Assembly (NCBI RefSeq): GCF_027460265.1
Contig: NZ_JAPZBC010000001.1
Span: forward strand, 4,630,001 to 4,694,000
Source: Streptomyces sp. WMMC940
GTDB lineage: Bacteria > Actinomycetota > Actinomycetes > Streptomycetales > Streptomycetaceae
Direction: 5' to 3'
DNA: 64,000 nt
Notes under the pieces: generated by a model
Told to the model about the DNA's origin: nothing
The model's database searches: none
The model's input: the letters and a program-made list of their open reading frames with translations, nothing else
Shown: positions 1 through 64,000 of the stretch, piece after piece
Position numbering within the stretch: position 1 is the first letter of the stretch
How the letters are laid out: each line of letters opens with the position of its first letter
Translations under genes and position numbers: made by a program

Positions 1-2035
<2,035 letters not shown>

Positions 2036-2124
2036 TCAGTTGCTCGCGTCCACTGTGTCAGTTCTGAAGTAACGAACATGCCGGGACCATGTGGATGGTC
2101 GGTCGGGTTCGACATCTTCATAGA

Positions 2125-2243
2125 GTTTCGGTGGTCATAGCGTCAGGGAAACGCCCGGTTACATTCCGAACCCGGAAGCTAAGCCTTTCAGCGCCGATGG
2201 TACTGCAGGGGGGACCCTGTGGGAGAGTAGGACACCGCCGAAC
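2125..2243 (+). rRNA. rrf: 5S ribosomal RNA
   Basis: This is a 5S rRNA of about 117-119 nt, beginning GTTTCGGTGGTCATAGCG and ending near GACACCGCCGAAC. The two ends pair to form the terminal stem, and the conserved CCGAACCCGGAAGCTAAG block lies in the middle. It follows the 23S gene by about 90 nt, the usual 16S-23S-5S order. Ends are uncertain by one or two bases. Confidence 0.96.
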
Positions 2244-2252
2244 AAATCTTGA

Positions 2253-2294
2253 AGCCTCAACCCCCGGGTGAAAACCCGGGGGTTGAGGCTTTTT
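2253..2294 (+). terminator. Intrinsic terminator of the rRNA operon
   Basis: A perfect 17-bp inverted repeat (arms 2253-2269 and 2274-2290) with a GAAA loop is followed by a short T run. It starts about 10 nt after the 5S gene, so it is the rRNA operon terminator. Confidence 0.93.
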
Positions 2295-2472
2295 CGCGTT
2301 CCGGGGCTGATCCCGCCTCCGCGGTCCCGGCTCCTTCGAGGACCGGGACAGCGACGTCAACGGAATTTGAACAGGTGATGTCGGTCCAGTTCATGACGCC
2401 GCCGCGCGAGGACCCGGGGTCGCAGAGGCTCTTCGATGGTGTCCGGCGTCGGCGTGCACCAGCTGCGCGATC

Positions 2473-2522
2473 ACCGGCACCCGGTGCCCGTCGGCCGAGG
2501 CCGGCGGGCACCGGGTGCCGGT
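2473..2522. terminator. Very strong hairpin, possible bidirectional terminator
   Basis: Arms 2473-2490 and 2505-2522 are an exact 18-bp inverted repeat. The 14-nt loop can itself pair (2492-2496 with 2499-2503), giving an almost continuous 23-24 bp stem. No T run follows. The hairpin lies between the convergent rRNA operon and the DUF58-led minus-strand operon, so it could stop transcription from both sides. The rest of 2295-2700 shows no gene. Confidence 0.6.
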
Positions 2523-2700
2523 AGCGCACCGAGCCGGAGTCCCTGCGACGCACGATGCTGGAACCTCTGCCCCCTCCCGGTCGGTCAGCCTGCGCACACG
2601 GACAAGGCCCCAGCCACCGCGCCTTCCGGGATCGGGTCGGACATCACAGCACACTCAACCGCCGCGACCGCGGATCCTGCGCACCTGCGCGGTCAGACCA

Positions 2701-4011
2701 CTAGAGACGTCCCGCTGCCTTGAGCGCCAGGTAGGCGTCGGCCAGAGCCGGTGCGAGGTTCTCCGGAGTGGTGTCGACCACGGTCACGCCGTGGCGCTGG
2801 AGTTGTTCCGCCGTGCGGCGGCGCTGCTGCTGGGCCTGGGTGCCGGCGACGGCCTCGTACACCGCGTCCAGGTTGCCGCGCCCGCCCGACATTTTCTCGA
2901 TGTGCGGATCCGCGACCGAGGCGACCATCACCGTGTGGCGCTGCGTGAGCTGCGGCAGCACCGGCAGGAGGCCCTCTTCGACGGGGGCGGCGTCCAGGCT
3001 GGTCAGCAGTACGACGAGAGAGCGCCGGGGGGCGTGCCTGAGTGTCGCCGCGCTGAGGCCACGGGCGTCCGTCTCCACCAACTCAGGTTCCAGGGGTGCC
3101 ATGGCGTCGACCATGGCCGGCAGGATTTCCCCGGCTGATCTGCCCTGTACCTGGGCGCGGACGCGGCGGTCGTAGGCCAGCAGGTCCACACGGTCACCCG
3201 CGCGGGTGGCGAGCGCGGTGAGGAGGAGAGCGGAGTCCATGGCCGCGTCCAGACGAGGGACGTTGCCCACCCTTCCGGCCGCGGTCCGGCCCGTGTCCAG
3301 CACGATCAGGATGTGCCGATCCCGTTCCGGCCGCCAGGTGCGGACGGCGACCGTCCTCTGCCGTGCGGTGGCGCGCCAGTCGATGGAGCGGGTGTCGTCC
3401 CCCGGGACGTACTCGCGGAGGCTGTCGAACTCGGTGCCCTCCCCGCGGATCAGCACGCTGGTCCGACCGTCGAGTTCGCGGAGGCGGGCCAGTCGGGACG
3501 GCAGGTGTTTGCGGCTCGAGAAGGGCGGCAGGACGCGGACCGTCCAGGGCACCCGGTGGTTCGCCTGGCGGGCGGCGAGGCCGAGCGGTCCATAGGAACG
3601 GACCGTGACGAGCTCGGCGTGGTGGTCACCGCGGCGGGTGGGGCGGAGGACCGTCGCGAGACGGCGGCGCTCGCCGGCCGGTACGGTCACCGTGTGTCGT
3701 GAGGCGGCATGTTCGGTTCCTGGGAGCCAGCTGCTCGGTGGCCAGGCGTCGCGCAGGCGGGCCCGCAGCCGCCGGGAGGAGTCGTTGGTTACCGTGAGCT
3801 GCACTTCCGCGCTCTTGCCGAGTCGAACTGACGAATCACCGGTTCGGGTGAACTGGACGGTTCGGACTGGTGCGGCCAAGGCGTAGTCGCACAGAATTGC
3901 TACTGAGAGTGGTGCGTTTACGGCCAGCATCCCCGTCCAGCTGGGTTCGAGGAGCCCGACAGGGATGGAGCCGAGAGCGGCGAGGAGTGCCGCTCGTCCG
4001 GTGAGGACCAT
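2701..4011 (-). CDS. DUF58 domain-containing protein
   Basis: This 436-residue protein has two N-terminal hydrophobic segments (about 8-45) and a DUF58 domain. The family signature REYVPGDDTRSIDW is at 199-212. A von Willebrand A-like fold follows, with a degenerate metal site DTGRT at 239-243. DUF58 proteins are membrane-anchored partners of MoxR-type AAA+ ATPases and are thought to act in assembly or activation of envelope or metalloprotein complexes; the exact role here is unknown. The gene starts 11 bp after the moxR-like stop and is the last gene of a five-gene operon. Confidence 0.88.
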   Translation of the reverse strand: MVLTGRAALLAALGSIPVGLLEPSWTGMLAVNAPLSVAILCDYALAAPVRTVQFTRTGDSSVRLGKSAEVQLTVTNDSSRRLRARLRDAWPPSSWLPGTEHAASRHTVTVPAGERRRLATVLRPTRRGDHHAELVTVRSYGPLGLAARQANHRVPWTVRVLPPFSSRKHLPSRLARLRELDGRTSVLIRGEGTEFDSLREYVPGDDTRSIDWRATARQRTVAVRTWRPERDRHILIVLDTGRTAAGRVGNVPRLDAAMDSALLLTALATRAGDRVDLLAYDRRVRAQVQGRSAGEILPAMVDAMAPLEPELVETDARGLSAATLRHAPRRSLVVLLTSLDAAPVEEGLLPVLPQLTQRHTVMVASVADPHIEKMSGGRGNLDAVYEAVAGTQAQQQRRRTAEQLQRHGVTVVDTTPENLAPALADAYLALKAAGRL

Positions 4012-4022
4012 GGCGCACCGCC

Positions 4023-5006
4023 TCAGCGGGGGACGGGGACGTGGGCGAGGATGGCGGTGATGACCGAGTCCGCCGTGACGCCTTCCATCTCGGCTTCCGG
4101 CCGGAGCTGGATGCGATGACGGAGGGTGGGCAGGGCGAGGGCCTTCACGTCGTCGGGGATGACGTAGTCGCGGCCGGTGAGCCAGGCCCAGGCCCGCGCT
4201 GTGGAGAGCAGGGCGGTGGCGCCTCGGGGAGAGACGCCGAGGGTGAGTGAGGGGGAGTCTCGGGTGGCACGGCAGATATCGACGACATAGCCCGCGATCT
4301 CGGCGGAGACCGAGGTCTTGGCGACGGCCGTTCGGGCGGCTTCCAGGTCGGCGGGGGTGGCGACGGGGCGGAGTCCGGCGGCCTGCAGATCGCGCGGGTT
4401 GAAGCCCTCGGCGTGCCTGGCCAGGACGTTGATCTCGTCGTCGCGTGACGGCAGCGGCACGGTCAGCTTCAGCAGAAAGCGGTCGAGCTGTGCTTCGGGC
4501 AGGGGGTATGTGCCCTCGTACTCGACCGGGTTCTGAGTCGCGGCCACCAGGAACGGCTCAGGGAGAGGGCGGGGCGTGCCGTCGACGGTGACCTGGCGCT
4601 CCTCCATGGCTTCCAGAAGTGATGACTGGGTCTTCGGTGGTGTCCTGTTGATCTCGTCGGCGAGCAGGAGGTTGGTGAAGACCGGACCCGGCTGGAAGGA
4701 GAACTCCGCGGTCCGCGTGTCATAGATCAGGGAGCCGGTGACATCACTGGGCATGAGGTCCGGAGTGAACTGGACCCGCTTGGTGTCCAGTTCGAGCGAA
4801 GCGGCCAGAGCCCGCACGAGGAGGGTCTTGGCGACGCCGGGCACTCCCTCGAGGAGGACATGGCCACGGCAGAGCAGGGCCACGACCAGTCCGGTGACCG
4901 CGGAGTCCTGGCCGACCACGGCCTTCGCGATCTCGGTGCGCAGAGCCTCCAGCGAGGCGCGTGCGTCGTCCGAGTGCTCGGCGGTCTCGGGGGGCGGGGC
5001 GCTCAT
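4023..5006 (-). CDS. MoxR-family AAA+ ATPase
   Basis: This 327-residue soluble AAA+ ATPase has Walker A GVPGVAKT (54-61), Walker B LLLADEIN (113-120), sensor ATQNP (156-160) and the MoxR C-terminal lid. MoxR ATPases act as chaperones that remodel partners encoded beside them, here most likely the DUF58 protein. Its ATG overlaps the stop of the DUF4350 gene by four bases (ATGA), so the two are translationally coupled. The cellular target cannot be read from the sequence. Confidence 0.93.
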   Translation of the reverse strand: MSAPPPETAEHSDDARASLEALRTEIAKAVVGQDSAVTGLVVALLCRGHVLLEGVPGVAKTLLVRALAASLELDTKRVQFTPDLMPSDVTGSLIYDTRTAEFSFQPGPVFTNLLLADEINRTPPKTQSSLLEAMEERQVTVDGTPRPLPEPFLVAATQNPVEYEGTYPLPEAQLDRFLLKLTVPLPSRDDEINVLARHAEGFNPRDLQAAGLRPVATPADLEAARTAVAKTSVSAEIAGYVVDICRATRDSPSLTLGVSPRGATALLSTARAWAWLTGRDYVIPDDVKALALPTLRHRIQLRPEAEMEGVTADSVITAILAHVPVPR

Positions 5007-6217
5007 GAAGTGCGTACCTCTCGTTCGAGGGAGTCCAGTTGGTCAGCCAGGCGGATGAGTCCGGCGTCGTCGGCAGGGGCCGGTCCGAAGAGCAGAGTCC
5101 GGAGCTCGCGGTCGCTGTCGCGCAGATGTGTCGAGACAGCCGGGAGGAGGAGGTCGGGTGAATGGGCGTCCGCGAGGGTGACGCCCAGGAGGGGGGCGAG
5201 CCGGGTCCGGGTGGCCTGGCGGAGGGTGGAGGCGGCGCGGTCGCGGGCGTTCGCCTTGCGGTAGAGACGGGCACGGCCCTCGGTGGACTCGGAGGCACGG
5301 ACGGCCACGGGCAGCCGTTCGCTGACGAGCGGCCCGAGCCGGCGAGCACGCCAAACGGCGGCGAGCGCGGCGGCGACGGCGAGCTGAAGGGTGGCCCAGA
5401 GCCATCCGGAAGGGATGAGCCGGCCGATGCCGGTTTCGCCCTCCCCGCGCCCGTCGCGGGTGCCGTCGTCTCCGGCGGCCGATCCATCGGAGAGGGAAGG
5501 GAGGTACCAGACCAGATGAGGGCGGGAACCGAGCAGTTGGAGGGCGAGCGAGGCGTTGCCCTCCTTGCCGAGGCGTTCGTTGTAGAGGATGTCGGGGGCG
5601 CCGAGGAGGATGGTGTCGCCGGTTCCGGGAGCGTCGGTCCGGAGCAGCGTCGGCAGTCCGTCGACGAGGTAGCAGGAGTCGCTGCCGAGGGTGTTGTCGG
5701 TCGAGTAGCGCTCGCCGCCGAGGTCGGCGCTCCCGGCTCGCCGGGCTGCCGGGAAGGTGCACCGCGGCTCACGCGCGGCGACCGGGGCGGGTGTGTCGGC
5801 CGAGGCGCCGGGGGCGAGGGTGCCGACGGAGACGGGGCCGGGGGCGACGAGGACGGAACGGCCGCCGGAGGAGGCCATCGCCATGCGCAGGATGTCCTGT
5901 TGACTGCCGCTCAGCAGGTCGGGTCCGGCGACCAGCAGGGTGGTGTCGGGGCCCGTCGCGGCGGTGGCTTCGGCCAGGGTGGTGACCACGCGAGTGGTGA
6001 CGCCTCGGTCCTTGAGCAGTTCGGCGACGGCGCGGCTGCCGGAGGGGTCGGTGGAGCGCGGGTCGAGGCGGCCGTGGCCGCCGTCGGAGCGGATGACCGC
6101 GATGACGAAACCGGCCACGATGAGGACCACGAGCGCGAGCAGGATTCCCCGGCTGCGGATCCAGATCTGGTGGGTGGTCGGGGACACCGCGGTGGTGCCG
6201 GTCGTGGCCCCGGTCAT
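5003..6217 (-). CDS. DUF4350 domain-containing membrane protein
   Basis: The chosen ATG at 6217 overlaps the upstream DUF4129 stop (ATGA) and gives 404 residues. A longer frame runs upstream but only antisense to coding sequence. There is a transmembrane helix at about 23-42. A DUF4350 (ThuA/glutamine-amidotransferase-like) domain follows at about 55-215, starting with the family-like block DPSGSRAVAELLKDRGV. A second membrane helix lies near 275-293, then a cytoplasmic tail. DUF4350 proteins are regularly found in MoxR/DUF58 operons; the biochemical function is not known. Confidence 0.85.
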   Translation of the reverse strand: MTGATTGTTAVSPTTHQIWIRSRGILLALVVLIVAGFVIAVIRSDGGHGRLDPRSTDPSGSRAVAELLKDRGVTTRVVTTLAEATAATGPDTTLLVAGPDLLSGSQQDILRMAMASSGGRSVLVAPGPVSVGTLAPGASADTPAPVAAREPRCTFPAARRAGSADLGGERYSTDNTLGSDSCYLVDGLPTLLRTDAPGTGDTILLGAPDILYNERLGKEGNASLALQLLGSRPHLVWYLPSLSDGSAAGDDGTRDGRGEGETGIGRLIPSGWLWATLQLAVAAALAAVWRARRLGPLVSERLPVAVRASESTEGRARLYRKANARDRAASTLRQATRTRLAPLLGVTLADAHSPDLLLPAVSTHLRDSDRELRTLLFGPAPADDAGLIRLADQLDSLEREVRTS

Positions 6218-6903
6218 CCGGTGCCCCCCCGGACCGTGGCCGTCAGATCCGGCTTGGTGCGCCCCAGTTCGGTGTCGAGGTCCCGCAGACGTGTGTACGC
6301 CTGCTGGTCGGCGGTGCGTCCGCCGTATGTGACGTCGTCGAAGGTACGGGACGCCGAGCGCAGCGCGTCGGTGTGGCCGGGCAGAGTGCGTCCGGCTTCC
6401 GCGGCGGCCTCGTCGGCGGTACGGCCGGGGCGGGGCTCGAGCAGAGCGCGTTCCTCGAGGGAGCGGACGATGGCGCGCATCCGTTCCTGGACCGCCTGGT
6501 TCCAGCGTCCCGCGGCGGCGTGCGTCTCGGCGGTCGCCCGGTGCTCGGCGGCGCTGCGGGGGCGGTCGTCGAAGAGCGCGTCCCCGGTGGTGAGGGTGCG
6601 GTGCGGGGTGCCCAGCCGCCACCACAGCGCGGCGATCAGGGCGGCGACGAGAAGGGCGATGACGGCGAGTCCGAGCGGGCCGCCGGGTGAGGCTCCCGCC
6701 GCGGTGTCGAGCACGTCGGCGAGCCACTCCCAGAAGCGGTTGAGGGCGCGCTCGACCAGGTTGGGGTCGTTCTCGTGGTACATCGGCTCGGACAGCTCGC
6801 GTTCGGCCGCCTCCCTCGCGGGGACGCGAGGGAGCTCCACGGGCACGTCGTCGTCGGCGTGGACCCGAAGCCACGTCCTGGTCGTTCCCCCCGTGACGGA
6901 CAC
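6214..6903 (-). CDS. DUF4129 domain-containing membrane protein
   Basis: This 229-residue protein starts at a GTG four bases after the preceding stop. It has an N-terminal region with YHENDPNLVERALNRFWEWL, one transmembrane helix at about 77-95 and a C-terminal DUF4129 helical domain containing the alternating RMRAIVRSLEER and AAAEAGRTLP segments. DUF4129 often forms the tail of transglutaminase-like proteins in MoxR loci; here it stands alone. It is coupled to the DUF4350 gene by an ATGA overlap. A structural role in the same membrane complex is inferred. Confidence 0.85.
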   Translation of the reverse strand: MSVTGGTTRTWLRVHADDDVPVELPRVPAREAAERELSEPMYHENDPNLVERALNRFWEWLADVLDTAAGASPGGPLGLAVIALLVAALIAALWWRLGTPHRTLTTGDALFDDRPRSAAEHRATAETHAAAGRWNQAVQERMRAIVRSLEERALLEPRPGRTADEAAAEAGRTLPGHTDALRSASRTFDDVTYGGRTADQQAYTRLRDLDTELGRTKPDLTATVRGGTG

Positions 6904-6907
6904 GGCG

Positions 6908-8122
6908 TCAGCTCCTGGGGGTGTCGTCGCCCGGTGCAGAGCCGTGGTCGTTGACGCCCGCTGCCCTGGCCAGTTCGAGGTCGAGAGCCTCGCGGCGGAT
7001 GCGCTGGTCCACGTAGAGGAGCACGGTGACGCCCGCCGAGATCGGATAGGTGATGGACGAGGCGATCACCGCGCCGATGCCGGTGATGATCAGGAAGGGC
7101 CAGCCGAACTCCGGTGTACTGCCCGAGAACAGTCCGCTGAGTCCCTCGCCGTCGACGGCGTAGGCGATCAGGCCGAACGGGATGGCGATGATCAAGGACA
7201 CCAGGAAGGTCAGCAGCATCGTGAGCATCAGGATGCCGAAGACCCGCCACCATGCCCCGCGCACCAGCTTCGCCGAGCGGCGCATCGACTGGACGACCCC
7301 CTGCCGTTCCAGCATGAGGGCGGGCGAGGCGAGTGCGAACCGGACCATCAGCCAGACGGCGACGACCGCGCCGGCGATCCCGCCGAGTGCGGCGAGGACG
7401 GCGCCGCCCTCGGAGCCGAGGAGCAGGCCCGGCAGCAGTCCCAGGCCGAGCACAGCGGCGGCGATCAGCGGCAGCAGCAGGGTGAGACCGAGGAGTTGGG
7501 GCAGTCGCGGTCGCGCCTCGCGCCACGCGTCGGACAGCGTGACGTCGCGGCCCAGCACCGAGCGGCTGATGACCACGGTCAGCAGGGCGGTGGTGAAGAG
7601 CGTGGCGATCAGAGTGATCGCCATGACCGGTGCCGTGCCCACGAGCGTCGCGTTGAGCTGGTCCCCCAGCTGGCTCAGGGCTTCCTCCGGAGTGGCGTTC
7701 GGATCCACCGCGGGCGGCTGCGGGACGAGATAGCGCTGGACGAGGATGTCGCAGATCTGAGTGATGACGGAGACCGTGATCGTGATGCCCAGGACCGTGC
7801 GCCAGTGGGCGCGCAGCGTGGACACCGCGCCGTCGAGGATCTCGCCGACTCCGAGCGGGCGCAGCGGGATCACTCCGGGCTTCGCGGCCGGCGGCTGCCC
7901 CCAGCCGCCTCGCTGCGGTGCGCCGCCCCAGCCCGGTCCGCCGGTCTGCGGGGGCACGGGTCCGCCGCCGGGTCCGGTCGGCGGGGCCCACTGGCCCTCG
8001 GGCGGCTGCTCCTTGGACCACTTCGAGGAGACGTCGGGAGCGGAGGCGGGGGCGGGCGCTCCGGCACCCCGGTCGTCGGACGGGGAGGATCCGGGCGAGG
8101 CCCAGCCCGGAGTGTCGTTCAC
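6908..8122 (-). CDS. Multi-pass membrane protein, GDPD membrane-domain-like
   Basis: The GTG start at 8122 is preceded by GAGGTGG at about 6 nt, a good ribosome site, and gives 404 residues. A Pro/Gly-rich cytoplasmic N-terminus (about 1-90) leads into six or so hydrophobic helices. This resembles the membrane domain found before glycerophosphodiester phosphodiesterase domains, but no catalytic domain is present. Such proteins commonly head the MoxR/DUF58/DUF4129 operon in Streptomyces. The gene is first in the operon, so the promoter should lie in 8123-8304. Function is unknown. Confidence 0.8.
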   Translation of the reverse strand: MNDTPGWASPGSSPSDDRGAGAPAPASAPDVSSKWSKEQPPEGQWAPPTGPGGGPVPPQTGGPGWGGAPQRGGWGQPPAAKPGVIPLRPLGVGEILDGAVSTLRAHWRTVLGITITVSVITQICDILVQRYLVPQPPAVDPNATPEEALSQLGDQLNATLVGTAPVMAITLIATLFTTALLTVVISRSVLGRDVTLSDAWREARPRLPQLLGLTLLLPLIAAAVLGLGLLPGLLLGSEGGAVLAALGGIAGAVVAVWLMVRFALASPALMLERQGVVQSMRRSAKLVRGAWWRVFGILMLTMLLTFLVSLIIAIPFGLIAYAVDGEGLSGLFSGSTPEFGWPFLIITGIGAVIASSITYPISAGVTVLLYVDQRIRREALDLELARAAGVNDHGSAPGDDTPRS

Positions 8123-8151
8123 GGTCGTCCACCTCGTGGATGTGTCGCGGG

Positions 8152-8170
8152 GCCGGCTCGGCGAGCCGGC
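8152..8170. promoter_or_regulatory. 19-bp palindrome in divergent promoter region
   Basis: GCCGGCTCG (8152-8160) and CGAGCCGGC (8162-8170) form a perfect 9-bp inverted repeat around one base. It lies 30 nt upstream of the membrane-protein GTG and 135 nt upstream of mtnA. It could be an operator or a leader hairpin. In such GC-rich DNA it could also arise by chance. Confidence 0.35.
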
Positions 8171-8304
8171 TGGGTCACGGCGCCTGCCCGCACGTCTGGG
8201 CGGGAGGCTGGCAGCCATCGTGCCACGCACCGGCCGCGGGTGGGCCGGGCAGTGGATCTCGTTCTCTCCTTCATTGTGCGTGCGTCAGCGGGCAGACTGG
8301 GCGG

Positions 8305-9489
8305 ATGGCTGATCAGTACGTACAAACCCTCGACGGCGAACAGCCCCCCGGGCTCGACTCGCTGCGTTGGGACGAGCGCCCGGAAGGCCCGGTGCTGGTT
8401 CTGCTGGACCAGCGCAGATTGCCGGCCGAAGAGGCCGAGTTGGTGTGCACCGACGTCCCGGCCCTGGTGGAGGCGATCCGGACGCTGGCCGTGCGCGGTG
8501 CGCCGCTGCTGGGGATCGCCGGGGCCTACGGGGTCGCGCTGGCCGCGACACGGGGCTATGACGTGGCGGAGGCGGCAGCGCTGCTGGAGGCGGCGCGGCC
8601 CACCGCCGTGAACCTCGGCTACGGGGTGCGGCGGGCCGCTGGTGCGTACGAGACGGCGGTCGGCAGGGGCGCGGACGTGGAGCGGGCGGCCGCCGTCGTG
8701 CTGGCCGAGGCGCGGCAGCTGCACCGCGAGGACGCCGAGGCGAGCGAGCGGATGGCGCGGCACGGGCTCGCGCTGCTGGACGAGCTGCTGCCCGGCGGCA
8801 GCCATCGGATCCTGACCCACTGCAACACCGGGCGGCTGGTCTCCGGCGGTGAGGGCACGGCGTTCGCGGTGGCGCTCGCCGCGCACCGGGCGGGCCGGCT
8901 GCGCAGACTGTGGGTGGACGAGACCCGGCCGCTGCTGCAGGGCGCGCGACTGACCGCGTACGAGGCGGCCCGGAACGGCATGGCGTACACCTTGCTCACG
9001 GACAACGCGGCCGGATCGCTGTTCGCGGCGGGAGAGGTCGACGCCGTGCTGGTCGGTGCCGACCGGATCGCCGCGGACGGCTCCGTGGCCAACAAGGTGG
9101 GCAGCTATCCGCTCGCCGTCCTCGCCCGGTACCACCATGTGCCGTTCATCGTGGTGGCGCCGACCACGACCGTGGATCCGGCGACGCCCGACGGCGCGTC
9201 GATCGAGGTGGAGCAGCGGCCCGGGCAGGAGGTGTCGGAGCTGCCCGTGCCGCCCGAGAGGGTGACCGGTGTCACAGGCGTACCCGTGCCGCGCATATCG
9301 GAGGCGTCCTCCGGTGCCCTTGGGGTACCGGTCGCACCGGTGGGGACCCAGGCGTACAACCCCGCGTTCGATGTGACGCCGCCGGAACTCATGACCGCGA
9401 TCGTCACGGAGGAAGGGGTTGTCTCCCCGGTCACCGGGGCCGGGATCGCCGAGCTGTGTTCCAGGTCACGCCAGGTAACGATTAGCTAA
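8305..9489 (+). CDS. mtnA: S-methyl-5-thioribose-1-phosphate isomerase
   Basis: This 394-residue enzyme of methionine salvage converts methylthioribose-1-phosphate to methylthioribulose-1-phosphate. It matches the MtnA / eIF2B-related family: VRGAPLLGIAGAYG at 63-76, catalytic Cys173 in THCNTG, and catalytic Asp253 in VGADRIAADGSVANK. The frame stays open upstream, but the ATG at 8305 (MADQYVQTLDG) matches the family N-terminus. The stop is only 4 bp before the mtrA start, so it probably shares a transcript with the two-component system. Residues after about 305 carry a low-complexity insert rich in Val and Pro. No SAM-type riboswitch was recognised upstream. Confidence 0.94.
   Translation: MADQYVQTLDGEQPPGLDSLRWDERPEGPVLVLLDQRRLPAEEAELVCTDVPALVEAIRTLAVRGAPLLGIAGAYGVALAATRGYDVAEAAALLEAARPTAVNLGYGVRRAAGAYETAVGRGADVERAAAVVLAEARQLHREDAEASERMARHGLALLDELLPGGSHRILTHCNTGRLVSGGEGTAFAVALAAHRAGRLRRLWVDETRPLLQGARLTAYEAARNGMAYTLLTDNAAGSLFAAGEVDAVLVGADRIAADGSVANKVGSYPLAVLARYHHVPFIVVAPTTTVDPATPDGASIEVEQRPGQEVSELPVPPERVTGVTGVPVPRISEASSGALGVPVAPVGTQAYNPAFDVTPPELMTAIVTEEGVVSPVTGAGIAELCSRSRQVTIS
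9461..9480 (+). promoter_or_regulatory. 10-bp direct repeat before mtrA, candidate autoregulatory box
   Basis: CCAGGTCACG is followed directly by CCAGGTAACG: two copies with one mismatch and exact 10-bp spacing, ending 13 nt before the mtrA ATG. OmpR-family regulators bind tandem half-sites about one helical turn apart, so this may be where MtrA binds its own gene. It overlaps the last codons of mtnA. Confidence 0.4.
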
Positions 9490-9493
9490 TGGG

Positions 9494-10183
9494 ATGATGT
9501 CGAATATGAAGGGACGCGTCCTTGTCGTCGACGACGACACCGCACTGGCCGAGATGCTCGGCATCGTGCTGCGTGGTGAAGGGTTCGAGCCGTCGTTCGT
9601 AGCGGACGGCGACAAGGCACTCGCCGCTTTCCGGGAGACCAAGCCGGACCTCGTGCTGCTCGATCTCATGCTGCCGGGCCGGGACGGCATCGAGGTGTGC
9701 CGGCTCATCCGGGCGGAGTCGGGTGTGCCGATCGTCATGCTCACGGCCAAGAGTGACACCGTCGACGTGGTGGTCGGGCTGGAGTCCGGTGCCGACGACT
9801 ACATCGTCAAGCCGTTCAAGCCGAAGGAGCTGGTGGCCCGTATCCGGGCCAGGCTGCGGAGGTCCGAGGAGCCCGCGCCCGAGCAGCTCGCGATCGGCGA
9901 CCTGGTCATCGATGTGGCCGGGCACTCCGTGAAGCGCGACGGTCAGTCGATCGCGCTCACCCCGCTCGAGTTCGATCTGCTCGTGGCGCTCGCCCGCAAG
10001 CCGTGGCAGGTGTTCACGCGCGAGGTGCTGCTCGAGCAGGTGTGGGGCTACCGTCACGCGGCGGACACCCGTCTGGTGAATGTGCATGTGCAGCGGCTGC
10101 GCTCCAAGGTCGAGAAGGACCCGGAGCGGCCGGAGATCGTCGTGACCGTCCGTGGCGTCGGCTACAAGGCCGGACCGAGCTGA
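9494..10183 (+). CDS. mtrA: Response regulator MtrA (OmpR family)
   Basis: This 229-residue response regulator has a receiver domain with acidic pocket DDD (13-15), phospho-acceptor Asp57 (LLDLMLPG) and Lys107 (IVKPF). An OmpR-type winged-helix domain fills about 130-229, ending RGVGYKAG. The adjacent mtrB sensor and lpqB lipoprotein identify it as MtrA, the conserved actinobacterial regulator of cell-wall and developmental genes. A second ATG lies three bases in (9497) and another at residue 5; the first is used because it gives the usual MMSxMKGRVLVV start. Confidence 0.96.
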   Translation: MMSNMKGRVLVVDDDTALAEMLGIVLRGEGFEPSFVADGDKALAAFRETKPDLVLLDLMLPGRDGIEVCRLIRAESGVPIVMLTAKSDTVDVVVGLESGADDYIVKPFKPKELVARIRARLRRSEEPAPEQLAIGDLVIDVAGHSVKRDGQSIALTPLEFDLLVALARKPWQVFTREVLLEQVWGYRHAADTRLVNVHVQRLRSKVEKDPERPEIVVTVRGVGYKAGPS

Positions 10184-10184
10184 C

Positions 10185-12227
10185 ATGTCCGTGGGCAGCG
10201 CTGCTCCGAAGCCCGGGGGGCCGGGAGTCCGTACGGGGCGGGCTGCCGGGCCCGGGCACGGGTCTTCACGTCTCGGCCGTCTCTTCCCCGGTGGGCGGCT
10301 GCTGCCGGACGGGGCACCGGGCGGGCCGGTGCTCCGGCTCGTCGTGCGCTGGATCAGGCGTCCGCTGCTGCCGGCCGTCCGGCTGTGGCGCCGGAACATC
10401 CAGCTCCGCGTGGTCGCGGGCACTCTGCTGATGTCGCTGGGCGTCGTGCTGCTGCTCGGCCTCGTCGTCATCGGCCAGGTCCGCAACGGACTCCTGGACG
10501 CCAAGGAACAGGCCGCCCTGAGTCAGGCCGCGGGTGGTTTCGCGGCCGCGCAGGAGAAGGCGAGCGGGGCCTCGGCGCTCGACGGCCAGGACGGTGACGC
10601 GACCGACGGCAGGCCCAGCCGCAGCTCCGTGAACTGGCGGTCCGAGCTGGTGAAGCAGCTGGCCAGTGGCGGTCAGGGCGCGTACCACGTGGTGGCGCTG
10701 AGTCCGGACTCGGACGACGCCGGGACGAGCCGGGCGCCGAGGGCGTCCGGGGACGTGGACGTGACGAGCGTTCCCCAGGCCCTGCGCAACTCGGTCGCGC
10801 AGGGGGCGGGCACGTTCCAGACCTACGTCAAGATCAAGTACTCGGTTCCGAAGGAACCCGAGGCCGGCCTGGTCGTCGGCAAGCGGCTCAACGACGTCGC
10901 GGGCTATTCGTACGAGCTGTACTACCTCTTCCCGCTCACGCAGGAGGAGGAGTCGCTGAGCCTGGTCAAGGGCACGCTGGCGACCGCGGGGCTGTTCGTG
11001 GTGGTCCTGCTCGGGGCGATCGCGTGGCTGGTGGTGCGGCAGGTCGTCACACCCGTCCGGATGGCCGCGGGCATCGCCGAGCGCCTGTCCGCCGGACGGC
11101 TCCAGGAGCGTATGAAGGTCACCGGCGAGGACGACATCGCCCGGCTCGGTGAGGCGTTCAACAAGATGGCGCAGAACCTGCAGCACAAGATCCAGCAGTT
11201 GGAGGAGCTGTCGCGGATGCAGCGCCGCTTCGTCTCGGACGTGTCGCACGAGCTGCGTACGCCGCTGACGACGGTGCGGATGGCCGCGGACCTCATCCAC
11301 GAGGCGCGAAGCGACTTCGATCCGGCGACGGCGCGCTCCGCCGAACTGCTGGCCGACCAGCTGGACCGGTTCGAGTCGCTGCTGGCAGACCTGCTGGAGA
11401 TCAGCAGGTTCGACGCGGGCGCGGCGGCCCTCGAGGCCGAGGCGATAGACCTGCGTGAGGTGGTCCACCGGGTGATCGGCGGCGCCGAGCCGCTGGCGGA
11501 GCGCAAGGGCAGCCGGATCCGGATCGTCGGGGACGATCAGCCGGTGGTTGCGGAGGCCGACGCCCGGCGCATCGAGCGTGTGCTGCGCAACCTCGTCGTC
11601 AACGCCGTCGAGCACGGCGAGGGCCGCGACGTGGTCGTGCGGATGGCGTCCGCCGGCGGCGCGGTCGCCGTGGCCGTGAGGGACTACGGGGTGGGACTCA
11701 AGCCCGGCGAGGCGACCCGGGTGTTCAACCGCTTCTGGCGGGCCGATCCGGCACGGGCGCGCACCACGGGCGGAACCGGCCTGGGTCTGTCCATCGCCGT
11801 GGAGGACGCGCGGCTGCACGGCGGCTGGCTGCAGGCATGGGGCGAGCCGGGCGGTGGCTCGCAGTTCAGGCTGACCCTGCCGCGTACGGCGGACGAGCCG
11901 CTGCGGGGGTCGCCGATACCGCTGGAGCCCGAGGACTCCCGGCGCGCCCGTGAGCGCGCCGCCGCCGACGCGGCGAACGACCGGGCGCTGCGGCTGTCGA
12001 CGGTGCCGTCGCAGGCCGGTGGGCACCGTCCGGGCCTGGCGATACCGGGCCGGCCCGCGGTGCCGCCGCACACTCCGCCGTCGGCGGCGGTGGACCCGGC
12101 GGCGTTGCCCGGCAGCGGCGCTCGGGTGGTGGCCCGCCCGGCGCCGGAGCGGACGGGTGACGGAGGGACGGCGGAAGCGGTCCCGGGACAGGTTTCCGAG
12201 CGGGAGGACACCACTCGTGGGCGCTGA
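10185..12227 (+). CDS. mtrB: Sensor histidine kinase MtrB
   Basis: This 680-residue membrane sensor kinase is the partner of MtrA. A Gly/Arg-rich cytoplasmic start leads to TM1 (about 80-102), an extracellular sensor region, TM2 (about 263-284), a HAMP linker, a HisKA domain with phospho-His355 (SDVSHELRTPL) and a catalytic ATPase domain with GTGLGLSI near 530. The last 110 or so residues are a Pro/Ala-rich tail. The ATG at 10185 lies just after the mtrA stop. The 3' end overlaps lpqB by 11 nt, so mtrA-mtrB-lpqB form one coupled unit. Confidence 0.95.
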   Translation: MSVGSAAPKPGGPGVRTGRAAGPGHGSSRLGRLFPGGRLLPDGAPGGPVLRLVVRWIRRPLLPAVRLWRRNIQLRVVAGTLLMSLGVVLLLGLVVIGQVRNGLLDAKEQAALSQAAGGFAAAQEKASGASALDGQDGDATDGRPSRSSVNWRSELVKQLASGGQGAYHVVALSPDSDDAGTSRAPRASGDVDVTSVPQALRNSVAQGAGTFQTYVKIKYSVPKEPEAGLVVGKRLNDVAGYSYELYYLFPLTQEEESLSLVKGTLATAGLFVVVLLGAIAWLVVRQVVTPVRMAAGIAERLSAGRLQERMKVTGEDDIARLGEAFNKMAQNLQHKIQQLEELSRMQRRFVSDVSHELRTPLTTVRMAADLIHEARSDFDPATARSAELLADQLDRFESLLADLLEISRFDAGAAALEAEAIDLREVVHRVIGGAEPLAERKGSRIRIVGDDQPVVAEADARRIERVLRNLVVNAVEHGEGRDVVVRMASAGGAVAVAVRDYGVGLKPGEATRVFNRFWRADPARARTTGGTGLGLSIAVEDARLHGGWLQAWGEPGGGSQFRLTLPRTADEPLRGSPIPLEPEDSRRARERAAADAANDRALRLSTVPSQAGGHRPGLAIPGRPAVPPHTPPSAAVDPAALPGSGARVVARPAPERTGDGGTAEAVPGQVSEREDTTRGR

Positions 12228-14055
12228 GGGGCGTCGGTACGGCCACGGACGCGCCACACGAGGCACGGCGCTGCTCGTCTGCGCCGGATTCGTGCTGGCC
12301 GGTTGCGCGTCGATGCCGGACAGCGGCGACGTGGAGCAGGTGAGGGCCACCCAGGGGCCGGACTCGCAGGTGCGCGTGTACGCCGTCCCGCCCCGCGACG
12401 GCGCCAGGCCCCAGGAGATCGTCGACGGCTTCCTGGAGGCCATGACCAGTGACGATCCGAGCTACGCGACGGCCCGGAAGTACCTCACCAAGCGGTGGAC
12501 CAAGAAGTGGCGGCCCGAGTCGCTCACGACCGTGCTGACCGAGGCCCCCGAGTCGGCGGCCCCGCCCGGCCGTGACGAGGGCGAGGAGCTGACCTACGCG
12601 CTGTCGGGCGAGCTGATCGCGACGGTCGACCACCACGAGTACAAGTCGGTCGTGCCCACGCAGTACGGGGGAGCGCTGCGGCTGGTGCGGCAGAACACCC
12701 CGGACGGCAAGGGCAAGGAGTGGCGCATCGACGCCGCTCCCCAGGGCCTCGTGCTCGGGGAGAGCGACTTCCTGCGCAATCACCTGTCGGTGAACAAGTA
12801 CTACTGGGTGTCGGGGCAGAACACGGTGGTCGCGGACCCGGTGTACATCCGCCAGCGGCAGGATCCGGTGACCCGGATGGATCCGGTGACCCAGACGATC
12901 TCGGCGCTGTTCGAGGGCCCCGCGCCCTGGCTGGTGCCGGTCGTGGACTCGCCGTTCCCCACGGGCGCGGGTCTGAAGAAGGGCGTCACTTCCCTGACCC
13001 CCGACGACCAGGACGAGCTGAAGGTGCCGCTCAACGACAAGGCGTCGAACGTCGGCGGAACGGTGTGCAAGCGGATGGCGACACAGATGCTGCTCACCTT
13101 GAGGGAGCTGGCGGCACCCCGCGTCGAGCAGGTGCAGCTCCAGCGGGCCGACGGCTCCCCGCTGTGCGTACTGACGGCCGACCAGGCGGACGCGTACGCC
13201 CTGGAGAGGCTCTCGCCCAGCCCCAACGTGTACTTCGTCGACAGCGACCACCGGATGGCCGTGGTGGGGACCAAGCCGAAGAACATAGACAAGACCATGG
13301 TCCGAGGGCCGTTCGGCGACGGTCAGCTGAAGATCGGCACGGTCGCCGTGGCACGCAGTCTCCACCGGGCGGCGGCGGTCTCGCAGGACGGCAAGTCCCT
13401 GTACGCGGCGTCGATCGTCTCGGACGAGGCCCTGGCAGCTCCGCTGGCCCAGAGCGCCGCTCCCCGGGCCGCGGACCGGCTCTCGGCGCCCAGCTGGGAC
13501 CGCAACGACCTGTGGGTCGCCGATCGGGACCCCGCCGACCCGCGGCTGCTGCGCTTCGCCGGCGGCAAGGGTCCGGCGCAGAAGGTCACGGTCGACGGAC
13601 TCGACGGCGCGCGGATCGAGTCGCTGCGGGTGTCGGCCGACGGTGTGCGCATGGCGCTCCTCCTGTCCAAGGACGGCAGGAGCACCCTGGAGATCGGTCG
13701 GATCGAGCGGAACACGGACGCAGCGGGAACGACCACGGTGTCCGTGGTGGCGCTGCGGGCGGCGGCGCCGCGGCTGGAGTCGGTGACCGCCCTGTCCTGG
13801 GCCGGGCCGAGTCGTCTCGTGGTGGTCGGCAAGGAGGCCGGCGGTGTGCAGCAGGTGCGCTACATCCAGACGGACGGCTCCCTCACACCGGCGGGCGGTC
13901 TTCCGGGCCTCAACAAGGTGTCGGCGGTGGCGGCCACGGAGGACGAGGAGCAACTCCTGGTGGCGGTCTCTGACGACGGGCTGGTGCGGCTGATGCCGAA
14001 CGCCAACTGGCAGACGATGGTCGAGAAGGGGACGTGGCCGGTCTACCCGGGCTGA
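12217..14055 (+). CDS. lpqB: Lipoprotein LpqB, GerMN domain
   Basis: This 612-residue lipoprotein has a twin-basic, hydrophobic signal ending in lipobox LAGC with lipidated Cys30. A GerMN domain is followed by the LpqB beta-propeller-like C-terminal domain. The GTG at 12217 sits after GGGAGGAC and overlaps the mtrB stop. In actinobacteria LpqB binds the MtrB sensor domain and modulates MtrA signalling; that role is transferred here from gene order and domain match. It ends the mtr operon, with a strong hairpin at 14165-14198 downstream. Confidence 0.93.
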   Translation: MGAEGRRYGHGRATRGTALLVCAGFVLAGCASMPDSGDVEQVRATQGPDSQVRVYAVPPRDGARPQEIVDGFLEAMTSDDPSYATARKYLTKRWTKKWRPESLTTVLTEAPESAAPPGRDEGEELTYALSGELIATVDHHEYKSVVPTQYGGALRLVRQNTPDGKGKEWRIDAAPQGLVLGESDFLRNHLSVNKYYWVSGQNTVVADPVYIRQRQDPVTRMDPVTQTISALFEGPAPWLVPVVDSPFPTGAGLKKGVTSLTPDDQDELKVPLNDKASNVGGTVCKRMATQMLLTLRELAAPRVEQVQLQRADGSPLCVLTADQADAYALERLSPSPNVYFVDSDHRMAVVGTKPKNIDKTMVRGPFGDGQLKIGTVAVARSLHRAAAVSQDGKSLYAASIVSDEALAAPLAQSAAPRAADRLSAPSWDRNDLWVADRDPADPRLLRFAGGKGPAQKVTVDGLDGARIESLRVSADGVRMALLLSKDGRSTLEIGRIERNTDAAGTTTVSVVALRAAAPRLESVTALSWAGPSRLVVVGKEAGGVQQVRYIQTDGSLTPAGGLPGLNKVSAVAATEDEEQLLVAVSDDGLVRLMPNANWQTMVEKGTWPVYPG

Positions 14056-14365
14056 GCGCCTGAGCTCGTCGGCCTCCTGCGGCGACCGGGCGCGGGCCCC
14101 GGCTTCGTCAGGCTGTCCGGCGTGGGCGTGGGTGGGGGCCGGGCCGTGGTCACCGGCCGGTCGCCCGGGCCGTACGGGGCCGGGCCCGTACGGCCCGGAG
14201 CGGCGGGCCCCCTGGCCTCGTCGTGGTTCGGCGGGATCGGATTCCCCGCCCTCCCCGTCCCCGGTGGGCCGGTCCCTCCCACTCGGCGCGCCGGTTCTCC
14301 ACAGGTCGGCCCGGTTGTCCACAGCCCTGGCCCGCCCTTGCCCGCGGCAGGGCACAGTGGAGGCC
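14056..14365. other. Intergenic region, lpqB to comF-like gene
   Basis: This 310-bp stretch has no convincing gene. It carries the hairpin at 14165-14198 and, close to the comF-like start, a GTGGAGG ribosome site. The last 80 bases are the likely place for a promoter, but no clear -35/-10 pair was recognised. Confidence 0.6.
14165..14198 (+). terminator. Terminator hairpin after lpqB
   Basis: Arms CCGGGCCGTACGGG (14165-14178) and CCCGTACGGCCCGG (14185-14198) are an exact 14-bp inverted repeat with a 6-nt loop, 110 nt after lpqB. There is no T run, as is common for Streptomyces terminators. Confidence 0.6.
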
Positions 14366-15127
14366 ATGAGGTGGTGGTGGCGCGAGATCTCGGGGCTGGT
14401 GCTGCCCGCGGTGTGCGCGGGCTGCGGACATGCCCGTACGGCCCTGTGCGAGGAGTGCGCGGAGCGGCTGGCGGGGCCGCCGGCGCGGGCGCGGCCGTGC
14501 CCGGAGCCCTCGGGACTGCCGGTGGTGTTCGCCGCGGCGCGGTACGAGGGCGCGGTGCGGTCCGTGCTGCTGGCCCACAAGGAGCGGGGCGCGCTGGCTC
14601 TGGCCCGTCCGCTCGGTGCCGCGCTCGCGAGGGCCGTCCGCGCCGCGTCGCCGCGCGGCGGAGGTGCGCGGGGGCCGCTGCTGCTGGTACCGGTGCCGTC
14701 GGCCCGCCGGACGGTGCGGGCACGTGGGCACGACCCGGCACGGCGGATCGCCGTGGCGGCGGCCGTGGCACTGCGGCGCGCGGGGACGTACGCCCGGGCC
14801 CTCCCGGCGCTGCGCCAGAGCCGGCGGGTGTCCGACCAGTCGGGTCTCACGGCCCCGGAGCGCCTCGAGAACATCACCGGGGCGCTGGAGGTGGCCCCGT
14901 GGGCCGGGCGGGTTCTCGAGGCGCGTGGAGCGGTACTGGTGGACGATGTGATGACCACCGGAGCCTCGCTGGCCGAAGCGGCGCGGGCACTGCGTGCCGC
15001 GTTCTCCGGAGACCTTTCCGAATACACCCGAATGAGTGCCGCAGTCATCGCCGCTCCGCCTCTGTCACTCGAAACGAGCCGGCGAAACGAGCCGGAACCG
15101 ACAGGGGGCTTGCAACGTTGCAGGTAG
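14366..15127 (+). CDS. ComF-family phosphoribosyltransferase-like protein
   Basis: This 253-residue protein has an N-terminal zinc-finger pattern with Cys17, Cys20, Cys28 and Cys31 (CAGC...CEEC). A type I phosphoribosyltransferase fold follows, with the PRPP-binding loop VLVDDVMTTGAS at about 190-201. That is the layout of ComF, which supports DNA uptake in competent bacteria. In non-competent Streptomyces its role is unknown. The ATG follows GGAGG by three to four bases, which is tight but clear. The last 20 residues appear unrelated to the family. Confidence 0.88.
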   Translation: MRWWWREISGLVLPAVCAGCGHARTALCEECAERLAGPPARARPCPEPSGLPVVFAAARYEGAVRSVLLAHKERGALALARPLGAALARAVRAASPRGGGARGPLLLVPVPSARRTVRARGHDPARRIAVAAAVALRRAGTYARALPALRQSRRVSDQSGLTAPERLENITGALEVAPWAGRVLEARGAVLVDDVMTTGASLAEAARALRAAFSGDLSEYTRMSAAVIAAPPLSLETSRRNEPEPTGGLQRCR

Positions 15128-15431
15128 CGAGAGCAGGAACGGCCACGAATGGACGTACGCGCTGGTAGCGGGTGCCGACAGGGGGCCCGGCGAGCTATGT
15201 TCGGTGGTGAGGCACGGTGAGCGCTCTCCTTCAGCGAATACATGGCCGAGTTGCGGTCAGGTGTTCTTGAAGTAACCCAGATCTTTGACATCGGTGGGGT
15301 GGCGATCTTGCCCATGGGGGAGGAGGAGGTGAAAGTCGCCAAGTCCGAGGCTCCGGTGCTCACCGGAGCCTGGTGCAAAAGGGAGATGCTCCGCAATTGA
15401 ACAGCGGAGTGATCCGGGAACGGAGTTCTGC
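15128..15431. other. Long leader / promoter region of hpf
   Basis: This 304-bp region is upstream of the hibernation factor gene. It contains the perfect hairpin at 15348-15371 and a purine-rich GGGGGAGGAGGAGGTG stretch near 15317-15331. A 28-codon open frame starts at the ATG in this region (15314), but nothing indicates that it is a gene. A stress-type promoter is expected here but was not identified with confidence. Confidence 0.5.
15348..15371 (+). promoter_or_regulatory. Leader hairpin upstream of hpf
   Basis: AGGCTCCGGTG (15348-15358) and CACCGGAGCCT (15361-15371) are an exact 11-bp inverted repeat with a 2-nt spacer, 60 nt before the hpf GTG. If it lies in the transcript it is a stable 5' leader hairpin that could affect hpf mRNA stability or translation. 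It could also be an operator. Confidence 0.4.
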
Positions 15432-16121
15432 GTGGACATCGTCGTCAAGGGCCGCAAGACCGAGGTGCCCGAGCGGTTCCGCAAGCACGTGGCCGAGAAG
15501 CTGAAGCTGGACAAGATCCAGAAGCTCGACGGCAAGGTGATCAGCCTCGACGTCGAGGTGTCCAAGGAGCACAACCCGCGGCAGGCCGACCGTTCCGACC
15601 GCGTGGAGATCACACTTCTTTCACGCGGCCCGGTGATCCGGGCGGAAGCAGCGGCAGGCGACCCGTACGCAGCGCTCGACCTGGCCACGGCGAAGCTGGA
15701 GGCTCGGCTGCGCAAGCAGCACGACAAGCGCCACACACGCAGGGGCAACGGGCGGCTGTCGGCAGCGGAGGTCGCCGACGTCGTTCCGGGCGTGGCCCAG
15801 TTGAACGGGAGCGGCGAACCCGTGACCGCGGAATCGCCGGAAGCCATTCCCACCACCCGGATGGGCTCGCTCGAGGTGCAGGGCGAAGGACCCCTGGTGG
15901 TCCGGGAGAAGAACCACGTCGCTGCCCCGATGACGCTCGACCAGGCGCTCTACGAAATGGAGTTGGTCGGGCACGACTTCTATCTCTTCGTCGACTCCGA
16001 GACCAAGGAGCCCAGTGTCGTCTACCGGCGGCACGCCTACGACTACGGCGTCATCCACCTGAGGACCGACCCCCTCGCCGGAAGCGAGTCGAGCGGCGCC
16101 GGTGGTGCGCTCGGCGGCTGA
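15432..16121 (+). CDS. hpf: Ribosome hibernation-promoting factor, long form
   Basis: This 229-residue protein has the S30AE/HPF domain at about 1-100, starting MDIVVKGRKTEVPERFRKHV, and the long-form C-terminal dimerisation domain at about 165-225 (LDQALYEMELVGHDFYLF). Long HPF proteins bind the small subunit and pair 70S ribosomes into inactive 100S dimers in stationary phase or stress. Translation starts at GTG 15432, about 10 nt after CGGAG. A terminator hairpin follows at 16138-16172. Confidence 0.94.
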   Translation: MDIVVKGRKTEVPERFRKHVAEKLKLDKIQKLDGKVISLDVEVSKEHNPRQADRSDRVEITLLSRGPVIRAEAAAGDPYAALDLATAKLEARLRKQHDKRHTRRGNGRLSAAEVADVVPGVAQLNGSGEPVTAESPEAIPTTRMGSLEVQGEGPLVVREKNHVAAPMTLDQALYEMELVGHDFYLFVDSETKEPSVVYRRHAYDYGVIHLRTDPLAGSESSGAGGALGG

Positions 16122-16137
16122 TCCCGTCATGTGACGG

Positions 16138-16172
16138 TGCCCCTGGGAGCGCCCTGTGCGCCCCCAGGGGCA
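16138..16172 (+). terminator. Terminator after hpf
   Basis: An inverted repeat pairs GCCCCTGGG (16139-16147) with CCCAGGGGC (16163-16171), and an inner GCGC/GCGC stem continues it. It lies 17 nt after the hpf stop. No T run follows. Confidence 0.65.
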
Positions 16173-16306
16173 TCCTTGTGCCACCGAGGGATCGCCACAC
16201 CGGCGCACGGGCATGGAATCATGGCGACCCGAGCCAACCGGTGCGCTGTGGACTGCGGTTGGCGGAACGCAGACCAACGCAGGCCACGGCCTCAGGGGGA
16301 GGAACG

Positions 16307-17053
16307 ATGGCGGACAGCTTCGGCCCGGTGCACCAGGCGGGGGACGCCGGTGCCACGGGCGGCGCGGACGGCACACAGGACGTGTCCCGTAAGGAGCCGA
16401 TCCGGGTGCTCGTCGTGGACGACCACGCCCTCTTCCGCCGGGGACTGGAGATCGTCCTCGCCCAGGAGGAGGACATCCAGGTGGTCGGGGAGGCCGGGGA
16501 CGGCGCGGAGGCCGTCGACAAGGCCGCCGATCTGCTGCCCGACATCGTCCTCATGGACGTACGGATGCCGAAGCGCGGTGGCATCGAGGCCTGCACCTCC
16601 ATCAAGGAGGTCGCCCCCAGCGCGAAGATCATCATGCTGACGATCAGCGACGAGGAGGCCGACCTCTATGAGGCGATCAAGGCCGGTGCGACCGGCTACC
16701 TCCTCAAGGAGATCTCCACCGACGAGGTGGCCACGGCGATCCGCGCGGTGGCCGACGGGCAGTCGCAGATCAGCCCGTCCATGGCGTCCAAGCTGCTCAC
16801 CGAGTTCAAGTCGATGATCCAGCGCACCGACGAGCGCCGCCTGGTGCCCGCCCCCCGGCTGACCGACCGGGAGCTGGAGGTCCTCAAGCTGGTGGCGACG
16901 GGCATGAACAACCGCGACATCGCCAAGGAGTTGTTCATCTCCGAGAACACGGTGAAGAACCACGTCCGCAACATCCTGGAGAAGCTCCAGCTGCACTCCA
17001 GGATGGAAGCGGTGGTCTACGCCATGCGCGAGAAGATCCTCGAGATCCGCTAG
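16307..17053 (+). CDS. Orphan NarL/LuxR-family response regulator
   Basis: This 248-residue regulator starts at the ATG after GGGGAGG (16295-16302). A 30-residue flexible N-terminus precedes a receiver domain with acidic residues DDH (38-40) and phospho-acceptor Asp84 (VLMDVRMPKRG). A NarL-type helix-turn-helix lies at about 185-245 (LTDREVLEVL-like start, NNRDIAKELFISENTVKNH). No kinase gene is next to it, so its signal source is unknown. It is convergent with the next gene, 32 bp away. Confidence 0.92.
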   Translation: MADSFGPVHQAGDAGATGGADGTQDVSRKEPIRVLVVDDHALFRRGLEIVLAQEEDIQVVGEAGDGAEAVDKAADLLPDIVLMDVRMPKRGGIEACTSIKEVAPSAKIIMLTISDEEADLYEAIKAGATGYLLKEISTDEVATAIRAVADGQSQISPSMASKLLTEFKSMIQRTDERRLVPAPRLTDRELEVLKLVATGMNNRDIAKELFISENTVKNHVRNILEKLQLHSRMEAVVYAMREKILEIR

Positions 17054-17085
17054 AGCGGCCCTCGGAATCCGCAGGCAGCGCCGGC

Positions 17086-18249
17086 TCAGCCGAGGGCGGC
17101 GGCCAGGGGCGCCGCCAACTCCGGGCGGTCGACCCGCTCCACACGGACCGTGTCGCAGCCGACCCACTGAGCCGCCTCCAGCAGCGCCTGAGCCATCGGC
17201 CGGACCGCTTTCGGCGTCTCCAGCGAGACCTGCCTGGCGACCAGAGTCGTCCCCTCACGCGCGGGGTCGACCCGCCCCAGCAGCCGCCCGCCGGACAGCA
17301 GCGGCATCGCGAAGTAGCCGTGCACCCGCTTCTGCCTCGGGACGTACGCCTCCAGGCGATGGGTGAAGCCGAAGATCCGCTCGGTGCGCGCCCGCTCCCA
17401 GATCAGCGAGTCGAACGGCGACAGCAGCGTCGTGCGGTGGCGGCCTCGCGGTTCCGTCGCGAGTGCCTCCGGGTCGGCCCACGCCGGCTTGTCCCAGCCC
17501 TCGACACGGACCGGCACGAGTCCGGAGTCCTCGACCACCGCGTCGAACTGCTCGCCCTTCAGCCGGTGGTAGTCGGCGATGTCCGCGCGGGTGCCCACCC
17601 CCAGCGACCGTCCCGCCAGCAGCACCAGCCGGCGCAGGCACTCCCGGTCGTCCAGATCGTCGTGGAGGACGGCATCGGGCACGGCCCGCTCGGCGAGGTC
17701 GTACACCCGCTTCCAGCCGCGCCGCTCCGTGCACACCACCTCCCCGTACATCAGCGCCCGCTCGACGGCGACCTTGGCCTCCGACCAGTCCCACCACGGG
17801 CCGCCGTTCTTCGCTCCGCCCAGTTCGGTGGCGGTCAACGGGCCCTCGTCGCGCAGCTGGTCGACCACCCGCTCGTACGCCCCGTCCGGCAGTTCGTGGT
17901 ACCACTGCGGACGGGCGCGGTAGGCGCGGCGGCGGAACGCGAAGTGGGGCCACTCCTCGACGGGGAGTATGCAGGCCGCGTGCGACCAGTACTCGAAGGC
18001 GTGGCCGTCGGTCCAGTAGGCACGCTCGACGGTCTTGCGGCCGACGGCGCCCAGCCGGGCGTACGGAATCAGCTCGTGCGAGCGCGCCAGCACGGAGATG
18101 GTGTCGAGCTGCACGGCGCCCAGGTGGCGCAGGACGCCCCGCACACCGCTCCTGCGGTCGGGGGCGCCGAGGAACCCCTGGGCCCGCAGCGCGATACGGC
18201 GGGCCTCATCGGCGGACAGCTCGGCAACTGCGGGCGGCGCGGTGTTCAT
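17086..18249 (-). CDS. Winged-helix protein, AlkZ/YcaQ-like (HTH_42) family
   Basis: This 387-residue protein starts at ATG 18249 (MNTAPPAVAELSADEARRIA). The family block HLGAVQLDTISVLARSHEL at 42-60 carries Gln47-Leu-Asp49, the QxD/Q catalytic pair of AlkZ-type DNA glycosylases. A long C-terminal region ends in the FDSLIWERARTERIFGFTHR segment typical of YcaQ-like proteins. Members remove bulky or crosslinked bases, and AlkZ itself protects an azinomycin producer. Whether this paralogue acts on crosslinks or is a housekeeping YcaQ-like glycosylase cannot be told. It reads convergently with the response regulator. Confidence 0.82.
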   Translation of the reverse strand: MNTAPPAVAELSADEARRIALRAQGFLGAPDRRSGVRGVLRHLGAVQLDTISVLARSHELIPYARLGAVGRKTVERAYWTDGHAFEYWSHAACILPVEEWPHFAFRRRAYRARPQWYHELPDGAYERVVDQLRDEGPLTATELGGAKNGGPWWDWSEAKVAVERALMYGEVVCTERRGWKRVYDLAERAVPDAVLHDDLDDRECLRRLVLLAGRSLGVGTRADIADYHRLKGEQFDAVVEDSGLVPVRVEGWDKPAWADPEALATEPRGRHRTTLLSPFDSLIWERARTERIFGFTHRLEAYVPRQKRVHGYFAMPLLSGGRLLGRVDPAREGTTLVARQVSLETPKAVRPMAQALLEAAQWVGCDTVRVERVDRPELAAPLAAALG

Positions 18250-18376
18250 GCCCCGCACCTTAGAGGGCGCCACCGACAGTCGCCGTGCTCCGCCGGATTC
18301 CGGCCAGGCCCCCGCGGAGGCCGACCGGGGCGGCGTCCTGCGCGTCTCAGTGTTTGCGGGCACCCGGTGTCGTACC

Positions 18377-18949
18377 TCACGCCCTCGCCGGCAGATAGGG
18401 GACGGGGCACGGCAGCCCCAGGTCCGAGGGGAGCAGCGAGGCGACCCAGCAGTCCCGCAGGGTGCCGCGGCCGTGGGATCCCGCGCGCTGGACGCCCTCG
18501 ACGGTGAACCCGGCCTTCTCGGCGACGGCGCGCGAGCCCGTGTTGCCCACCTCGGCGCGCCACTCCAGCCGGGTGCAGTCCAGCCGTGCGAAGGCCCAGC
18601 GGGCCATGGCGAGCGTCACCTCGGTCGCGTAGCCACGGCCGCGGTGCTCCTTGGCCGTCCAGAAGCCGATCTCCCAGGAGCCCGAGCGCGGGTGGTGCAG
18701 GCTGGTGGAGGCGATCAGGGCGCCGCCTTCGCGTGGACGCACGGACAGGGTGTACTCGCTGTCGTCGCGCCAGCCCGCGGGCACGGTGACCTGGATGAAC
18801 TCCTCGGCGTGCCGCAGTTCGTACGGCGAGGGGACCGGGATCCAGCGCTGGATGTCGGGGTCCTGACATGCGGCGCGGACCTCTTCGGCGTCACCCGGGG
18901 TGAAGGGGCTCAGCCGCAGCCGGTCGGTGGTGAGGGTGATGGGCTCCAT
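18377..18949 (-). CDS. GNAT-family N-acetyltransferase (RimJ/RimL-like)
   Basis: This 190-residue GNAT acetyltransferase has the RimJ/RimL-like start [17 protein letters not shown]. The acetyl-CoA motif is near 95-130 ([20 protein letters not shown]), followed by [30 protein letters not shown] motif B. The substrate is unknown; relatives acetylate protein N-termini or small amines. The ATG at 18949 is chosen because upstream extension runs into the secA promoter region. It is divergent from secA. Confidence 0.88.
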
Positions 18950-19187
18950 GACCAAAATTCTGGTCACTCTCCGTCGGTCGTGCGAACACTTTTCGAGATC
19001 AGCGGCACTTTCCGGGTCCCCCGCACGTTCTCCAGACACGCGGCAGCCGTCCCCGGGGCACTGCGGCTCTCCCGGCGTGGCACCGTCCTCGCTTACGATG
19101 GCCGATGCGGTGGGGACCACCTGCCGTGCCCGTGCCAGTGTCCATACGACCCAGTGCCAGGCCCGACCGGCAAGGAGACCAACCTCA
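18950..19187. promoter_or_regulatory. Divergent promoter region, GNAT gene and secA
   Basis: This 238-bp non-coding interval lies between two divergent starts and must hold both promoters. It ends with AAGGAGACC, the secA ribosome site, about 10 nt before the GTG. No specific promoter boxes could be assigned. Confidence 0.5.
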
Positions 19188-22004
19188 GTGTCCGTCTTCA
19201 ACAAGCTCATGCGTGCAGGCGAAGGCAAGATCCTGCGCAAACTGCACCGCATCGCGGACCAGGTCAACTCCATCGAGGAAGACTTCGTCAACCTCTCCGA
19301 CGCCGAGTTGCGGGCCCTCACCGACGAGTACAAGGAGCGCTTCGCCGACGGCGAGAGCCTGGACGACCTGCTGCCCGAGGCGTTCGCCACCGTCCGTGAG
19401 GCCGCCAAGCGCGTTCTCGGCCAGCGTCACTACGACGTCCAGCTGATGGGTGGCGCCGCGCTCCACCTGGGCTACGTCGCGGAGATGAAGACCGGTGAGG
19501 GCAAGACCCTCGTCGGTACGCTCCCGGCGTATCTGAACGCGCTGTCCGGCAAGGGCGTGCACCTGATCACGGTCAACGACTACCTGGCCGAGCGCGACTC
19601 CGAGATGATGGGCCGCGTGCACCGGTTCCTCGGTCTGAGCGTCGGCTGCATCCTCGCCAACATGACGCCCGCGCAGCGCCGCGAGCAGTACGGGTGCGAC
19701 ATCACGTACGGCACGAACAACGAGTTCGGCTTCGACTACCTCCGCGACAACATGGCCTGGTCCAAGGAGGAGCTCGTCCAGCGCGGACACAACTTCGCGA
19801 TCGTCGACGAGGTCGACTCCATCCTCGTCGACGAGGCCCGTACGCCGCTGATCATCTCCGGCCCCGCCGACCAGGCCACCAAGTGGTACGGCGACTTCGC
19901 CAAGCTGGTGAAGCGCCTGAACCGCGGTGAGCCGGGCAACCCGCTGAAGGGCATCGAGGAGACCGGCGACTACGAGGTCGACGAGAAGAAGCGGACCGTC
20001 GGCATCCATGAGTCCGGCGTCTCGAAGGTCGAGGACTGGCTGGGCATCGACAACCTCTACGAGTCGGTGAACACCCCGCTGGTCGGTTACCTGAACAACG
20101 CCATCAAGGCCAAGGAACTGTTCAAGAAGGACAAGGACTACGTCGTCATCGACGGCGAAGTCATGATCGTCGACGAGCACACCGGCCGTATCCTCGCCGG
20201 CCGCCGCTACAACGAGGGCATGCACCAGGCGATCGAGGCGAAGGAAGGGGTGGACATCAAGGACGAGAACCAGACGCTCGCCACGATCACCCTGCAGAAC
20301 TTCTTCCTCCTCTACAACAAGCTCTCCGGCATGACCGGTACGGCCATGACCGAGGCAGCCGAGTTCCACCAGATCTACAAGCTGGGCGTCGTGCCGATCC
20401 CGACGAACCGGCCCATGGTCCGCAAGGACCAGTCGGACCTGATCTACCGCACCGAGGTGGCCAAGTTCGCCGCCGTGGTGGACGACATCGAGGAGAAGCA
20501 CCGCAAGGGGCAGCCGATCCTCGTCGGCACCACCTCCGTCGAGAAGTCGGAGTACCTCTCGCAGCAGCTGCTCAAGCGCGGCATCCAGCACGAGGTCCTC
20601 AACGCCAAGCACCACGAGCGCGAGGCCGTGATCGTGGCCCAGGCCGGCCGCAAGGGCGCCGTGACGGTCGCCACGAACATGGCCGGCCGCGGTACGGACA
20701 TCAAGCTCGGCGGCAACCCCGACGATCTCGCCGAGGCGGAGCTGCGCGGGCAGGGCCTGGACCCGGTGGAGCACGTCGAGGAGTGGGCCGCGGCGCTCCC
20801 GTCCGCGCTGGAGAAGGCCGAGCTCGAGGTCAAGGAGGAGTTCGAGGAGGTCAAGTCCCTCGGCGGGCTGTACGTCCTCGGCACCGAGCGGCACGAGTCG
20901 CGGCGTATCGACAATCAGCTGCGCGGTCGGTCCGGCCGTCAGGGAGACCCGGGCGAGTCCCGCTTCTACCTCTCCCTCGGTGACGACCTGATGCGCCTGT
21001 TCAAGGCGCAGATGGTCGAGCGCGTCATGGCCATGGCCAACGTTCCGGACGACGTCCCGATCGAGAACAAGATGGTGACGCGCGCGATCGCGTCCGCCCA
21101 GTCCCAGGTCGAGCAGCAGAACTTCGAGACGCGGAAGAACGTCCTGAAGTACGACGACGTGCTCAACCGGCAGCGCAAGGTCATCTACGCCGAGCGCCGC
21201 CGCGTGCTGGAGGGCGAGGACCTGCACGAGCAGATCCGCCACTTCATGGACGACACGATCGACGCGTACATCCAGGCCGAGACCGTCGAGGGCTTCGCGG
21301 AGGAGTGGGACCTGGACCGGCTGTGGGGCGCCTTCAAGCAGCTCTACCCGGTGAAGGTGACCGTCGAGGAGCTCGAGGACGCCGCGGGCGACCGGGCCGG
21401 TGTCACCGCCGAGTTCATCGGCGAGACGATCAAGGACGACATCCACGAGCAGTACGACGAGCGCGAGAAGCAGCTCGGCTCGGACATCATGCGCGAGCTG
21501 GAGCGGCGCGTGGTGCTGTCCGTCCTGGACCGCAAGTGGCGCGAGCACCTCTACGAGATGGACTACCTCCAGGAGGGCATCGGCCTGCGCGCGATGGCGC
21601 AGAAGGACCCGCTCGTGGAGTACCAGCGCGAGGGCTTCGACATGTTCACCGCGATGATGGACGGCATCAAGGAGGAGTCCGTCGGCTACCTGTTCAACCT
21701 GGAGGTCCAGGTCGAGCAGCAGGTCGAGGAGATCCCCGTCCAGGACTCCGCCGAGAGGACCGCGCCGGCGAAGGAGGACGCGGTGCCCGCCGGCGCCGGC
21801 CGTCCCGAGATCCGGGCGAAGGGCCTGGACGCCCCGCAGCGTCCGGACCGGCTGCACTTCTCGGCGCCGACGGTCGACGGAGAGGGCGGCATCGTCGAGG
21901 GCGACTTCACCAACGGCGACGCGGCCCGTTCCGAGTCGGACGGCATGACGCGCGCGGAGCGCCGCAAGGCGCAGAAGAGCGCGGGACGCCGCCGCAAGAA
22001 GTGA
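19188..22004 (+). CDS. secA: Preprotein translocase ATPase SecA
   Basis: This 938-residue motor ATPase drives Sec-dependent export with SecYEG at the membrane. Walker A GEGKT is at 103-107 and Walker B DEVD at 207-210. The helicase motifs [18 protein letters not shown] and [14 protein letters not shown] are intact. The GTG at 19188 ([14 protein letters not shown]) follows AAGGAG and matches the family start; a longer upstream frame is not supported. The C-terminus ends in a Lys/Arg-rich tail without the Cys-rich SEC-C zinc motif found in many other SecA proteins. A 17-bp terminator stem follows. Confidence 0.97.
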
Positions 22005-22020
22005 CACCGCGGGAGTGAAG

Positions 22021-22058
22021 CCGTGGGGCCGGGCACCGGAGGGTGTCCGGCCCCACGG
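22021..22058 (+). terminator. Terminator after secA
   Basis: Arms CCGTGGGGCCGG (22021-22032) and CCGGCCCCACGG (22047-22058) pair perfectly. The stem continues for five more pairs (one G-T) to a 4-nt loop. It starts 17 nt after the secA stop, in the gap before a convergent gene. Confidence 0.8.
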
Positions 22059-22166
22059 GCGTTGCCGGGCGTTGTGCCCTGCGGGCGTGGCCCGGCGTCC
22101 GGCTTCGGGCGGGCACGGACCGGTGTCCGGGCCTCGCGCGAAGACCGACCAGGAACCCGCCGGCGG

Positions 22167-22655
22167 TCAGACCCCGGCGGTGAGGCGTTCGCCGCCGAGT
22201 TCCACGGCGGCGCAGCGCCAGCGGAGGTCGGGTCCCTGTTCGAGGCGGAAGGCCATGGCACGCACCCGGTCGCCCGTGGTGATCCTGGCGAAGGCCTCGA
22301 TGACGCCCGGCCGCGGGACGTACTCGTCGCAGTGGCGCAGCACGGGCCGCAGTCCGTTGGTGCTGAGCGGAGCGGCGGGGGCGAGCCGGACGAGCTGTTC
22401 GTAGGCGCGGCCGATCGTGTGGCCGAGCATCCAGTGGACGGGCCGGTGGCCGCTGAGGACCGCGAGCAGCCGTTCCGCGAACCAGTAGCGGGGAAGGCGG
22501 GAACGGCCACCCGTGGAGGGCCGCGGCCCGGGTGACGCGGGTCGTCGCGGTGCGCGGCGGCCGGGCGCGCGGCTGTCGTGGCGGTTCCCGGGCCTCGTCC
22601 CCGTGCCCGTCCTCGTCCCCGGCGTCCCCGGCGTCCCCGGCGAGGTGTGCTGCAT
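22167..22655 (-). CDS. Rv3235 family protein
   Basis: This 162-residue protein has a disordered N-terminus of Thr/Gly/Pro/Arg repeats (about 1-50) and a compact C-terminal domain (about 55-160, from RYWFAERLLAVLSGHRPVHW). It matches the actinobacterial Rv3235 family, which commonly sits beside secA. The function is unknown. The ATG at 22655 follows GAAGGGG at about 10 nt. The family's conservation next to secA suggests a link to export or envelope growth, but that is inference only. Confidence 0.8.
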   Translation of the reverse strand: MQHTSPGTPGTPGTRTGTGTRPGNRHDSRAPGRRAPRRPASPGPRPSTGGRSRLPRYWFAERLLAVLSGHRPVHWMLGHTIGRAYEQLVRLAPAAPLSTNGLRPVLRHCDEYVPRPGVIEAFARITTGDRVRAMAFRLEQGPDLRWRCAAVELGGERLTAGV

Positions 22656-22925
22656 GGTGGTCGCCCCTTCGATACTCACAAGTAACTTCTCGGTGGGGAT
22701 CTTGTACGGGGTGACGGTCGGCGGCCGCAACGACCTCAGCGTCCCCGGGGCGGGCTGCCGAGATTCACCTATCAGGGTGATGGGCGGGTTCCGGGGCCCG
22801 GAACGGTGCGGTTCGGAAGTCCTCCCGGTCATCCGAGGTCGACGTCCGGGAGGGGGCGCAGGGCAGCCCGAAGGGGTACTCCGCACGTATCCTTGGGTGC
22901 TCACCCGACGACGAAAGCGGCCACC

Positions 22926-23432
22926 ATGCGCGTCTACGTTCCCCTGACCCTCCCCGGTCTCGCACAGGCGCACAAGGCGGGCGAGATCGGGCCCGGGCCG
23001 GTGACCGCCTACGCGGTGACGCCCGCCCTGCGCGAGTGGTACGTCTCCGACGACATCGAGGAGTTGGAGTACGCCGCGCTGAACCGTGCCGCGGCGGCGT
23101 CGCTGCGATCGCTGGCGGGCGACCCCGGGACGCCGCGCCGCCGGGTGGTCGTGGCCGTCGACGTCCCGGACAACGCCGCGGTCGCGGACCCGGCGGCGGG
23201 GCTCGGGTCGGCCTCGCTGGGCGAAGTGCGCATCGCGACCGCGGTGCCGCTGGCGAAGGCGGCGTCGGTGCACGTCGACTCCCAGGACGCGGAGCGGGAC
23301 GTGGCCGCCGCGGCGGACGCGCTGGGGGCGGCGGACCACGGCGACGACGACGCTCAGTTCATCGTGGACGGAGCGGAGGACCATGAGCTGCTCTGGTACG
23401 GGGTGCAGGAGATTCCCGGCCTCGTCCACTGA
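22926..23432 (+). CDS. DUF6912 family protein
   Basis: This 168-residue soluble protein begins MRVYVPLTLPGLAQAHKAGEIG and has the alternating pattern of the actinobacterial DUF6912 family, including YAVTPALREWYVSDDIEELE and EDHELLWYGVQEIPGLV at the end. No catalytic motif is evident. The ATG follows GAAAGCGGCCACC, a modest ribosome site. It lies between the secA region and an HAD hydrolase, with no strong operon signal to either. Function is unknown. Confidence 0.78.
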   Translation: MRVYVPLTLPGLAQAHKAGEIGPGPVTAYAVTPALREWYVSDDIEELEYAALNRAAAASLRSLAGDPGTPRRRVVVAVDVPDNAAVADPAAGLGSASLGEVRIATAVPLAKAASVHVDSQDAERDVAAAADALGAADHGDDDAQFIVDGAEDHELLWYGVQEIPGLVH

Positions 23433-23604
23433 GGCCGGGCGCGCTCCCGGCGGGGAAGCCGCCGGGACCGTCCCCTGCGTACCGGGCGCCCCCGGTTCGT
23501 CCGGCCGTCCTGCCGCGGTACTCGCGGCCGCCTCCGGCGCTTGGGTCCCTCCCGTGCCCGCGCTCGTCGATGGCTGTCGGACCCAGCCGGTACCGTTGCC
23601 TGCC

Positions 23605-24267
23605 ATGGGGAAGCACAGCGCGCACGTGGTCTGGGACTGGAACGGCACACTCCTCGACGACATCCACACGGTCATCGAGGCGACGAACGCGTCGTTCGCC
23701 GAGATAGGGCTCGGCCCGATCACGCTCGAGCGCTACCGAGAGCTGTACTGCGTGCCGGTGCCCCGGTTCTACGAGCGGCTGATGGGCCGCCTGCCCACGG
23801 ACGAGGAGTGGGCGGCCATGGACGCGGTCTTCCACAGGCACTACTGGCGGCTGGCCGAGACCTGCCTGCTCACCGTCGGGGCGGCGGAACTGCTCGCCGC
23901 CCGCCAGGCGTCGGGTCGTACGCAGTCGCTGCTGTCGCTGGCCCCGCACGAGCACCTGATACCGATCGTGCGGCGCCACGGGATCGAGGAGCACTTCGTG
24001 CGGGTCGACGGCCGCGTGGGCGCCTCCCACGCGGGCAAGGCGGAGCACATGGTGAGGCACCTGGCAGCGATGGAGCACGTGCCACCGGAGCGGATCGTGG
24101 TCGTCGGCGACGCGGCGGACGACGCGCTCGCGGCGGCGCACGTGGGGGCGAAGGCGGTGCTCTACACCGGGGGCTCGCACAGCAGGGCGAGCCTGCGGGC
24201 GGCGGGCGTGCCGGTCGTCGACAGCCTCGCGGAGGCGGTCGAGGTCGCCGAGGAACTGGTGGGGTAG
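23605..24267 (+). CDS. HAD-superfamily hydrolase (phosphoglycolate phosphatase-like)
   Basis: This 220-residue HAD enzyme has motif I DWNGT at 11-15, where the second Asp of the usual DxDxT is Asn13. That variant recurs in this actinobacterial subgroup, but it removes the residue that normally acts as general acid. Motif III Lys145 (SHAGKAEHM) and motif IV GDAADD (168-173) are intact, and a helical cap lies at about 20-95. Hydrolysis of a small phosphate ester is likely; the substrate is unknown. The ATG at 23605 matches the family N-terminus. Confidence 0.88.
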   Translation: MGKHSAHVVWDWNGTLLDDIHTVIEATNASFAEIGLGPITLERYRELYCVPVPRFYERLMGRLPTDEEWAAMDAVFHRHYWRLAETCLLTVGAAELLAARQASGRTQSLLSLAPHEHLIPIVRRHGIEEHFVRVDGRVGASHAGKAEHMVRHLAAMEHVPPERIVVVGDAADDALAAAHVGAKAVLYTGGSHSRASLRAAGVPVVDSLAEAVEVAEELVG

Positions 24268-24566
24268 CCGCGGGGTCCTCGGGCCCCCCTCCGGCCGTCC
24301 ACGCGGCCGCCCCGTACGGCAACCGCACCGGCCCGTAGCGCGGTACCGCATGCGCCGCCGTCCGCGCACCGGCCCGTAGCGCGGTACCGCATGCGCCGCC
24401 GTCCGCGCACCGGCCCGTAGCGCGGTACCCCTTGCGCCGTCCCGCGCGCCGCCTCACGCACGCTCCCCGCCCGGAGCCCGCGTCCGCCCCGAGGCGGCAC
24501 CACCGGGCAGCCGCGGGACCGGGGAGGTTCCGGCACCGTAACCACTGCCCGGTGCCGCGCCGGCCC
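24268..24566. other. Convergent intergenic region with 41-bp tandem repeats
   Basis: This 299-bp gap lies between the convergent HAD and DJ-1 genes. It holds the repeat array at 24325-24447 and no gene. A long GC-rich open frame crosses it but shows no protein-like composition. Confidence 0.6.
24325..24447. repeat. Three tandem copies of a 41-bp repeat
   Basis: Units start at 24325, 24366 and 24407. The first two are identical, or nearly so, over 41 bp and include ACCGGCCCGTAGCGCGGTAC. The third diverges in its second half. The array sits between two convergent stops, a tolerant place for repeat expansion. Confidence 0.85.
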
Positions 24567-25133
24567 TCAGCCCAGGGGTGCCTTCGCCCGCAGCACCTGG
24601 AGGAACTCGCGCATCCAGGCCGGGTGGTCGGGCCAGGCCCGGGAGGAGACCAGGGTGCCGTCCACGACCGCTTCGGTGTCCTGGAAGGAGGCGCCGGCGG
24701 CCTGCATGTCGAGTTCCAGTGCCGGGTAGGCCGTCACCCTGCGGCCCGTGAGGCTGCCCGTGGCCGCCGTCAGCAGCGGGCCGTGGCAGATCTGCGCCAC
24801 GGGCTTGTCCGCGTCGAAGAAGGACTTGAGGATCTTGCGGAGCTCCGGGTCGTTGCGGAGGTACTCGGGAGCCCGCCCGCCGGGAATGACGATCGCGGCG
24901 TAGTCTCCCGGGTCGACCTCCGAGAACGCCAGGTCGGCCGGCCAGGTGTAGCCCGGCTTCTCGGTGTACGTGTCGAAACCGGGTTCGAAGTCGTGGACGA
25001 CGAACTGGAGCTTCTTGCGTGCCGGGGCCGCGACGTGGACCTCGTACCCCTCCTCGCGCAGTCGCTGGTACGGGTAGAGGACCTCCAGGGACTCGGCTGC
25101 GTCGCCGGTGACGATCAGGATCTTCACGCTCAT
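24567..25133 (-). CDS. DJ-1/PfpI family protein
   Basis: This 188-residue protein is of the DJ-1/PfpI fold. The nucleophile elbow is Cys116-His117 in AQICHGPLL, with a supporting acidic residue at Glu14 (GDAAESLEV) and the family blocks YDALVIPGG-like (YAAIVIPGGRAPEYL) and PDHPAWMREFL. Members include glyoxalase/deglycase-like enzymes and chaperones; the activity here is not defined. The ATG at 25133 follows GGGAGCATGAGCC. It is divergent from the glutamate dehydrogenase gene. Confidence 0.9.
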   Translation of the reverse strand: MSVKILIVTGDAAESLEVLYPYQRLREEGYEVHVAAPARKKLQFVVHDFEPGFDTYTEKPGYTWPADLAFSEVDPGDYAAIVIPGGRAPEYLRNDPELRKILKSFFDADKPVAQICHGPLLTAATGSLTGRRVTAYPALELDMQAAGASFQDTEAVVDGTLVSSRAWPDHPAWMREFLQVLRAKAPLG

Positions 25134-25613
25134 GGCTCATGCTCCCTGTATGGATTTGTCGGCCTTGGGCCCTTCAAGGGTCAACCTGCCCCGCGCGCGG
25201 CAGTTTGCCAAGAGGCCGCGTGTCGCTGTCCAGAGTGTCAAACTTCCGGCCCCGCTTTTGTACACATACGGCTCATGACGGGTCGGGGGTGCGGGGCGAT
25301 AGCCTTGGACGCGTGATCAGCGCGATACGCCGAGGGGGCAGCGAAGCCCCCTGGAGGCACCACCCAGCGGAAGCTGGGGGACCGCGCCCGGTGCGCCACA
25401 GCGGCCGGGTGCGAGCTGATCTTCCCCGCGGACCCGAGTTCGTTCGGGACCCGCGTGGTCATCTCCCGGGCCCGACGCCCACATCGGCCGATCACGGTCC
25501 GGACATCTCTCATCCCGGCACAGCGCCGACACCGAGCGGAGACCCCGCGTCGTGGCGTCGTGTCATCTTTTCCACCTACGTCACGCAACGGCGCGCGACA
25601 GGAGCCAGAGGAC
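25134..25613. promoter_or_regulatory. Divergent 480-bp region before NAD-glutamate dehydrogenase
   Basis: This non-coding interval lies between divergent starts and must contain promoters for both genes. Near the right end, ACAGGAGCCAGAGGAC provides the dehydrogenase ribosome site. An imperfect inverted repeat (CGCGGACCCGA / TCGGGACCCGCG) lies around 25425-25455. No operator was recognised. Confidence 0.5.
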
Positions 25614-28600
25614 ATGCAGACCAAGCTGGACGAAGCCAAGGCCGAGCTGCTCGAGAGGGCGGCCCGGGTAGCTGAGCACAGCCCGGGCGGGGGGCAACTT
25701 CCGACTGGGTCCGACAGCGGGGAGCGCCCTGACCGGGACCACATCCTCGCGTTCCTCCAGCGCTACTACCTGCACACCGCACCCGAGGACCTCACCGACC
25801 GCGACCCCGTCGACGTCTTCGGAGCAGCCGTCTCGCACTACCGCCTCGCGGAGAACCGTCCGCAGGGCACCGCCAACGTCCGGGTGCACACCCCGACCGT
25901 CGAGGAGAACGGCTGGACCTCCAGCCACTCGGTCGTCGAGGTCGTCACCGACGACATGCCCTTCCTCGTCGACTCGGTCACCAACGAGCTGTCCCGCCAG
26001 GGCCGCGGTATCCATGTGGTGATCCACCCGCAGATCGTGGTCCGCCGCGACGTCACCGGGAAGATGATCGAGGTCCTCAGCGGCGAGCCGACCGGCGCCG
26101 CACTGCCGCACGACGCCCTCGTCGAGTCCTGGATCCACGTCGAGATCGACCGGGAGACGGACCGGGCCGACCTGAAGCAGATCACCGCCGACCTGCTGCG
26201 CGTCCTGTCCGACGTCCGCGAGGCCGTCGAGGACTGGGAGAAGATGCGGGAGGCGGCGCTGCGGATCTCCGAGGAGCTGCCGCAGGAGCCCATTCCGGGC
26301 GATCTGCGCGAGGAGGAGGTCGACGAGGCCCGCGAACTGCTGCGCTGGCTCTCCGACGACCACTTCACGTTCCTCGGCTACCGCGAGTACAACCTGGTGG
26401 ACGGCGACGCGCTGTCCGCCGTCCCGGGCACCGGCCTCGGCATCCTGCGCTCCGACCCGCACCACACCGGCGACGACGCCCACGGCCACCCCGTGAGTCC
26501 TTCGTTCAACCGGCTGCCCGCCGACGCCCGGGCCAAGGCCCGCGAGCACAAGCTGCTGATCCTGACCAAGGCCAACAGCCGGGCCACCGTGCACCGCCCC
26601 AGCTACCTCGACTACGTCGGCGTGAAGAAGTTCGACGCCGAGGGCAACGTCATCGGCGAGCGCCGCTTCCTCGGACTGTTCTCGTCGGCCGCGTACACCG
26701 AGTCCGTGCGCCGCGTCCCGGTCATCCGCCGCAAGGTGACCGAGGTCCTCGACGGCGCAGGCTTCTCCCCGCACAGCCACGACGGCCGCGACCTGCTGCA
26801 GATCCTGGAGACGTACCCGCGCGACGAGCTGTTCCAGACGCCCGTCGACGAGCTGCGCTCCATCGTGACCTCCGTCCTGTACCTGCAGGAGCGCCGCCGG
26901 CTGCGGCTCTACCTGCGCCAGGAGGAGTACGGCCGCTACTACTCGGCCCTGGTCTACCTGCCGCGCGACCGTTTCAACACCACCGTCCGCGAGCGGCTGA
27001 CCGGGATCCTGAAGGAGGATCTCGGCGGCACCAGCGTCGACTTCACCCTCATGAGCACCGAGTCGGTGCTCACCCGGCTCCACTTCGTCGTCCGTGTCCC
27101 GTCCGGCACCGAGCTGACCCACCTCACCGACGTCGACAAGGAGCGACTGGAGGCCCGGCTGGCCGAGGCCGCCCGCTCCTGGGCCGACGGCTTCGCCGAG
27201 GCGCTCAACGCCGAACTGGGCGAGGAGCGCGCCGCCGAGCTGGCGCGCAAGTACGCCAGCGCCTTCCCCGAGGGCTACAAGGCCGACCACTCGCCGCGCG
27301 CCGCCGTCGCCGACCTCGTGCACCTGGAGCAGCTCACCCGGTCCGGCAAGGACTTCTCGCTGTCCCTCTACGAGCCGGTCGGGGCCGCGCCCGGGGAGCG
27401 TCGCTTCAAGATCTACCGCTTCGGCGAGCAGGTCTCGCTCTCGTCGGTGCTGCCGGTCCTCAACCGCCTCGGCGTCGAGGTCATCGACGAGCGCCCGTAC
27501 GAGCTGCGCTGTGCGGACCGCACCCACGGCTGGGTCTACGACTTCGGTCTGCGGATGCCGACCGCGCCGGGCAACGGCGGGGAGTACCTGGGCGACGACG
27601 CCCGCGAGCGGTTCCAGGACGCGTTCTCGGCGGTGTGGACCGGTGCCGCCGAGAACGACACGTTCAACTCGCTGGTGCTGCGTGCCGGGCTCACCTGGCG
27701 CGAGGCGATGGTGCTGCGCGCATACGCCAAGTACCTGCGCCAGGCCGGGTCCACCTTCAGCCAGGACTACATGGAGGACACGCTCCTCAACAACGTCCAC
27801 ACCACGCGGCTGCTGATCAACCTGTTCGAGGCCCGGATGGCCCCGGACCGCCAGCGGGCCGGCACCGAGCTGACGGACGCCCTGCTGGAGGAGCTGGACG
27901 CCGCGCTGGACCAGGTCGCCTCGCTCGACGAGGACCGGATCCTGCGTTCCTTCCTCACCCTGATCAAGGCCACGCTGCGCACCAACTTCTTCCAGGAGGC
28001 GGGCGGCGGCACCTGGCACAGCTACGTGTCGATGAAGTTCGACCCGCAGGCCATTCCGGACCTGCCGGCGCCGCGCCCGGCGTACGAGATCTGGGTGTAC
28101 TCACCGCGCGTCGAGGGCGTGCACCTGCGCTACGGGAAGGTCGCCCGCGGCGGTCTGCGCTGGTCCGACCGGCGTGAGGACTTCCGCACCGAGATCCTCG
28201 GCCTGGTCAAGGCGCAGATGGTGAAGAACACCGTCATCGTGCCGGTGGGCGCCAAGGGCGGCTTCGTCGCCAAGCAGCTCCCGGACCCGTCCGTGGACCG
28301 CGAGGCGTGGCTGGCGGAGGGCATCGCCTCCTACCGCACGTTCATCTCGGCGCTGCTCGACATCACCGACAACATGGTGGGCGGCGAGGTCGTGCCGCCG
28401 CCCGACGTGGTGCGCCACGACGGCGACGACACATATCTGGTCGTCGCGGCCGACAAGGGCACGGCGACGTTCTCCGACATCGCCAACGAGGTCGCGATCG
28501 CCTACAACTTCTGGCTCGGCGACGCCTTCGCCTCCGGTGGTTCGGCCGGTTACGACCACAAAGGCATGGGCATCACGGCCCGCGGTGCGTGGGAGTCGGT

Positions 28601-30557
28601 CAAGCGGCACTTCCGCGAGCTCGGGCACGACACCCAGACCGAGGACTTCACCGTGGTCGGCGTCGGCGACATGTCGGGTGACGTGTTCGGCAACGGCATG
28701 CTCCTCTCGGAGCACATCCGGCTGGTCGCGGCCTTCGACCACCGCCACATCTTCATCGACCCCGACCCGGACGCGGCCGTCTCGTACGCCGAGCGCCGCC
28801 GGCTGTTCGAGCTGCCCCGCTCCTCGTGGGCGGACTACGACACCGGGCTGCTGTCGCCGGGCGGCGGCATCCACCCCAGGACCGCCAAGTCGATCCCGGT
28901 CAACGCGCAGGTCCGCGAGGCCCTCGGTATCGAGCCCGGGGTCACGAAGCTGACGCCGGCCGAGCTGATGAAGGCGATCCTGCAGGCGCCGGTGGACCTG
29001 CTGTGGAACGGCGGCATCGGCACGTACGTCAAGGCGTCGGGCGAGTCCAACGCCGACGTCGGCGACAAGGCGAACGACGCCATCCGCGTCAACGGCGAGG
29101 ACCTGCGGGTCAAGGTCGTCGGCGAGGGCGGCAACCTGGGCCTGACCCAGCTGGGCCGCATCGAGTTCGCACGCGGCGGCGGCCGGGTCAACACCGACGC
29201 CATCGACAACAGCGCCGGCGTGGACACCTCCGACCACGAGGTGAACATCAAGATCCTGCTCAACGGCCTCGTCGCCGAGGGCGACATGACCGTGAAGCAG
29301 CGCAACAAGCTGCTCGCCGAGATGACCGACGAGGTCGGCGGGCTGGTCCTGCGCAACAACTACGCGCAGAACGTGGCCCTGGCGAACGCCGTCGCCCAGT
29401 CGCCGAGCCTGCTCCACGCCCACCAGCGCTTCATGCGCCGGCTGGGCCGGGAGGGCGCGCTGGACCGGGCGCTGGAGTTCCTGCCGAACGACCGGCAGAT
29501 CCGCGAGCTGCTCAACAACCGGCACGGCCTGTCGCAGCCCGAGCTCGCCGTCCTGCTCGCCTACACCAAGATCACGGTGGCGGAGGAGCTGATCGGCACC
29601 TCGCTGCCGGACGACCCGTATCTGCGGGGCCTGCTGCACGCGTACTTCCCCAAGCCGCTGCGGGAGCAGTTCCCCGAGGCGGTCGACGGCCACGCGCTGC
29701 GCCGCGAGATCGTCACGACGGTCCTGGTCAACGACACGGTGAACACGGGTGGTTCGACCTTCCTGCACCGGCTGCGCGAGGAGACCGGGGCGTCGGTCGA
29801 GGAGATCGTCCGGGCGCAGACCGCGGCCCGCGCGATCTTCGGCCTCGGAGAGGTGTGGGACGCCGTGGAGGCGCTGGACACCAAGGTCGCCGCCGACGTC
29901 CAGACCCGGATGCGACTGCACTCGCGCCGTCTCGTCGAGCGCGGCACCCGCTGGCTGCTCGGCAACCGGCCGCAGCCGCTGGAGCTGACGGAGACGATCG
30001 ACTTCTTCGCGTCGCGCGTCGAGCAGGTCTGGGCCGAGCTGCCGAAGATGCTCAGCGGTGCCGACCTGGAGTGGTACGAGGGGCTGCTGGAGGAGTTCAC
30101 GGCCGCCGGTGTCCCGGAGGAGCTGGCCACGCGGGTCGCCGGATTCTCCTCCGCCTTCCCGACGCTCGACATCGTGGCCATCGCGGACCGCACGGGCAAG
30201 GACCCGCTCGCCGTCGCCGAGGTCTACTACGACCTGGCCGACCGGCTGCGGATCACCGAGCTGATGGACCGGATCATCGAGCTGCCGCGGGCCGACCGCT
30301 GGCAGTCCATGGCCCGTGCCTCCATCCGCGAGGACCTGTACGCCGCGCACGCCGCGCTCACCGCGGACGTGCTCGCCGTGGGCAACGGGGCCTCGACGCC
30401 GGAGCAGCGCTTCAAGGCGTGGGAGGGGAAGAACGCGTCGATCCTGGGCCGTGCCCGGATGACGCTGGAGGAGATCCAGGGATCGGACACCTTCGACCTG
30501 GCGAACCTCTCGGTCGCCATGCGCACGATGCGGCAGCTGCTTCGCACGCCGAGCTGA
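25614..30557 (+). CDS. NAD-specific glutamate dehydrogenase, large (180 kDa) class
   Basis: This protein of 1647 residues matches the large NAD-dependent glutamate dehydrogenases first described from Streptomyces clavuligerus, which deaminate glutamate to 2-oxoglutarate and ammonium. A long N-terminal regulatory region (about 1-700, with ACT-like segments) precedes the catalytic part. The catalytic part carries KNTVIVPVGAKGGFVAK near 865-885 and the NAD-binding segment VVGVGDMSGDVFGNGML near 1010-1030. A helical C-terminal domain completes the usual full length. The ATG at 25614 (MQTKLDEAKAELLERAA) has GGAG upstream. A hairpin at 30582-30608 follows. Confidence 0.95.
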   Translation: MQTKLDEAKAELLERAARVAEHSPGGGQLPTGSDSGERPDRDHILAFLQRYYLHTAPEDLTDRDPVDVFGAAVSHYRLAENRPQGTANVRVHTPTVEENGWTSSHSVVEVVTDDMPFLVDSVTNELSRQGRGIHVVIHPQIVVRRDVTGKMIEVLSGEPTGAALPHDALVESWIHVEIDRETDRADLKQITADLLRVLSDVREAVEDWEKMREAALRISEELPQEPIPGDLREEEVDEARELLRWLSDDHFTFLGYREYNLVDGDALSAVPGTGLGILRSDPHHTGDDAHGHPVSPSFNRLPADARAKAREHKLLILTKANSRATVHRPSYLDYVGVKKFDAEGNVIGERRFLGLFSSAAYTESVRRVPVIRRKVTEVLDGAGFSPHSHDGRDLLQILETYPRDELFQTPVDELRSIVTSVLYLQERRRLRLYLRQEEYGRYYSALVYLPRDRFNTTVRERLTGILKEDLGGTSVDFTLMSTESVLTRLHFVVRVPSGTELTHLTDVDKERLEARLAEAARSWADGFAEALNAELGEERAAELARKYASAFPEGYKADHSPRAAVADLVHLEQLTRSGKDFSLSLYEPVGAAPGERRFKIYRFGEQVSLSSVLPVLNRLGVEVIDERPYELRCADRTHGWVYDFGLRMPTAPGNGGEYLGDDARERFQDAFSAVWTGAAENDTFNSLVLRAGLTWREAMVLRAYAKYLRQAGSTFSQDYMEDTLLNNVHTTRLLINLFEARMAPDRQRAGTELTDALLEELDAALDQVASLDEDRILRSFLTLIKATLRTNFFQEAGGGTWHSYVSMKFDPQAIPDLPAPRPAYEIWVYSPRVEGVHLRYGKVARGGLRWSDRREDFRTEILGLVKAQMVKNTVIVPVGAKGGFVAKQLPDPSVDREAWLAEGIASYRTFISALLDITDNMVGGEVVPPPDVVRHDGDDTYLVVAADKGTATFSDIANEVAIAYNFWLGDAFASGGSAGYDHKGMGITARGAWESVKRHFRELGHDTQTEDFTVVGVGDMSGDVFGNGMLLSEHIRLVAAFDHRHIFIDPDPDAAVSYAERRRLFELPRSSWADYDTGLLSPGGGIHPRTAKSIPVNAQVREALGIEPGVTKLTPAELMKAILQAPVDLLWNGGIGTYVKASGESNADVGDKANDAIRVNGEDLRVKVVGEGGNLGLTQLGRIEFARGGGRVNTDAIDNSAGVDTSDHEVNIKILLNGLVAEGDMTVKQRNKLLAEMTDEVGGLVLRNNYAQNVALANAVAQSPSLLHAHQRFMRRLGREGALDRALEFLPNDRQIRELLNNRHGLSQPELAVLLAYTKITVAEELIGTSLPDDPYLRGLLHAYFPKPLREQFPEAVDGHALRREIVTTVLVNDTVNTGGSTFLHRLREETGASVEEIVRAQTAARAIFGLGEVWDAVEALDTKVAADVQTRMRLHSRRLVERGTRWLLGNRPQPLELTETIDFFASRVEQVWAELPKMLSGADLEWYEGLLEEFTAAGVPEELATRVAGFSSAFPTLDIVAIADRTGKDPLAVAEVYYDLADRLRITELMDRIIELPRADRWQSMARASIREDLYAAHAALTADVLAVGNGASTPEQRFKAWEGKNASILGRARMTLEEIQGSDTFDLANLSVAMRTMRQLLRTPS

Positions 30558-30854
30558 CCGGCTTCGCCGAACGGGTGAAGGGGGCGTCCACCGTCGTGGT
30601 GGGCGCCCTCGTCCACGTCACACCGTGGCCGTCCACGGCCTGCGGCGGAGAGCTCCGCGGCGGCGAGGAGCAGGACGTTGCCGGCGAGGACGATCCCGCT
30701 GCCGACCGGGGTGACGTCGACGACGTCCTGGTACGGCACCGGGTACGCGAGCGTGCTCGGCGCGGTCGCCGGCAGCAGCAGGAGCGCGACGGGCCGCTGG
30801 CCGGTGTGCCGGGAGGCGAGGCAGACCGCGGCCGGGCCGAGCCGGGACTCCTCG
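30558..30854. other. Convergent gap with possible gene remnant
   Basis: This 297-bp gap holds a terminator-like hairpin at its left end. On the minus strand, from about 30850 down to 30655, an open frame without an obvious start reads like protein (RPVALLLLPATAPSTLAYPV, then VDVTPVGSGIVLAGNVLLLA). It may be the remnant of a gene once downstream of the ABC transporter, or chance. Confidence 0.3.
30582..30608 (+). terminator. Terminator hairpin after NAD-glutamate dehydrogenase
   Basis: GGGCGTCCACC (30582-30592) pairs with GGTGGGCGCCC (30598-30608), with one G-T wobble and a 5-nt loop. It lies 25 nt after the stop and has no T run. Confidence 0.6.
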
Positions 30855-31688
30855 CTACTTCTTCCTGGTGAAGGCCTCGTACGCCGCGACGACCTCCTTC
30901 GCCGGGCCGTCCATCCGCAACGTCCCGGACTCCAGCCACAGCGCCCGGTCGCAGGTGGTGGTGATCGCGGAGTTGCTGTGGCTGACGAGGAACACCGTGC
31001 CGGCCTCCTCGCGCAGCTCGTCGATCCGCTCTCGGCTCCGTCGCTGGAATCCGGCGTCGCCCGTGGCCAGCGCCTCGTCGATCAGCAGTACGTCATGGCT
31101 CTTGGCGGCGGCGATGGAGAAGCGCAGCCGGGCGCCCATGCCGGAGGAGTACGTCCGCATCGGCAGCGAGATGAAGTCGCCCTTGTCGTTGATCCCCGAG
31201 AAGTCCACGATCTCGTCGTAGCGGGCGTGGACCTCGTCGCGCGTCATGCCCATCGCGAGGCCGCCGAGGACGACGTTGCGCTCACCGGTCAGATCGCCCA
31301 TCAGGGCCGCGTTGACCCCGAGCAGCGACGGCTGGCCATGGGTGTAGATCCGGCCCCGGGCCGTGGGCAGCAGACCGGCGATCGCCTTGAGCAGGGTGGA
31401 CTTGCCCGAGCCGTTGGAGCCGATCAGCCCGATCGCCTCGCCCTGGTAGGCGGCGAAGCTGACGCCCTTGACGGCGTGGACCTCACGGCCGCCGTCCCGG
31501 CGGGGGCGGCGGGAGAGGATGCGGCTCAGCGCGGCGGTGGCGGCACCGCGGCCGGTCCTCGCGCCGTTGACCCCGTACGTGATGTGGACGTCGTCCACGA
31601 CGACGGTCGGGGTTCTGCCGGCCCCGGTACCCCCGGCCGGGGTGGTGTCCGCCGGTCCCGCCGGGCGGTCGATCGCTGCCTCAGCCAC
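30855..31688 (-). CDS. ABC-2 polysaccharide exporter, ATP-binding protein (Wzt/TagH-like)
   Basis: This 277-residue ATPase has Walker A GSNGSGKST (90-98), signature YSSGMGARL (180-188) and Walker B LLIDEA (201-206). The segments GVNAALMGDLTGERNV and GMTRDEVHARYDEIVDFSGI identify the teichoic-acid/O-antigen exporter subgroup. A 65-residue variable N-terminus precedes the domain. The GTG at 31688 overlaps the permease stop by eight bases, so the pair is coupled. It powers export of a lipid-linked glycan across the membrane; the glycan is unknown. The C-terminal carbohydrate-binding extension seen in some Wzt proteins is absent. Confidence 0.92.
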   Translation of the reverse strand: MAEAAIDRPAGPADTTPAGGTGAGRTPTVVVDDVHITYGVNGARTGRGAATAALSRILSRRPRRDGGREVHAVKGVSFAAYQGEAIGLIGSNGSGKSTLLKAIAGLLPTARGRIYTHGQPSLLGVNAALMGDLTGERNVVLGGLAMGMTRDEVHARYDEIVDFSGINDKGDFISLPMRTYSSGMGARLRFSIAAAKSHDVLLIDEALATGDAGFQRRSRERIDELREEAGTVFLVSHSNSAITTTCDRALWLESGTLRMDGPAKEVVAAYEAFTRKK

Positions 31689-32604
31689 GGCCGTACTGCT
31701 CCTCCGCTTTCCAGAAGTACACGAAGCCGCCCACTCCGAGGAGCACGGCCCAGCCGAGGGCGAGTGCCCAGACGTGCGGCGGCAACTGGGCCTTGGTGTA
31801 GCTGTCGATGAGCGCGAAGCGCACGAGGTCGATGTAGACGGCCACGGGGTTGCACCGCAGGGCCAGGACCACCGCCCCGGGCAACTCCATGTGCTTGAGG
31901 ACGATCGGAATGCTCCACATCACGCCGGACACGTACATCCAGGTGCGCAACAGGAACGGCATCAACTGGGCGATGTCCGGGGTGCGGGCGGCGAGGCGGG
32001 CGACGACCATCGCGATACCGGTGCTGAAGACGGCCTGGAGCGCGAGGGCGGGCACGGCCAGCAGCCAGGAGAACGTCGGGAACTCGCCGAAGCACATCAG
32101 GATCACGGCCAGGGCGCCCATGGAGAACATCAGCTGCTGGAGCTGTTGCAGGGCGAGCCCGATGGGGAGTGCGGCGCGGGGGAAGTGCAGGGCCCGGACG
32201 ATGCCGATGTTGCCGGAGATCGCGCGGGTGCCGGCGGTGACGGAGTTGGCCGTGAAGGTCCAGATGAACACGCCCGTCACCAGGAACGGCACGAAGTCCG
32301 GGACGTGCTTCGCGGTGTCCATGAGGACGCCGAAGACGAAGTAGTAGACGGTCGCGTTGAGCAGCGGGGTCATCAGCTGCCAGACCTGGCCGAGTCGCGC
32401 CTGGCTGTACTGGGCGGTGAGCCGCGCGGTGGCGAAGGCGGTGATGAAGTGTCGCCGGGACCAGAGCTGCGCGATGTACCTGCCGAGCGGCGGCCGGGCG
32501 CCGCTCACGGTCAGCCCGTGCCGGGCGGCGAGTTCGCCGAGGGTGGGGGATTCCGCCGGTGGCGCCTGCGGCGGGGTGATCGTCTGGCTGCTCACGCTGG
32601 TCAC
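31681..32604 (-). CDS. ABC-2 polysaccharide exporter, permease (Wzm/TagG-like)
   Basis: This 307-residue integral membrane protein has six predicted helices and the ABC-2 features of TagG/Wzm permeases: the amphipathic start RHGLTVSGARPPLGRYIAQL, then FATARLTAQYSQARLGQVWQ, and the late LRCNPVAVYIDLVRFALID segment. It forms the channel with the ATPase encoded next. The GTG at 32604 is chosen; another GTG three codons later is possible. Its promoter lies in the 141-bp gap shared with the divergent TetR gene, which may repress it. Confidence 0.9.
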   Translation of the reverse strand: MTSVSSQTITPPQAPPAESPTLGELAARHGLTVSGARPPLGRYIAQLWSRRHFITAFATARLTAQYSQARLGQVWQLMTPLLNATVYYFVFGVLMDTAKHVPDFVPFLVTGVFIWTFTANSVTAGTRAISGNIGIVRALHFPRAALPIGLALQQLQQLMFSMGALAVILMCFGEFPTFSWLLAVPALALQAVFSTGIAMVVARLAARTPDIAQLMPFLLRTWMYVSGVMWSIPIVLKHMELPGAVVLALRCNPVAVYIDLVRFALIDSYTKAQLPPHVWALALGWAVLLGVGGFVYFWKAEEQYGRG

Positions 32605-32745
32605 TCGCTCGCTTTCGCCGGGGTCGGAGGCAGGGCACGGCCGAAACGTCAGCGTTGGGACGGACCCGTATCGTCGCTACGGGCGAGACTAGGACGATCG
32701 ACGTCGCAACGCAACCGTCTCGTCGTCACGGGTATGCTCCTGGGC

Positions 32746-33351
32746 ATGACCACGGACCCCCGCACCCGACGTGCCCCCGCGGGAGCCGCAGTGCTCCGGG
32801 AGGACGTGACCGAGGCGATCCGCGCCGCCGTCTTCGAGGAACTGGCCACGGTCGGCTTCGCCCGGATGTCGATCGAGGGCATCGCCCGCCGGGCGGGCGT
32901 CGGCAAGACCGCCGTCTACCGGCGCTGGAAGTCCAAGCTCTCCCTCGTCCTCGACCTGGTCTCGGCCTTCGCCGCGCAGGGCCTCCCCGCCCCGGCCACC
33001 GGCTCGCTGTACGGGGACGTCCGCGCCCTGCTCGAGGTGGCCTCGCACGCGCTGCGCCACCCCGTCGCCTCCCAGGTCATCCCCGACCTGCTGGTCGAGG
33101 CGGCCCGCAACCCGGAGATCGCCGACACCATCAGGGCCGCCCTGTTCGACGGGCGGCAGGGCGTCGCCGCGGTCGTCGTCCGGGACGCGGTGGCCAGGGG
33201 CGAGCTCCCGGAGACGGCCGACACCGACCGCGCCTTGGACCTGATCCTCGGCCCGCTGTACTGGCGGCTCGTGGTCGTGCGCGGCGATCTGCCCGAGGGG
33301 TACCTGGACGATCTGGCCGCATCGGTGGTCGCGGCTCTCACCCGCGACTGA
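32746..33351 (+). CDS. TetR/AcrR-family transcriptional regulator
   Basis: This 201-residue regulator has the TetR helix-turn-helix at about 20-65 (MSIEGIARRAGVGKTAVYRRW) followed by a ligand-binding helical domain of the TetR_C type ending LDDLAASVVAALTRD. The ATG at 32746 is used; an in-frame ATG four codons upstream (32734) is an alternative. Neither has a strong ribosome site, so leaderless translation is possible. It is divergent from the polysaccharide exporter, the classic arrangement for a local repressor, but no clean operator palindrome was found between them. Confidence 0.9.
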   Translation: MTTDPRTRRAPAGAAVLREDVTEAIRAAVFEELATVGFARMSIEGIARRAGVGKTAVYRRWKSKLSLVLDLVSAFAAQGLPAPATGSLYGDVRALLEVASHALRHPVASQVIPDLLVEAARNPEIADTIRAALFDGRQGVAAVVVRDAVARGELPETADTDRALDLILGPLYWRLVVVRGDLPEGYLDDLAASVVAALTRD

Positions 33352-33876
33352 CGCGCGGGGGCGGGTTCGGCGCCCGAGGAGTCGGCCGGGTCCGGCGTAT
33401 CGGGTACGGCCGGCCGCTGTGGCCGGTCCGGCGCACCGGTGGTGTGTACGCCGCCCGACGGAACGTCCGGCCGCCCGGGGGTCCGTTCCCCGCGCCCGCC
33501 GTACCCCGTCCCCGCGCCGTGCCCCGCGTGGCGGGTAGGGCGTCCATCACGAGCGGCCGTGCGCTGATGTCTCCTCCGGCCTGCACGCCGCCCGAGCGCG
33601 TCCGGCCGCCGGGGGTCCGTTCGGCGCGCCGTCCTCCGCGTGGCGGGTACGGTGCCTATCACGAGCGGCCGTGCGCTGATGTCTCCTCCTGCCTGCACGC
33701 CGCCCGAGCGCGTCCGGCTCGGCGCCTGCGGGGAGCTCGCGTACCTCACCCCGCCGCGCGCCGGAGCACGCGCTCCACCGGGTGGGTGATCGACCCCGCG
33801 ACGCGTAGCCCCCGCCGGGAGAGGGTCGTTGCTGTGGCGGCGGGCGCGGAGTGCCCGCGGGTGTGGAGGACGCGCC
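33352..33876. other. 525-bp non-coding region with decayed tandem repeats
   Basis: This region between the TetR and glycosyltransferase genes has no supported gene. It contains two 83-bp direct repeats (33524-33606 and 33636-33718) and an older partial copy from about 33448. The glycosyltransferase promoter should lie in the last 150 bases, where GTGTGGAGGACGCGCC supplies the ribosome site. Confidence 0.6.
33524..33718. repeat. Two 83-bp direct repeats, 112-bp period
   Basis: Copies at 33524-33606 and 33636-33718 share, for example, ATCACGAGCGGCCGTGCGCT and ACGCCGCCCGAGCGCGTCCG, with only a few mismatches. The spacer also resembles DNA at 33448-33500, so a unit of about 112 bp has been duplicated more than once. 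Confidence 0.85.
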
Positions 33877-35595
33877 ATGAGCTCATCGAGCAACGCAGGC
33901 ATCCCGGCCGTTCCCGAGGACCCGGACGGTAGGGATGCACCCGAGGTCACCGTCGTCGTCGCGGTCCGGGAGGAAGGCCGTCGGGGTATCGGCCGGTGTC
34001 TGGATTCCCTCGCGGGCCAGACCATCGGTGCGACCCGGATCGAGGTACTGGTCGCGGACGGGGCCGAGCGCCCCCCGGACGGTGGGGCACCGCCGTCGCA
34101 GGGTGAGCACCCGTTGCCGGCGGGCGGTGTGCACCGGTTGCCGGCGGCGCAGCCGCTGCCGGACGCACCTGCGGCTCCGCCCTCGTCGTGGCCGCCCTCG
34201 TCATGGCCGTCGGCGTCGCCGTACGACGTAGGACCGACGTCGTCGAGCGGTCGGCTCCGGGCACCCTCCGATGCCACCCGGTCCCGGTTGCGGACGGAAC
34301 CCCTCACCGTCGAGCGCACCGGCACCCTCAATCAGGCCCTGGCACGCGCACGCGGGCGCTATCTGTTCTTCCTCGACGCGGGCGACCTCCTCGGCCGGGA
34401 AGCCCTCTCCCGGCTGGTCGACGCGGCGGACCGCCACCGATCCGACGTCGTCTGCGCCAGGACCGCGGCCTCGGGCGCGGGCGTGTTCGCCCGTACCCGT
34501 CACCGCGTCCCCCTCGACGAGCCCGGGCTGCCGTGGGAGCTGTCCGCCGCCAAGTTGTTCCGCCGCGAGCCGCTGCTGCGCCACGGGCTGCGGTTCGCCG
34601 AGGACGTGCCGGCCGGTCTGGCCGAGCAGGCCTTCACCCTCGAAGCGCTCTTCCGGTCGCGCGGTGTCGCCGTGCTGGCCGACTACGACTTCCGCTTCGC
34701 CGGTCTCCCGGGTCCGCGCCCCGGTCGCCGCCCCGGCCCCGAGGGACGCCATTCCCGGGCGGCTCTGACCGCCGCCGCCGGGGAGCCGGGCGGCCTGGAG
34801 GACCTGCTGCGCGGGACCGCCGCGGCGATGGCCGTCACGGCGCGCTTCACCGGGCCCGGGCCCCTCGGCGAAGGCTTCCACCTGCGGCACTTCGCCCACG
34901 AGGGCGACGTGCTGACCGGTCCCGCCTTTCTCAGGGCGCCGGAACCGGTGCGCCGCCGGGTGTTCGCCGGGGTCCGCAGGCTGGTCGCCGACCATCTCGG
35001 GGACGCCGTACTGGCCGGACTGCGGCCGGGGCTCAGGCTACGGCTCTCGTACGTGCGCGCCGGTGACGAGGCCGGGCTGGTCTCGGTGCTCCGCTACGAG
35101 GCCTCGCACGGCGTACCACCCCTGCGCACCGACCTCGTCTCCGCGGACTGGCGGCGCGCCGGCACCGCCCGTCACACGCTCGTCGTCACCGCCCGTACCC
35201 CGCTGCCGCACCTCGGGGCCCTCGGCGTGCGCCCGGTCCGGCTCACCGGCAGCCCGGATGCCGGCCGCGTCCTGCTGCGGCCGGCATCCGACGGAGCCGG
35301 TACGGAGATCGAGGTGCGGATCCCCGCCGAGGCATTCCCCCCGGGCCGCACCCGGATCGGGCTGAGCACGGTGCTGCCGGGGACCGGGCACACGGCCGCC
35401 GTGGCACCCGGCACCGTGGCCCGGCAGGTCCACGGTCTGCGGGGGATGCGTCCGTACCGGCTGGATGTGTGCCCCGACGGCGCCGACGGACTCGTGGTCG
35501 CCGTGGCCCCCGTCGGGCCGCGCCGCGCCGGGCGCTCCCGGGAGTCGCCCTTCCGCCTCGTCGGCCGCTCTCCCGGGCCCGCGCGGTACTCCTGA
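33877..35595 (+). CDS. Family 2 glycosyltransferase with large C-terminal region
   Basis: This protein of 572 residues starts with a GT-A fold (PEVTVVVAVREEGRRGIGRCLDS near 25-48), typical of GT2 enzymes. A Pro/Ser/Trp-rich low-complexity insert at about 85-125 interrupts the domain. The metal-site region reads FFLDAGDLL near 165, and the family continues with TLNQALARARGRYLF and KLFRRE. The last 270 or so residues resemble the C-terminal parts of TagF/TarP-like wall-polymer transferases, though weakly. Proximity to the ABC exporter suggests wall or surface glycan synthesis. The ATG at 33877 follows GGAGG. Confidence 0.82.
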   Translation: MSSSSNAGIPAVPEDPDGRDAPEVTVVVAVREEGRRGIGRCLDSLAGQTIGATRIEVLVADGAERPPDGGAPPSQGEHPLPAGGVHRLPAAQPLPDAPAAPPSSWPPSSWPSASPYDVGPTSSSGRLRAPSDATRSRLRTEPLTVERTGTLNQALARARGRYLFFLDAGDLLGREALSRLVDAADRHRSDVVCARTAASGAGVFARTRHRVPLDEPGLPWELSAAKLFRREPLLRHGLRFAEDVPAGLAEQAFTLEALFRSRGVAVLADYDFRFAGLPGPRPGRRPGPEGRHSRAALTAAAGEPGGLEDLLRGTAAAMAVTARFTGPGPLGEGFHLRHFAHEGDVLTGPAFLRAPEPVRRRVFAGVRRLVADHLGDAVLAGLRPGLRLRLSYVRAGDEAGLVSVLRYEASHGVPPLRTDLVSADWRRAGTARHTLVVTARTPLPHLGALGVRPVRLTGSPDAGRVLLRPASDGAGTEIEVRIPAEAFPPGRTRIGLSTVLPGTGHTAAVAPGTVARQVHGLRGMRPYRLDVCPDGADGLVVAVAPVGPRRAGRSRESPFRLVGRSPGPARYS

Positions 35596-35826
35596 CGCCT
35601 CAGGGCGCGGTCGCTCCGCCGTGCCCGCCGTTCCCGTTCGGACGCCTGGACGCCTGGACGCCTGGACGCCTGGACGCCTGGACGCCTGGACGCCTGGACG
35701 CCTGGATGCCTGGACGTCCGGGCGCCCGGACACCCAGGAGCGCTCCGTGGACTCGCGGGAGGCGGCGCGGTCGCTCGCTCGGGCCGTCCGGCGCCGGCCG
35801 CGGCACGCCCCTGCCCCCGTCCCCGG
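35596..35826. other. Convergent gap with 8-bp minisatellite
   Basis: This 231-bp gap between the convergent glycosyltransferase and methyltransferase genes contains the 8-bp repeat array and no gene. Confidence 0.6.
35641..35720. repeat. 8-bp minisatellite, GACGCCTG x8 plus degenerate units
   Basis: Eight perfect head-to-tail copies of GACGCCTG run from 35641 to 35704. Two imperfect copies follow (GATGCCTG, GACGTCCG). The array lies between two converging stop codons. Such arrays change length by slipped replication. Confidence 0.95.
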
Positions 35827-36807
35827 CTACCCGCTTCGGCGGAGGGTCCGCACCAGCGCGCGGGTCAGCAGCGGGGGCAGCAGGTCGCGGACGAGCCTGC
35901 GGACGCGCGACGGTCCGGTCCGGGGGCGTGGCGAGGCGGGAGCCGGGCTCGCAGCCGGTGCGGGCGCCGACCGGTCGGCCCCCGCAGCGTCGGTGACCGA
36001 CTCCGCCCGGTGGCGCGAGCGCGGATGCTCCGGGGCCTCGGCCCTGCGGCCGTCGATGCGGACCAGCGGAGCGCTGGCGACCTCCTCGACCCCGTGCCAG
36101 AGGTCCGTACGGGTCTCCAGCCAGCCGAGCAGTTCCGCGCGTACCTGACCGGGGTCTCCCCAGGTGCCGTACAGCTTGGTCCCGGTGATGCACAGCGGTG
36201 TGAGCCCGGCGGTCGCCACCGCACCCCAGACGGCGGCGGCGACCCCGGGGCAGTGCTCGGCCCGGAAGTCGTCGAAGACGACGACGCCCTCGGAGGTGAG
36301 GAGCCGTTCGGCGGCCAGGATGTCGCCGTGGACGTGCTCGTACAGGTGTGAGGCGTCGATGTGGACGAAGCGGCAGCTGGCGGCGCGGACCCGGGAGGTG
36401 ATCACCGAGGTCGGTGCCTGGACGAGGTGCGGCAGCTCGTCGTGGAAGGACAGGTAGTTGGCCTCGAAGGCGCGACGGGTGAGCGTGGCGTACGAGCGGT
36501 CCATCTCGGCGCTGTTGGACGCGTCCGGCGCCGGCGAGTCCCAGAGGTCGCAGACCGTGAACTCCTCGCCGGGCCGCAGGTACGAGCCCATGAAGATCGC
36601 GCTCTTGCCCAGGTAGGCCCCGAGCTCCAGCAGATCGCCCGCGTGCCCGCGGTCCCGCTGATGGCTCAGGAACCAGTCGAACAGCAGCTGGTCGACCGGC
36701 CGGAACCACCCCTTCACATCGTCGAGCCGGGCCGGCCGGGGCAGTTCGTCCCCGGTGGGCGTCGTGGACCGGTCGGGGAACTGCACCTGTGCGCTCGTCT
36801 GGGACAT
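35827..36807 (-). CDS. Class I SAM-dependent methyltransferase
   Basis: This 326-residue protein has the SAM-binding motif I ELGAYLGKS (61-69), an acidic post-motif CDLWD (86-90), IDASHLYEHVHGDI (150-163) and VVFDDF (176-181). These are features of the Methyltransf_24 family, common next to glycan and secondary-metabolite genes. The last 90 residues are a Pro/Ala/Arg-rich tail that may bind membrane or partner proteins. The ATG at 36807 gives the natural start MSQTSAQVQFPD. The substrate is unknown; methylation of a sugar or glycan intermediate would fit the neighbours. Confidence 0.83.
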   Translation of the reverse strand: MSQTSAQVQFPDRSTTPTGDELPRPARLDDVKGWFRPVDQLLFDWFLSHQRDRGHAGDLLELGAYLGKSAIFMGSYLRPGEEFTVCDLWDSPAPDASNSAEMDRSYATLTRRAFEANYLSFHDELPHLVQAPTSVITSRVRAASCRFVHIDASHLYEHVHGDILAAERLLTSEGVVVFDDFRAEHCPGVAAAVWGAVATAGLTPLCITGTKLYGTWGDPGQVRAELLGWLETRTDLWHGVEEVASAPLVRIDGRRAEAPEHPRSRHRAESVTDAAGADRSAPAPAASPAPASPRPRTGPSRVRRLVRDLLPPLLTRALVRTLRRSG

Positions 36808-37011
36808 GAACGTCTTCTCTCTCGGAACGACGAAGGCTGCCACCCCGGTCCTAGTGCCCGAAGGTGTCGGGGCGTTGGCCGGCAGATGTGGGGCGGGTGG
36901 GGCGCGGATGTGGTGCGGGCGGCTCGCGCACCAGCCCGCACACCCGGCCGATACGGCGACCGTGCGTGCGGGCCCGTGGCGGCGGATCCCGTTGTGCACC
37001 GTTCCGTGCCA

Positions 37012-37047
37012 CCCGGTGCCACCGGTGCCACCGGTGCCACCGGTGCG
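37012..37047. repeat. 9-bp tandem repeat (ACCGGTGCC)
   Basis: About three to four copies of ACCGGTGCC are followed by two copies of a 10-bp GTGCGGTGCA-like unit, just after the stop of the downstream permease gene. No function is apparent. Confidence 0.7.
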
Positions 37048-37073
37048 GTGCAGTGCGGTGCAGTGCCGTGCGG

Positions 37074-38006
37074 TCACTTCACCGCGCCCGCCATCACCCC
37101 CGAGACGAACTGGCGCTGGAAGGCGAAGAACACCGCGAGTGGAATGAGCATCGACACGAACGCCCCCGGTGCCAGGACGTCGATGTTGTTGCCGAACTGG
37201 CGTACCTGCTGCTGGAGCGCCACCGTGATCGGCGGCGACTCGGAGTCGGCGAAGATCAGCGCGACCAGCATGTCGTTCCACACCCAGAGGAACTGGAAGA
37301 TGCCCAGTGACGCGATGGCCGGCCCGCCGAGCGGTAGGACGACCCGGGTGAACAGCCGGATCTCGCCGGCACCGTCCAGCCGCGCCGCCTCCAGCAGTTC
37401 CCTGGGGATCTCGGCGAAGAAGTTCCTCAGCAGGAAGATCGCGAACGGGAGTCCGAAGGCTACGTGGAAGAGCACCACACCCGTCGTCGTCTCGAAGATG
37501 CCGATCGTGCCGAACAGCTTCGACACGGGCACGAGCGCCACCTGCACGGGGACGACGAGGAGCCCGACCACGGCGAGGAACCACCAGTCGCGGCCCGGGA
37601 AGTCCATCCAGGCGAACGCGTACCCGGCGAGTGACCCGATCACCACCACCAGCACCGTCGCGGGCACGGTGATCGTGATCGTGGAGAGCAGCGAGTCGGT
37701 GATCGTCTCGTTCCGCAGCAGCCGCGCGTAGTTCTCGGTGGTCAGTTGCGCCGGCTCCGTGAACACCTCCCACCAGCCGCTCGCGCTGATGTCGGCGGGC
37801 GAACGCAACGAGGAGAGCAGCAGTCCCACGGTCGGGAGCAGCCAGAACAGACCCACCAGGACCAGGACGACCCGCAGCACCCCGCCGCCCGTGCGGGCCG
37901 CGATGCGGGAGGCGAGCGACGGCCCGGCCCGGACGGGGCCGGTAGGGGCGGCGGGGCCCGCGGAGGGACCGGCGGTTGCGGAGGTGCCCGCGCTGTCGGT
38001 GCTCAT
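37074..38006 (-). CDS. Carbohydrate ABC transporter permease (MalG-like)
   Basis: This 310-residue permease has six predicted helices after a 45-residue Ala/Gly/Pro-rich N-terminus. The ATPase-contact EAA loop is present (IPRELLEAARLDGAGEIRLF) with downstream PLGGPAIASLGIFQFLWVWND, as in MalG-type sugar importers. Its ATG overlaps the stop of the MalF-like gene (ATGA). It is the last gene of a three-gene importer operon. No ATPase gene accompanies it, so a shared MsiK-type ATPase is presumed, as known for Streptomyces sugar importers. Confidence 0.92.
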   Translation of the reverse strand: MSTDSAGTSATAGPSAGPAAPTGPVRAGPSLASRIAARTGGGVLRVVLVLVGLFWLLPTVGLLLSSLRSPADISASGWWEVFTEPAQLTTENYARLLRNETITDSLLSTITITVPATVLVVVIGSLAGYAFAWMDFPGRDWWFLAVVGLLVVPVQVALVPVSKLFGTIGIFETTTGVVLFHVAFGLPFAIFLLRNFFAEIPRELLEAARLDGAGEIRLFTRVVLPLGGPAIASLGIFQFLWVWNDMLVALIFADSESPPITVALQQQVRQFGNNIDVLAPGAFVSMLIPLAVFFAFQRQFVSGVMAGAVK

Positions 38007-39370
38007 CGGCGCGACTCCCTTCGGATCCGGCGGATGTTGAAGGCCATCACCGGGATCACCAGCAGCAGGAGCAGTACGGCGATGGCGCTGCCGACGCCCA
38101 GGTGCGCGTCCGTGCCGAACGACGAGCGGTACAGCTGGAGCGCCAGTACGTTGGCGTCGTCCTGTGCCGAGCCTGGCGCGATGATGAACACCAGGTCGAA
38201 GATCTTCAACACGTTGATCATCAGGGTGACCAGGACGACGGCCAGGACCGGTGCGAGCAGCGGGACGGTCACCCGCCGGAAGACCTGCCACTCGTTGGCA
38301 CCGTCCACCCGTGCCGCCTCCAGGAGTTCGCGCGGCACCGCCGCCAGCCCCGCGGCGATCAGCACCATGGCGAAGCCAGCCCACATCCAGAGGTAGCTGC
38401 CGATGATGGCCGGGGTGACGAGGGAGGGGCCCAGCCAGTCCACGCCGTCGTACGGCTCCCGGAAGTTGCTCCCGGGCAGCCGGAGGACCGCGCCGTCAGC
38501 CTCCTTCGGCAGCGAGAACGTACCGTCGGCCGCCGCGTTGGCCGTGGCGACGACCCTGCCGTGCTTGACCGCCTCGATCGCGATGCCCTTCAGGCCCGGT
38601 TCCCCGGCGTCGACGGCGTTCACCGTGCCGCCGCCGCCCCGGGTGAAGTCGAGCCAGGCGGTGCCGGTGATCCGGCCGTCGGCCGCGGCCGGTGCCGTCC
38701 TCGCGGGCCGGGCGTCGGACGGCAGCCTGTCGGCCGGGACGCCGACCAGCGGCAGCCGCACCGGACTGCCCGCGCGGACCGGCTGCTCGGTGACGAACGC
38801 CCCGCCCCCGGCGGGCCTCAGCGGATGGCCGGGTCTCGGGCGGGCCTTGGGGAAGCTCGCCGACTCGGAGAAGGTGTCGTGCACGCCCACCCACACCGCG
38901 TTGGCGACACCGCGCTCCGGGTCCTGCTCGTACACCAGCCGGAAGATGATGCCCGCGGCGAGCATCGAGATCGCCATCGGCATGAAGACGACCAGTTTGA
39001 ACGCCGTGCCCCAGCGGACCCGTTCGGTCAGCACCGCGAACATCAGACCGAGGGCCGTCGCCACGGTCGGCGCCACGACCACCCAGATCGCGTTGTTCTT
39101 GACGGCGGTGAGGATGGTGTCGTCGGTGAAGATCTCGACGTAGTTGCCGAGACCGGCGAAGCCGCCGCCGGACCGGTCGAAGAAGGACCGGTACACCGAG
39201 TACCCGATCGGGTAGACCACGAGCGCGCCGAGCAGCACCAGCGCGGGCAGCAGGAAGCCGGCCGCGACGAGACCCCTGGTGCCGGTCACGCTCCTGCGCA
39301 CGCCGCCCCCGGCGGCGGAGGGCGCGGCGGAGCCCTCCGCCTCGCCGGCGGACGTCTCGGGGGACGTCAT
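38003..39370 (-). CDS. Sugar ABC permease (MalF-like) with inserted beta-sandwich domain
   Basis: This 455-residue permease is about 150 residues longer than a normal MalF-like subunit. TM1 is near 32-55, with TM2-TM3 at 93-146. After TM3 comes a 165-residue insert (about 150-315), then TM4 (SYLWMWAGFAMVLIAAGL), the EAA loop (VPRELLEAARVDGANEW) and the last helices. Within the insert, about 232-290 resembles an SdrD/CnaB-type immunoglobulin-like domain (RITGTAWLDFTRGGGG, GEPGLKGIAIEAVKHGRVVA). In MalF the same TM3-TM4 loop reaches outside and contacts the binding protein. A gap of 7 bp separates it from the binding-protein gene. Confidence 0.88.
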   Translation of the reverse strand: MTSPETSAGEAEGSAAPSAAGGGVRRSVTGTRGLVAAGFLLPALVLLGALVVYPIGYSVYRSFFDRSGGGFAGLGNYVEIFTDDTILTAVKNNAIWVVVAPTVATALGLMFAVLTERVRWGTAFKLVVFMPMAISMLAAGIIFRLVYEQDPERGVANAVWVGVHDTFSESASFPKARPRPGHPLRPAGGGAFVTEQPVRAGSPVRLPLVGVPADRLPSDARPARTAPAAADGRITGTAWLDFTRGGGGTVNAVDAGEPGLKGIAIEAVKHGRVVATANAAADGTFSLPKEADGAVLRLPGSNFREPYDGVDWLGPSLVTPAIIGSYLWMWAGFAMVLIAAGLAAVPRELLEAARVDGANEWQVFRRVTVPLLAPVLAVVLVTLMINVLKIFDLVFIIAPGSAQDDANVLALQLYRSSFGTDAHLGVGSAIAVLLLLLVIPVMAFNIRRIRRESRR

Positions 39371-39377
39371 CGCGGCG

Positions 39378-40760
39378 TCAGTTCCCGTACGCCTTGGCGG
39401 CGTCGGCCTCAAGCCGCGCCTGCGTGCCGGTGACGTCCTTGGGGTTCTTCAGGAAGTCCTGGAGAGCCTTCCACTCGCCCTTGCCGGGCGTTCCGCCGAA
39501 GGACTGCGGCATCTGGTCCGACATGTCGAAACGGAAGTCGTCGCCCGCGGCGATGAGCGCCTTGGCGATGTCCCGCTGCACGTCGTTCGGGTACGCCGCC
39601 ACGTCCAGGGACTTGTTCGGCGAGATGAAGCCGCCGGACCCGGCCCAGATCCTCGCCGCGTCGGGTGAGGCGAGGAACGTCAGCAGCGCCTGGGCGCCCT
39701 CGGTGTCCTTCAGCGCCACCGCCGCGTCCCCGCCCGTCACCACCGGGGCCCGGTCGCCGACCGCCGGGAACGGGAACACCTTGGCGTCCGTACCGATCTT
39801 CGCGTCGGTCTGCGCGATGTTGACGGTCACGAAGTCACCCTCGAAGACCATCGCGCCCTTGGGCTGGTCGCCGCCGGTGAAGGTCTGGGTGACCGACTTG
39901 GGGAACTCCGTCTGCAGCGCGCCGCTCGCCCCGCCCGCGATCAGCTCCGGCTTGCCGAACAGCTGGCCGAGGGTCGTCAGTGCCCGAGCGACGGACGGGT
40001 CGGTCCACTTGATCTCGTGCCTGGCCAGCTGGTCGTACTTCTCCGGTCCGGCCTGGGAGAGATAGACGTTCTCGAACCAGTCGGTGAGCGTCCAGCCGTC
40101 CGCACCGCCCACCGAGACCGGGGTGACGCCGGACGCGTAGATCGTCTCGGCTGTCTTCAGGAAGTCCTTCCAGGTCTTCGGCACGGAGGCGCCCGCGTTC
40201 TCGAAGACCGCGTTGTTGTACCAGACCAGCGACTTGTTGGCGGCCTTGAAGTACACGCCGTACGGAGTGCCGTCCACGGAACCGAGGTCCTGCCAGCCCT
40301 TGGCGTAGTTCCTGGCCAGCTCGGCCTTGGCCGCCGGGCCCAGGGGCTTGGCCCACTTCTGGTCCACGGCCTGCTTGACGGCGCCGACCTGGGGCAGCAT
40401 CGCGACGTCCGGCGGGCTGCCACCGGCGATCTTCGTACCGAGGAAGTTCACGATCGGGTCCTGCGCGGGCACGAAGGTGACCGTCGCCCCGGTGCGTTTC
40501 TCGAACTCGTCGAGGACTTTCCTGAAGTTCTCCTGCTCCGGCCCCGTCCAGACCGCCGCCACCTCGATCTTCTGGCCGTCCAGCCTCGGCAGCTCGACGG
40601 TCGCCGAGGACTCGGAGCCCGGGGTCGCGTCCGCGCCTCCGTCGCCGTCCGCGCCGCCACCGCCGCAACCGGCCAGGGTGAGCGCGCCCAGTGCGGCCAG
40701 GGCCACCACGGCGGAGCTGCGAGTCGTCCGAGCCGTACGAGCTGTGCGAGTTGTGCGCAT
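39378..40760 (-). CDS. Extracellular sugar-binding lipoprotein
   Basis: This 460-residue substrate-binding protein of the MalE/UgpB type has a basic start and hydrophobic signal ending in lipobox LAGC (lipid Cys32), then a Gly/Asp-rich linker. The mature domain shows the usual pattern: EFEKRTGATVTFVP, PDVAMLPQVG, KSLVWYNNAVFENAG and GAMVFEGDF. It captures a sugar outside the membrane for the two permeases encoded downstream. The substrate is unknown. It is first in the operon; the promoter should lie in the 201-bp gap 40761-40961. Confidence 0.92.
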   Translation of the reverse strand: MRTTRTARTARTTRSSAVVALAALGALTLAGCGGGGADGDGGADATPGSESSATVELPRLDGQKIEVAAVWTGPEQENFRKVLDEFEKRTGATVTFVPAQDPIVNFLGTKIAGGSPPDVAMLPQVGAVKQAVDQKWAKPLGPAAKAELARNYAKGWQDLGSVDGTPYGVYFKAANKSLVWYNNAVFENAGASVPKTWKDFLKTAETIYASGVTPVSVGGADGWTLTDWFENVYLSQAGPEKYDQLARHEIKWTDPSVARALTTLGQLFGKPELIAGGASGALQTEFPKSVTQTFTGGDQPKGAMVFEGDFVTVNIAQTDAKIGTDAKVFPFPAVGDRAPVVTGGDAAVALKDTEGAQALLTFLASPDAARIWAGSGGFISPNKSLDVAAYPNDVQRDIAKALIAAGDDFRFDMSDQMPQSFGGTPGKGEWKALQDFLKNPKDVTGTQARLEADAAKAYGN

Positions 40761-40961
40761 CACTGCCCCGTCTCTCCCGCGCCTGCGAAGGGGCGCAGCT
40801 GTGACGCAGGCCACGCCCGATCCGTCCGTGCGCTCAGGTCTACGCCCGGGGGAGGGGTGAGGCAATACCGCCTCCGCCGTCAACTGGGTGATCGTGATGG
40901 GCTCGTGACGTGCTGTCAGGGCTCCTGTGAGGCCCGTGCCCCGCCCGCCGCGGTTCCGGTG

Positions 40962-43900
40962 TCAGGGGCGGGCGGGTGTCAGCGGCGGGACCGGGGAGGC
41001 TTCGACGGAGCGGGCCGCACGGTCCAGGGCGCTGGCGAGCAGGGCCAGGTCCGTGGGCCCGTTGCCCAGTTCGCGCACGGGCCTGCGGGCCGGCGGGTCG
41101 CCCATCCGCTCCCAGGCCAGCTCCACGACCGTGGGCCGCAGGGTCGCCGTCCGCGGGATACGGCCCGTCACACGACCGCTCTGGAACGGCGTCACCCCTC
41201 CGTCCGGGTGTCCGAGCCTGCCGCGCCCGGGTGCGGGGTCCTCCGGGCCGGGCGCCGCGGGCGGCGTGTCCAGCACCACCCTCAGCCGGGTGCTGCGGGC
41301 GAGCTCCGTGTCCGCCGTGCGGTCGGGGCGGGCGGACGTCGCGACCAGATGGACGCCGAGGTGCTGCCCGTCGCGGGCCACCGCTTCCAGCGCCCTGACG
41401 ACGGAGCCCGCCGCGGGGCGGCCAGGACTGCCGAGAGCGGGGGCGACGAGGGCGTCGTAGTCGTCGACGAGGACGACGAGGCGGGGCAGCGGCCGGGGCG
41501 CCCCCGTGCCCGGGGCGTCCGTCCTCGCCCGGCCGCCGGCCGGGCGGAGTCTGAGCGTGCCGCTGGGCGGCGGGTCCAGATCGCCGTGCGCGTCGGCCCC
41601 GGGCCCGGACCGGCTCTCCGGGCGGGACTCCGCGGCGCTGGGCGGGCGCTGGCCGACCAGCCGCTCGGAGACCTCGTGGCGCGTGTGCCACTCCTCGAAC
41701 GCCTCCCGGCCCAGCAGCTCCGCCCGACGCTTGAGCTCCGCGCCGAGCGCCTGGGCGAACTCACGCATCCGCAGGGGGTCGGAGGCGACCAGGTGCTCGG
41801 TGACGTGGGGGAGGTCGGTCAGAGCCGCCAGGCCCTCACCGCGCTCGCCTCCCGCGCCGTCCACGAGCAGCAGCCCGAGCCGGTCCGGACGGCCGCCGGC
41901 CGCCAGCGAGGCCGCGATCGCGCGGAGCAGTTCCGTACGGCCGCTGCCCGCGGGGCCCTCGATGATCAGGTGCGGGTCCTCCGAGGTGAGGTCGACGGCG
42001 ACCGGTCCCCCGGGGCCGGCGCCCAGCACGGCCGTACCGGGAGTGGCCGACGCCCAGCGGGCCATCAGCGACGCCGGGGTGGCCCGGGCCAGGCCCAGCT
42101 CGTCCAGCAGCCGCGCCGACTGCGGCAGCGGGGCCGCCACCGCCCGGCCGTGCGCCGGGGCCTCCCCCTCGGCCAGCAGCGGCGCCAGGGCACGGCCGAA
42201 CCGCTCGGCCCATGCCGCCGAGACCGCGTCCACCGTCGCGACCGTGCCGTGGCCCGCGGGATGCCCCCCGGCCGTACGCAGCAGCCGCAGCGCCGTCGCC
42301 ACATCGCCGCTGAGCAGTCCGACGGCGCCGCACTCCCGGAAGGCCGGCGACGCGGCGCAGGCCTCCTCGTACGTCGCCGCCACCGGGGACAGCGGGGAGG
42401 CGGGCGGGGTCTCGGCGAGGCAGACGAGATGGATGCCGGCGGCCGGGCCGCCCCCGGCGAGGCGTGCCGTGGTCTCACGCAGTGCGGCGGAACCGGGGTC
42501 GCCGTCGAGCACGACGAGGGTGCGCGGTCCCGTGTGGCGGGTCGCCGCCCGCTCGACCGCCCTGCGGTCCGCGCTCGGCCAGCCGGGACCGAGCGGCCCG
42601 CCGTCCAGCCGCCGGGTCAGCTCGGCGGTCCTGGCGTTGGCCTGGTCGCGGTCGTAGGCGAGGAGCAGTCGGCAGTCCTGGCCGTGGCCCGGCCGCAGAT
42701 GCGGCAGCCAGCCGAGCCAGCCCCACGCCTTTCTGCGCTCCTCCAGCGGTCTGGCGCGGTCGGTGCTGATCAGCACGATCTCCAGCTCGGCGGGCGAGTG
42801 GAGGGCGGCGGCCTGGGCGACGACGGAACGGGCGAGCCCCATGAGCCGGGCCCGCGGCCCGGCGAGCCCCAGGGATCCCGCCTCGCGCAGGCCGACGGTG
42901 ACGGGCACGGCGGGGGTGTCCGCGCGGTCGGCGGTGCCGAGGCGGACGACGAGGGTCTCGGGGTGGCCCGCGTCGCGCTCCCACAGGCGCGGTCCCGGGC
43001 CGAGGGCGGTCAGCAGCACGGCGGCGGGATCGGGCCAGATCTCGGCGGTGGGCTCCGCGGCGGGGGACGGGCTCCCGCCACCGCCCGCCTCCCGGGAACC
43101 GGGCTCGTCCCGGGCTCCGGCGAGCCGTCGGGCCCAGGCGCCTATCCCGCGTCTGCGCCGCCCGCCGCGCTCGGCGTCCCGGCCCTCGGTGCGGCCCCCG
43201 GTGGTCCCGAGGCCGTCCGCGACTCCCGTGCCGTGGGTGGTGGCGCCGTCGGCGGCGGGGGGCCGGCCGGAGGCGTCCTCCGCGCCGTACGGGGCCCGGC
43301 CGCGGGGAGCGTCCGTGTGCCGGGGGTCGTGCGTCGGGTCCGTGCCGGGTGCCGTGCGGTGTGCGGGGTCTGTCGCGGCGGTGCCCCGGGTGTCTGTGGG
43401 GTGTCCGTCGTGTCCCGTCGGGTCAGCGCCGTGCGGGTCCGGGCCGAACCCGTCCTCCGCGCCGTACGGGGCCCGGCCGCCGACGCCGAAGCCGCCGCTC
43501 CCGGCATCGGCCCCGTCGTCCGTGGCCGGACGCCCGCCGTACGGGGAAGTGCCGGCGCGCCCGGGGCCGCGGGCGCCTGCGCCGTCGGCGCCCGGGGCCG
43601 CGTGGCCCCGGGCTCCGGTACGGTCCCGCCCGGCGTCCCCGCTGTCCGGGCCGTCCGGACGGGTGACGCCGCTCGCGTACGCGGTGGGCGGGACGCCCGT
43701 GGGACGGCGTCCGCCCGGCGCGGTACCGCGCGGGTCCGGGATCGGTGGTCGCCCTCCGGCATCGCCGTGATCGCCCCTGACTCCGGCCGTGGATGCCGGC
43801 CCCCGCCCGTGGTCCGGGGCGTCGTCGTCCCGGAGGGAGGCCGGTGCCGAGGCCGTGCCGGGAGCCGCCGCCCGCTGCTCGCGTGCCCGGGCCCAGGACG

Positions 43901-44681
43901 GGACCCGGTCCGCACGGTCGGCGTCCGGGGCGGGACCCGGTACGGGGCGCCGCACCCGCAGGTGGCCCTCGCCGTCTGGTGCCGTGACGGGACGACGGAC
44001 TTCGTGGGCCGGGGAGCCCGGGGCCGACGGGCCGGAACCGGAACCCGGGGAAGCCTGCGCCACGGAACCCGTGGAGGCCCGCGCGGCCGCCAGCCGGAGC
44101 GTGGACTCGCCGATGCGCAGCAGTGCCCCGGGCCCCAGCCGGACCGGCCGCCGTCCGACCTCCGTGCCGTCCAGCGTCGTGCCGTTCGTGGAGCCGAGGT
44201 CCGCGACCGTGACGCCGCCGTCCTCCGTGACCGTGACCTCGCAGTGCAACCGCGAGACGTCCGGGTCGTCCAGCGGTACGTCCGCCTCCGCGGCGCGCCC
44301 GATCCGGATGCGCCCCTCGTGCAGCAGATGGACCCCGCCCGCGTCCGGCCCCGCGATCACATGGAGCTGCGTCCGCGCCGCCGCGCCCTCGTGGTCGGCC
44401 GCCTCGTCCTCGGCGGGCGCCTGGAGGGACAGCACCGCCCCGTCGACGAGCGGCGGCTCGCCGAGTGCGCACCGCTGGGCGTCGAGGCGTTCCCGGCCCG
44501 CATAGAGCACGACCGTCCCGGACGACGGCGCCTCCGGCCCCGACACGGTCGCGGCCAGCGCCGAGGCGACCGCCGCCAGTGCCGTGCCCGCCGGGGCCGT
44601 GACGAGCACGTCGCACGCGCGCGCGCCGCCCTGCGAGGACTGGCCGCTGCGCGGCGCGAGGACGGTCAGCCGGATCTGCAT
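40962..44681 (-). CDS. FHA domain / FtsK-SpoIIIE-like protein
   Basis: This very large protein has 1239 residues. An N-terminal ubiquitin-like part (MQIRLTVLAP) is followed by an FHA phosphothreonine-binding domain near 100-200 (GRIRIGRAAEADVPLDDPDV, SRLHCEV, LGSTNGTTLDG). A long Pro/Gly/Arg-rich disordered region follows (about 210-560), then two FtsK/EccC-like ATPase modules. The best Walker A reads GPAGSGRT near 908-916, with Arg in place of the essential Lys, while Walker B LVVLVDDYDAL is intact. The earlier module (LGLAGPRARLMGLAR) is even more degenerate. It is divergent from pkaA; FHA recognition of kinase targets is a plausible link. Confidence 0.87.
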   Translation of the reverse strand: MQIRLTVLAPRSGQSSQGGARACDVLVTAPAGTALAAVASALAATVSGPEAPSSGTVVLYAGRERLDAQRCALGEPPLVDGAVLSLQAPAEDEAADHEGAAARTQLHVIAGPDAGGVHLLHEGRIRIGRAAEADVPLDDPDVSRLHCEVTVTEDGGVTVADLGSTNGTTLDGTEVGRRPVRLGPGALLRIGESTLRLAAARASTGSVAQASPGSGSGPSAPGSPAHEVRRPVTAPDGEGHLRVRRPVPGPAPDADRADRVPSWARAREQRAAAPGTASAPASLRDDDAPDHGRGPASTAGVRGDHGDAGGRPPIPDPRGTAPGGRRPTGVPPTAYASGVTRPDGPDSGDAGRDRTGARGHAAPGADGAGARGPGRAGTSPYGGRPATDDGADAGSGGFGVGGRAPYGAEDGFGPDPHGADPTGHDGHPTDTRGTAATDPAHRTAPGTDPTHDPRHTDAPRGRAPYGAEDASGRPPAADGATTHGTGVADGLGTTGGRTEGRDAERGGRRRRGIGAWARRLAGARDEPGSREAGGGGSPSPAAEPTAEIWPDPAAVLLTALGPGPRLWERDAGHPETLVVRLGTADRADTPAVPVTVGLREAGSLGLAGPRARLMGLARSVVAQAAALHSPAELEIVLISTDRARPLEERRKAWGWLGWLPHLRPGHGQDCRLLLAYDRDQANARTAELTRRLDGGPLGPGWPSADRRAVERAATRHTGPRTLVVLDGDPGSAALRETTARLAGGGPAAGIHLVCLAETPPASPLSPVAATYEEACAASPAFRECGAVGLLSGDVATALRLLRTAGGHPAGHGTVATVDAVSAAWAERFGRALAPLLAEGEAPAHGRAVAAPLPQSARLLDELGLARATPASLMARWASATPGTAVLGAGPGGPVAVDLTSEDPHLIIEGPAGSGRTELLRAIAASLAAGGRPDRLGLLLVDGAGGERGEGLAALTDLPHVTEHLVASDPLRMREFAQALGAELKRRAELLGREAFEEWHTRHEVSERLVGQRPPSAAESRPESRSGPGADAHGDLDPPPSGTLRLRPAGGRARTDAPGTGAPRPLPRLVVLVDDYDALVAPALGSPGRPAAGSVVRALEAVARDGQHLGVHLVATSARPDRTADTELARSTRLRVVLDTPPAAPGPEDPAPGRGRLGHPDGGVTPFQSGRVTGRIPRTATLRPTVVELAWERMGDPPARRPVRELGNGPTDLALLASALDRAARSVEASPVPPLTPARP

Positions 44682-45093
44682 CGCCGTCAGCGGTCCCTTC
44701 TGCGCGGGGTGCCCGGCAGGGGAGCCGCCCTGTGATTCCCCCCACCCGGCAGGTCGGCACGGACGGGGGCTCTCCCGACCCCACGGCCCCGTGCTGGAGG
44801 CATCCTCGCATCCGTCACGGACAACGCGCCCGGGGCCCAACCGTAAGTGATCTTGATTGGTCGGCTCTGGGCCCAAAAGTGCCTGGTTGGGATCGTCTCT
44901 GCCGTCCGGCGCACGGCCGTTCGGCAACCATCGGGGCGTTCCGGACGTCTTAACCGCCGATCCGCTGATCACTCCGGTGACCCGATCGGCGGCACTACAG
45001 TGGGTCGGACACCCGGACGAAGCCAACCATGGACCGGGGAAGCGGAACCACGAGGAACGACGTTCCACCGACGATCAGCAGGGAGCGCATGAC
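44682..45093. promoter_or_regulatory. Divergent 412-bp promoter region, FHA/FtsK gene and pkaA
   Basis: This non-coding region between two divergent starts is locally less GC-rich around 44845-44900, where promoters are likely. The right end carries CAGGGAGCGCATGAC before the pkaA GTG. No operator could be assigned. Confidence 0.5.
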
Positions 45094-46806
45094 GTGCGGC
45101 CGGTAGGGAGCAAATACCTGCTCGAGGAGCCGCTCGGCCGCGGCGCCACGGGCACCGTCTGGCGAGCCCGCCAGCGAGAGACCGCGGGCGCCGAGGCGGC
45201 CGTGCCCGGCCAGCCCGGCGAGACCGTCGCGATCAAGGTCCTCAAGGAGGAGCTCGCGAACGACGCCGACGTCGTGATGCGCTTCCTGCGTGAGCGGTCC
45301 GTCCTGCTCCGGCTGACGCACCCGAACATCGTGCGCACCCGCGACCTGGTCGTGGAGGGCGACGTCCTGGCCCTGGTCATGGATCTCGTCGACGGTCCGG
45401 ACCTGCACCGCTACATCCGCGACAACGGGCCGTTCAGCCCGGTCGCGGCCGCCCTGCTCACCGCCCAGATCGCGGACGCGCTCGCCGCCAGCCACGACGA
45501 CGGCGTGGTCCACCGCGACCTCAAGCCGGCCAACGTGCTGCTGGCGGAACGCAACGGCGAGATGCACCCGATGCTCACCGACTTCGGCATCGCGCGCCTC
45601 GCCGACTCCCCGGGCCTGACCCGTACGCACGAGTTCGTCGGCACTCCCGCGTACGTCGCGCCCGAGTCCGCCGAGGGGCGCCCGCAGACCTCCGCCGTGG
45701 ACGTCTACGGCGCCGGGATCATGCTGTACGAGCTGGTCACCGGCCGTCCGCCGTTCGCCGGCGGCACCGCGCTCGAGGTGCTCCACCGCCACCTCAGCGA
45801 GGAGCCCCGGCGCCCCTCCACCGTCCCCGGCCCGCTGTGGACGGTCATCGAGCGCTGTCTGCGCAAGGAGCCGGGCGAGCGGCCGAGCGCCGAGAACCTG
45901 GCCCGGGGCCTGCGGGTCGTCGCCGCCGGTATCGGAGTGCACTCCACTCCCGCTCAGATCGAGGCTGCGGAGGGCGTCGGCGCCCTGCTCGCGCCGGACC
46001 CGTCGCCGGCCACCGTCCCCGGGATGCCGGGCGCGGCCGACCCCACCCAGGTGCTGCCGAGCAACGCCGCCTCCTACAACCAGGGAGGCGACGGCTCGTA
46101 CGACCCGAACGCCGCGACCAGCGTGTTCCCGCAGTCGGGCCCCGCCGGTGCCGCGGATCCGACCAGCGTGCTGCCGCGTGGCGCGGCGGGGGACCCGACG
46201 GCGATGATGCCGCCCGTGCCCCCGCGCCCCGACGGTCCGCCGCAGTCCGACGGACCGCACCCCTGGCAGTCCCAGCTGCAGGCCGCCCGGGACCGCAACG
46301 AGCAGACCCAGGTCCAGTACCTCGACCCGAGCCAGGACCCCCTGCGCCGCCGCCCGCAGCGCCGCCCGGCGCCGCAGCGGCAACAGCCTCAGCCGTACCG
46401 GCAGCAGGGCCGGCGGCAGCCGCAGCCACAGCCGTACGCCCCGCCGCAGCAGCAGTACGCGCCGCAGCCCCAGCGCAGGAGCGCGCCGCCGCAGCAGCCA
46501 CCCCGTCAGGCCCCCCAGCGCCCGCCGCGCGAGCCGCGCCCGCCCCGGCAGCGGAGCGCCAACCCGATGCGCATCCCGGGCCTCGGCTGCCTCAAGGGCT
46601 GCCTGTTCACCCTGGTCCTGTTCTTCGTGGCGGGCTGGCTGATCTGGGAGCTGACGCCGCTCCAGGACTGGATCGCCCAGGGCAAGAGCTACTGGCAGGC
46701 CATCGGTGACGCCGTGTCGAGCGTTTCGGACTGGATCTCGGAGCTCGGCGGCGGCACGTCCGACCCCGGAACCGGAACCGGAACGGGCGCCGGCGCGGGC
46801 CAGTAG
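45094..46806 (+). CDS. pkaA: Membrane Ser/Thr protein kinase, PkaA-like
   Basis: This 570-residue Hanks-type kinase has the glycine loop GRGATGTVW (15-23), ATP-anchoring Lys48 (VAIKVL), catalytic HRD at 140-142 followed by LKPAN, DFG Asp163 and the activation segment ending GTPAYVAPE. A Gln/Pro-rich linker (about 300-500) leads to a single membrane helix near 503-522 and a short Gly/Thr-rich outside tail, with no PASTA repeats. The GTG at 45094 follows GGGAG. It lies in tandem with a second kinase and prfB, the arrangement of pkaA-pkaB-prfB in S. coelicolor as I recall it; the symbol rests on that. Confidence 0.88.
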   Translation: MRPVGSKYLLEEPLGRGATGTVWRARQRETAGAEAAVPGQPGETVAIKVLKEELANDADVVMRFLRERSVLLRLTHPNIVRTRDLVVEGDVLALVMDLVDGPDLHRYIRDNGPFSPVAAALLTAQIADALAASHDDGVVHRDLKPANVLLAERNGEMHPMLTDFGIARLADSPGLTRTHEFVGTPAYVAPESAEGRPQTSAVDVYGAGIMLYELVTGRPPFAGGTALEVLHRHLSEEPRRPSTVPGPLWTVIERCLRKEPGERPSAENLARGLRVVAAGIGVHSTPAQIEAAEGVGALLAPDPSPATVPGMPGAADPTQVLPSNAASYNQGGDGSYDPNAATSVFPQSGPAGAADPTSVLPRGAAGDPTAMMPPVPPRPDGPPQSDGPHPWQSQLQAARDRNEQTQVQYLDPSQDPLRRRPQRRPAPQRQQPQPYRQQGRRQPQPQPYAPPQQQYAPQPQRRSAPPQQPPRQAPQRPPREPRPPRQRSANPMRIPGLGCLKGCLFTLVLFFVAGWLIWELTPLQDWIAQGKSYWQAIGDAVSSVSDWISELGGGTSDPGTGTGTGAGAGQ

Positions 46807-46953
46807 GACCGCTGCGCACGATCACTCTGTCGTTATGTCGACTTCTGCGGGGGAAAAAGTCCCGCAGAAGCGACGGTTGGCGCCATCCGGGGCACGAGGC
46901 ACCCCGACATCCGCGTAGTTTGATGGGCAACGCCAGCCGCTGAGGGAGCAGTC

Positions 46954-48189
46954 TTGGCACGGAATATCGGCAGCCGGTACACGGCCCATCAGATCCTGGG
47001 CCGGGGCAGTGCGGGCACGGTGTGGCTCGGCGAGGGACCCGAGGGCCCCGTCGCCGTCAAGCTGTTGCGCGAGGACCTCGCCTCCGACCAGGAGCTGGTC
47101 GGGCGTTTCGTCAGGGAGCGCACGGCACTCCTGGGACTCGACCACCCCCGCGTCGTCGGCGTGCGCGACCTCGTCGTGGACGGCAACGACCTGGCCCTCG
47201 TCATGGACCTGGTCCGGGGCACCGACCTGAGGACCAGGCTCGACCGGGAGCGCCGGCTCGCCCCGGCGGCCGCCGTCGCGATCGTCGCGGACGTCGCCGA
47301 GGCGCTGGCCGCCGCCCATGCCGCCGGCGTGGTCCACCGCGACGTCAAGCCGGAGAACATCCTGCTGGACATGGAGGGCCGGCTCGGTCCCGGCGGAGCC
47401 CACCCCGCCCTGCTCACCGACTTCGGCGTCGCCAAGCTGATCGACACACCGCGCCGCACCAGGGCCACCAAGATCATCGGTACGCCGGACTACCTCGCAC
47501 CGGAGATCGTCGAGGGCCTTCCGCCACGTGCCGCCGTGGACATCTACGCCCTCGCGACCGTGCTGTACGAGCTGCTCGCCGGCTTCACCCCGTTCGGCGG
47601 CGGGCACCCGGGCGCCGTGCTGCGCCGCCACGTCACGGAGACCGTCGTCCCGCTCCCCGGCATTCCGGACGAGCTGTGGCGGCTGATCGTCCAGTGCCTG
47701 GCCAAGGCGCCCGCCTCCCGGCTGCGCGCCTCCGAGCTGGCGACGCGGCTGCACGACCTGCTGCCGCTGCTCGCGGGGATGCCCCCGCTCGACGTGGACG
47801 AGCCGGACGCCGAGCCCGCGGAACCGTACGAGAACGCCGAGTACGCGGCGCAGCCGGCCGAACCGCGGCGCCGCGGGGCCGTTCCGCTGGTCCGCGGCTC
47901 GGCCACCGACTCCAACCGGGACACCCACACCTCCATGCGCGTCCCCGGACCCGACGAGCTGGCGGGGGGTGCCCGCGGCACGGCGCGCGCCCCGCGTACT
48001 CCCGGCCAGCGCCGCCCCGGCTCCGCCCGGCACAAGGCGGACGCCGTCCGCAGACGCCGGATCACACTGGGCGTGGCCGGCCTGGTGCTGGCCGCGGCGG
48101 CCGGTGTCGGCGGCTGGCTCGCGACGAGCGGGGACGACGCCTCCGCACCCCCCGAGGACTCGAAGCAGTCGGCCCCGACCCTGCCCTAG
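46954..48189 (+). CDS. pkaB: Membrane Ser/Thr protein kinase, PkaB-like
   Basis: This 411-residue kinase starts at a rare TTG (46954) supported by GGGAG nine bases upstream and by the natural start ARNIGSRYTAHQILGRG. Kinase motifs are GRGSAGTVW (16-24), Lys36, HRD at 128-130 with VKPEN, Asp156 of DFG and GTPDYLAPE. A short linker leads to one membrane helix near 372-392 and a small acidic tail. It is 147 bp downstream of the first kinase and closely related to it. Substrates are unknown; the nearby FHA protein is a candidate. Confidence 0.88.
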   Translation: MARNIGSRYTAHQILGRGSAGTVWLGEGPEGPVAVKLLREDLASDQELVGRFVRERTALLGLDHPRVVGVRDLVVDGNDLALVMDLVRGTDLRTRLDRERRLAPAAAVAIVADVAEALAAAHAAGVVHRDVKPENILLDMEGRLGPGGAHPALLTDFGVAKLIDTPRRTRATKIIGTPDYLAPEIVEGLPPRAAVDIYALATVLYELLAGFTPFGGGHPGAVLRRHVTETVVPLPGIPDELWRLIVQCLAKAPASRLRASELATRLHDLLPLLAGMPPLDVDEPDAEPAEPYENAEYAAQPAEPRRRGAVPLVRGSATDSNRDTHTSMRVPGPDELAGGARGTARAPRTPGQRRPGSARHKADAVRRRRITLGVAGLVLAAAAGVGGWLATSGDDASAPPEDSKQSAPTLP

Positions 48190-48546
48190 GTGTTCTGAAA
48201 GTCCCGTCTGGGCGGGGGCGGACGACGCTGCATTCGAAACACGCCCCAGGCGTGTGGCGAAGGCCCTCCCGGCCCGCGCGCCCGGCACGCACTCGCCCGT
48301 AGCCCTTCGGGCACGGGAGGTGCCCCCACGCTGCGTTGTCGGTGTCGCCCGAGTACGTCCGGAACGAGGATCGTCCTCCGCCTTGCGATCGCACGCACCG
48401 GACGCCGCAGGCCCCGTCCCGCGGGCGGACGGAGTCACCTTCGAGGCCCTCGAAGCCCCTCCCCCCGGGGCCGGGGACCGCCGCCGGACCACTGGACGTC
48501 CACAGGCGCGACGGGCGTGTCGCGCGATGCCGTTACCCTTGGACGC
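48190..48546. other. 357-bp intergenic region, pkaB to prfB
   Basis: No gene is supported. Several imperfect GC-rich inverted repeats occur (for example GCCCGT...GGGCACGGG around 48294-48320), which may end pkaB transcription. The prfB promoter should be in the right half. Confidence 0.5.
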
Positions 48547-49653
48547 GTGGCAGTCGTCGATGTATCCGAAGAGCTGAAGTCCCTCTCCTCGACCATGGGG
48601 TCGATCGAGGCCGTCCTGGACCTCGACAGGATGAGGGCAGACGTCGCCGTGCTCGAGGAGCAGGCGGCGGCGCCGTCCCTCTGGGACGACCCCGAGGCGG
48701 CGCAGAAGATCACCAGCAAGCTCTCGCACCTGCAGGCCGAGGTCCGCAAGGCGGAGGCGCTCCGCGGACGGATCGACGACCTCGAAGTGCTCTTCGAGCT
48801 CGCCGAGGCCGAGGACGACCCGGACACCCGGGCGGAGGCCGAGACCGAGCTGGAGGCCGTCCGCAAGGCGCTGGACGAGATGGAGGTCCGCACGCTCCTC
48901 TCCGGCGAGTACGACGAGCGTGAGGCGCTGGTCAACATCCGGGCCGAGGCCGGCGGCGTGGACGCCGCCGACTTCGCCGAGCAGCTCCAGCGCATGTACT
49001 TGCGCTGGGCCGAGCGCCACGGCTACGGCACGGAGGTCTACGAGACCTCGTACGCGGAGGAGGCCGGCATCAAGTCGACCACCTTCGTCGTGAAGGCGCC
49101 GTACGCCTACGGCACGCTGTCGGTGGAGCAGGGCACGCACCGCCTGGTCCGCATCTCCCCGTTCGACAACCAGGGGCGGCGCCAGACGTCCTTCGCGGGC
49201 GTCGAGGTCCTGCCGGTCGTCGAGCAGTCGGACCACGTGGAGATCGACGAGTCCGAGCTGCGCGTGGACGTCTACCGCGCCTCCGGTCCCGGTGGCCAGG
49301 GAGTCAACACGACCGACTCCGCGGTCCGCATCACCCACATCCCGACCGGCATCGTGGTCTCCTGCCAGAACGAGCGCTCCCAGATCCAGAACAAGGCGAG
49401 CGCGATGAACGTCCTCCAGGCGAAGCTCCTCGAGCGCCGCCGGCAGGAGGAGCAGGCCAAGATGGACGCCCTCAAGGGCGACGGCGGCAACTCCTGGGGC
49501 AACCAGATGCGGTCGTACGTCCTCCACCCGTACCAGATGGTCAAGGACCTGCGGACGGAGTTCGAGGTCGGCAACCCGCAGTCGGTGCTCGACGGCGAGA
49601 TCGACGGCTTCCTCGAGGCGGGCATCCGCTGGCGCAAGCAGCAGGAGAAGTAG
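48547..49653 (+). CDS. prfB: Peptide chain release factor 2
   Basis: This 368-residue class I release factor ends translation at UGA and UAA. The stop-codon recognition tripeptide Ser204-Pro-Phe206 identifies RF2 rather than RF1. The catalytic GGQ is at 249-251 ([16 protein letters not shown]). The GTG at 48547 ([19 protein letters not shown]) matches the family start. There is no in-frame UGA near codon 25, so the autoregulatory +1 frameshift of E. coli prfB is absent, as is usual in actinobacteria. A 13-14 bp terminator stem follows. Confidence 0.97.
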
Positions 49654-49670
49654 CGGCCCGGCCGTACACG

Positions 49671-49700
49671 ACGGCCGCGTCCCCACGGGGGCGCGGCCGT
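49671..49700 (+). terminator. Terminator after prfB
   Basis: ACGGCCGCGTCCC (49671-49683) pairs with GGGGCGCGGCCGT (49688-49700), with one G-T wobble and a 4-nt loop, 18 nt after the stop. Confidence 0.8.
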
Positions 49701-50080
49701 TCGCCTTTCCCGTGCCGTCCGGGGCGGGGCGCGCCGGTCGGACGGTTCCCAAAGGCCCCGGAGCGGCGACCGGACGTGGATCTGCCCCAGGCGCGGCAGC
49801 CTTCCGGCCACCGGGCGCCTTCGTCGGGAGTTCGTCCTCGGAGCCGGTGGTGACGGCGCCGTCCACTCCGGTCCCACGGGTCCGCGAGATCCGCGCCGGG
49901 GCCCGCCCCGGCGGAGCCGCCGCGGCCCATACCGGTGGGCCGCTTGCGCAGGCTCAATTTCTCCTCAAGAAGACGGTGTTCGGCATGCGCCGCCGAACGG
50001 TCACGGATAGATTCTCGAATCCGGGCGGAGACTGATTGCGCGACCGCGGGTCCACCGCGCCGGGGCTGCGCGTCCGCTCC

Positions 50081-50120
50081 CCTCACGCGGATTCACGCGG
50101 ATTCACGCGGATTCACGCGG
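50081..50120. repeat. 10-bp tandem repeat (ATTCACGCGG), four units
   Basis: One degenerate unit (CCTCACGCGG) is followed by three perfect ATTCACGCGG copies. The 10-bp period places each copy on the same DNA face, so binding sites are possible. Confidence 0.85.
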
Positions 50121-50489
50121 AGGTGCTCGGGGCGACCGGCGTCCCCGTGTGGTTCCGCCGGGAGCCGGTGGGGTGTGCGGGCTTCCGCTCCCTTATCCGC
50201 CCCGGGTACTCGCCATCACTTATGCGCACTGCAACTGGCCTTTGCCGTACCGCGGTGCGAGTTTCCGCGACGCGCAATGAAAGCCGGATTCGCTCCGGAA
50301 GGTCCCCTGGGGCCGCCTGACCTGGTCTGGCAAGCCGTCACATATGGTACCCCATAAGGAATTTGCTGATGCGATCGCCGGAGGGGGGACGGCCCGGTGA
50401 ACCGAACGGCGCGGTCGCCGACCGGGATCCTGTCGCCCCGGTTGGGGGCCGGATGGTATTGCGCATGCGTCCGAGCGTCCGAGGAATTG

Positions 50490-50510
50490 ATGGATTCACA
50501 GGGAATCCAT
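50490..50510. promoter_or_regulatory. Perfect inverted repeat upstream of RiPP regulator
   Basis: ATGGATTC, a 5-nt spacer and GAATCCAT form a perfect 8-bp dyad. It is less GC-rich than its surroundings and lies 380 bp before the regulator gene. It is a candidate operator. Confidence 0.4.
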
Positions 50511-50890
50511 AGCGGTGCCCGTCCATTCAGGGTGAATCGGGCCGCCAGCCGTCCCATGTGGTACACCGCGCTTCCGGCCGGACACGTTCTGTAGTGCATC
50601 CGGTCCGGGCCCAAACCGGTTCCAGGGGCGTGGGTGGACGGGAATGCCGTTTACCCCTCGGTTCCATCGGCACAAGAAATAGATGAAACCTAAACCGGTG
50701 GAGTGGTTCCTTAAGTGAAGTCTCTCGGCCTGACAAAGAGAAGTTCAGGAAAGGCCGCCGCGGCAGGCGGTTTTGCCTATTCTCGGTACGGCAGCAGCGT
50801 CATCGGCAGTCATGCACCTACGGGCGGCCGGAAGCAGCTGACGACGGACGTTCCGCCAAGCACTGCCACTATTTCGCGGGAGAAGCAAGG

Positions 50891-52396
50891 ATGGTCGGGC
50901 ACAGCGGCAGCGGGCCCTCCGAACAAGGCGCCCATTCCGTGCTCTACACGCGACTCATACCGCCTTTGCTCGGGCCTCTTCTGGACCGCCCCAGACTGTT
51001 CCGGACGCTGGACACGGGAGTGACGAGACGGCTCACCCTCGTGGTCGGTCCGCCAGGGGCCGGCAAGAGCGCGCTGCTGGCCTCCTGGGCCAGATCGCTG
51101 CCCCTGGGAGAGCCCGCGTGGCTCACTCTCGACGCCGACGACAACCACGCTCCCCGGCTCCTCACCCACCTCGCCGCGGCCCTGGCCCGCGCCGCCGCCA
51201 CCCGGGGCGGCGAGGGGGAGGGGACGCTCCGCTTCCGCGACGGGGTGGGCGTGCCGACCCTGCTCCACGAGGTCGGTAGGCTCCCGGATCCGCTCGTGCT
51301 GGTCGTCGACGCCTTCCACGAGCTGCGGCCCGGGCCGGCGCGCAGCGCCCTGCTGCAGTTCGCTCGCTACGCACCGGGCGGGCTGAGGGTGGTGCTCGCC
51401 ACCCGGAGGGAGCCGGACCTGCCGCTCCACAAGCTCCGTGCGGGCGGCGAGCTCACCGAGATCAGAGGCGCCGATCTCGCGTTCACCCACGCGGAGACGG
51501 CGGAGTTGTTCCGGGCGCAGGGAGCGGAGCCCGGTGGCGACCAGGTCGCCGCCGTGGTCCGCTGCTCGGGCGGCTGGGCCCTGGCGGTCCGCTACGCCTC
51601 GGCCAACCCGGTCCGGGGCGACGATCCCGGCTCCTGCCTGGAGGGGTGGTCCCAGGCCATCCGCCACTGCTCCGACTTCCTGCTGTCGGAGCTGCTCGAC
51701 CCGATGCCCGCGGACGACCAGGACGTGCTGCTGCGCACCAGTCTGCTCGGCGAGTTCAGCGCGTCCCTGGTGCGCGCCCTGACAGGCCGCGCCGACCTCA
51801 ACCGGGTGCTGCGCCGGCTGTCCACCGAGCACGACCTGTTGGTGCGGGACGACGAGTGGACCTACCGGCTGCCCAATCCGCTGATGCGTGGGGTGCTTTC
51901 GCGGGAGCTCACCGAGCGGTACGGCTGGCCCGAGGTGAGCCGGCTGCTGGGCAGGGCGGCCCGCTGGTACGAGGACCTGGGCGCGGCCTCCACGGCCCGG
52001 AGGTACGCGGCGGCCGCGCAAGCCTACGGGGCGGGGCCCGCGCCGGCGGGCGGCCTCCTCCTCCCGCCGGGGCCGGGTCGCACCGGTGGGGGAGTGTCCC
52101 TCCGGGTGCCCGCGGGTGACGCGGCCCCGTCACCCGCTCCGTCATCCCCCGGGGAGCCGGCGGCACCGGGCCACCGGCCGGCCACCGCAGCCGACTCTCT
52201 GACGCGCAGTGAACTCGACGTCCTGAGGCTGCTGCCGCTGGGTCTGACGCTGGACGAGATCGCCGCCCGCCGGCATGTGTCCCTCAACACCGTCAAGACG
52301 CAGGTACAGGCCATCTACCGCAAGCTGCAGGTCGGCCGCAGGCGCGACGCGGTCCGGGTCGCCGCGGAGTGCGGTCTGATCGGTCCTCGCGGCTGA
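50891..52396 (+). CDS. MalT-like LuxR-family regulator with ATPase domain
   Basis: This 501-residue regulator has an N-terminal STAND-type ATPase with Walker A GPPGAGKS (53-60), Walker B LVLVVDAF near 135 and the MalT-like segments LATRREPDLPLHKLRA and GGWALAVRY. A LuxR helix-turn-helix is at about 437-495 (LTRSELDVLRLLPLGLTLDEIA). It is shorter than full MalT/LAL regulators (about 900 residues), lacking most of the superhelical repeat region. It contains no TTA codon. It lies immediately before the modification genes in the same direction, so it is probably the cluster activator. Confidence 0.88.
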   Translation: MVGHSGSGPSEQGAHSVLYTRLIPPLLGPLLDRPRLFRTLDTGVTRRLTLVVGPPGAGKSALLASWARSLPLGEPAWLTLDADDNHAPRLLTHLAAALARAAATRGGEGEGTLRFRDGVGVPTLLHEVGRLPDPLVLVVDAFHELRPGPARSALLQFARYAPGGLRVVLATRREPDLPLHKLRAGGELTEIRGADLAFTHAETAELFRAQGAEPGGDQVAAVVRCSGGWALAVRYASANPVRGDDPGSCLEGWSQAIRHCSDFLLSELLDPMPADDQDVLLRTSLLGEFSASLVRALTGRADLNRVLRRLSTEHDLLVRDDEWTYRLPNPLMRGVLSRELTERYGWPEVSRLLGRAARWYEDLGAASTARRYAAAAQAYGAGPAPAGGLLLPPGPGRTGGGVSLRVPAGDAAPSPAPSSPGEPAAPGHRPATAADSLTRSELDVLRLLPLGLTLDEIAARRHVSLNTVKTQVQAIYRKLQVGRRRDAVRVAAECGLIGPRG

Positions 52397-52464
52397 GCCG
52401 GTACGCCCGCCGTCGCGGCGGGAACCACGCGCCCCGGACCGCCGCGGGCGGTGCCCGGCACGGG

Positions 52465-52483
52465 GGGTGATACACCGTCACCC
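52465..52483. promoter_or_regulatory. Inverted repeat in RiPP operon promoter region
   Basis: GGGTGA, 7 nt, TCACCC forms a perfect 6-bp dyad (52465-52470 and 52478-52483). It lies 113 bp upstream of the YcaO gene in the only sizeable gap between regulator and biosynthetic genes. It is a candidate site for the LuxR-type regulator. Confidence 0.4.
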
Positions 52484-52596
52484 TCCCGCCGTCCGGACCG
52501 GGAACGCGTTTCACCCCCGGCGCGTGATGCCTCTTCCACCTGTCCACCGGTTGGCTTCAGCCGATCGCTGCGCACGCAGAGGACAGGAGGCAGCCA

Positions 52597-53961
52597 GTGC
52601 TGGATGCACGTGCGAGTGGTGACCGGACCGCCGCTGCGGACCGGGGGGACGGCGCGACGGAGGACGACCTCGCCGGGCTCCGGCGGCTGGAGGCCGTCGT
52701 CGGGCCGGCCGGGCGGCCGGTGCGGGGTTCCCAGCTCCTCCCCACCCTGCCGGGCGAGCCCCCCTACTCGGTCTTCGTCTCGTCCATCGGCGACCCCACC
52801 GCTCTCTGGTCCGACACCCCCGCCCAGCCCCAGGGCCTGGACGGCGCCGGAGGCGGCACCGACGCCGAGAGGGCCCGGCTGATCAGTGTGGCCGAGGCGC
52901 TGGAGCGCTACACCAATTCCTTCTACCAGCCGCATCTGGTGCGCTGGGCGACCGCGGACGAGCTCGGGGACGAGGCGGTCGACCTCGACGCACTCCCACG
53001 CTGCTCGGACGCGGAGCTGTCCGACGAGTCGAACTGGCTGATCCGCCCCGACGGGTCGCTGCCGCAGCGCTGGGTGCGCGGCTGGTCGCTCACCCGGAGC
53101 CGACCGGTCTGGATCCCCGCGTCCTACGTCTGGCTGTTCACCACGCACGAGGCGATCGGGGAGCGGATCGCCAATCCCATCTCGACCGGCTGCGCGATCC
53201 ACTCGGATCTGCACCAGGCCTTGGTGAACGGGATCTGCGAAGCGGTCGAACGCGACGCGATCGCCCTGGTGTGGCTTCAGCGCCTCGAGCTGCCGGAGAT
53301 CGACGTCGCGGACGAGCCGTCCCTGCGGGAACAGCATCGGCGGGCCAGGGACGGCTTCGTGGAGTACCGCTTCTACGACGCCACCACGGACGTGGGCGTG
53401 GCCACGGTCTACGCGGTCGTGCTCAGCGACCACAACGACACGCTGGGCCAGCTCGTGATGTGCGCGACCGGGACCGACCCCGCTGAGGTCATCCGCAAGA
53501 TCTACCGGGAGGCGGCCTCCTCGCGCATCGCCCTTCAGGCCCCGCACTCCGTTCCCGAGGATCCGCGCGACTTCACCAGCGTGCTGCACGGCGCCCTCCA
53601 CATGGGCCGCCCGGAGCGGCGGGACGCCTTCGGGTTCCTGCTGCGACGGCCGTGCCCCACCCGGGTGCCCGCGGATCTGCCTCGGGCACCGGACGGCCCT
53701 CCCGCGCGGCGGCTCGCCTGGCTGGTGGAGCGGCTGGCCGCGGTGGACGCCGAGGTGATCGCCGTGGAGCTGACGACGGAGGAGGCCCGACGGGCCGGAC
53801 TCCGCTCGGTACGGGTCGTCGTGCCCCAGCTGATGCCGCTGTCCTTCGTGCACCGCAACCGGTACCTGGCCCACCCCCGGCTCTACCGGGCACCGGTCGC
53901 GATGGGGCTCACCAGCCACCGGGAGCACGAACTCAACCCCCACCCCCAGCCCTTCGCCTAG
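52597..53961 (+). CDS. YcaO cyclodehydratase (azoline-forming)
   Basis: This 454-residue YcaO-domain enzyme uses ATP to activate backbone amides so that Cys, Ser or Thr side chains close to azolines. Visible motifs are SVAEALERY (97-105), STGCA (196-200) and NGICEAVERDA (211-221), which carry ATP/Mg-binding acidic residues. It ends in NPHPQPFA, so Pro448, Pro450 and Pro452 form the C-terminal PxPxP motif diagnostic of azoline-forming YcaO proteins. The GTG at 52597 follows GGAGG by six bases. It is the first gene of the modification operon and needs a partner that binds the leader peptide. Confidence 0.93.
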   Translation: MLDARASGDRTAAADRGDGATEDDLAGLRRLEAVVGPAGRPVRGSQLLPTLPGEPPYSVFVSSIGDPTALWSDTPAQPQGLDGAGGGTDAERARLISVAEALERYTNSFYQPHLVRWATADELGDEAVDLDALPRCSDAELSDESNWLIRPDGSLPQRWVRGWSLTRSRPVWIPASYVWLFTTHEAIGERIANPISTGCAIHSDLHQALVNGICEAVERDAIALVWLQRLELPEIDVADEPSLREQHRRARDGFVEYRFYDATTDVGVATVYAVVLSDHNDTLGQLVMCATGTDPAEVIRKIYREAASSRIALQAPHSVPEDPRDFTSVLHGALHMGRPERRDAFGFLLRRPCPTRVPADLPRAPDGPPARRLAWLVERLAAVDAEVIAVELTTEEARRAGLRSVRVVVPQLMPLSFVHRNRYLAHPRLYRAPVAMGLTSHREHELNPHPQPFA

Positions 53962-53973
53962 GAGAGAACCGCC

Positions 53974-54633
53974 GTGCCGTTCACCACCGCACCCGCACAC
54001 GTCCTGTGGACCGGGACGTTCGGCAGGAGGGTCGCCGACCACCTGGCCTCCCTGACCGACTGGCCCTCCGCCACCGCCGACGCCCTGGGGAGCCGGTCCG
54101 CCGAGTGGCCCCACACCGCGCTCCGCGTGCTCGCCCTCTGGCGGGACGAACCCCGCCTCCTGGCGGACGTCTCCCGGCTGCACAGCGTGTGCCGCACCAC
54201 CTGGCTCCCCGTCGTCCAGGAGTTCCCCCTCATCCGGATCGGGCCCCTGATCGTGCCGGGCCAGGGCCCTTGCCACTCCTGCTACACACGACGGCGGGCC
54301 CAGCACGACAGGGGACGCGAGGTGTCCAGGGCCCTGCAGGAGTCGCGGGAGGCCGACCCCGGGCACGGGATCGCCGGGTTCACCGACGCTCAGGCCATGA
54401 TCGCGGCCGGCCTCGCCGTGGATCTCCTCACCCGGTACCGCACCGGGGACGGCGTGGTACCGGGGCAGGTGACCTTCTACAACGTGCTGAGCCGGTCCCT
54501 GTTCTCCGACACGGTCATCGGCGTCCACGGCTGTGAGGAGTGCGGGCCGCCGACGGACCCGGACGACGGCTGGCGGCGGCTGGCCGCCGAACTGCCGCTC
54601 ACCACGGGCACCGTGGCGGGAGGCGGACGGTGA
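53974..54633 (+). CDS. E1-like cyclodehydratase partner, zinc tetracysteine (no leader-binding domain)
   Basis: This 219-residue protein lies 12 bp after the YcaO gene. Cys100/Cys103 (GPCHSC) and Cys187/Cys190 (GCEEC) form the zinc tetracysteine of ThiF/E1-like partner proteins of azole RiPP pathways. The region SVCRTTWLPVVQEFPLIRIG and the Ala/Leu-rich helix AQAMIAAGLAVDLLTRY fit the same family. The N-terminal leader-recognition domain usual for these partners is missing, and no intact ATP site is seen. It probably assists the YcaO enzyme together with the next protein. Its stop overlaps the next start (GTGA). Confidence 0.75.
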   Translation: MPFTTAPAHVLWTGTFGRRVADHLASLTDWPSATADALGSRSAEWPHTALRVLALWRDEPRLLADVSRLHSVCRTTWLPVVQEFPLIRIGPLIVPGQGPCHSCYTRRRAQHDRGREVSRALQESREADPGHGIAGFTDAQAMIAAGLAVDLLTRYRTGDGVVPGQVTFYNVLSRSLFSDTVIGVHGCEECGPPTDPDDGWRRLAAELPLTTGTVAGGGR

Positions 54634-56390
54634 GCACCCTCGTCAGCGTGCCGGGACAGCGCGGTGTCCCCGCAGCCGCCGTCGCCGAGGCCGTGCGCCA
54701 CGATCCCCAGTTCCGGCTTCCCGTCCGCCCGCAGCTCTGCCGGGGGCTCCACGTGGTCGACACGCCGGACGGCGTGGTCATCGACGGAGGCGCCGAACGC
54801 CAGCATCTGCGCGGCTCCTCGGCCGCGGCCCTCCGGCGGAGCCTGCTTCCTCTCCTGGACGGCAGCAGGGATCTCGCCGCGCTGGCCCACGCGACCGGGT
54901 GGAGCGACTCGGCCGTCCACCAGGCCGTGGCCACCCTGTACTTCGCCGGGGTGCTGGAGGACGCGGCACAGGCCGTACGGACACCGGAGGGTGACGGGCC
55001 GTCGGAGCCGGCCGCGGTCTGGACGTCGCGGACGCTGGACTGCGCCCGTGTGCACCCCCACTCCAGCCGTGCGGCGCTCGCCGCGGCACGGGCCCGGGTG
55101 CGGCTGAGCGTACGGGCGTCCTGGCAGCGCCCCCTGCGGGCCGCGCTGGCCGACCTCGGGATCACCGATGTGCTCCCGCTCGCCCCCGGCGAGGGACCAC
55201 CGGAGGACGCACTGGTCGTCGCCGACCTCGCGGCGCCCCGCGCGACGGTCGACCGGATCGTCGACGAGAGCGCCCGGCGCGGCATCCGGCTGCTGCTGGC
55301 GGACGAGCGGGACGGACGCGTCGCCGTGGGCCCGCTGGTGGACCCCTCGGCGACCGCCTGCGCACACTGCGCCCGCACGGCAGTCGAGCTCCGGCCCGGT
55401 CCACCCGAGTGGTTCCGCGAGGCGGTCCCCACCCCGGGTGCGGCAACCGCGGCCGGACTGATCGCCGAGGAGCTCCGCGCCCTGCTGCTGCGGGGGGAGC
55501 CGGTCCAGTCCCTCGGAGGGCAGCTCGTCGTGGACCTCGCGGACAGGTCCACCACCGCGTACAAACTGACCCCCGAGGCCGGCTGCCGCGCCTGCTACCC
55601 GTCCGCCGCGGGCCGTACCGGCCCCCTGCCGGAGGAAGGGCCGTTGCACTACGAGCACGCCGTGGCCTTCCCTCCCCGGCATCTGGTCAACCCCAAGGCA
55701 CACCAGCACCACTTCCGCCCGGAGAACGTCGAGCTCCAGTTCGAGCGACTGAGGTACCCCAACAATCCGCGGTATCCGCTGCCCGAGGCGTCCCCGGCGG
55801 ACCTGGAGAAGCTCGCCGCCGGCACGCAGCCACCACCGTGGCCGGACGCACTGGCGGCCGTGATGCGCTTCACCGCGGGGCTGCGCGGCCCCGGCGACGA
55901 AGGGGGGCCCGGCGAACCCGGGCGGGTGAACCGATGGGCGCCGACCGGCGGAAACCTGGGCTCGCCCCATGTCTACGCGCTGCTGCGGGGCGTCCCCGGC
56001 CTCCCCGACGGCGTCCACTACTACGACGCCGCCGACCATGCGCTCACCGCCATGCACCCCCACACCGACCACCTGGGCACGCTCCTCACGGCACTGGGCG
56101 GGGACGCCGCCGACGGCGGGGAGCGGCCCGGCGTGCACCTGGTCCTGGCCTCGGACATCGGCCGCGTCGCCCGGAAGTACGGTCCGTTCGCCTACCGCGT
56201 GGGGAACCTCGACACCGGATGCGCACTGGCCCAGCTCGCTCTCACGGCCCGGGCGATCGGGCTGGCACACGGCCTGCTGGACCCCCACCCCCTGCAACGG
56301 CACCGGGAGTTCCTCGTGGGTGCCGGCGGTCCCGCGCTCATCACCGCCGCAGTGCGGCTCCAGGACGAAGGGAGCGGCTCGTGCCGCTGA
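54630..56390 (+). CDS. Leader-recognition / E1-like / SagB dehydrogenase fusion
   Basis: This 586-residue three-part protein starts at a GTG that overlaps the previous stop. Residues 20-115 look like a winged-helix leader-binding (RRE) domain (RPQLCRGLHVVDTPDGVVID, then LLPLLDGSRDLAALAHATG). An E1-like part follows with Cys244/Cys247 (ACAHC) and Cys319/Cys322 (GCRAC). From about 395 comes a SagB-type FMN nitroreductase domain (NRWAPTGGNLGSPHVYALLRG, GVHYYDAADHAL, QLALTARAIGLAHG). It would bind precursor leaders, support cyclisation and oxidise azolines to azoles. It overlaps the next gene by 10 nt. Confidence 0.83.
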   Translation: MSTLVSVPGQRGVPAAAVAEAVRHDPQFRLPVRPQLCRGLHVVDTPDGVVIDGGAERQHLRGSSAAALRRSLLPLLDGSRDLAALAHATGWSDSAVHQAVATLYFAGVLEDAAQAVRTPEGDGPSEPAAVWTSRTLDCARVHPHSSRAALAAARARVRLSVRASWQRPLRAALADLGITDVLPLAPGEGPPEDALVVADLAAPRATVDRIVDESARRGIRLLLADERDGRVAVGPLVDPSATACAHCARTAVELRPGPPEWFREAVPTPGAATAAGLIAEELRALLLRGEPVQSLGGQLVVDLADRSTTAYKLTPEAGCRACYPSAAGRTGPLPEEGPLHYEHAVAFPPRHLVNPKAHQHHFRPENVELQFERLRYPNNPRYPLPEASPADLEKLAAGTQPPPWPDALAAVMRFTAGLRGPGDEGGPGEPGRVNRWAPTGGNLGSPHVYALLRGVPGLPDGVHYYDAADHALTAMHPHTDHLGTLLTALGGDAADGGERPGVHLVLASDIGRVARKYGPFAYRVGNLDTGCALAQLALTARAIGLAHGLLDPHPLQRHREFLVGAGGPALITAAVRLQDEGSGSCR

Positions 56391-57073
56391 TCGACACGGC
56401 CGGCCTGACCGAGCAACTGCTGGCCGCACCGCCCACCGCATCCGCATCCTCCGACGTCCGGCCCGGAGCGGCTCCCCCGCTGCCCGGTGACCCGGTCCGT
56501 GCGCTGCGCCGCCGCAGAGCACAACGGCACTGGGCGCCCGAACCGCTGGACGGGGACGTCCTCGTCAAGGCCCTCGCGTACGCCTTCGAGCAGGACGGGC
56601 GGCTGTGGCGGCCGGCCTTCCCCACGCTGCCGACGCCGGCCGCGACCGTACTGGTGCAGAGACTCCTCGACGTTCCGGAGGGCTGCCACCGCTACGAGCC
56701 CGAGGGGCGACGGCTGGTGCCCGAGCCACGTGCCCTGCCGCCGCTCGCGGACCTGGTGCTGCAACTGGAGTTCGCCGAGGCACCGGCCCTGGTGGTGGTG
56801 CACGGCGATCTGGCGGCGACACTCGAACGGCATGGTGCGGGGGGCCACCGGCTGCTGTTGGCACGCGGCGCGGCGCTGGCCCATTCCGCATGGCTCGCAG
56901 CCCTCTCCCTCGGAGCCGTCGGCTCCGTGTTCGCCGGTGTGCTCGGTGCGGCGGGACGCACCCATCTGGGCCTCGACGGGTCCGGCCGGGCACAGCTCAT
57001 CGGCCTGGCACTCGGCTCCCCCCGCCGGGTCCGGCCTGCCCCGGCGCCGGGCGACCGGACCGGGGAGTGGTGA
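56381..57073 (+). CDS. Degenerate nitroreductase-like protein
   Basis: This 230-residue protein starts at a GTG after GGGAG, inside the end of the previous gene. Its second half follows the nitroreductase pattern (ALVVVHGDLAATLERHGAGG, HSAWLAALSLGAVGSVFAG, LGLDGSGRAQLIGLALG). The first half is short, and typical FMN-phosphate-binding Arg/Ser residues are not obvious. It may form a heterodimer with the SagB-type domain of the preceding protein or be a specialised second oxidase. It is conserved in frame and tightly packed in the operon, so it is unlikely to be a broken gene. Confidence 0.65.
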   Translation: MPLIDTAGLTEQLLAAPPTASASSDVRPGAAPPLPGDPVRALRRRRAQRHWAPEPLDGDVLVKALAYAFEQDGRLWRPAFPTLPTPAATVLVQRLLDVPEGCHRYEPEGRRLVPEPRALPPLADLVLQLEFAEAPALVVVHGDLAATLERHGAGGHRLLLARGAALAHSAWLAALSLGAVGSVFAGVLGAAGRTHLGLDGSGRAQLIGLALGSPRRVRPAPAPGDRTGEW

Positions 57074-58212
57074 TGGCCGGCTCATCCGTCCATGTGGCCT
57101 CCGGCAGCGCCCGGCCGTCCTGGCTGGACACCGAGCGCCCGGCCATGCGCCCCGACGTCGAGATCACCGAGGGGCTGAACCGGGAACCGCTCGCCTACGA
57201 CCCGGTCAGCGGCCACTACACCCGGCTGTCCAGGAGCGGGGCCGCGATCCTCACGGCCCTCGACGGTTCCATGACCGGACGGGAGTTCGCCGCCCGGGCC
57301 GCGGGCACGGGACGCGGTGACGGCTCCACCGAGCGGGTGGTGCTGGACTTCCTCGGGGAACTGCGCGCCGCCGGACTGCTGACCGTGCCCCCGGCCGGTG
57401 GCCGGGAAGCCTCGGCCGTGCGCTTCGCACGCCGCGGCCACATGCCGCGTCTGCCGCTGGTGGGCGCCGGGGTGCGCGTCGTGCTGGACCCGCCCGCCTC
57501 GCTGCTCCGCCGCGCACCGCGGCCGTTCGGCGCGCTGTGGATCGCCGCGGCGGTCCTCGCGGTGTGGGGGGCGGGGTCGGTGCTCGCCGCTCCCCTCGCG
57601 GCCGGCGGTCCCGAGCTGACCCTCCCGGTGCGGGGCTGGGCGGTCGTCGTCTGCGGCATGCTGCTGCAGACCACCCTGCACGAGCTGGCCCACGGACTGG
57701 CCTGCCGCTACTACGGCGTCCCCGTCCGGGAGATCGGCGTCGGCCTCCTCTTCTACCTGGTCCCCGTGGCCTATGTGGACCGCACCGACGCCCACCGGCT
57801 CCCCGGACGCGGGCCCCGGGTGGTCATCGCCCTGGCCGGAGTGGCCCAGGACGTGCTGTGGCTGGGCGGCTGGTCGGCGCTGTCGCTGTACGCCGAGGGG
57901 CAGTTCGGACAGCTCTGCCTGCTGATGGTCTGGCTGCAGATCGGCCTGCTGCTGGCGAACCTGAACCCGCTGCTCCCCACCGACGGGTACCACGCGCTGG
58001 AGTCGGCCATGGGCACACTGAACCTGCGCTCGCGCGCCTTCACCGCACTGCGGTGCCGGGTGCTGCGGCAGCCACCGCCGAGCTGGCTCGCCGTCCGGAG
58101 CCGCTCCCGGCAGCTGCACTACCAGGTGTTCGGGCTCGTCTGCCTCGCCTACGCGCTGCTCGTCGCGGTCTTCTGCGTACGCTCGCTGCTCCTGCTGTTC
58201 GGGGGCGCGTGA
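57073..58212 (+). CDS. PqqD-like domain fused to M50 membrane metalloprotease
   Basis: This 379-residue protein has an N-terminal PqqD-like, leader-binding-type domain at about 26-105 (DVEITEGLNREPLAYDPVSG, FLGELRAAGLL) and a multi-pass membrane part. HELAH at 203-207 gives zinc ligands His203 and His207 with Glu204. NPLLPTDGYHALE near 298-310 supplies Asp304, the third ligand of site-2-protease (M50) enzymes. The layout suggests a membrane protease that recognises the modified precursor and removes its leader, possibly helping release. It overlaps both neighbours by one base (TGATG). Confidence 0.85.
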   Translation: MAGSSVHVASGSARPSWLDTERPAMRPDVEITEGLNREPLAYDPVSGHYTRLSRSGAAILTALDGSMTGREFAARAAGTGRGDGSTERVVLDFLGELRAAGLLTVPPAGGREASAVRFARRGHMPRLPLVGAGVRVVLDPPASLLRRAPRPFGALWIAAAVLAVWGAGSVLAAPLAAGGPELTLPVRGWAVVVCGMLLQTTLHELAHGLACRYYGVPVREIGVGLLFYLVPVAYVDRTDAHRLPGRGPRVVIALAGVAQDVLWLGGWSALSLYAEGQFGQLCLLMVWLQIGLLLANLNPLLPTDGYHALESAMGTLNLRSRAFTALRCRVLRQPPPSWLAVRSRSRQLHYQVFGLVCLAYALLVAVFCVRSLLLLFGGA

Positions 58213-60716
58213 TGACGACCTCGACCGGGAGGCAGCCCTCGACCGCGACGCGGTCCCCGTCCTCGGCTCAGCCCCCGACCGCGACGCGAGCCGTGGACGG
58301 GCCCGCCGCCGGACATCCCCTGGCCGTGGGCCCGGCCCTGAGCAGGGTCGCCGGACTCCCGGCAGCCGCCGTGGCACCGCTGGCGGCCGAGGAGGTCGCC
58401 GAGGTCCTGGACCGGATCGCCGCGGCCCGCCGGGAACTGGCCGCCCTGGCACCGGCGGTGACCGGTCTGCTGCACGACGCCGTGCCGCTGATGCCGACCA
58501 CCGGCGCACGCCGGTCGGTGCTGCGCTGGCGGAGGGCGGCCCACGCCGGGCGGCCGGACCTGGTGCCGCCGGAACTGCTCGCGCAGGTCCGCGAGGCACT
58601 CGCGACGAGGGAGGCGAGGGAGGTCTCGGCACTGGAGCGCTGGGTGGAACGGGCCGGGTCCCTGGCCGAGCTGCGGCAGCTGCTGGGCCGGCGTGCCGGG
58701 GCCGCGGAGGCCGCCGAGGAGCGGACCCTGCGCCACCTCATGGGACTGCCCGCCGTGTCGGGCGCGCTGGCACTGGTCTCGCCCGTGTTCTCCCGTCGTG
58801 TACGGCAGCCGGGCGGGCGGCCGCTGGACCGGGGGGAGCGCCTGACCGCGTACGGGTACGCCGTACGGTCCGCACTGAAGGCCAGCCCGCTGTCCTCGCT
58901 CACCCATGTCTCGGTCCCGGGAGCGGACCACGGCGCCCGGGTCCGGGTCGTCCTGCACCCCCTGGTCGGCCGGGTACTGCTGCGGGCTGCGGCCGTCCGT
59001 CACGGGGTGCGCGACCTGGTCCGCTGGCGGGTCAACGGCTCCCTCCGCGTGGCGGACCCCCTCGCCCGGATGAGCGAGCCACGGCAGTCGGTGACCGACG
59101 GTTGGGCCTGGTCGGACGACGAGGTCCTCGACGCCACCGGGAGGGAGGACCTGTTCGCCGCCCTCCGGGATCCGGGGAGGCTGCCCGCCGTCCGGCTGGC
59201 CCGTTACCTGGAGGCCGGTCTGCTGGACATCGACGACCCCTGCCCGCAGGACGGGCTCCTGGACTGGCTCGCCACGGCACTGGCCGCATCCCGTGACCCG
59301 TCGGACCTCCGGGCGGCCGGGCGACTGCGGACCGCCGCGGGCGAGCTGGCGGTCATCGCCGGCGGCGGCCCGGCGGCCCGGGCCGACGCCCTGGTGCGGC
59401 TGCGCGAAGCGCTGGAGGACGCCCTCGGGGCGCTCGGCGCCGCCGACGACTGGCCGCTGGACGACGTCACCCTGGTCTACGAGGACCGGGCCGGCACCCT
59501 GCCGGCCCGCCCGCTGGACGACGAGCGGGCCGCGTTACTGCGGCGCCATGCCGGGGCCGTGTGCGACAGCCTGCGGGTGTCCCCCGAGTACCAGGCGCTC
59601 ACCGACGCGTTCGTGGCGCGGTTCGGCCCGGGCGGTGTCTGCGACGACGTGTTCGGCTTCTTCCAGGAGCTGGCCGCGTTCGGAATCCCCGGAGCCCCCG
59701 GAGCCCCTTTCGGCCCCGCCCCGGGCACGGCTCGCCCCGCCCGTCCGGGGCGGTCGAGTTGCCTGCCCTCGGTCGCCGTCGTCTTCCAGGACTGCGACGC
59801 GGACGGCGACGGCCCGCTCCTCGTCGTCAACCAGGTCTCGTCGGGCGCAGGAGGGCTGGTCGCCCGTTTCCACCGGCTGTACGACTCCGTCGGCGACGCG
59901 CCCGGGGCGGGCTTCGCCGAACGGCTCCGCGCCTGGGTGCGCACGCTGCATCCGGACGCCGAGTGCCTGGAGTTCGTCCCGGCCCGCGAGGTCAACCCCC
60001 TGCAGGGGGACAGCTGCGGCGTCCTTCCCGCGTCGCTGCACTGGCCCACCGTGCCGCGCCGGTTCGGCCCGGGCGTACCGGTGGAGGAGCTGGTACTGGT
60101 GCACGACGGCAGGCGGAACGCCCTGGAACTGCGCCGCCGGAGCGGCACACCGGTGGCCCCCGTCTACCTCGGTACCGTCCCGCGCCATCTGGTGGGCGGA
60201 GCGGCCCGGTTCCTGCTCGTCCTCGCGGACCCCTGGTGGCTGCCCCCGGGTCTCGCCGACGGCACGCGCCCCGACGGCCAGCCGGGGGCGGGACGCGGTG
60301 CGTCGGCACGGCACGTCGTGGCGGGCGCGGCGGTCCGGCGGGCGCACTGGCGGTGGGAGACGTCCGAGGTACCGCGCCGGGAACCGGGCGAGGAACCGGC
60401 GGTCTTCCTGGAACGGGTGGACGCCTGGCGACGCGCCCACGGCATGCCCGCCGAGGTGTACGTCAGGGGTGGGAGCGGCTCCCCGCGGCGCGGGGACAGG
60501 GCCCGCAAACCCCTGTGGCTGTCCTTCGCCTCCCCCACGGGTCTGGACCTGCTGGACCGCCTGACCGAACGGCCCGGAACGGTGCTGGTGTTCGCCGAGT
60601 GCCTTCCGCGACGCCCCGTCGGGGAGGGACCCGACGCCCATGTGGTCGAGCACTGCGTGCACTTCGCCCGCCCGGTGCGGGACACGGAACCGGAGCGGTG
60701 CCGAGATGGCCGCTGA
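58212..60716 (+). CDS. LanB-type dehydratase, glutamylation (N-terminal) protein
   Basis: This 834-residue protein matches the N-terminal LanB domain, which transfers glutamate from glutamyl-tRNA to Ser/Thr side chains. Recognisable blocks include SALKASPLSSLTHVSV, the central RRHAGAVCDSLRVSPEYQ, GRSSCLPSVAVVFQDC and the late LPWWLPPG-like and RKPLWLSFASPTGLDLL. A 45-residue Ser/Thr/Pro-rich N-terminus precedes the domain. The elimination domain is encoded separately by the next gene. Leu442 is encoded by TTA (59535-59537), the only in-frame TTA I found in the cluster, suggesting control by the bldA tRNA. The ATG overlaps the previous stop. Confidence 0.87.
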   Translation: MTTSTGRQPSTATRSPSSAQPPTATRAVDGPAAGHPLAVGPALSRVAGLPAAAVAPLAAEEVAEVLDRIAAARRELAALAPAVTGLLHDAVPLMPTTGARRSVLRWRRAAHAGRPDLVPPELLAQVREALATREAREVSALERWVERAGSLAELRQLLGRRAGAAEAAEERTLRHLMGLPAVSGALALVSPVFSRRVRQPGGRPLDRGERLTAYGYAVRSALKASPLSSLTHVSVPGADHGARVRVVLHPLVGRVLLRAAAVRHGVRDLVRWRVNGSLRVADPLARMSEPRQSVTDGWAWSDDEVLDATGREDLFAALRDPGRLPAVRLARYLEAGLLDIDDPCPQDGLLDWLATALAASRDPSDLRAAGRLRTAAGELAVIAGGGPAARADALVRLREALEDALGALGAADDWPLDDVTLVYEDRAGTLPARPLDDERAALLRRHAGAVCDSLRVSPEYQALTDAFVARFGPGGVCDDVFGFFQELAAFGIPGAPGAPFGPAPGTARPARPGRSSCLPSVAVVFQDCDADGDGPLLVVNQVSSGAGGLVARFHRLYDSVGDAPGAGFAERLRAWVRTLHPDAECLEFVPAREVNPLQGDSCGVLPASLHWPTVPRRFGPGVPVEELVLVHDGRRNALELRRRSGTPVAPVYLGTVPRHLVGGAARFLLVLADPWWLPPGLADGTRPDGQPGAGRGASARHVVAGAAVRRAHWRWETSEVPRREPGEEPAVFLERVDAWRRAHGMPAEVYVRGGSGSPRRGDRARKPLWLSFASPTGLDLLDRLTERPGTVLVFAECLPRRPVGEGPDAHVVEHCVHFARPVRDTEPERCRDGR

Positions 60717-61686
60717 GGAATGGCTCTACGCCCGTGTCCACCACACCGGACACCAGGACGGCGAACTCCTGCTGACCGACCTGGTCCCGAGCTGGGTCGA
60801 GGCAGCCGAGCACGCGGGCGTCCGGCGGTGGTTCTTCCTCCGCTACGCCGATGCGAGCGGCCCGCATCTGCGGGTGCGCTTCCGCGGCACTCCCGACGCG
60901 CTCGACGGCTGCTGGGAGGCCGGCCGCGCCCTGTGGAGGGAGCACGTCCGTCCGCCTGACCGGGGGGAGGTCCACCGGCTGCACCCGCTGGCGGAGGAGG
61001 GGCTGCCCGGTAGCGGCAGCCGCCGGCTCAGCCTGGGCCTCTACGGCCGGGAGCACCACTACTACGGATCACCTCCGGCCGTCGACATCGCCGAGGAGGT
61101 CTTCCAGGCCAGCAGCGAGCTGTGCCTGGACGCGGTCCGGGCGACCGGGGCGGACCGTACGGCCAGGGCGCATCTCGCGGTGCGGGTGATGCGGTCCTGC
61201 CTGGGCTCGCTGGGGCGGCGCCAGCGCGAGCGGGTCTGGCGGCTGCACTGGGGCCACTGGACCGGCGTCCTCGCCGGGGACCCGGCCTCGCTCCGGGAGA
61301 CGGAGCGGATCGCCGAACGATGGCCGGCGGATCCACGACCGCCCGCCGGTGCCGGGCCCGCCTCCGCCAGGGCCGCCGCCGGTGCCGCCGTCGCGTTGCC
61401 GGTCGCCTCCTCTGGCGATGCCAAGTCCCTTTCCGCGCTTCCCGCCGCCGCCGACGCGCTGGGCCGCGACCTCGCGGACGGCGTGCGGCGTGCCTTGGCC
61501 GTCGACCCCGCCGCCGTCGCCTCGCGGCTGCTGCTGATGCAGCTGCACATGACGCTCAACCGGCTCGGCTTCCTCCCCCTCGAAGAGGCCGTGCTCGGGC
61601 GGGTGGCGGCGCGGGCGGAGCGTTCCGCTTCCCCCTCGCCCCCTCCGGCGCTTCCCGGTGCGTCCCCCGGCACCAACGCCCCTTAG
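60706..61686 (+). CDS. LanB elimination-domain protein (thiopeptide-type small dehydratase)
   Basis: This 326-residue protein matches the C-terminal LanB elimination domain (Lant_dehydr_C type), which removes glutamate to give dehydroalanine or dehydrobutyrine. Its start EEWLYARVHHTGHQDGELLL and RRWFFLRYADASGPHLRVRF are typical, as is LSLGLYGREHHYYGSPPAVD. The ATG at 60706 lies inside the end of the glutamylation gene, an 11-nt overlap, so the two halves are made together. Only one protein of this family is present, so no separate pyridine synthase is seen. The last 20 residues are Ser/Pro-rich. Confidence 0.88.
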   Translation: MAAEEWLYARVHHTGHQDGELLLTDLVPSWVEAAEHAGVRRWFFLRYADASGPHLRVRFRGTPDALDGCWEAGRALWREHVRPPDRGEVHRLHPLAEEGLPGSGSRRLSLGLYGREHHYYGSPPAVDIAEEVFQASSELCLDAVRATGADRTARAHLAVRVMRSCLGSLGRRQRERVWRLHWGHWTGVLAGDPASLRETERIAERWPADPRPPAGAGPASARAAAGAAVALPVASSGDAKSLSALPAAADALGRDLADGVRRALAVDPAAVASRLLLMQLHMTLNRLGFLPLEEAVLGRVAARAERSASPSPPPALPGASPGTNAP

Positions 61687-61771
61687 CGGGCCCCGAGACC
61701 CGGCGCACGACAGGGCGCCGTGGCGGCCCCGTCCGGGGCCGCAGCGTGAAGATCACGAAAGGAACAGCGTG

Positions 61772-61936
61772 ATGAGCGAACTCGATCTGCGCATCGAGCA
61801 CGAGGACCCCGAGATCGAGGTGCTCCCCGACACCCGTTCCGCGGGCTCCTGCGCCGGTTGCGCCAGCACGGCAGGGTCCTTCTCCTGCCCGGCGGGCTCC
61901 ATCGGCAGTGTCGGCTCGGCCAGCAGCGCCGGCTGA
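61772..61936 (+). CDS. RiPP precursor peptide 1 (54 residues)
   Basis: This is a short gene with a good ribosome site (AAAGGAAC). Leader block LDLRIEHEDPEIEVLP at 4-19 is shared with three following genes. The presumed core (20-54) is mostly Ser, Gly, Ala and Cys, with Cys27, Cys30 and Cys39. SAG lies at 23-25 and SCP at 38-40. It starts 85 nt after the elimination-protein gene on the same strand. The final modified residues cannot be predicted. Confidence 0.88.
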   Translation: MSELDLRIEHEDPEIEVLPDTRSAGSCAGCASTAGSFSCPAGSIGSVGSASSAG

Positions 61937-62025
61937 CACGGATCGCCCGCGTCGGGTCCGCACGGACCCCACCGCGGCTCCGGAGCCCCGGAGCCGCGCC
62001 ACCCTCGACACGACAGGAGACCGCA

Positions 62026-62184
62026 ATGAACGACCTCGACCTGCGTCTGGACCAGGAGATGCCCGAACTGGAGGTGCTCCCCGAGGAGTACTCGGCCGGG
62101 AACGTGTCCTGCGCCGCCACCGTCGGCTCCGGTTCCTGCCCGGCCATGACCTGGGGGACCGCGAGCACCCTGAGCTCCAAGTAG
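62026..62184 (+). CDS. RiPP precursor peptide 2 (52 residues)
   Basis: This paralogue of precursor 1 starts at ATG 62026 after ACAGGAGACC. The leader block LDLRLDQEMPELEVLP is at 4-19, again directly followed by a 33-residue core. The core keeps SAG at 23-25 and SCP at 37-39, with Cys29 and Cys38. It is the only core with Met-Thr-Trp (41-43) and it ends in Lys. The leader is the most conserved part, as expected if one enzyme set reads all four peptides. Confidence 0.88.
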   Translation: MNDLDLRLDQEMPELEVLPEEYSAGNVSCAATVGSGSCPAMTWGTASTLSSK

Positions 62185-62284
62185 CCCGCCCCACCACGGC
62201 GGGCCGGATCACGGGATCCCGGTCCGCCCCCAGCAGACGAGCCGGCGGACACGCCGGTCACACGAGCAACGAGCAAGGAGACGC

Positions 62285-62464
62285 ATGGACAGGTTGCCCG
62301 ACACCGACGTACTGGAACTCGTGCTGGAGCGTGAACTCCCCGAGCTGGAGGTGCTGCCGGCCGGGTACGCCCCAGGCAGCACCCTCGGCAGCGCGGGAAG
62401 CATCAGTTGCGCGTCCTGCCCCGCCGCCTCGATCAGCAGCGCGTCGACCGCCAGCAGCCACTGA
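62285..62464 (+). CDS. RiPP precursor peptide 3 (59 residues)
   Basis: This short gene starts at ATG 62285 after CAAGGAGACGC and encodes 59 residues, just under common gene-finding limits. The leader has six extra residues before the block LELVLERELPELEVLP at 10-25. The 34-residue core has APG at 29-31 and Cys42 and Cys45 in SCASCPA (41-47), then a Ser/Ala-rich end. Same strand, spacing (100 nt after precursor 2) and leader support a real gene. Confidence 0.87.
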   Translation: MDRLPDTDVLELVLERELPELEVLPAGYAPGSTLGSAGSISCASCPAASISSASTASSH

Positions 62465-62591
62465 GCGAGCCGACGGCACGGCGACGGACCGGGGCCGCTC
62501 GCCGCCCCGACGAGCAGCGGCGGTTCCGAGACCCGCCACCGTCGGCCTCCGCCGGCGGACACCCACACGGAACTTCTTACAGGAGGAGAAC

Positions 62592-62777
62592 ATGAACGAC
62601 ATCACCCCGACTTCCGCCCCGGTACTCGACCTGCGCCTCGATCAGGAGGCGCCGGAACTGGAGGTGCTGCCGGCGGCCCACTCGCCCGGCAGCACCGTCG
62701 GCTGCGCCGCAACCGGCAGCTCCATCTCCACGCCGTCGGGATGCTTCAGCAGCGCGGGCACGGCGAGCAGCGTGTGA
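62592..62777 (+). CDS. RiPP precursor peptide 4 (61 residues)
   Basis: This gene starts at ATG 62592 after an excellent AGGAGGAG site. An eleven-residue extension precedes the leader block LDLRLDQEAPELEVLP at 12-27. The 34-residue core has SPG at 31-33 and STP at 46-48, where the other three have SCP; its Cys residues are Cys38 and Cys51. It ends SSAGTASSV. As I recall, goadsporin's core has a similar Ser/Thr/Gly-rich make-up ending in SSAGCV, but no alignment could be run. Confidence 0.88.
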   Translation: MNDITPTSAPVLDLRLDQEAPELEVLPAAHSPGSTVGCAATGSSISTPSGCFSSAGTASSV

Positions 62778-62848
62778 GCGCGTGCCATCCCGCGGGCCGC
62801 TGACGGACGGCCGGTGAACGGGCCCGCGCCCGGCACCTGAGTACGTCC

Positions 62849-62866
62849 CGGCCGCCGGGGCGGCCG
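62849..62866 (+). terminator. Possible terminator after the precursor genes
   Basis: CGGCCGCC (62849-62856) and GGCGGCCG (62859-62866) form a perfect 8-bp dyad with a 2-nt centre, 71 nt after precursor 4. It is a candidate end of the RiPP operon, though weak. Confidence 0.4.
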
Positions 62867-62992
62867 ACCCGGCCCTCATGGGCACGGGCCGGCCGCCCCT
62901 CCCGGGCTCCGCTGCCGATGCGGGGGACCCACGGCCGGCCCGGCGCGCGCCACGCTCCCCGCCATCGCGCCGGGCCGGTCTCCGCCTCTTCC

Positions 62993-63169
62993 GTGCCTCC
63001 TGTTGCCTACGTCGAAGCTCTGAAGACGGGCCGGGTACTCGAAGTTCCGTCCGTGGTGCGCGAGTGCCAGGCGGTCTACGATCACGCCTTGGGGGACGCG
63101 CTCTCGCACCGCGAGTCCCTGGCTCTGATCAGGTCCGTCGCGGAGGAGTACGAGCATGCGCAGCAATGA
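62993..63169 (+). pseudogene. C-terminal remnant of a DUF5753 (Scr1-type) XRE regulator
   Basis: The reading frame ending at 63169 gives only about 58 residues that look like protein (PPVAYVEALKTGRVLEVPSV, then ALSHRESLALIRSVAEEY). This matches the extreme end of DUF5753-type regulators, which normally have about 280 residues with an N-terminal XRE helix-turn-helix. The N-terminal part is absent, and there is no ribosome site before the GTG at 62993. It overlaps the DUF397 gene by 14 nt, the usual pairing of such regulators. It is most likely the residue of a deletion. Confidence 0.7.
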
Positions 63170-63380
63170 GCAGGTCGTCCCCGACCCCGCCCTCATGTGG
63201 CGCAAGTCCAGCCACAGCGGCGGCAGCAGCGGCGACTGCCTCGAGGTCAACGACTCCTGCGCCGCCCGCGTCCCCGTCCGGGACAGCAAGAACCCGGACG
63301 GCCCCGCCGTCGTGTTCGGCCCGTTGGCCTGGACGGCCTTCGTCGGCTCTCTCAAGGCGCGCCTGATCGACCCTGTGTGA
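63156..63380 (+). CDS. DUF397 domain-containing protein
   Basis: This 74-residue protein has the DUF397 pattern: WRKSSHSGGSSGDCLEVND, then VRDSKNPDGPAVVFGPLAWTAFV. In Streptomyces these small proteins are encoded beside DUF5753/XRE regulators (the WhiJ/BldB-related and Scr1/Scr2 pairs) and counteract or modulate them. The ATG follows GGAGGAG at eight bases and overlaps the truncated regulator frame. With the partner broken, its function here is uncertain. Confidence 0.92.
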   Translation: MRSNEQVVPDPALMWRKSSHSGGSSGDCLEVNDSCAARVPVRDSKNPDGPAVVFGPLAWTAFVGSLKARLIDPV

Positions 63381-63700
63381 CCGCGGTTGTCGTTGCTGTG
63401 ATTCGCGGGCGGGAAGCGGAAAGCCGCTGGTGCCTCGCTTTGTCGACAAGGGAACTGGCCTCAGGCGGGCGGTAGTTCCTGTCTTACGTCACAGTTATAC
63501 GCCCCGCCTCGGTCAACTGGCCCTATTTCGGGCATCGCACGCGCAATGAAACTTGACGCGTCCGCGGAAACTGGGAAGGCTGGCGCGCGGCATGCGTACC
63601 TGTGGGGCGGGTGTGAGCGGGGAAGCGGAAGCGCAGCCCTGAGCGGTCACCGCCCCTGACGCTGCACTACAAACGAATCAGCTACTGGGGGTAGCAACAG
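63381..63700. promoter_or_regulatory. Promoter region of the secreted repeat protein
   Basis: This 320-bp non-coding region is of lower GC content than its surroundings. TTGACG at 63553-63558 with AAGGCT at 63576-63581 (17-bp spacing) is a possible sigma-70-type promoter. TTACGTCACAGTTATACG lies near 63484-63501. The ribosome site before the ATG is GGGGGTAGC. No gene is seen. Confidence 0.4.
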
Positions 63701-64000
63701 ATGACCAAGAAGACGCGGGTTCGCGTCGCGCGGATAGCCGCCGGCGCGGTGATCGCCGCCGGTGCTTCCCTGACCGCCGCGGGCGCGGCGCAGGCCCTCG
63801 GCGTCGGTGACCTGACCGCAAGCGCCGAGGTGACGCAGGAGGGTGCTGAGATCGGTCTCGGTATCCGTGACGGCGAGGACGTCGGCGGCACTCTCGGTGG
63901 AGTTGACGCTGGTGTCGAGGGTGGCACCACTGACGGTGGCACGACCGATGGTGGTACGACCGACGGTGGTACGACCGACGGTGGTACGACCGATGGTGGC
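63701..64000 (+). CDS. Secreted protein with DGGTT repeats, 5' part (runs off window)
   Basis: Exactly 100 codons are visible and the frame is still open at the window end. A basic start (MTKKTRVRVARIAAG) and hydrophobic stretch (about 10-30) form a signal peptide with a likely cut after AQA (about 30-32). From about residue 73 the protein becomes perfect Gly-Gly-Thr-Thr-Asp repeats, at least five copies. Such secreted Gly/Thr repeats may be wall- or surface-associated linkers. No family could be assigned without the rest of the protein. Confidence 0.8.
   Translation, partial: MTKKTRVRVARIAAGAVIAAGASLTAAGAAQALGVGDLTASAEVTQEGAEIGLGIRDGEDVGGTLGGVDAGVEGGTTDGGTTDGGTTDGGTTDGGTTDGG

Follow-up and report, generated by a model that had tools for sequence, protein, structure and literature searches.

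It is proposed that the 12 plus-strand genes at positions 50,891-62,777 of the window (the whole 64,000-nucleotide stretch analysed, from Streptomyces sp. WMMC940, GCF_027460265.1, NZ_JAPZBC010000001.1, positions 4,630,001 to 4,694,000, forward strand) form a cluster that probably directs a goadsporin-like linear azole/dehydroalanine RiPP from four dedicated precursors, all of the chemistry being assigned by homology. A sequence-only reading had listed on one strand a regulator, YcaO, two E1-like parts, SagB, a second nitroreductase, an M50 protease, a split LanB and four precursors, an inventory that is confirmed by the coordinates and HMM matches of the following features:

50891..52396, plus strand: LuxR/MalT-type regulator with P-loop ATPase and GerE domain, 501 aa (PF00196 40.2 bits, PF13191 36.7)
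52597..53961, plus strand: YcaO cyclodehydratase, 454 aa (TIGR03604 296 bits, PF02624 215.8)
53974..54633, plus strand: stand-alone E1-like cyclodehydratase partner with two CxxC pairs, 219 aa (TIGR03882 55.2 bits, cut-off 36.9)
54630..56390, plus strand: E1-like N part fused to SagB-type azoline dehydrogenase, 586 aa (TIGR03882 37.6, TIGR03605 73.8 bits)
56381..57073, plus strand: second nitroreductase-fold protein (NTR2), 230 aa (PF00881 29.5 bits)
57073..58212, plus strand: PqqD (leader-binding)-M50 site-2 protease, 379 aa (PF02163 38.4 bits, PF05402 24.4 bits)
58212..60716, plus strand: LanB-N, GodF-like Ser/Thr glutamylation protein, 834 aa (PDB 9jhq GodF 4.4e-38)
60706..61686, plus strand: LanB-C, PF14028 protein, most likely glutamate eliminase, 326 aa (PF14028 129 bits)
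61701..61742, plus strand: two hairpins between LanB-C and A1 (RNAalifold, single-sequence folds)
61772..61936, plus strand: precursor A1, 54 aa, 4 Ser-(Ser/Thr/Cys) core pairs (NF033482 63.3 bits)
62026..62184, plus strand: precursor A2, 52 aa, 4 Ser-(Ser/Thr/Cys) core pairs (NF033482 65.5 bits)
62285..62464, plus strand: precursor A3, 59 aa, 6 Ser-(Ser/Thr/Cys) core pairs (NF033482 56.9 bits)
62592..62777, plus strand: precursor A4, 61 aa, 5 Ser-(Ser/Thr/Cys) core pairs (NF033482 54.8 bits)

Five adjacent gene pairs overlap by 1-11 nt, 12 nt separate the YcaO gene from the E1-like gene, and the precursor genes are spaced 89-127 nt apart. Third-codon-position GC is 0.84-0.94 across all 12 genes, and position 3 is the most GC-rich codon position in 11 of them, the exception being NTR2 (0.84 vs 0.85). 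Neither an exporter nor an immunity gene could be recognised within the cluster, and a sigma-70/terminator scan gave no signal exceeding that of shuffled sequence. RNAalifold on seven loci assigns 16 pairs to the hairpins, with two-sided changes at 3 pairs and 4 of the 16 broken or gapped in one or two sequences. Regulator orthologues are present at the related loci L006, L007 and L008; the L009 contig begins at YcaO. A minus-strand ORF of 1,014 aa (46,822-49,866) has no Pfam or NCBIfam match, and the plus-strand frames there show the usual third-position GC; this ORF is probably antisense. The same genome contains further PF14028 loci, L079 and L080.

The order of the enzymes is retained in 26 of 28 relatives ranging from Streptomyces to Bacillus, a co-occurrence that is conditional on the M50 protein through which the relatives were located (L073, a repeat of L009, is not counted). 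Eight close loci carry four precursors apiece with recognisable counterparts: each of A1-A4 can be paired by eye, one to one, with counterparts in the seven other close loci, and the order in L009 is A1, A4, A2, A3. Leaders and cores both have dN/dS below 1 in five of five comparisons, which, together with the retained enzyme order and the precursor counterparts, argues for conservation of the cluster beyond chance. The window-type loci have their precursors last and show no linked ABC-2 exporter within the examined sequence (one flank is short in L009, L070, L071 and L072), whereas a linked exporter occurs in all 24 other, distant relatives, the precursors of which were inspected by eye in 12. 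Two relatives have an unlinked fifth precursor-like peptide.

Surveys of genomes link the protease to its precursors. Among 392 genomes of the genus, all 15 with the M50 protein have precursors matching NF033482, the NCBI "thiocillin family RiPP" precursor model (curated cut-off 25 bits); conversely, of the 16 genomes in which NF033482 matches at E<=1e-6, 15 have the M50 protein, with at most 17 candidates scored per genome. Across the phylum, the M50 profile found matches in two genomes out of 396, each belonging to the same genus as the window. The sequence-only reading did not recognise the gene order and fusions from any characterised pathway, and this stands uncontradicted in the open-licence PMC papers searched, which hold no description of a pathway or product for this cassette; however, the cassette occurs in many genomes and is not particular to this strain, and the precursors belong to a family already named by NCBI. 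What is new here is the conserved cassette, its four-precursor subtype without a linked exporter, and the occurrence in two relatives of a fifth precursor-like peptide that is unlinked.

The leader motif of the precursors is LxLxxExPELEVLP. In the four window cores S[TC] occurs 12 times and [TC]S not at all, and the 36 cores of relatives contain 95 and 24, respectively; none of 20,000 shuffles matched the difference in either set, a test that overstates independence for the relatives, whose cores were hand-trimmed and are mutually related. This bias towards Ser before Thr or Cys fits Dha being made ahead of an azole, and for goadsporin an azole at the next residue is described as a requirement for Dha formation (PMC5303826). 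At L006 dN is 0.057 for the core, 0.082 for the leader and 0.040 for YcaO, and at L072 dN/dS is 0.53 for the core and 0.57 for the leader, the contrast in constraint between core and leader being small at closer distances.

The earlier suggestion that azole and dehydroamino-acid chemistry are combined here holds as the best reading of the enzymes. YcaO is of the SagD type and its C terminus, NPHPQPFA, has the PxPxP pattern. The SagB fusion scores above the cut-off of TIGR03882 (37.6 against 36.9) and slightly under that of TIGR03605 (73.8 against 78.4); its E1-like N part appears RRE-like as judged by eye, and its K516-Y517 pair is unchanged in 18 of 18 aligned sequences. For LanB-N, neither Pfam nor NCBIfam yielded a match at E<=1; the LanB-N family profile retrieves the GodF structure at 1.1e-153 and 6ec7 at 1e-52, and by this homology LanB-N is GodF-like. 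The remaining element is LanB-C, which scores closer to eliminases than to pyridine synthases.

It is highly improbable that the cluster makes a macrocyclic thiopeptide, with LanB-C catalysing a [4+2] cycloaddition. Such a role is suggested by the NCBI label of the precursors, by NF033482 matches in 24 of 24 precursors scored, by the LanB-C matches to TIGR03891 (85.1 bits) and, weakly, to NF045556 (29.2 bits; cut-off 325), and by TsrE as top PDB match of the window LanB-C searched alone (3.9e-5). However, a thiopeptide requires both an eliminase and a [4+2] enzyme, and each of the 32 loci has a single PF14028-type protein; NF033482 is above its cut-off in none of seven genomes with a pyridine synthase above the curated cut-off, one of which has a sub-cut-off match on another contig. 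The eliminase HMM outscores the pyridine synthase HMM for LanB-C in 29 of 29 comparisons, with references that do not include GodG, and the solved structures closest to the LanB-C family profile are MibB (8.7e-22), 9g04 and NisB, followed by TsrE and TbtD. The tree alone does not place LanB-C with the eliminases, because in this unrooted tree, which carries long-branch warnings, eliminase and pyridine synthase references group together and the LanB-C family is separate (100/100). Suspicion of a [4+2] enzyme had also come from the position equivalent to NisB Arg826, which is Tyr in five aligned window-subtype LanB-C proteins and Lys in all 24 distant relatives; the family profile and the HMM comparison counter this suspicion, and 7 of 9 reference eliminases likewise have no Arg there (2 Arg, 3 Ala, 2 Thr, 1 Met and 1 Val in all). 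The thiopeptide reading was rejected for want of a pyridine synthase. The same Tyr and the separate clade could instead mean that LanB-C is degenerate or repurposed, leaving azoles with few or no dehydroamino acids or with retained glutamyl esters, which we regard as improbable given how variable the Arg826 position is among the reference eliminases; W42, R56, R58 (the NisB R786 position), H281, N285 and R286 are identical in 19 sequences, and a dN/dS of 0.34-0.35 indicates constraint. LanB-C is most likely a glutamate eliminase. A GodF-like LanB-N, one LanB-C per locus and eliminase-leaning scores together favour a linear azole and Dha RiPP following goadsporin logic over a thiopeptide, and the label "thiocillin family RiPP" may be misleading for the annotation of such clusters.

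The role of NTR2 leaves somewhat more room for an alternative. Its AF2 model (pLDDT 88.3) resembles azoline oxidases in fold, with BmdC (2.3e-9), McbC (3.5e-8) and ThcOx (2.8e-6), all azoline oxidases, among its best solved Foldseek matches, the TM score to its best fold matches being only about 0.6. By eye it lacks the Lys-Tyr pair conserved in its SagB partner, and since the cluster already encodes a SagB enzyme, NTR2 might reduce Dha/Dhb to D-Ala/D-Abu or perform other tailoring; this is unlikely in view of the fold matches and of the presence of NTR2 in 27 of 28 relatives (it was not found in L017, where the examined sequence ends 546 bp past the SagB gene). The M50 protein carries HELAH and NLNPLLPTDG motifs, although the pattern NxxPxxxxDG failed on 4 of 32 M50 proteins, and it scores 142.4 bits against NF041824, the daptide protease model; this score, together with daptide subgroups reported in PMC10036551 to have YcaO and pyridine-synthase-like genes, could point to C-terminal amine chemistry. 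A daptide-type cluster is nevertheless extremely improbable, as the score is under the NF041824 cut-off of 300, an aminotransferase, alcohol dehydrogenase and methyltransferase are absent from the eight larger cluster proteins, and the C-terminal residues of the four precursors are G, K, H and V rather than Thr. Daptide and dehydrazole readings were both rejected because their core genes are missing. Leader removal is probably the task of the PqqD-M50 protein; in daptides, an RRE-dependent intramembrane peptidase is reported to cleave off the leader (PMC10036551).

We propose that biosynthesis would begin with the SagB fusion binding the leader through its RRE-like part, and with YcaO and its E1-like partners cyclising Cys, Thr and Ser, chiefly those following Ser, Gly or Ala. 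The azolines would then be converted to azoles by the SagB domain, probably with NTR2. Azole-adjacent Ser residues may subsequently be glutamylated by LanB-N with Glu-tRNA as donor, and the glutamate eliminated by LanB-C, giving at most 19 Dha-azole pairs across the four cores; no pyridine macrocycle would be made. Finally, the PqqD-M50 protease would bind the leader and cut at the membrane, and the product would leave the cell via an unlinked route.

A bolder reading, tentative and on balance doubtful, is that the cassette represents an undescribed RiPP class, present in both Actinomycetota and Bacillota, that converts Ser-(Ser/Thr/Cys) pairs to runs of Dha-azole units. Its Streptomyces subtype, with four co-kept precursors whose cores are more constrained than their leaders, might then make a fixed four-component antibiotic or signal; a fifth peptide, unlinked and modified in trans, might sometimes join it, and release would be by an RRE-guided intramembrane protease with no exporter dedicated to the task. 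Peptides with backbone azoles and dehydroalanine outside the thiopeptides are few in the literature surveyed (goadsporin, dehydrazoles and the uncharacterised coryneazolisins). The cassette family offers many natural examples and a simple sequence rule for expected Dha sites, its compact seven-enzyme set is suitable for reconstitution, and the retention of four distinct cores together poses a testable question on multi-component RiPP products.

Among known systems, the clusters of the thiopeptides berninamycin and TP-1161 contain a split LanB. As described in PMC4603692, their cyclodehydratase is unfused, as it is here; they differ from the present cassette in that no pyridine synthase was recognised in any of its 32 loci. 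Daptide clusters, as described in PMC10036551, are alike in having an RRE-fused site-2 protease and multiple precursors per cluster, but their core enzymes are absent here and the C termini are unlike. In the dehydrazoles (carnazolamide) a dehydrated Ser lies directly ahead of an azole; these differ, according to PMC10676384, in their DUF4135 LanM-type dehydration and nitrile-hydratase-like leader, and the eight larger cluster proteins gave no PF13575 match for a DUF4135 dehydratase. The coryneazolisins, uncharacterised TOMM families, combine YcaO with LanB-like dehydratases and have no [4+2] enzyme; as described in PMC4603692, they differ in carrying two D proteins, with contiguous Cys/Ser/Thr making up the core. 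Goadsporin (Streptomyces sp. TP-A0584) shares YcaO- and SagB-type azole formation and a split LanB (GodF/GodG), with no [4+2] enzyme. Its cluster encodes a single precursor and, besides a fused cyclodehydratase, both a peptidase-ABC exporter and an N-acetyltransferase (PMC5303826, PMC4603692), and no domain of the GodH-type N-acetyltransferase or the GodB-type peptidase-ABC occurs in the eight larger proteins here; the present cluster in turn has four precursors, discrete YcaO and E1 proteins, an additional nitroreductase and a PqqD-M50 protease.

The cluster is best read as specifying a linear azole-dehydroalanine RiPP, a predicted product that we consider likely because the gene set, its conservation and a residue rule in the precursor cores all point to it. 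It lies in high-GC actinomycete sequence of a 7.67 Mb genome and is laid out as follows.

50,891-62,777, plus strand: regulator, YcaO, E1-like protein, SagB fusion, second nitroreductase-fold protein (NTR2), PqqD-M50 protease, LanB-N, LanB-C and precursors A1-A4, in that order

Genes were read across this interval and families assigned by profile or structure matches; each item of the gene list in the sequence-only reading proved right. GC at the third codon position is 0.84-0.94 in all twelve genes, and the closest homologue of the M50 protein to carry a species name, from Streptomyces tirandamycinicus, is 91% identical. A raiA-hairpin sRNA (RF03059, 74.2 bits) lies elsewhere in the window, at 15337-15384.

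Aligned close M50 proteins, used as a query, retrieved 28 relatives' loci. Among these M50-selected loci, tblastn queries from the window matched YcaO, E1-like protein, SagB fusion, M50, LanB-N and LanB-C in 28/28 each and NTR2 in 27/28, and the order YcaO-E1-SagB-NTR2-M50-LanBN-LanBC is the same in 26 of the 28; L017 (Patulibacter) and L031 (Sphaerimonospora) have it shuffled. Among the hosts are Streptomyces, Kitasatospora, Streptosporangium, Planobispora, Nesterenkonia, Actinomyces and Patulibacter, along with two Bacillus. M50 homologues at E<=1e-30 occur in 15 of 392 genomes of the window's genus (its own included), and in two of 396 in a thinner phylum-wide draw, both from that genus. 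Precursors of the NCBI 'thiocillin family RiPP' NF033482 are present in all 15 M50-bearing genomes of the 392; at E<=1e-6 this family marks 16 genomes of the genus, of which G332 alone has no M50 homologue at E<=1e-30. In G332, locus L088 (C1:1,939,614-1,940,682) holds four precursors resembling NF033482 (24-35 bits), and a 19 kb stretch there also contains YcaO-like and SagB-like pieces; this is possibly a distant variant. The window's own genome carries another azole-RiPP-like locus (L079, C1:587,000-606,000) with three YcaO matches, an ABC-2-like pair and a PF14028 protein that reaches 91.8 bits with the pyridine synthase model, whose cut-off is 325.

In goadsporin, dehydroalanine formation at S4 and S14 is reported to need an azole on the next residue (PMC5303826); were this rule to hold here, Ser would be expected before, not after, Thr or Cys. 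The four window cores contain 12 S[TC] vs no [TC]S pairs and 36 relative cores 95 vs 24, and none of 20,000 within-core shuffles matched either difference, the relative cores not being independent of one another. Ser or Gly precedes every one of the nine Cys residues in the window cores, and Ser-(Ser/Thr/Cys) pairs number 4, 4, 6 and 5 in A1 to A4. Pooled cores compared with L008, L070 and L071, three close relatives, give dN 0.087-0.150 and dN/dS 0.12-0.22, against 0.21-0.23 and 0.26-0.28 for the leaders; the four cores are thus conserved and do not resemble a diversifying library. Enzymes compared with L008 give dN 0.17-0.33. The core/leader contrast is small against L006 and L072 (core dN/dS 0.33 and 0.53; leader 0.42 and 0.57).

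LanB-C, a PF14028-type protein found once per locus in 32/32, could be an eliminase or a pyridine synthase. Nine sites served as references: at each, one protein exceeds the curated cut-off of NF045556, the pyridine synthase model, and a second homologous protein beside it is presumed to be the eliminase. The window LanB-C family HMM matches all nine presumed eliminases at 62-93 bits and three of the pyridine synthase frames at 22-50 bits; in the reverse test the eliminase HMM (31-92 bits) outscores the pyridine HMM (6-32 bits) in 29/29 family members. Among solved structures, those placed highest by the family profile are MibB (8.7e-22), 9g04 (2e-11) and NisB (2.5e-10), ahead of TsrE (6.9e-6) and TbtD (1.9e-5), although the window protein as a single sequence finds TsrE best (3.9e-5). 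NF033482 is over cut-off in none of seven genomes with curated pyridine synthases. Elimination by NisB is reported to require R786, R826 and H961 (PMC4979651). Counted along 4wd9, R786 corresponds to R58 of LanB-C, invariant in 19 sequences, and the invariant H281 of the HMxxNR motif may be the counterpart of H961. The R826 position is Lys in 24/24 distant relatives and Tyr in five aligned members of the window subtype, but is not diagnostic, since the nine reference eliminases vary there (Arg 2, Ala 3, Thr 2, Met 1, Val 1). Against a simple eliminase reading speaks the topology of an unrooted tree with long-branch warnings, which sets the family apart from both reference groups (100/100), with pyridine synthases grouped firmly (100/100) and eliminases weakly (82/36).

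In the SagB fusion a Lys-Tyr pair (K516-Y517) is invariant in 18/18, and we take it to be the catalytic pair of SagB-type enzymes. The structure of NTR2 predicted from 19 sequences (pLDDT 88.3) matches BmdC, Ava_2154, McbC and ThcOx, in that order, as best Foldseek hits (TM about 0.6); it probably acts as a SagB partner, and it could alternatively be a dehydroalanine reductase. YcaO ends in PHPQP, a PxPxP motif of the kind associated with azoline-forming YcaOs (PMC12338566). The window M50 protein carries a PqqD domain; HExxH is found in 32/32 loci and NxxPxxxxDG in 28/32 by the pattern used. M50 proteases are reported at work in daptides (PMC10036551) and in epipeptides and pearlins (PMC10885120).

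The window subtype comprises eight loci (window, L006-L009, L070-L072) with M50 at least 59% identical to that of the window. Each has four NF033482-family precursors 3' of LanB-C, and by-eye pairing with A1-A4 shows a departing order in L009 only, whereas in the 12 distant relatives that were read, out of 24, at least three precursors lie upstream of M50. An ABC-2 exporter pair stands near the cassette in 24/24 distant relatives; no ABC-2 permease was found in the DNA covered at the eight subtype loci, which is short on one side in L009, L070, L071 and L072. The window has a weak ABC ATPase match 19 kb upstream (30,876-31,484). L006, L007 and L078 each show an ABC ATPase match 2-3 kb beyond the last precursor; the one in L078 is FtsE, and after it come FtsX, a C-terminal processing peptidase and SmpB. 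Small genes occupy 63,035-64,000, 3' of the cluster, with ftsE, ftsX, the peptidase gene and smpB then read in L078; since L006 and L007 have a similar match about 3 kb beyond their final precursor, the cluster may occupy a chromosomal site common to relatives.

Two GC-rich hairpins (61701-61742) lie between LanB-C and A1, with counterparts in L006, L007, L008, L070, L071 and L072 (7 loci); three of their 16 pairs show two-sided changes and four are broken or gapped in one or two sequences. They may set enzyme vs precursor mRNA levels. Away from the cluster, two subtype genomes encode a fifth precursor-like peptide (L086:7252-7386, G551:C1:3755251; L087:7080-7214, G634:C30:14079) with the leader motif PEIEVL of the cluster precursors and a different core; tblastn found no cassette genes in the surrounding 14-15 kb, and it is possibly a substrate modified in trans. 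In L070, a 65-aa peptide 1.9 kb beyond the last precursor (16417-16614) belongs to a different precursor family, that of thiazolylpeptide-type bacteriocins, by its matches to TIGR03892 and NF033400, and perhaps marks an adjoining second RiPP cluster.

Among the open-licence PMC papers searched, we found no description of this cassette. Precursors of this type have been noted before, since NF033482, which matches 24/24 precursors given from the cluster and its relatives, is named 'thiocillin-like' among actinobacterial YcaO-linked precursors in PMC8442711. The nearest known logic is that of goadsporin, from which the cluster differs in its gene set and in its four co-conserved precursors.
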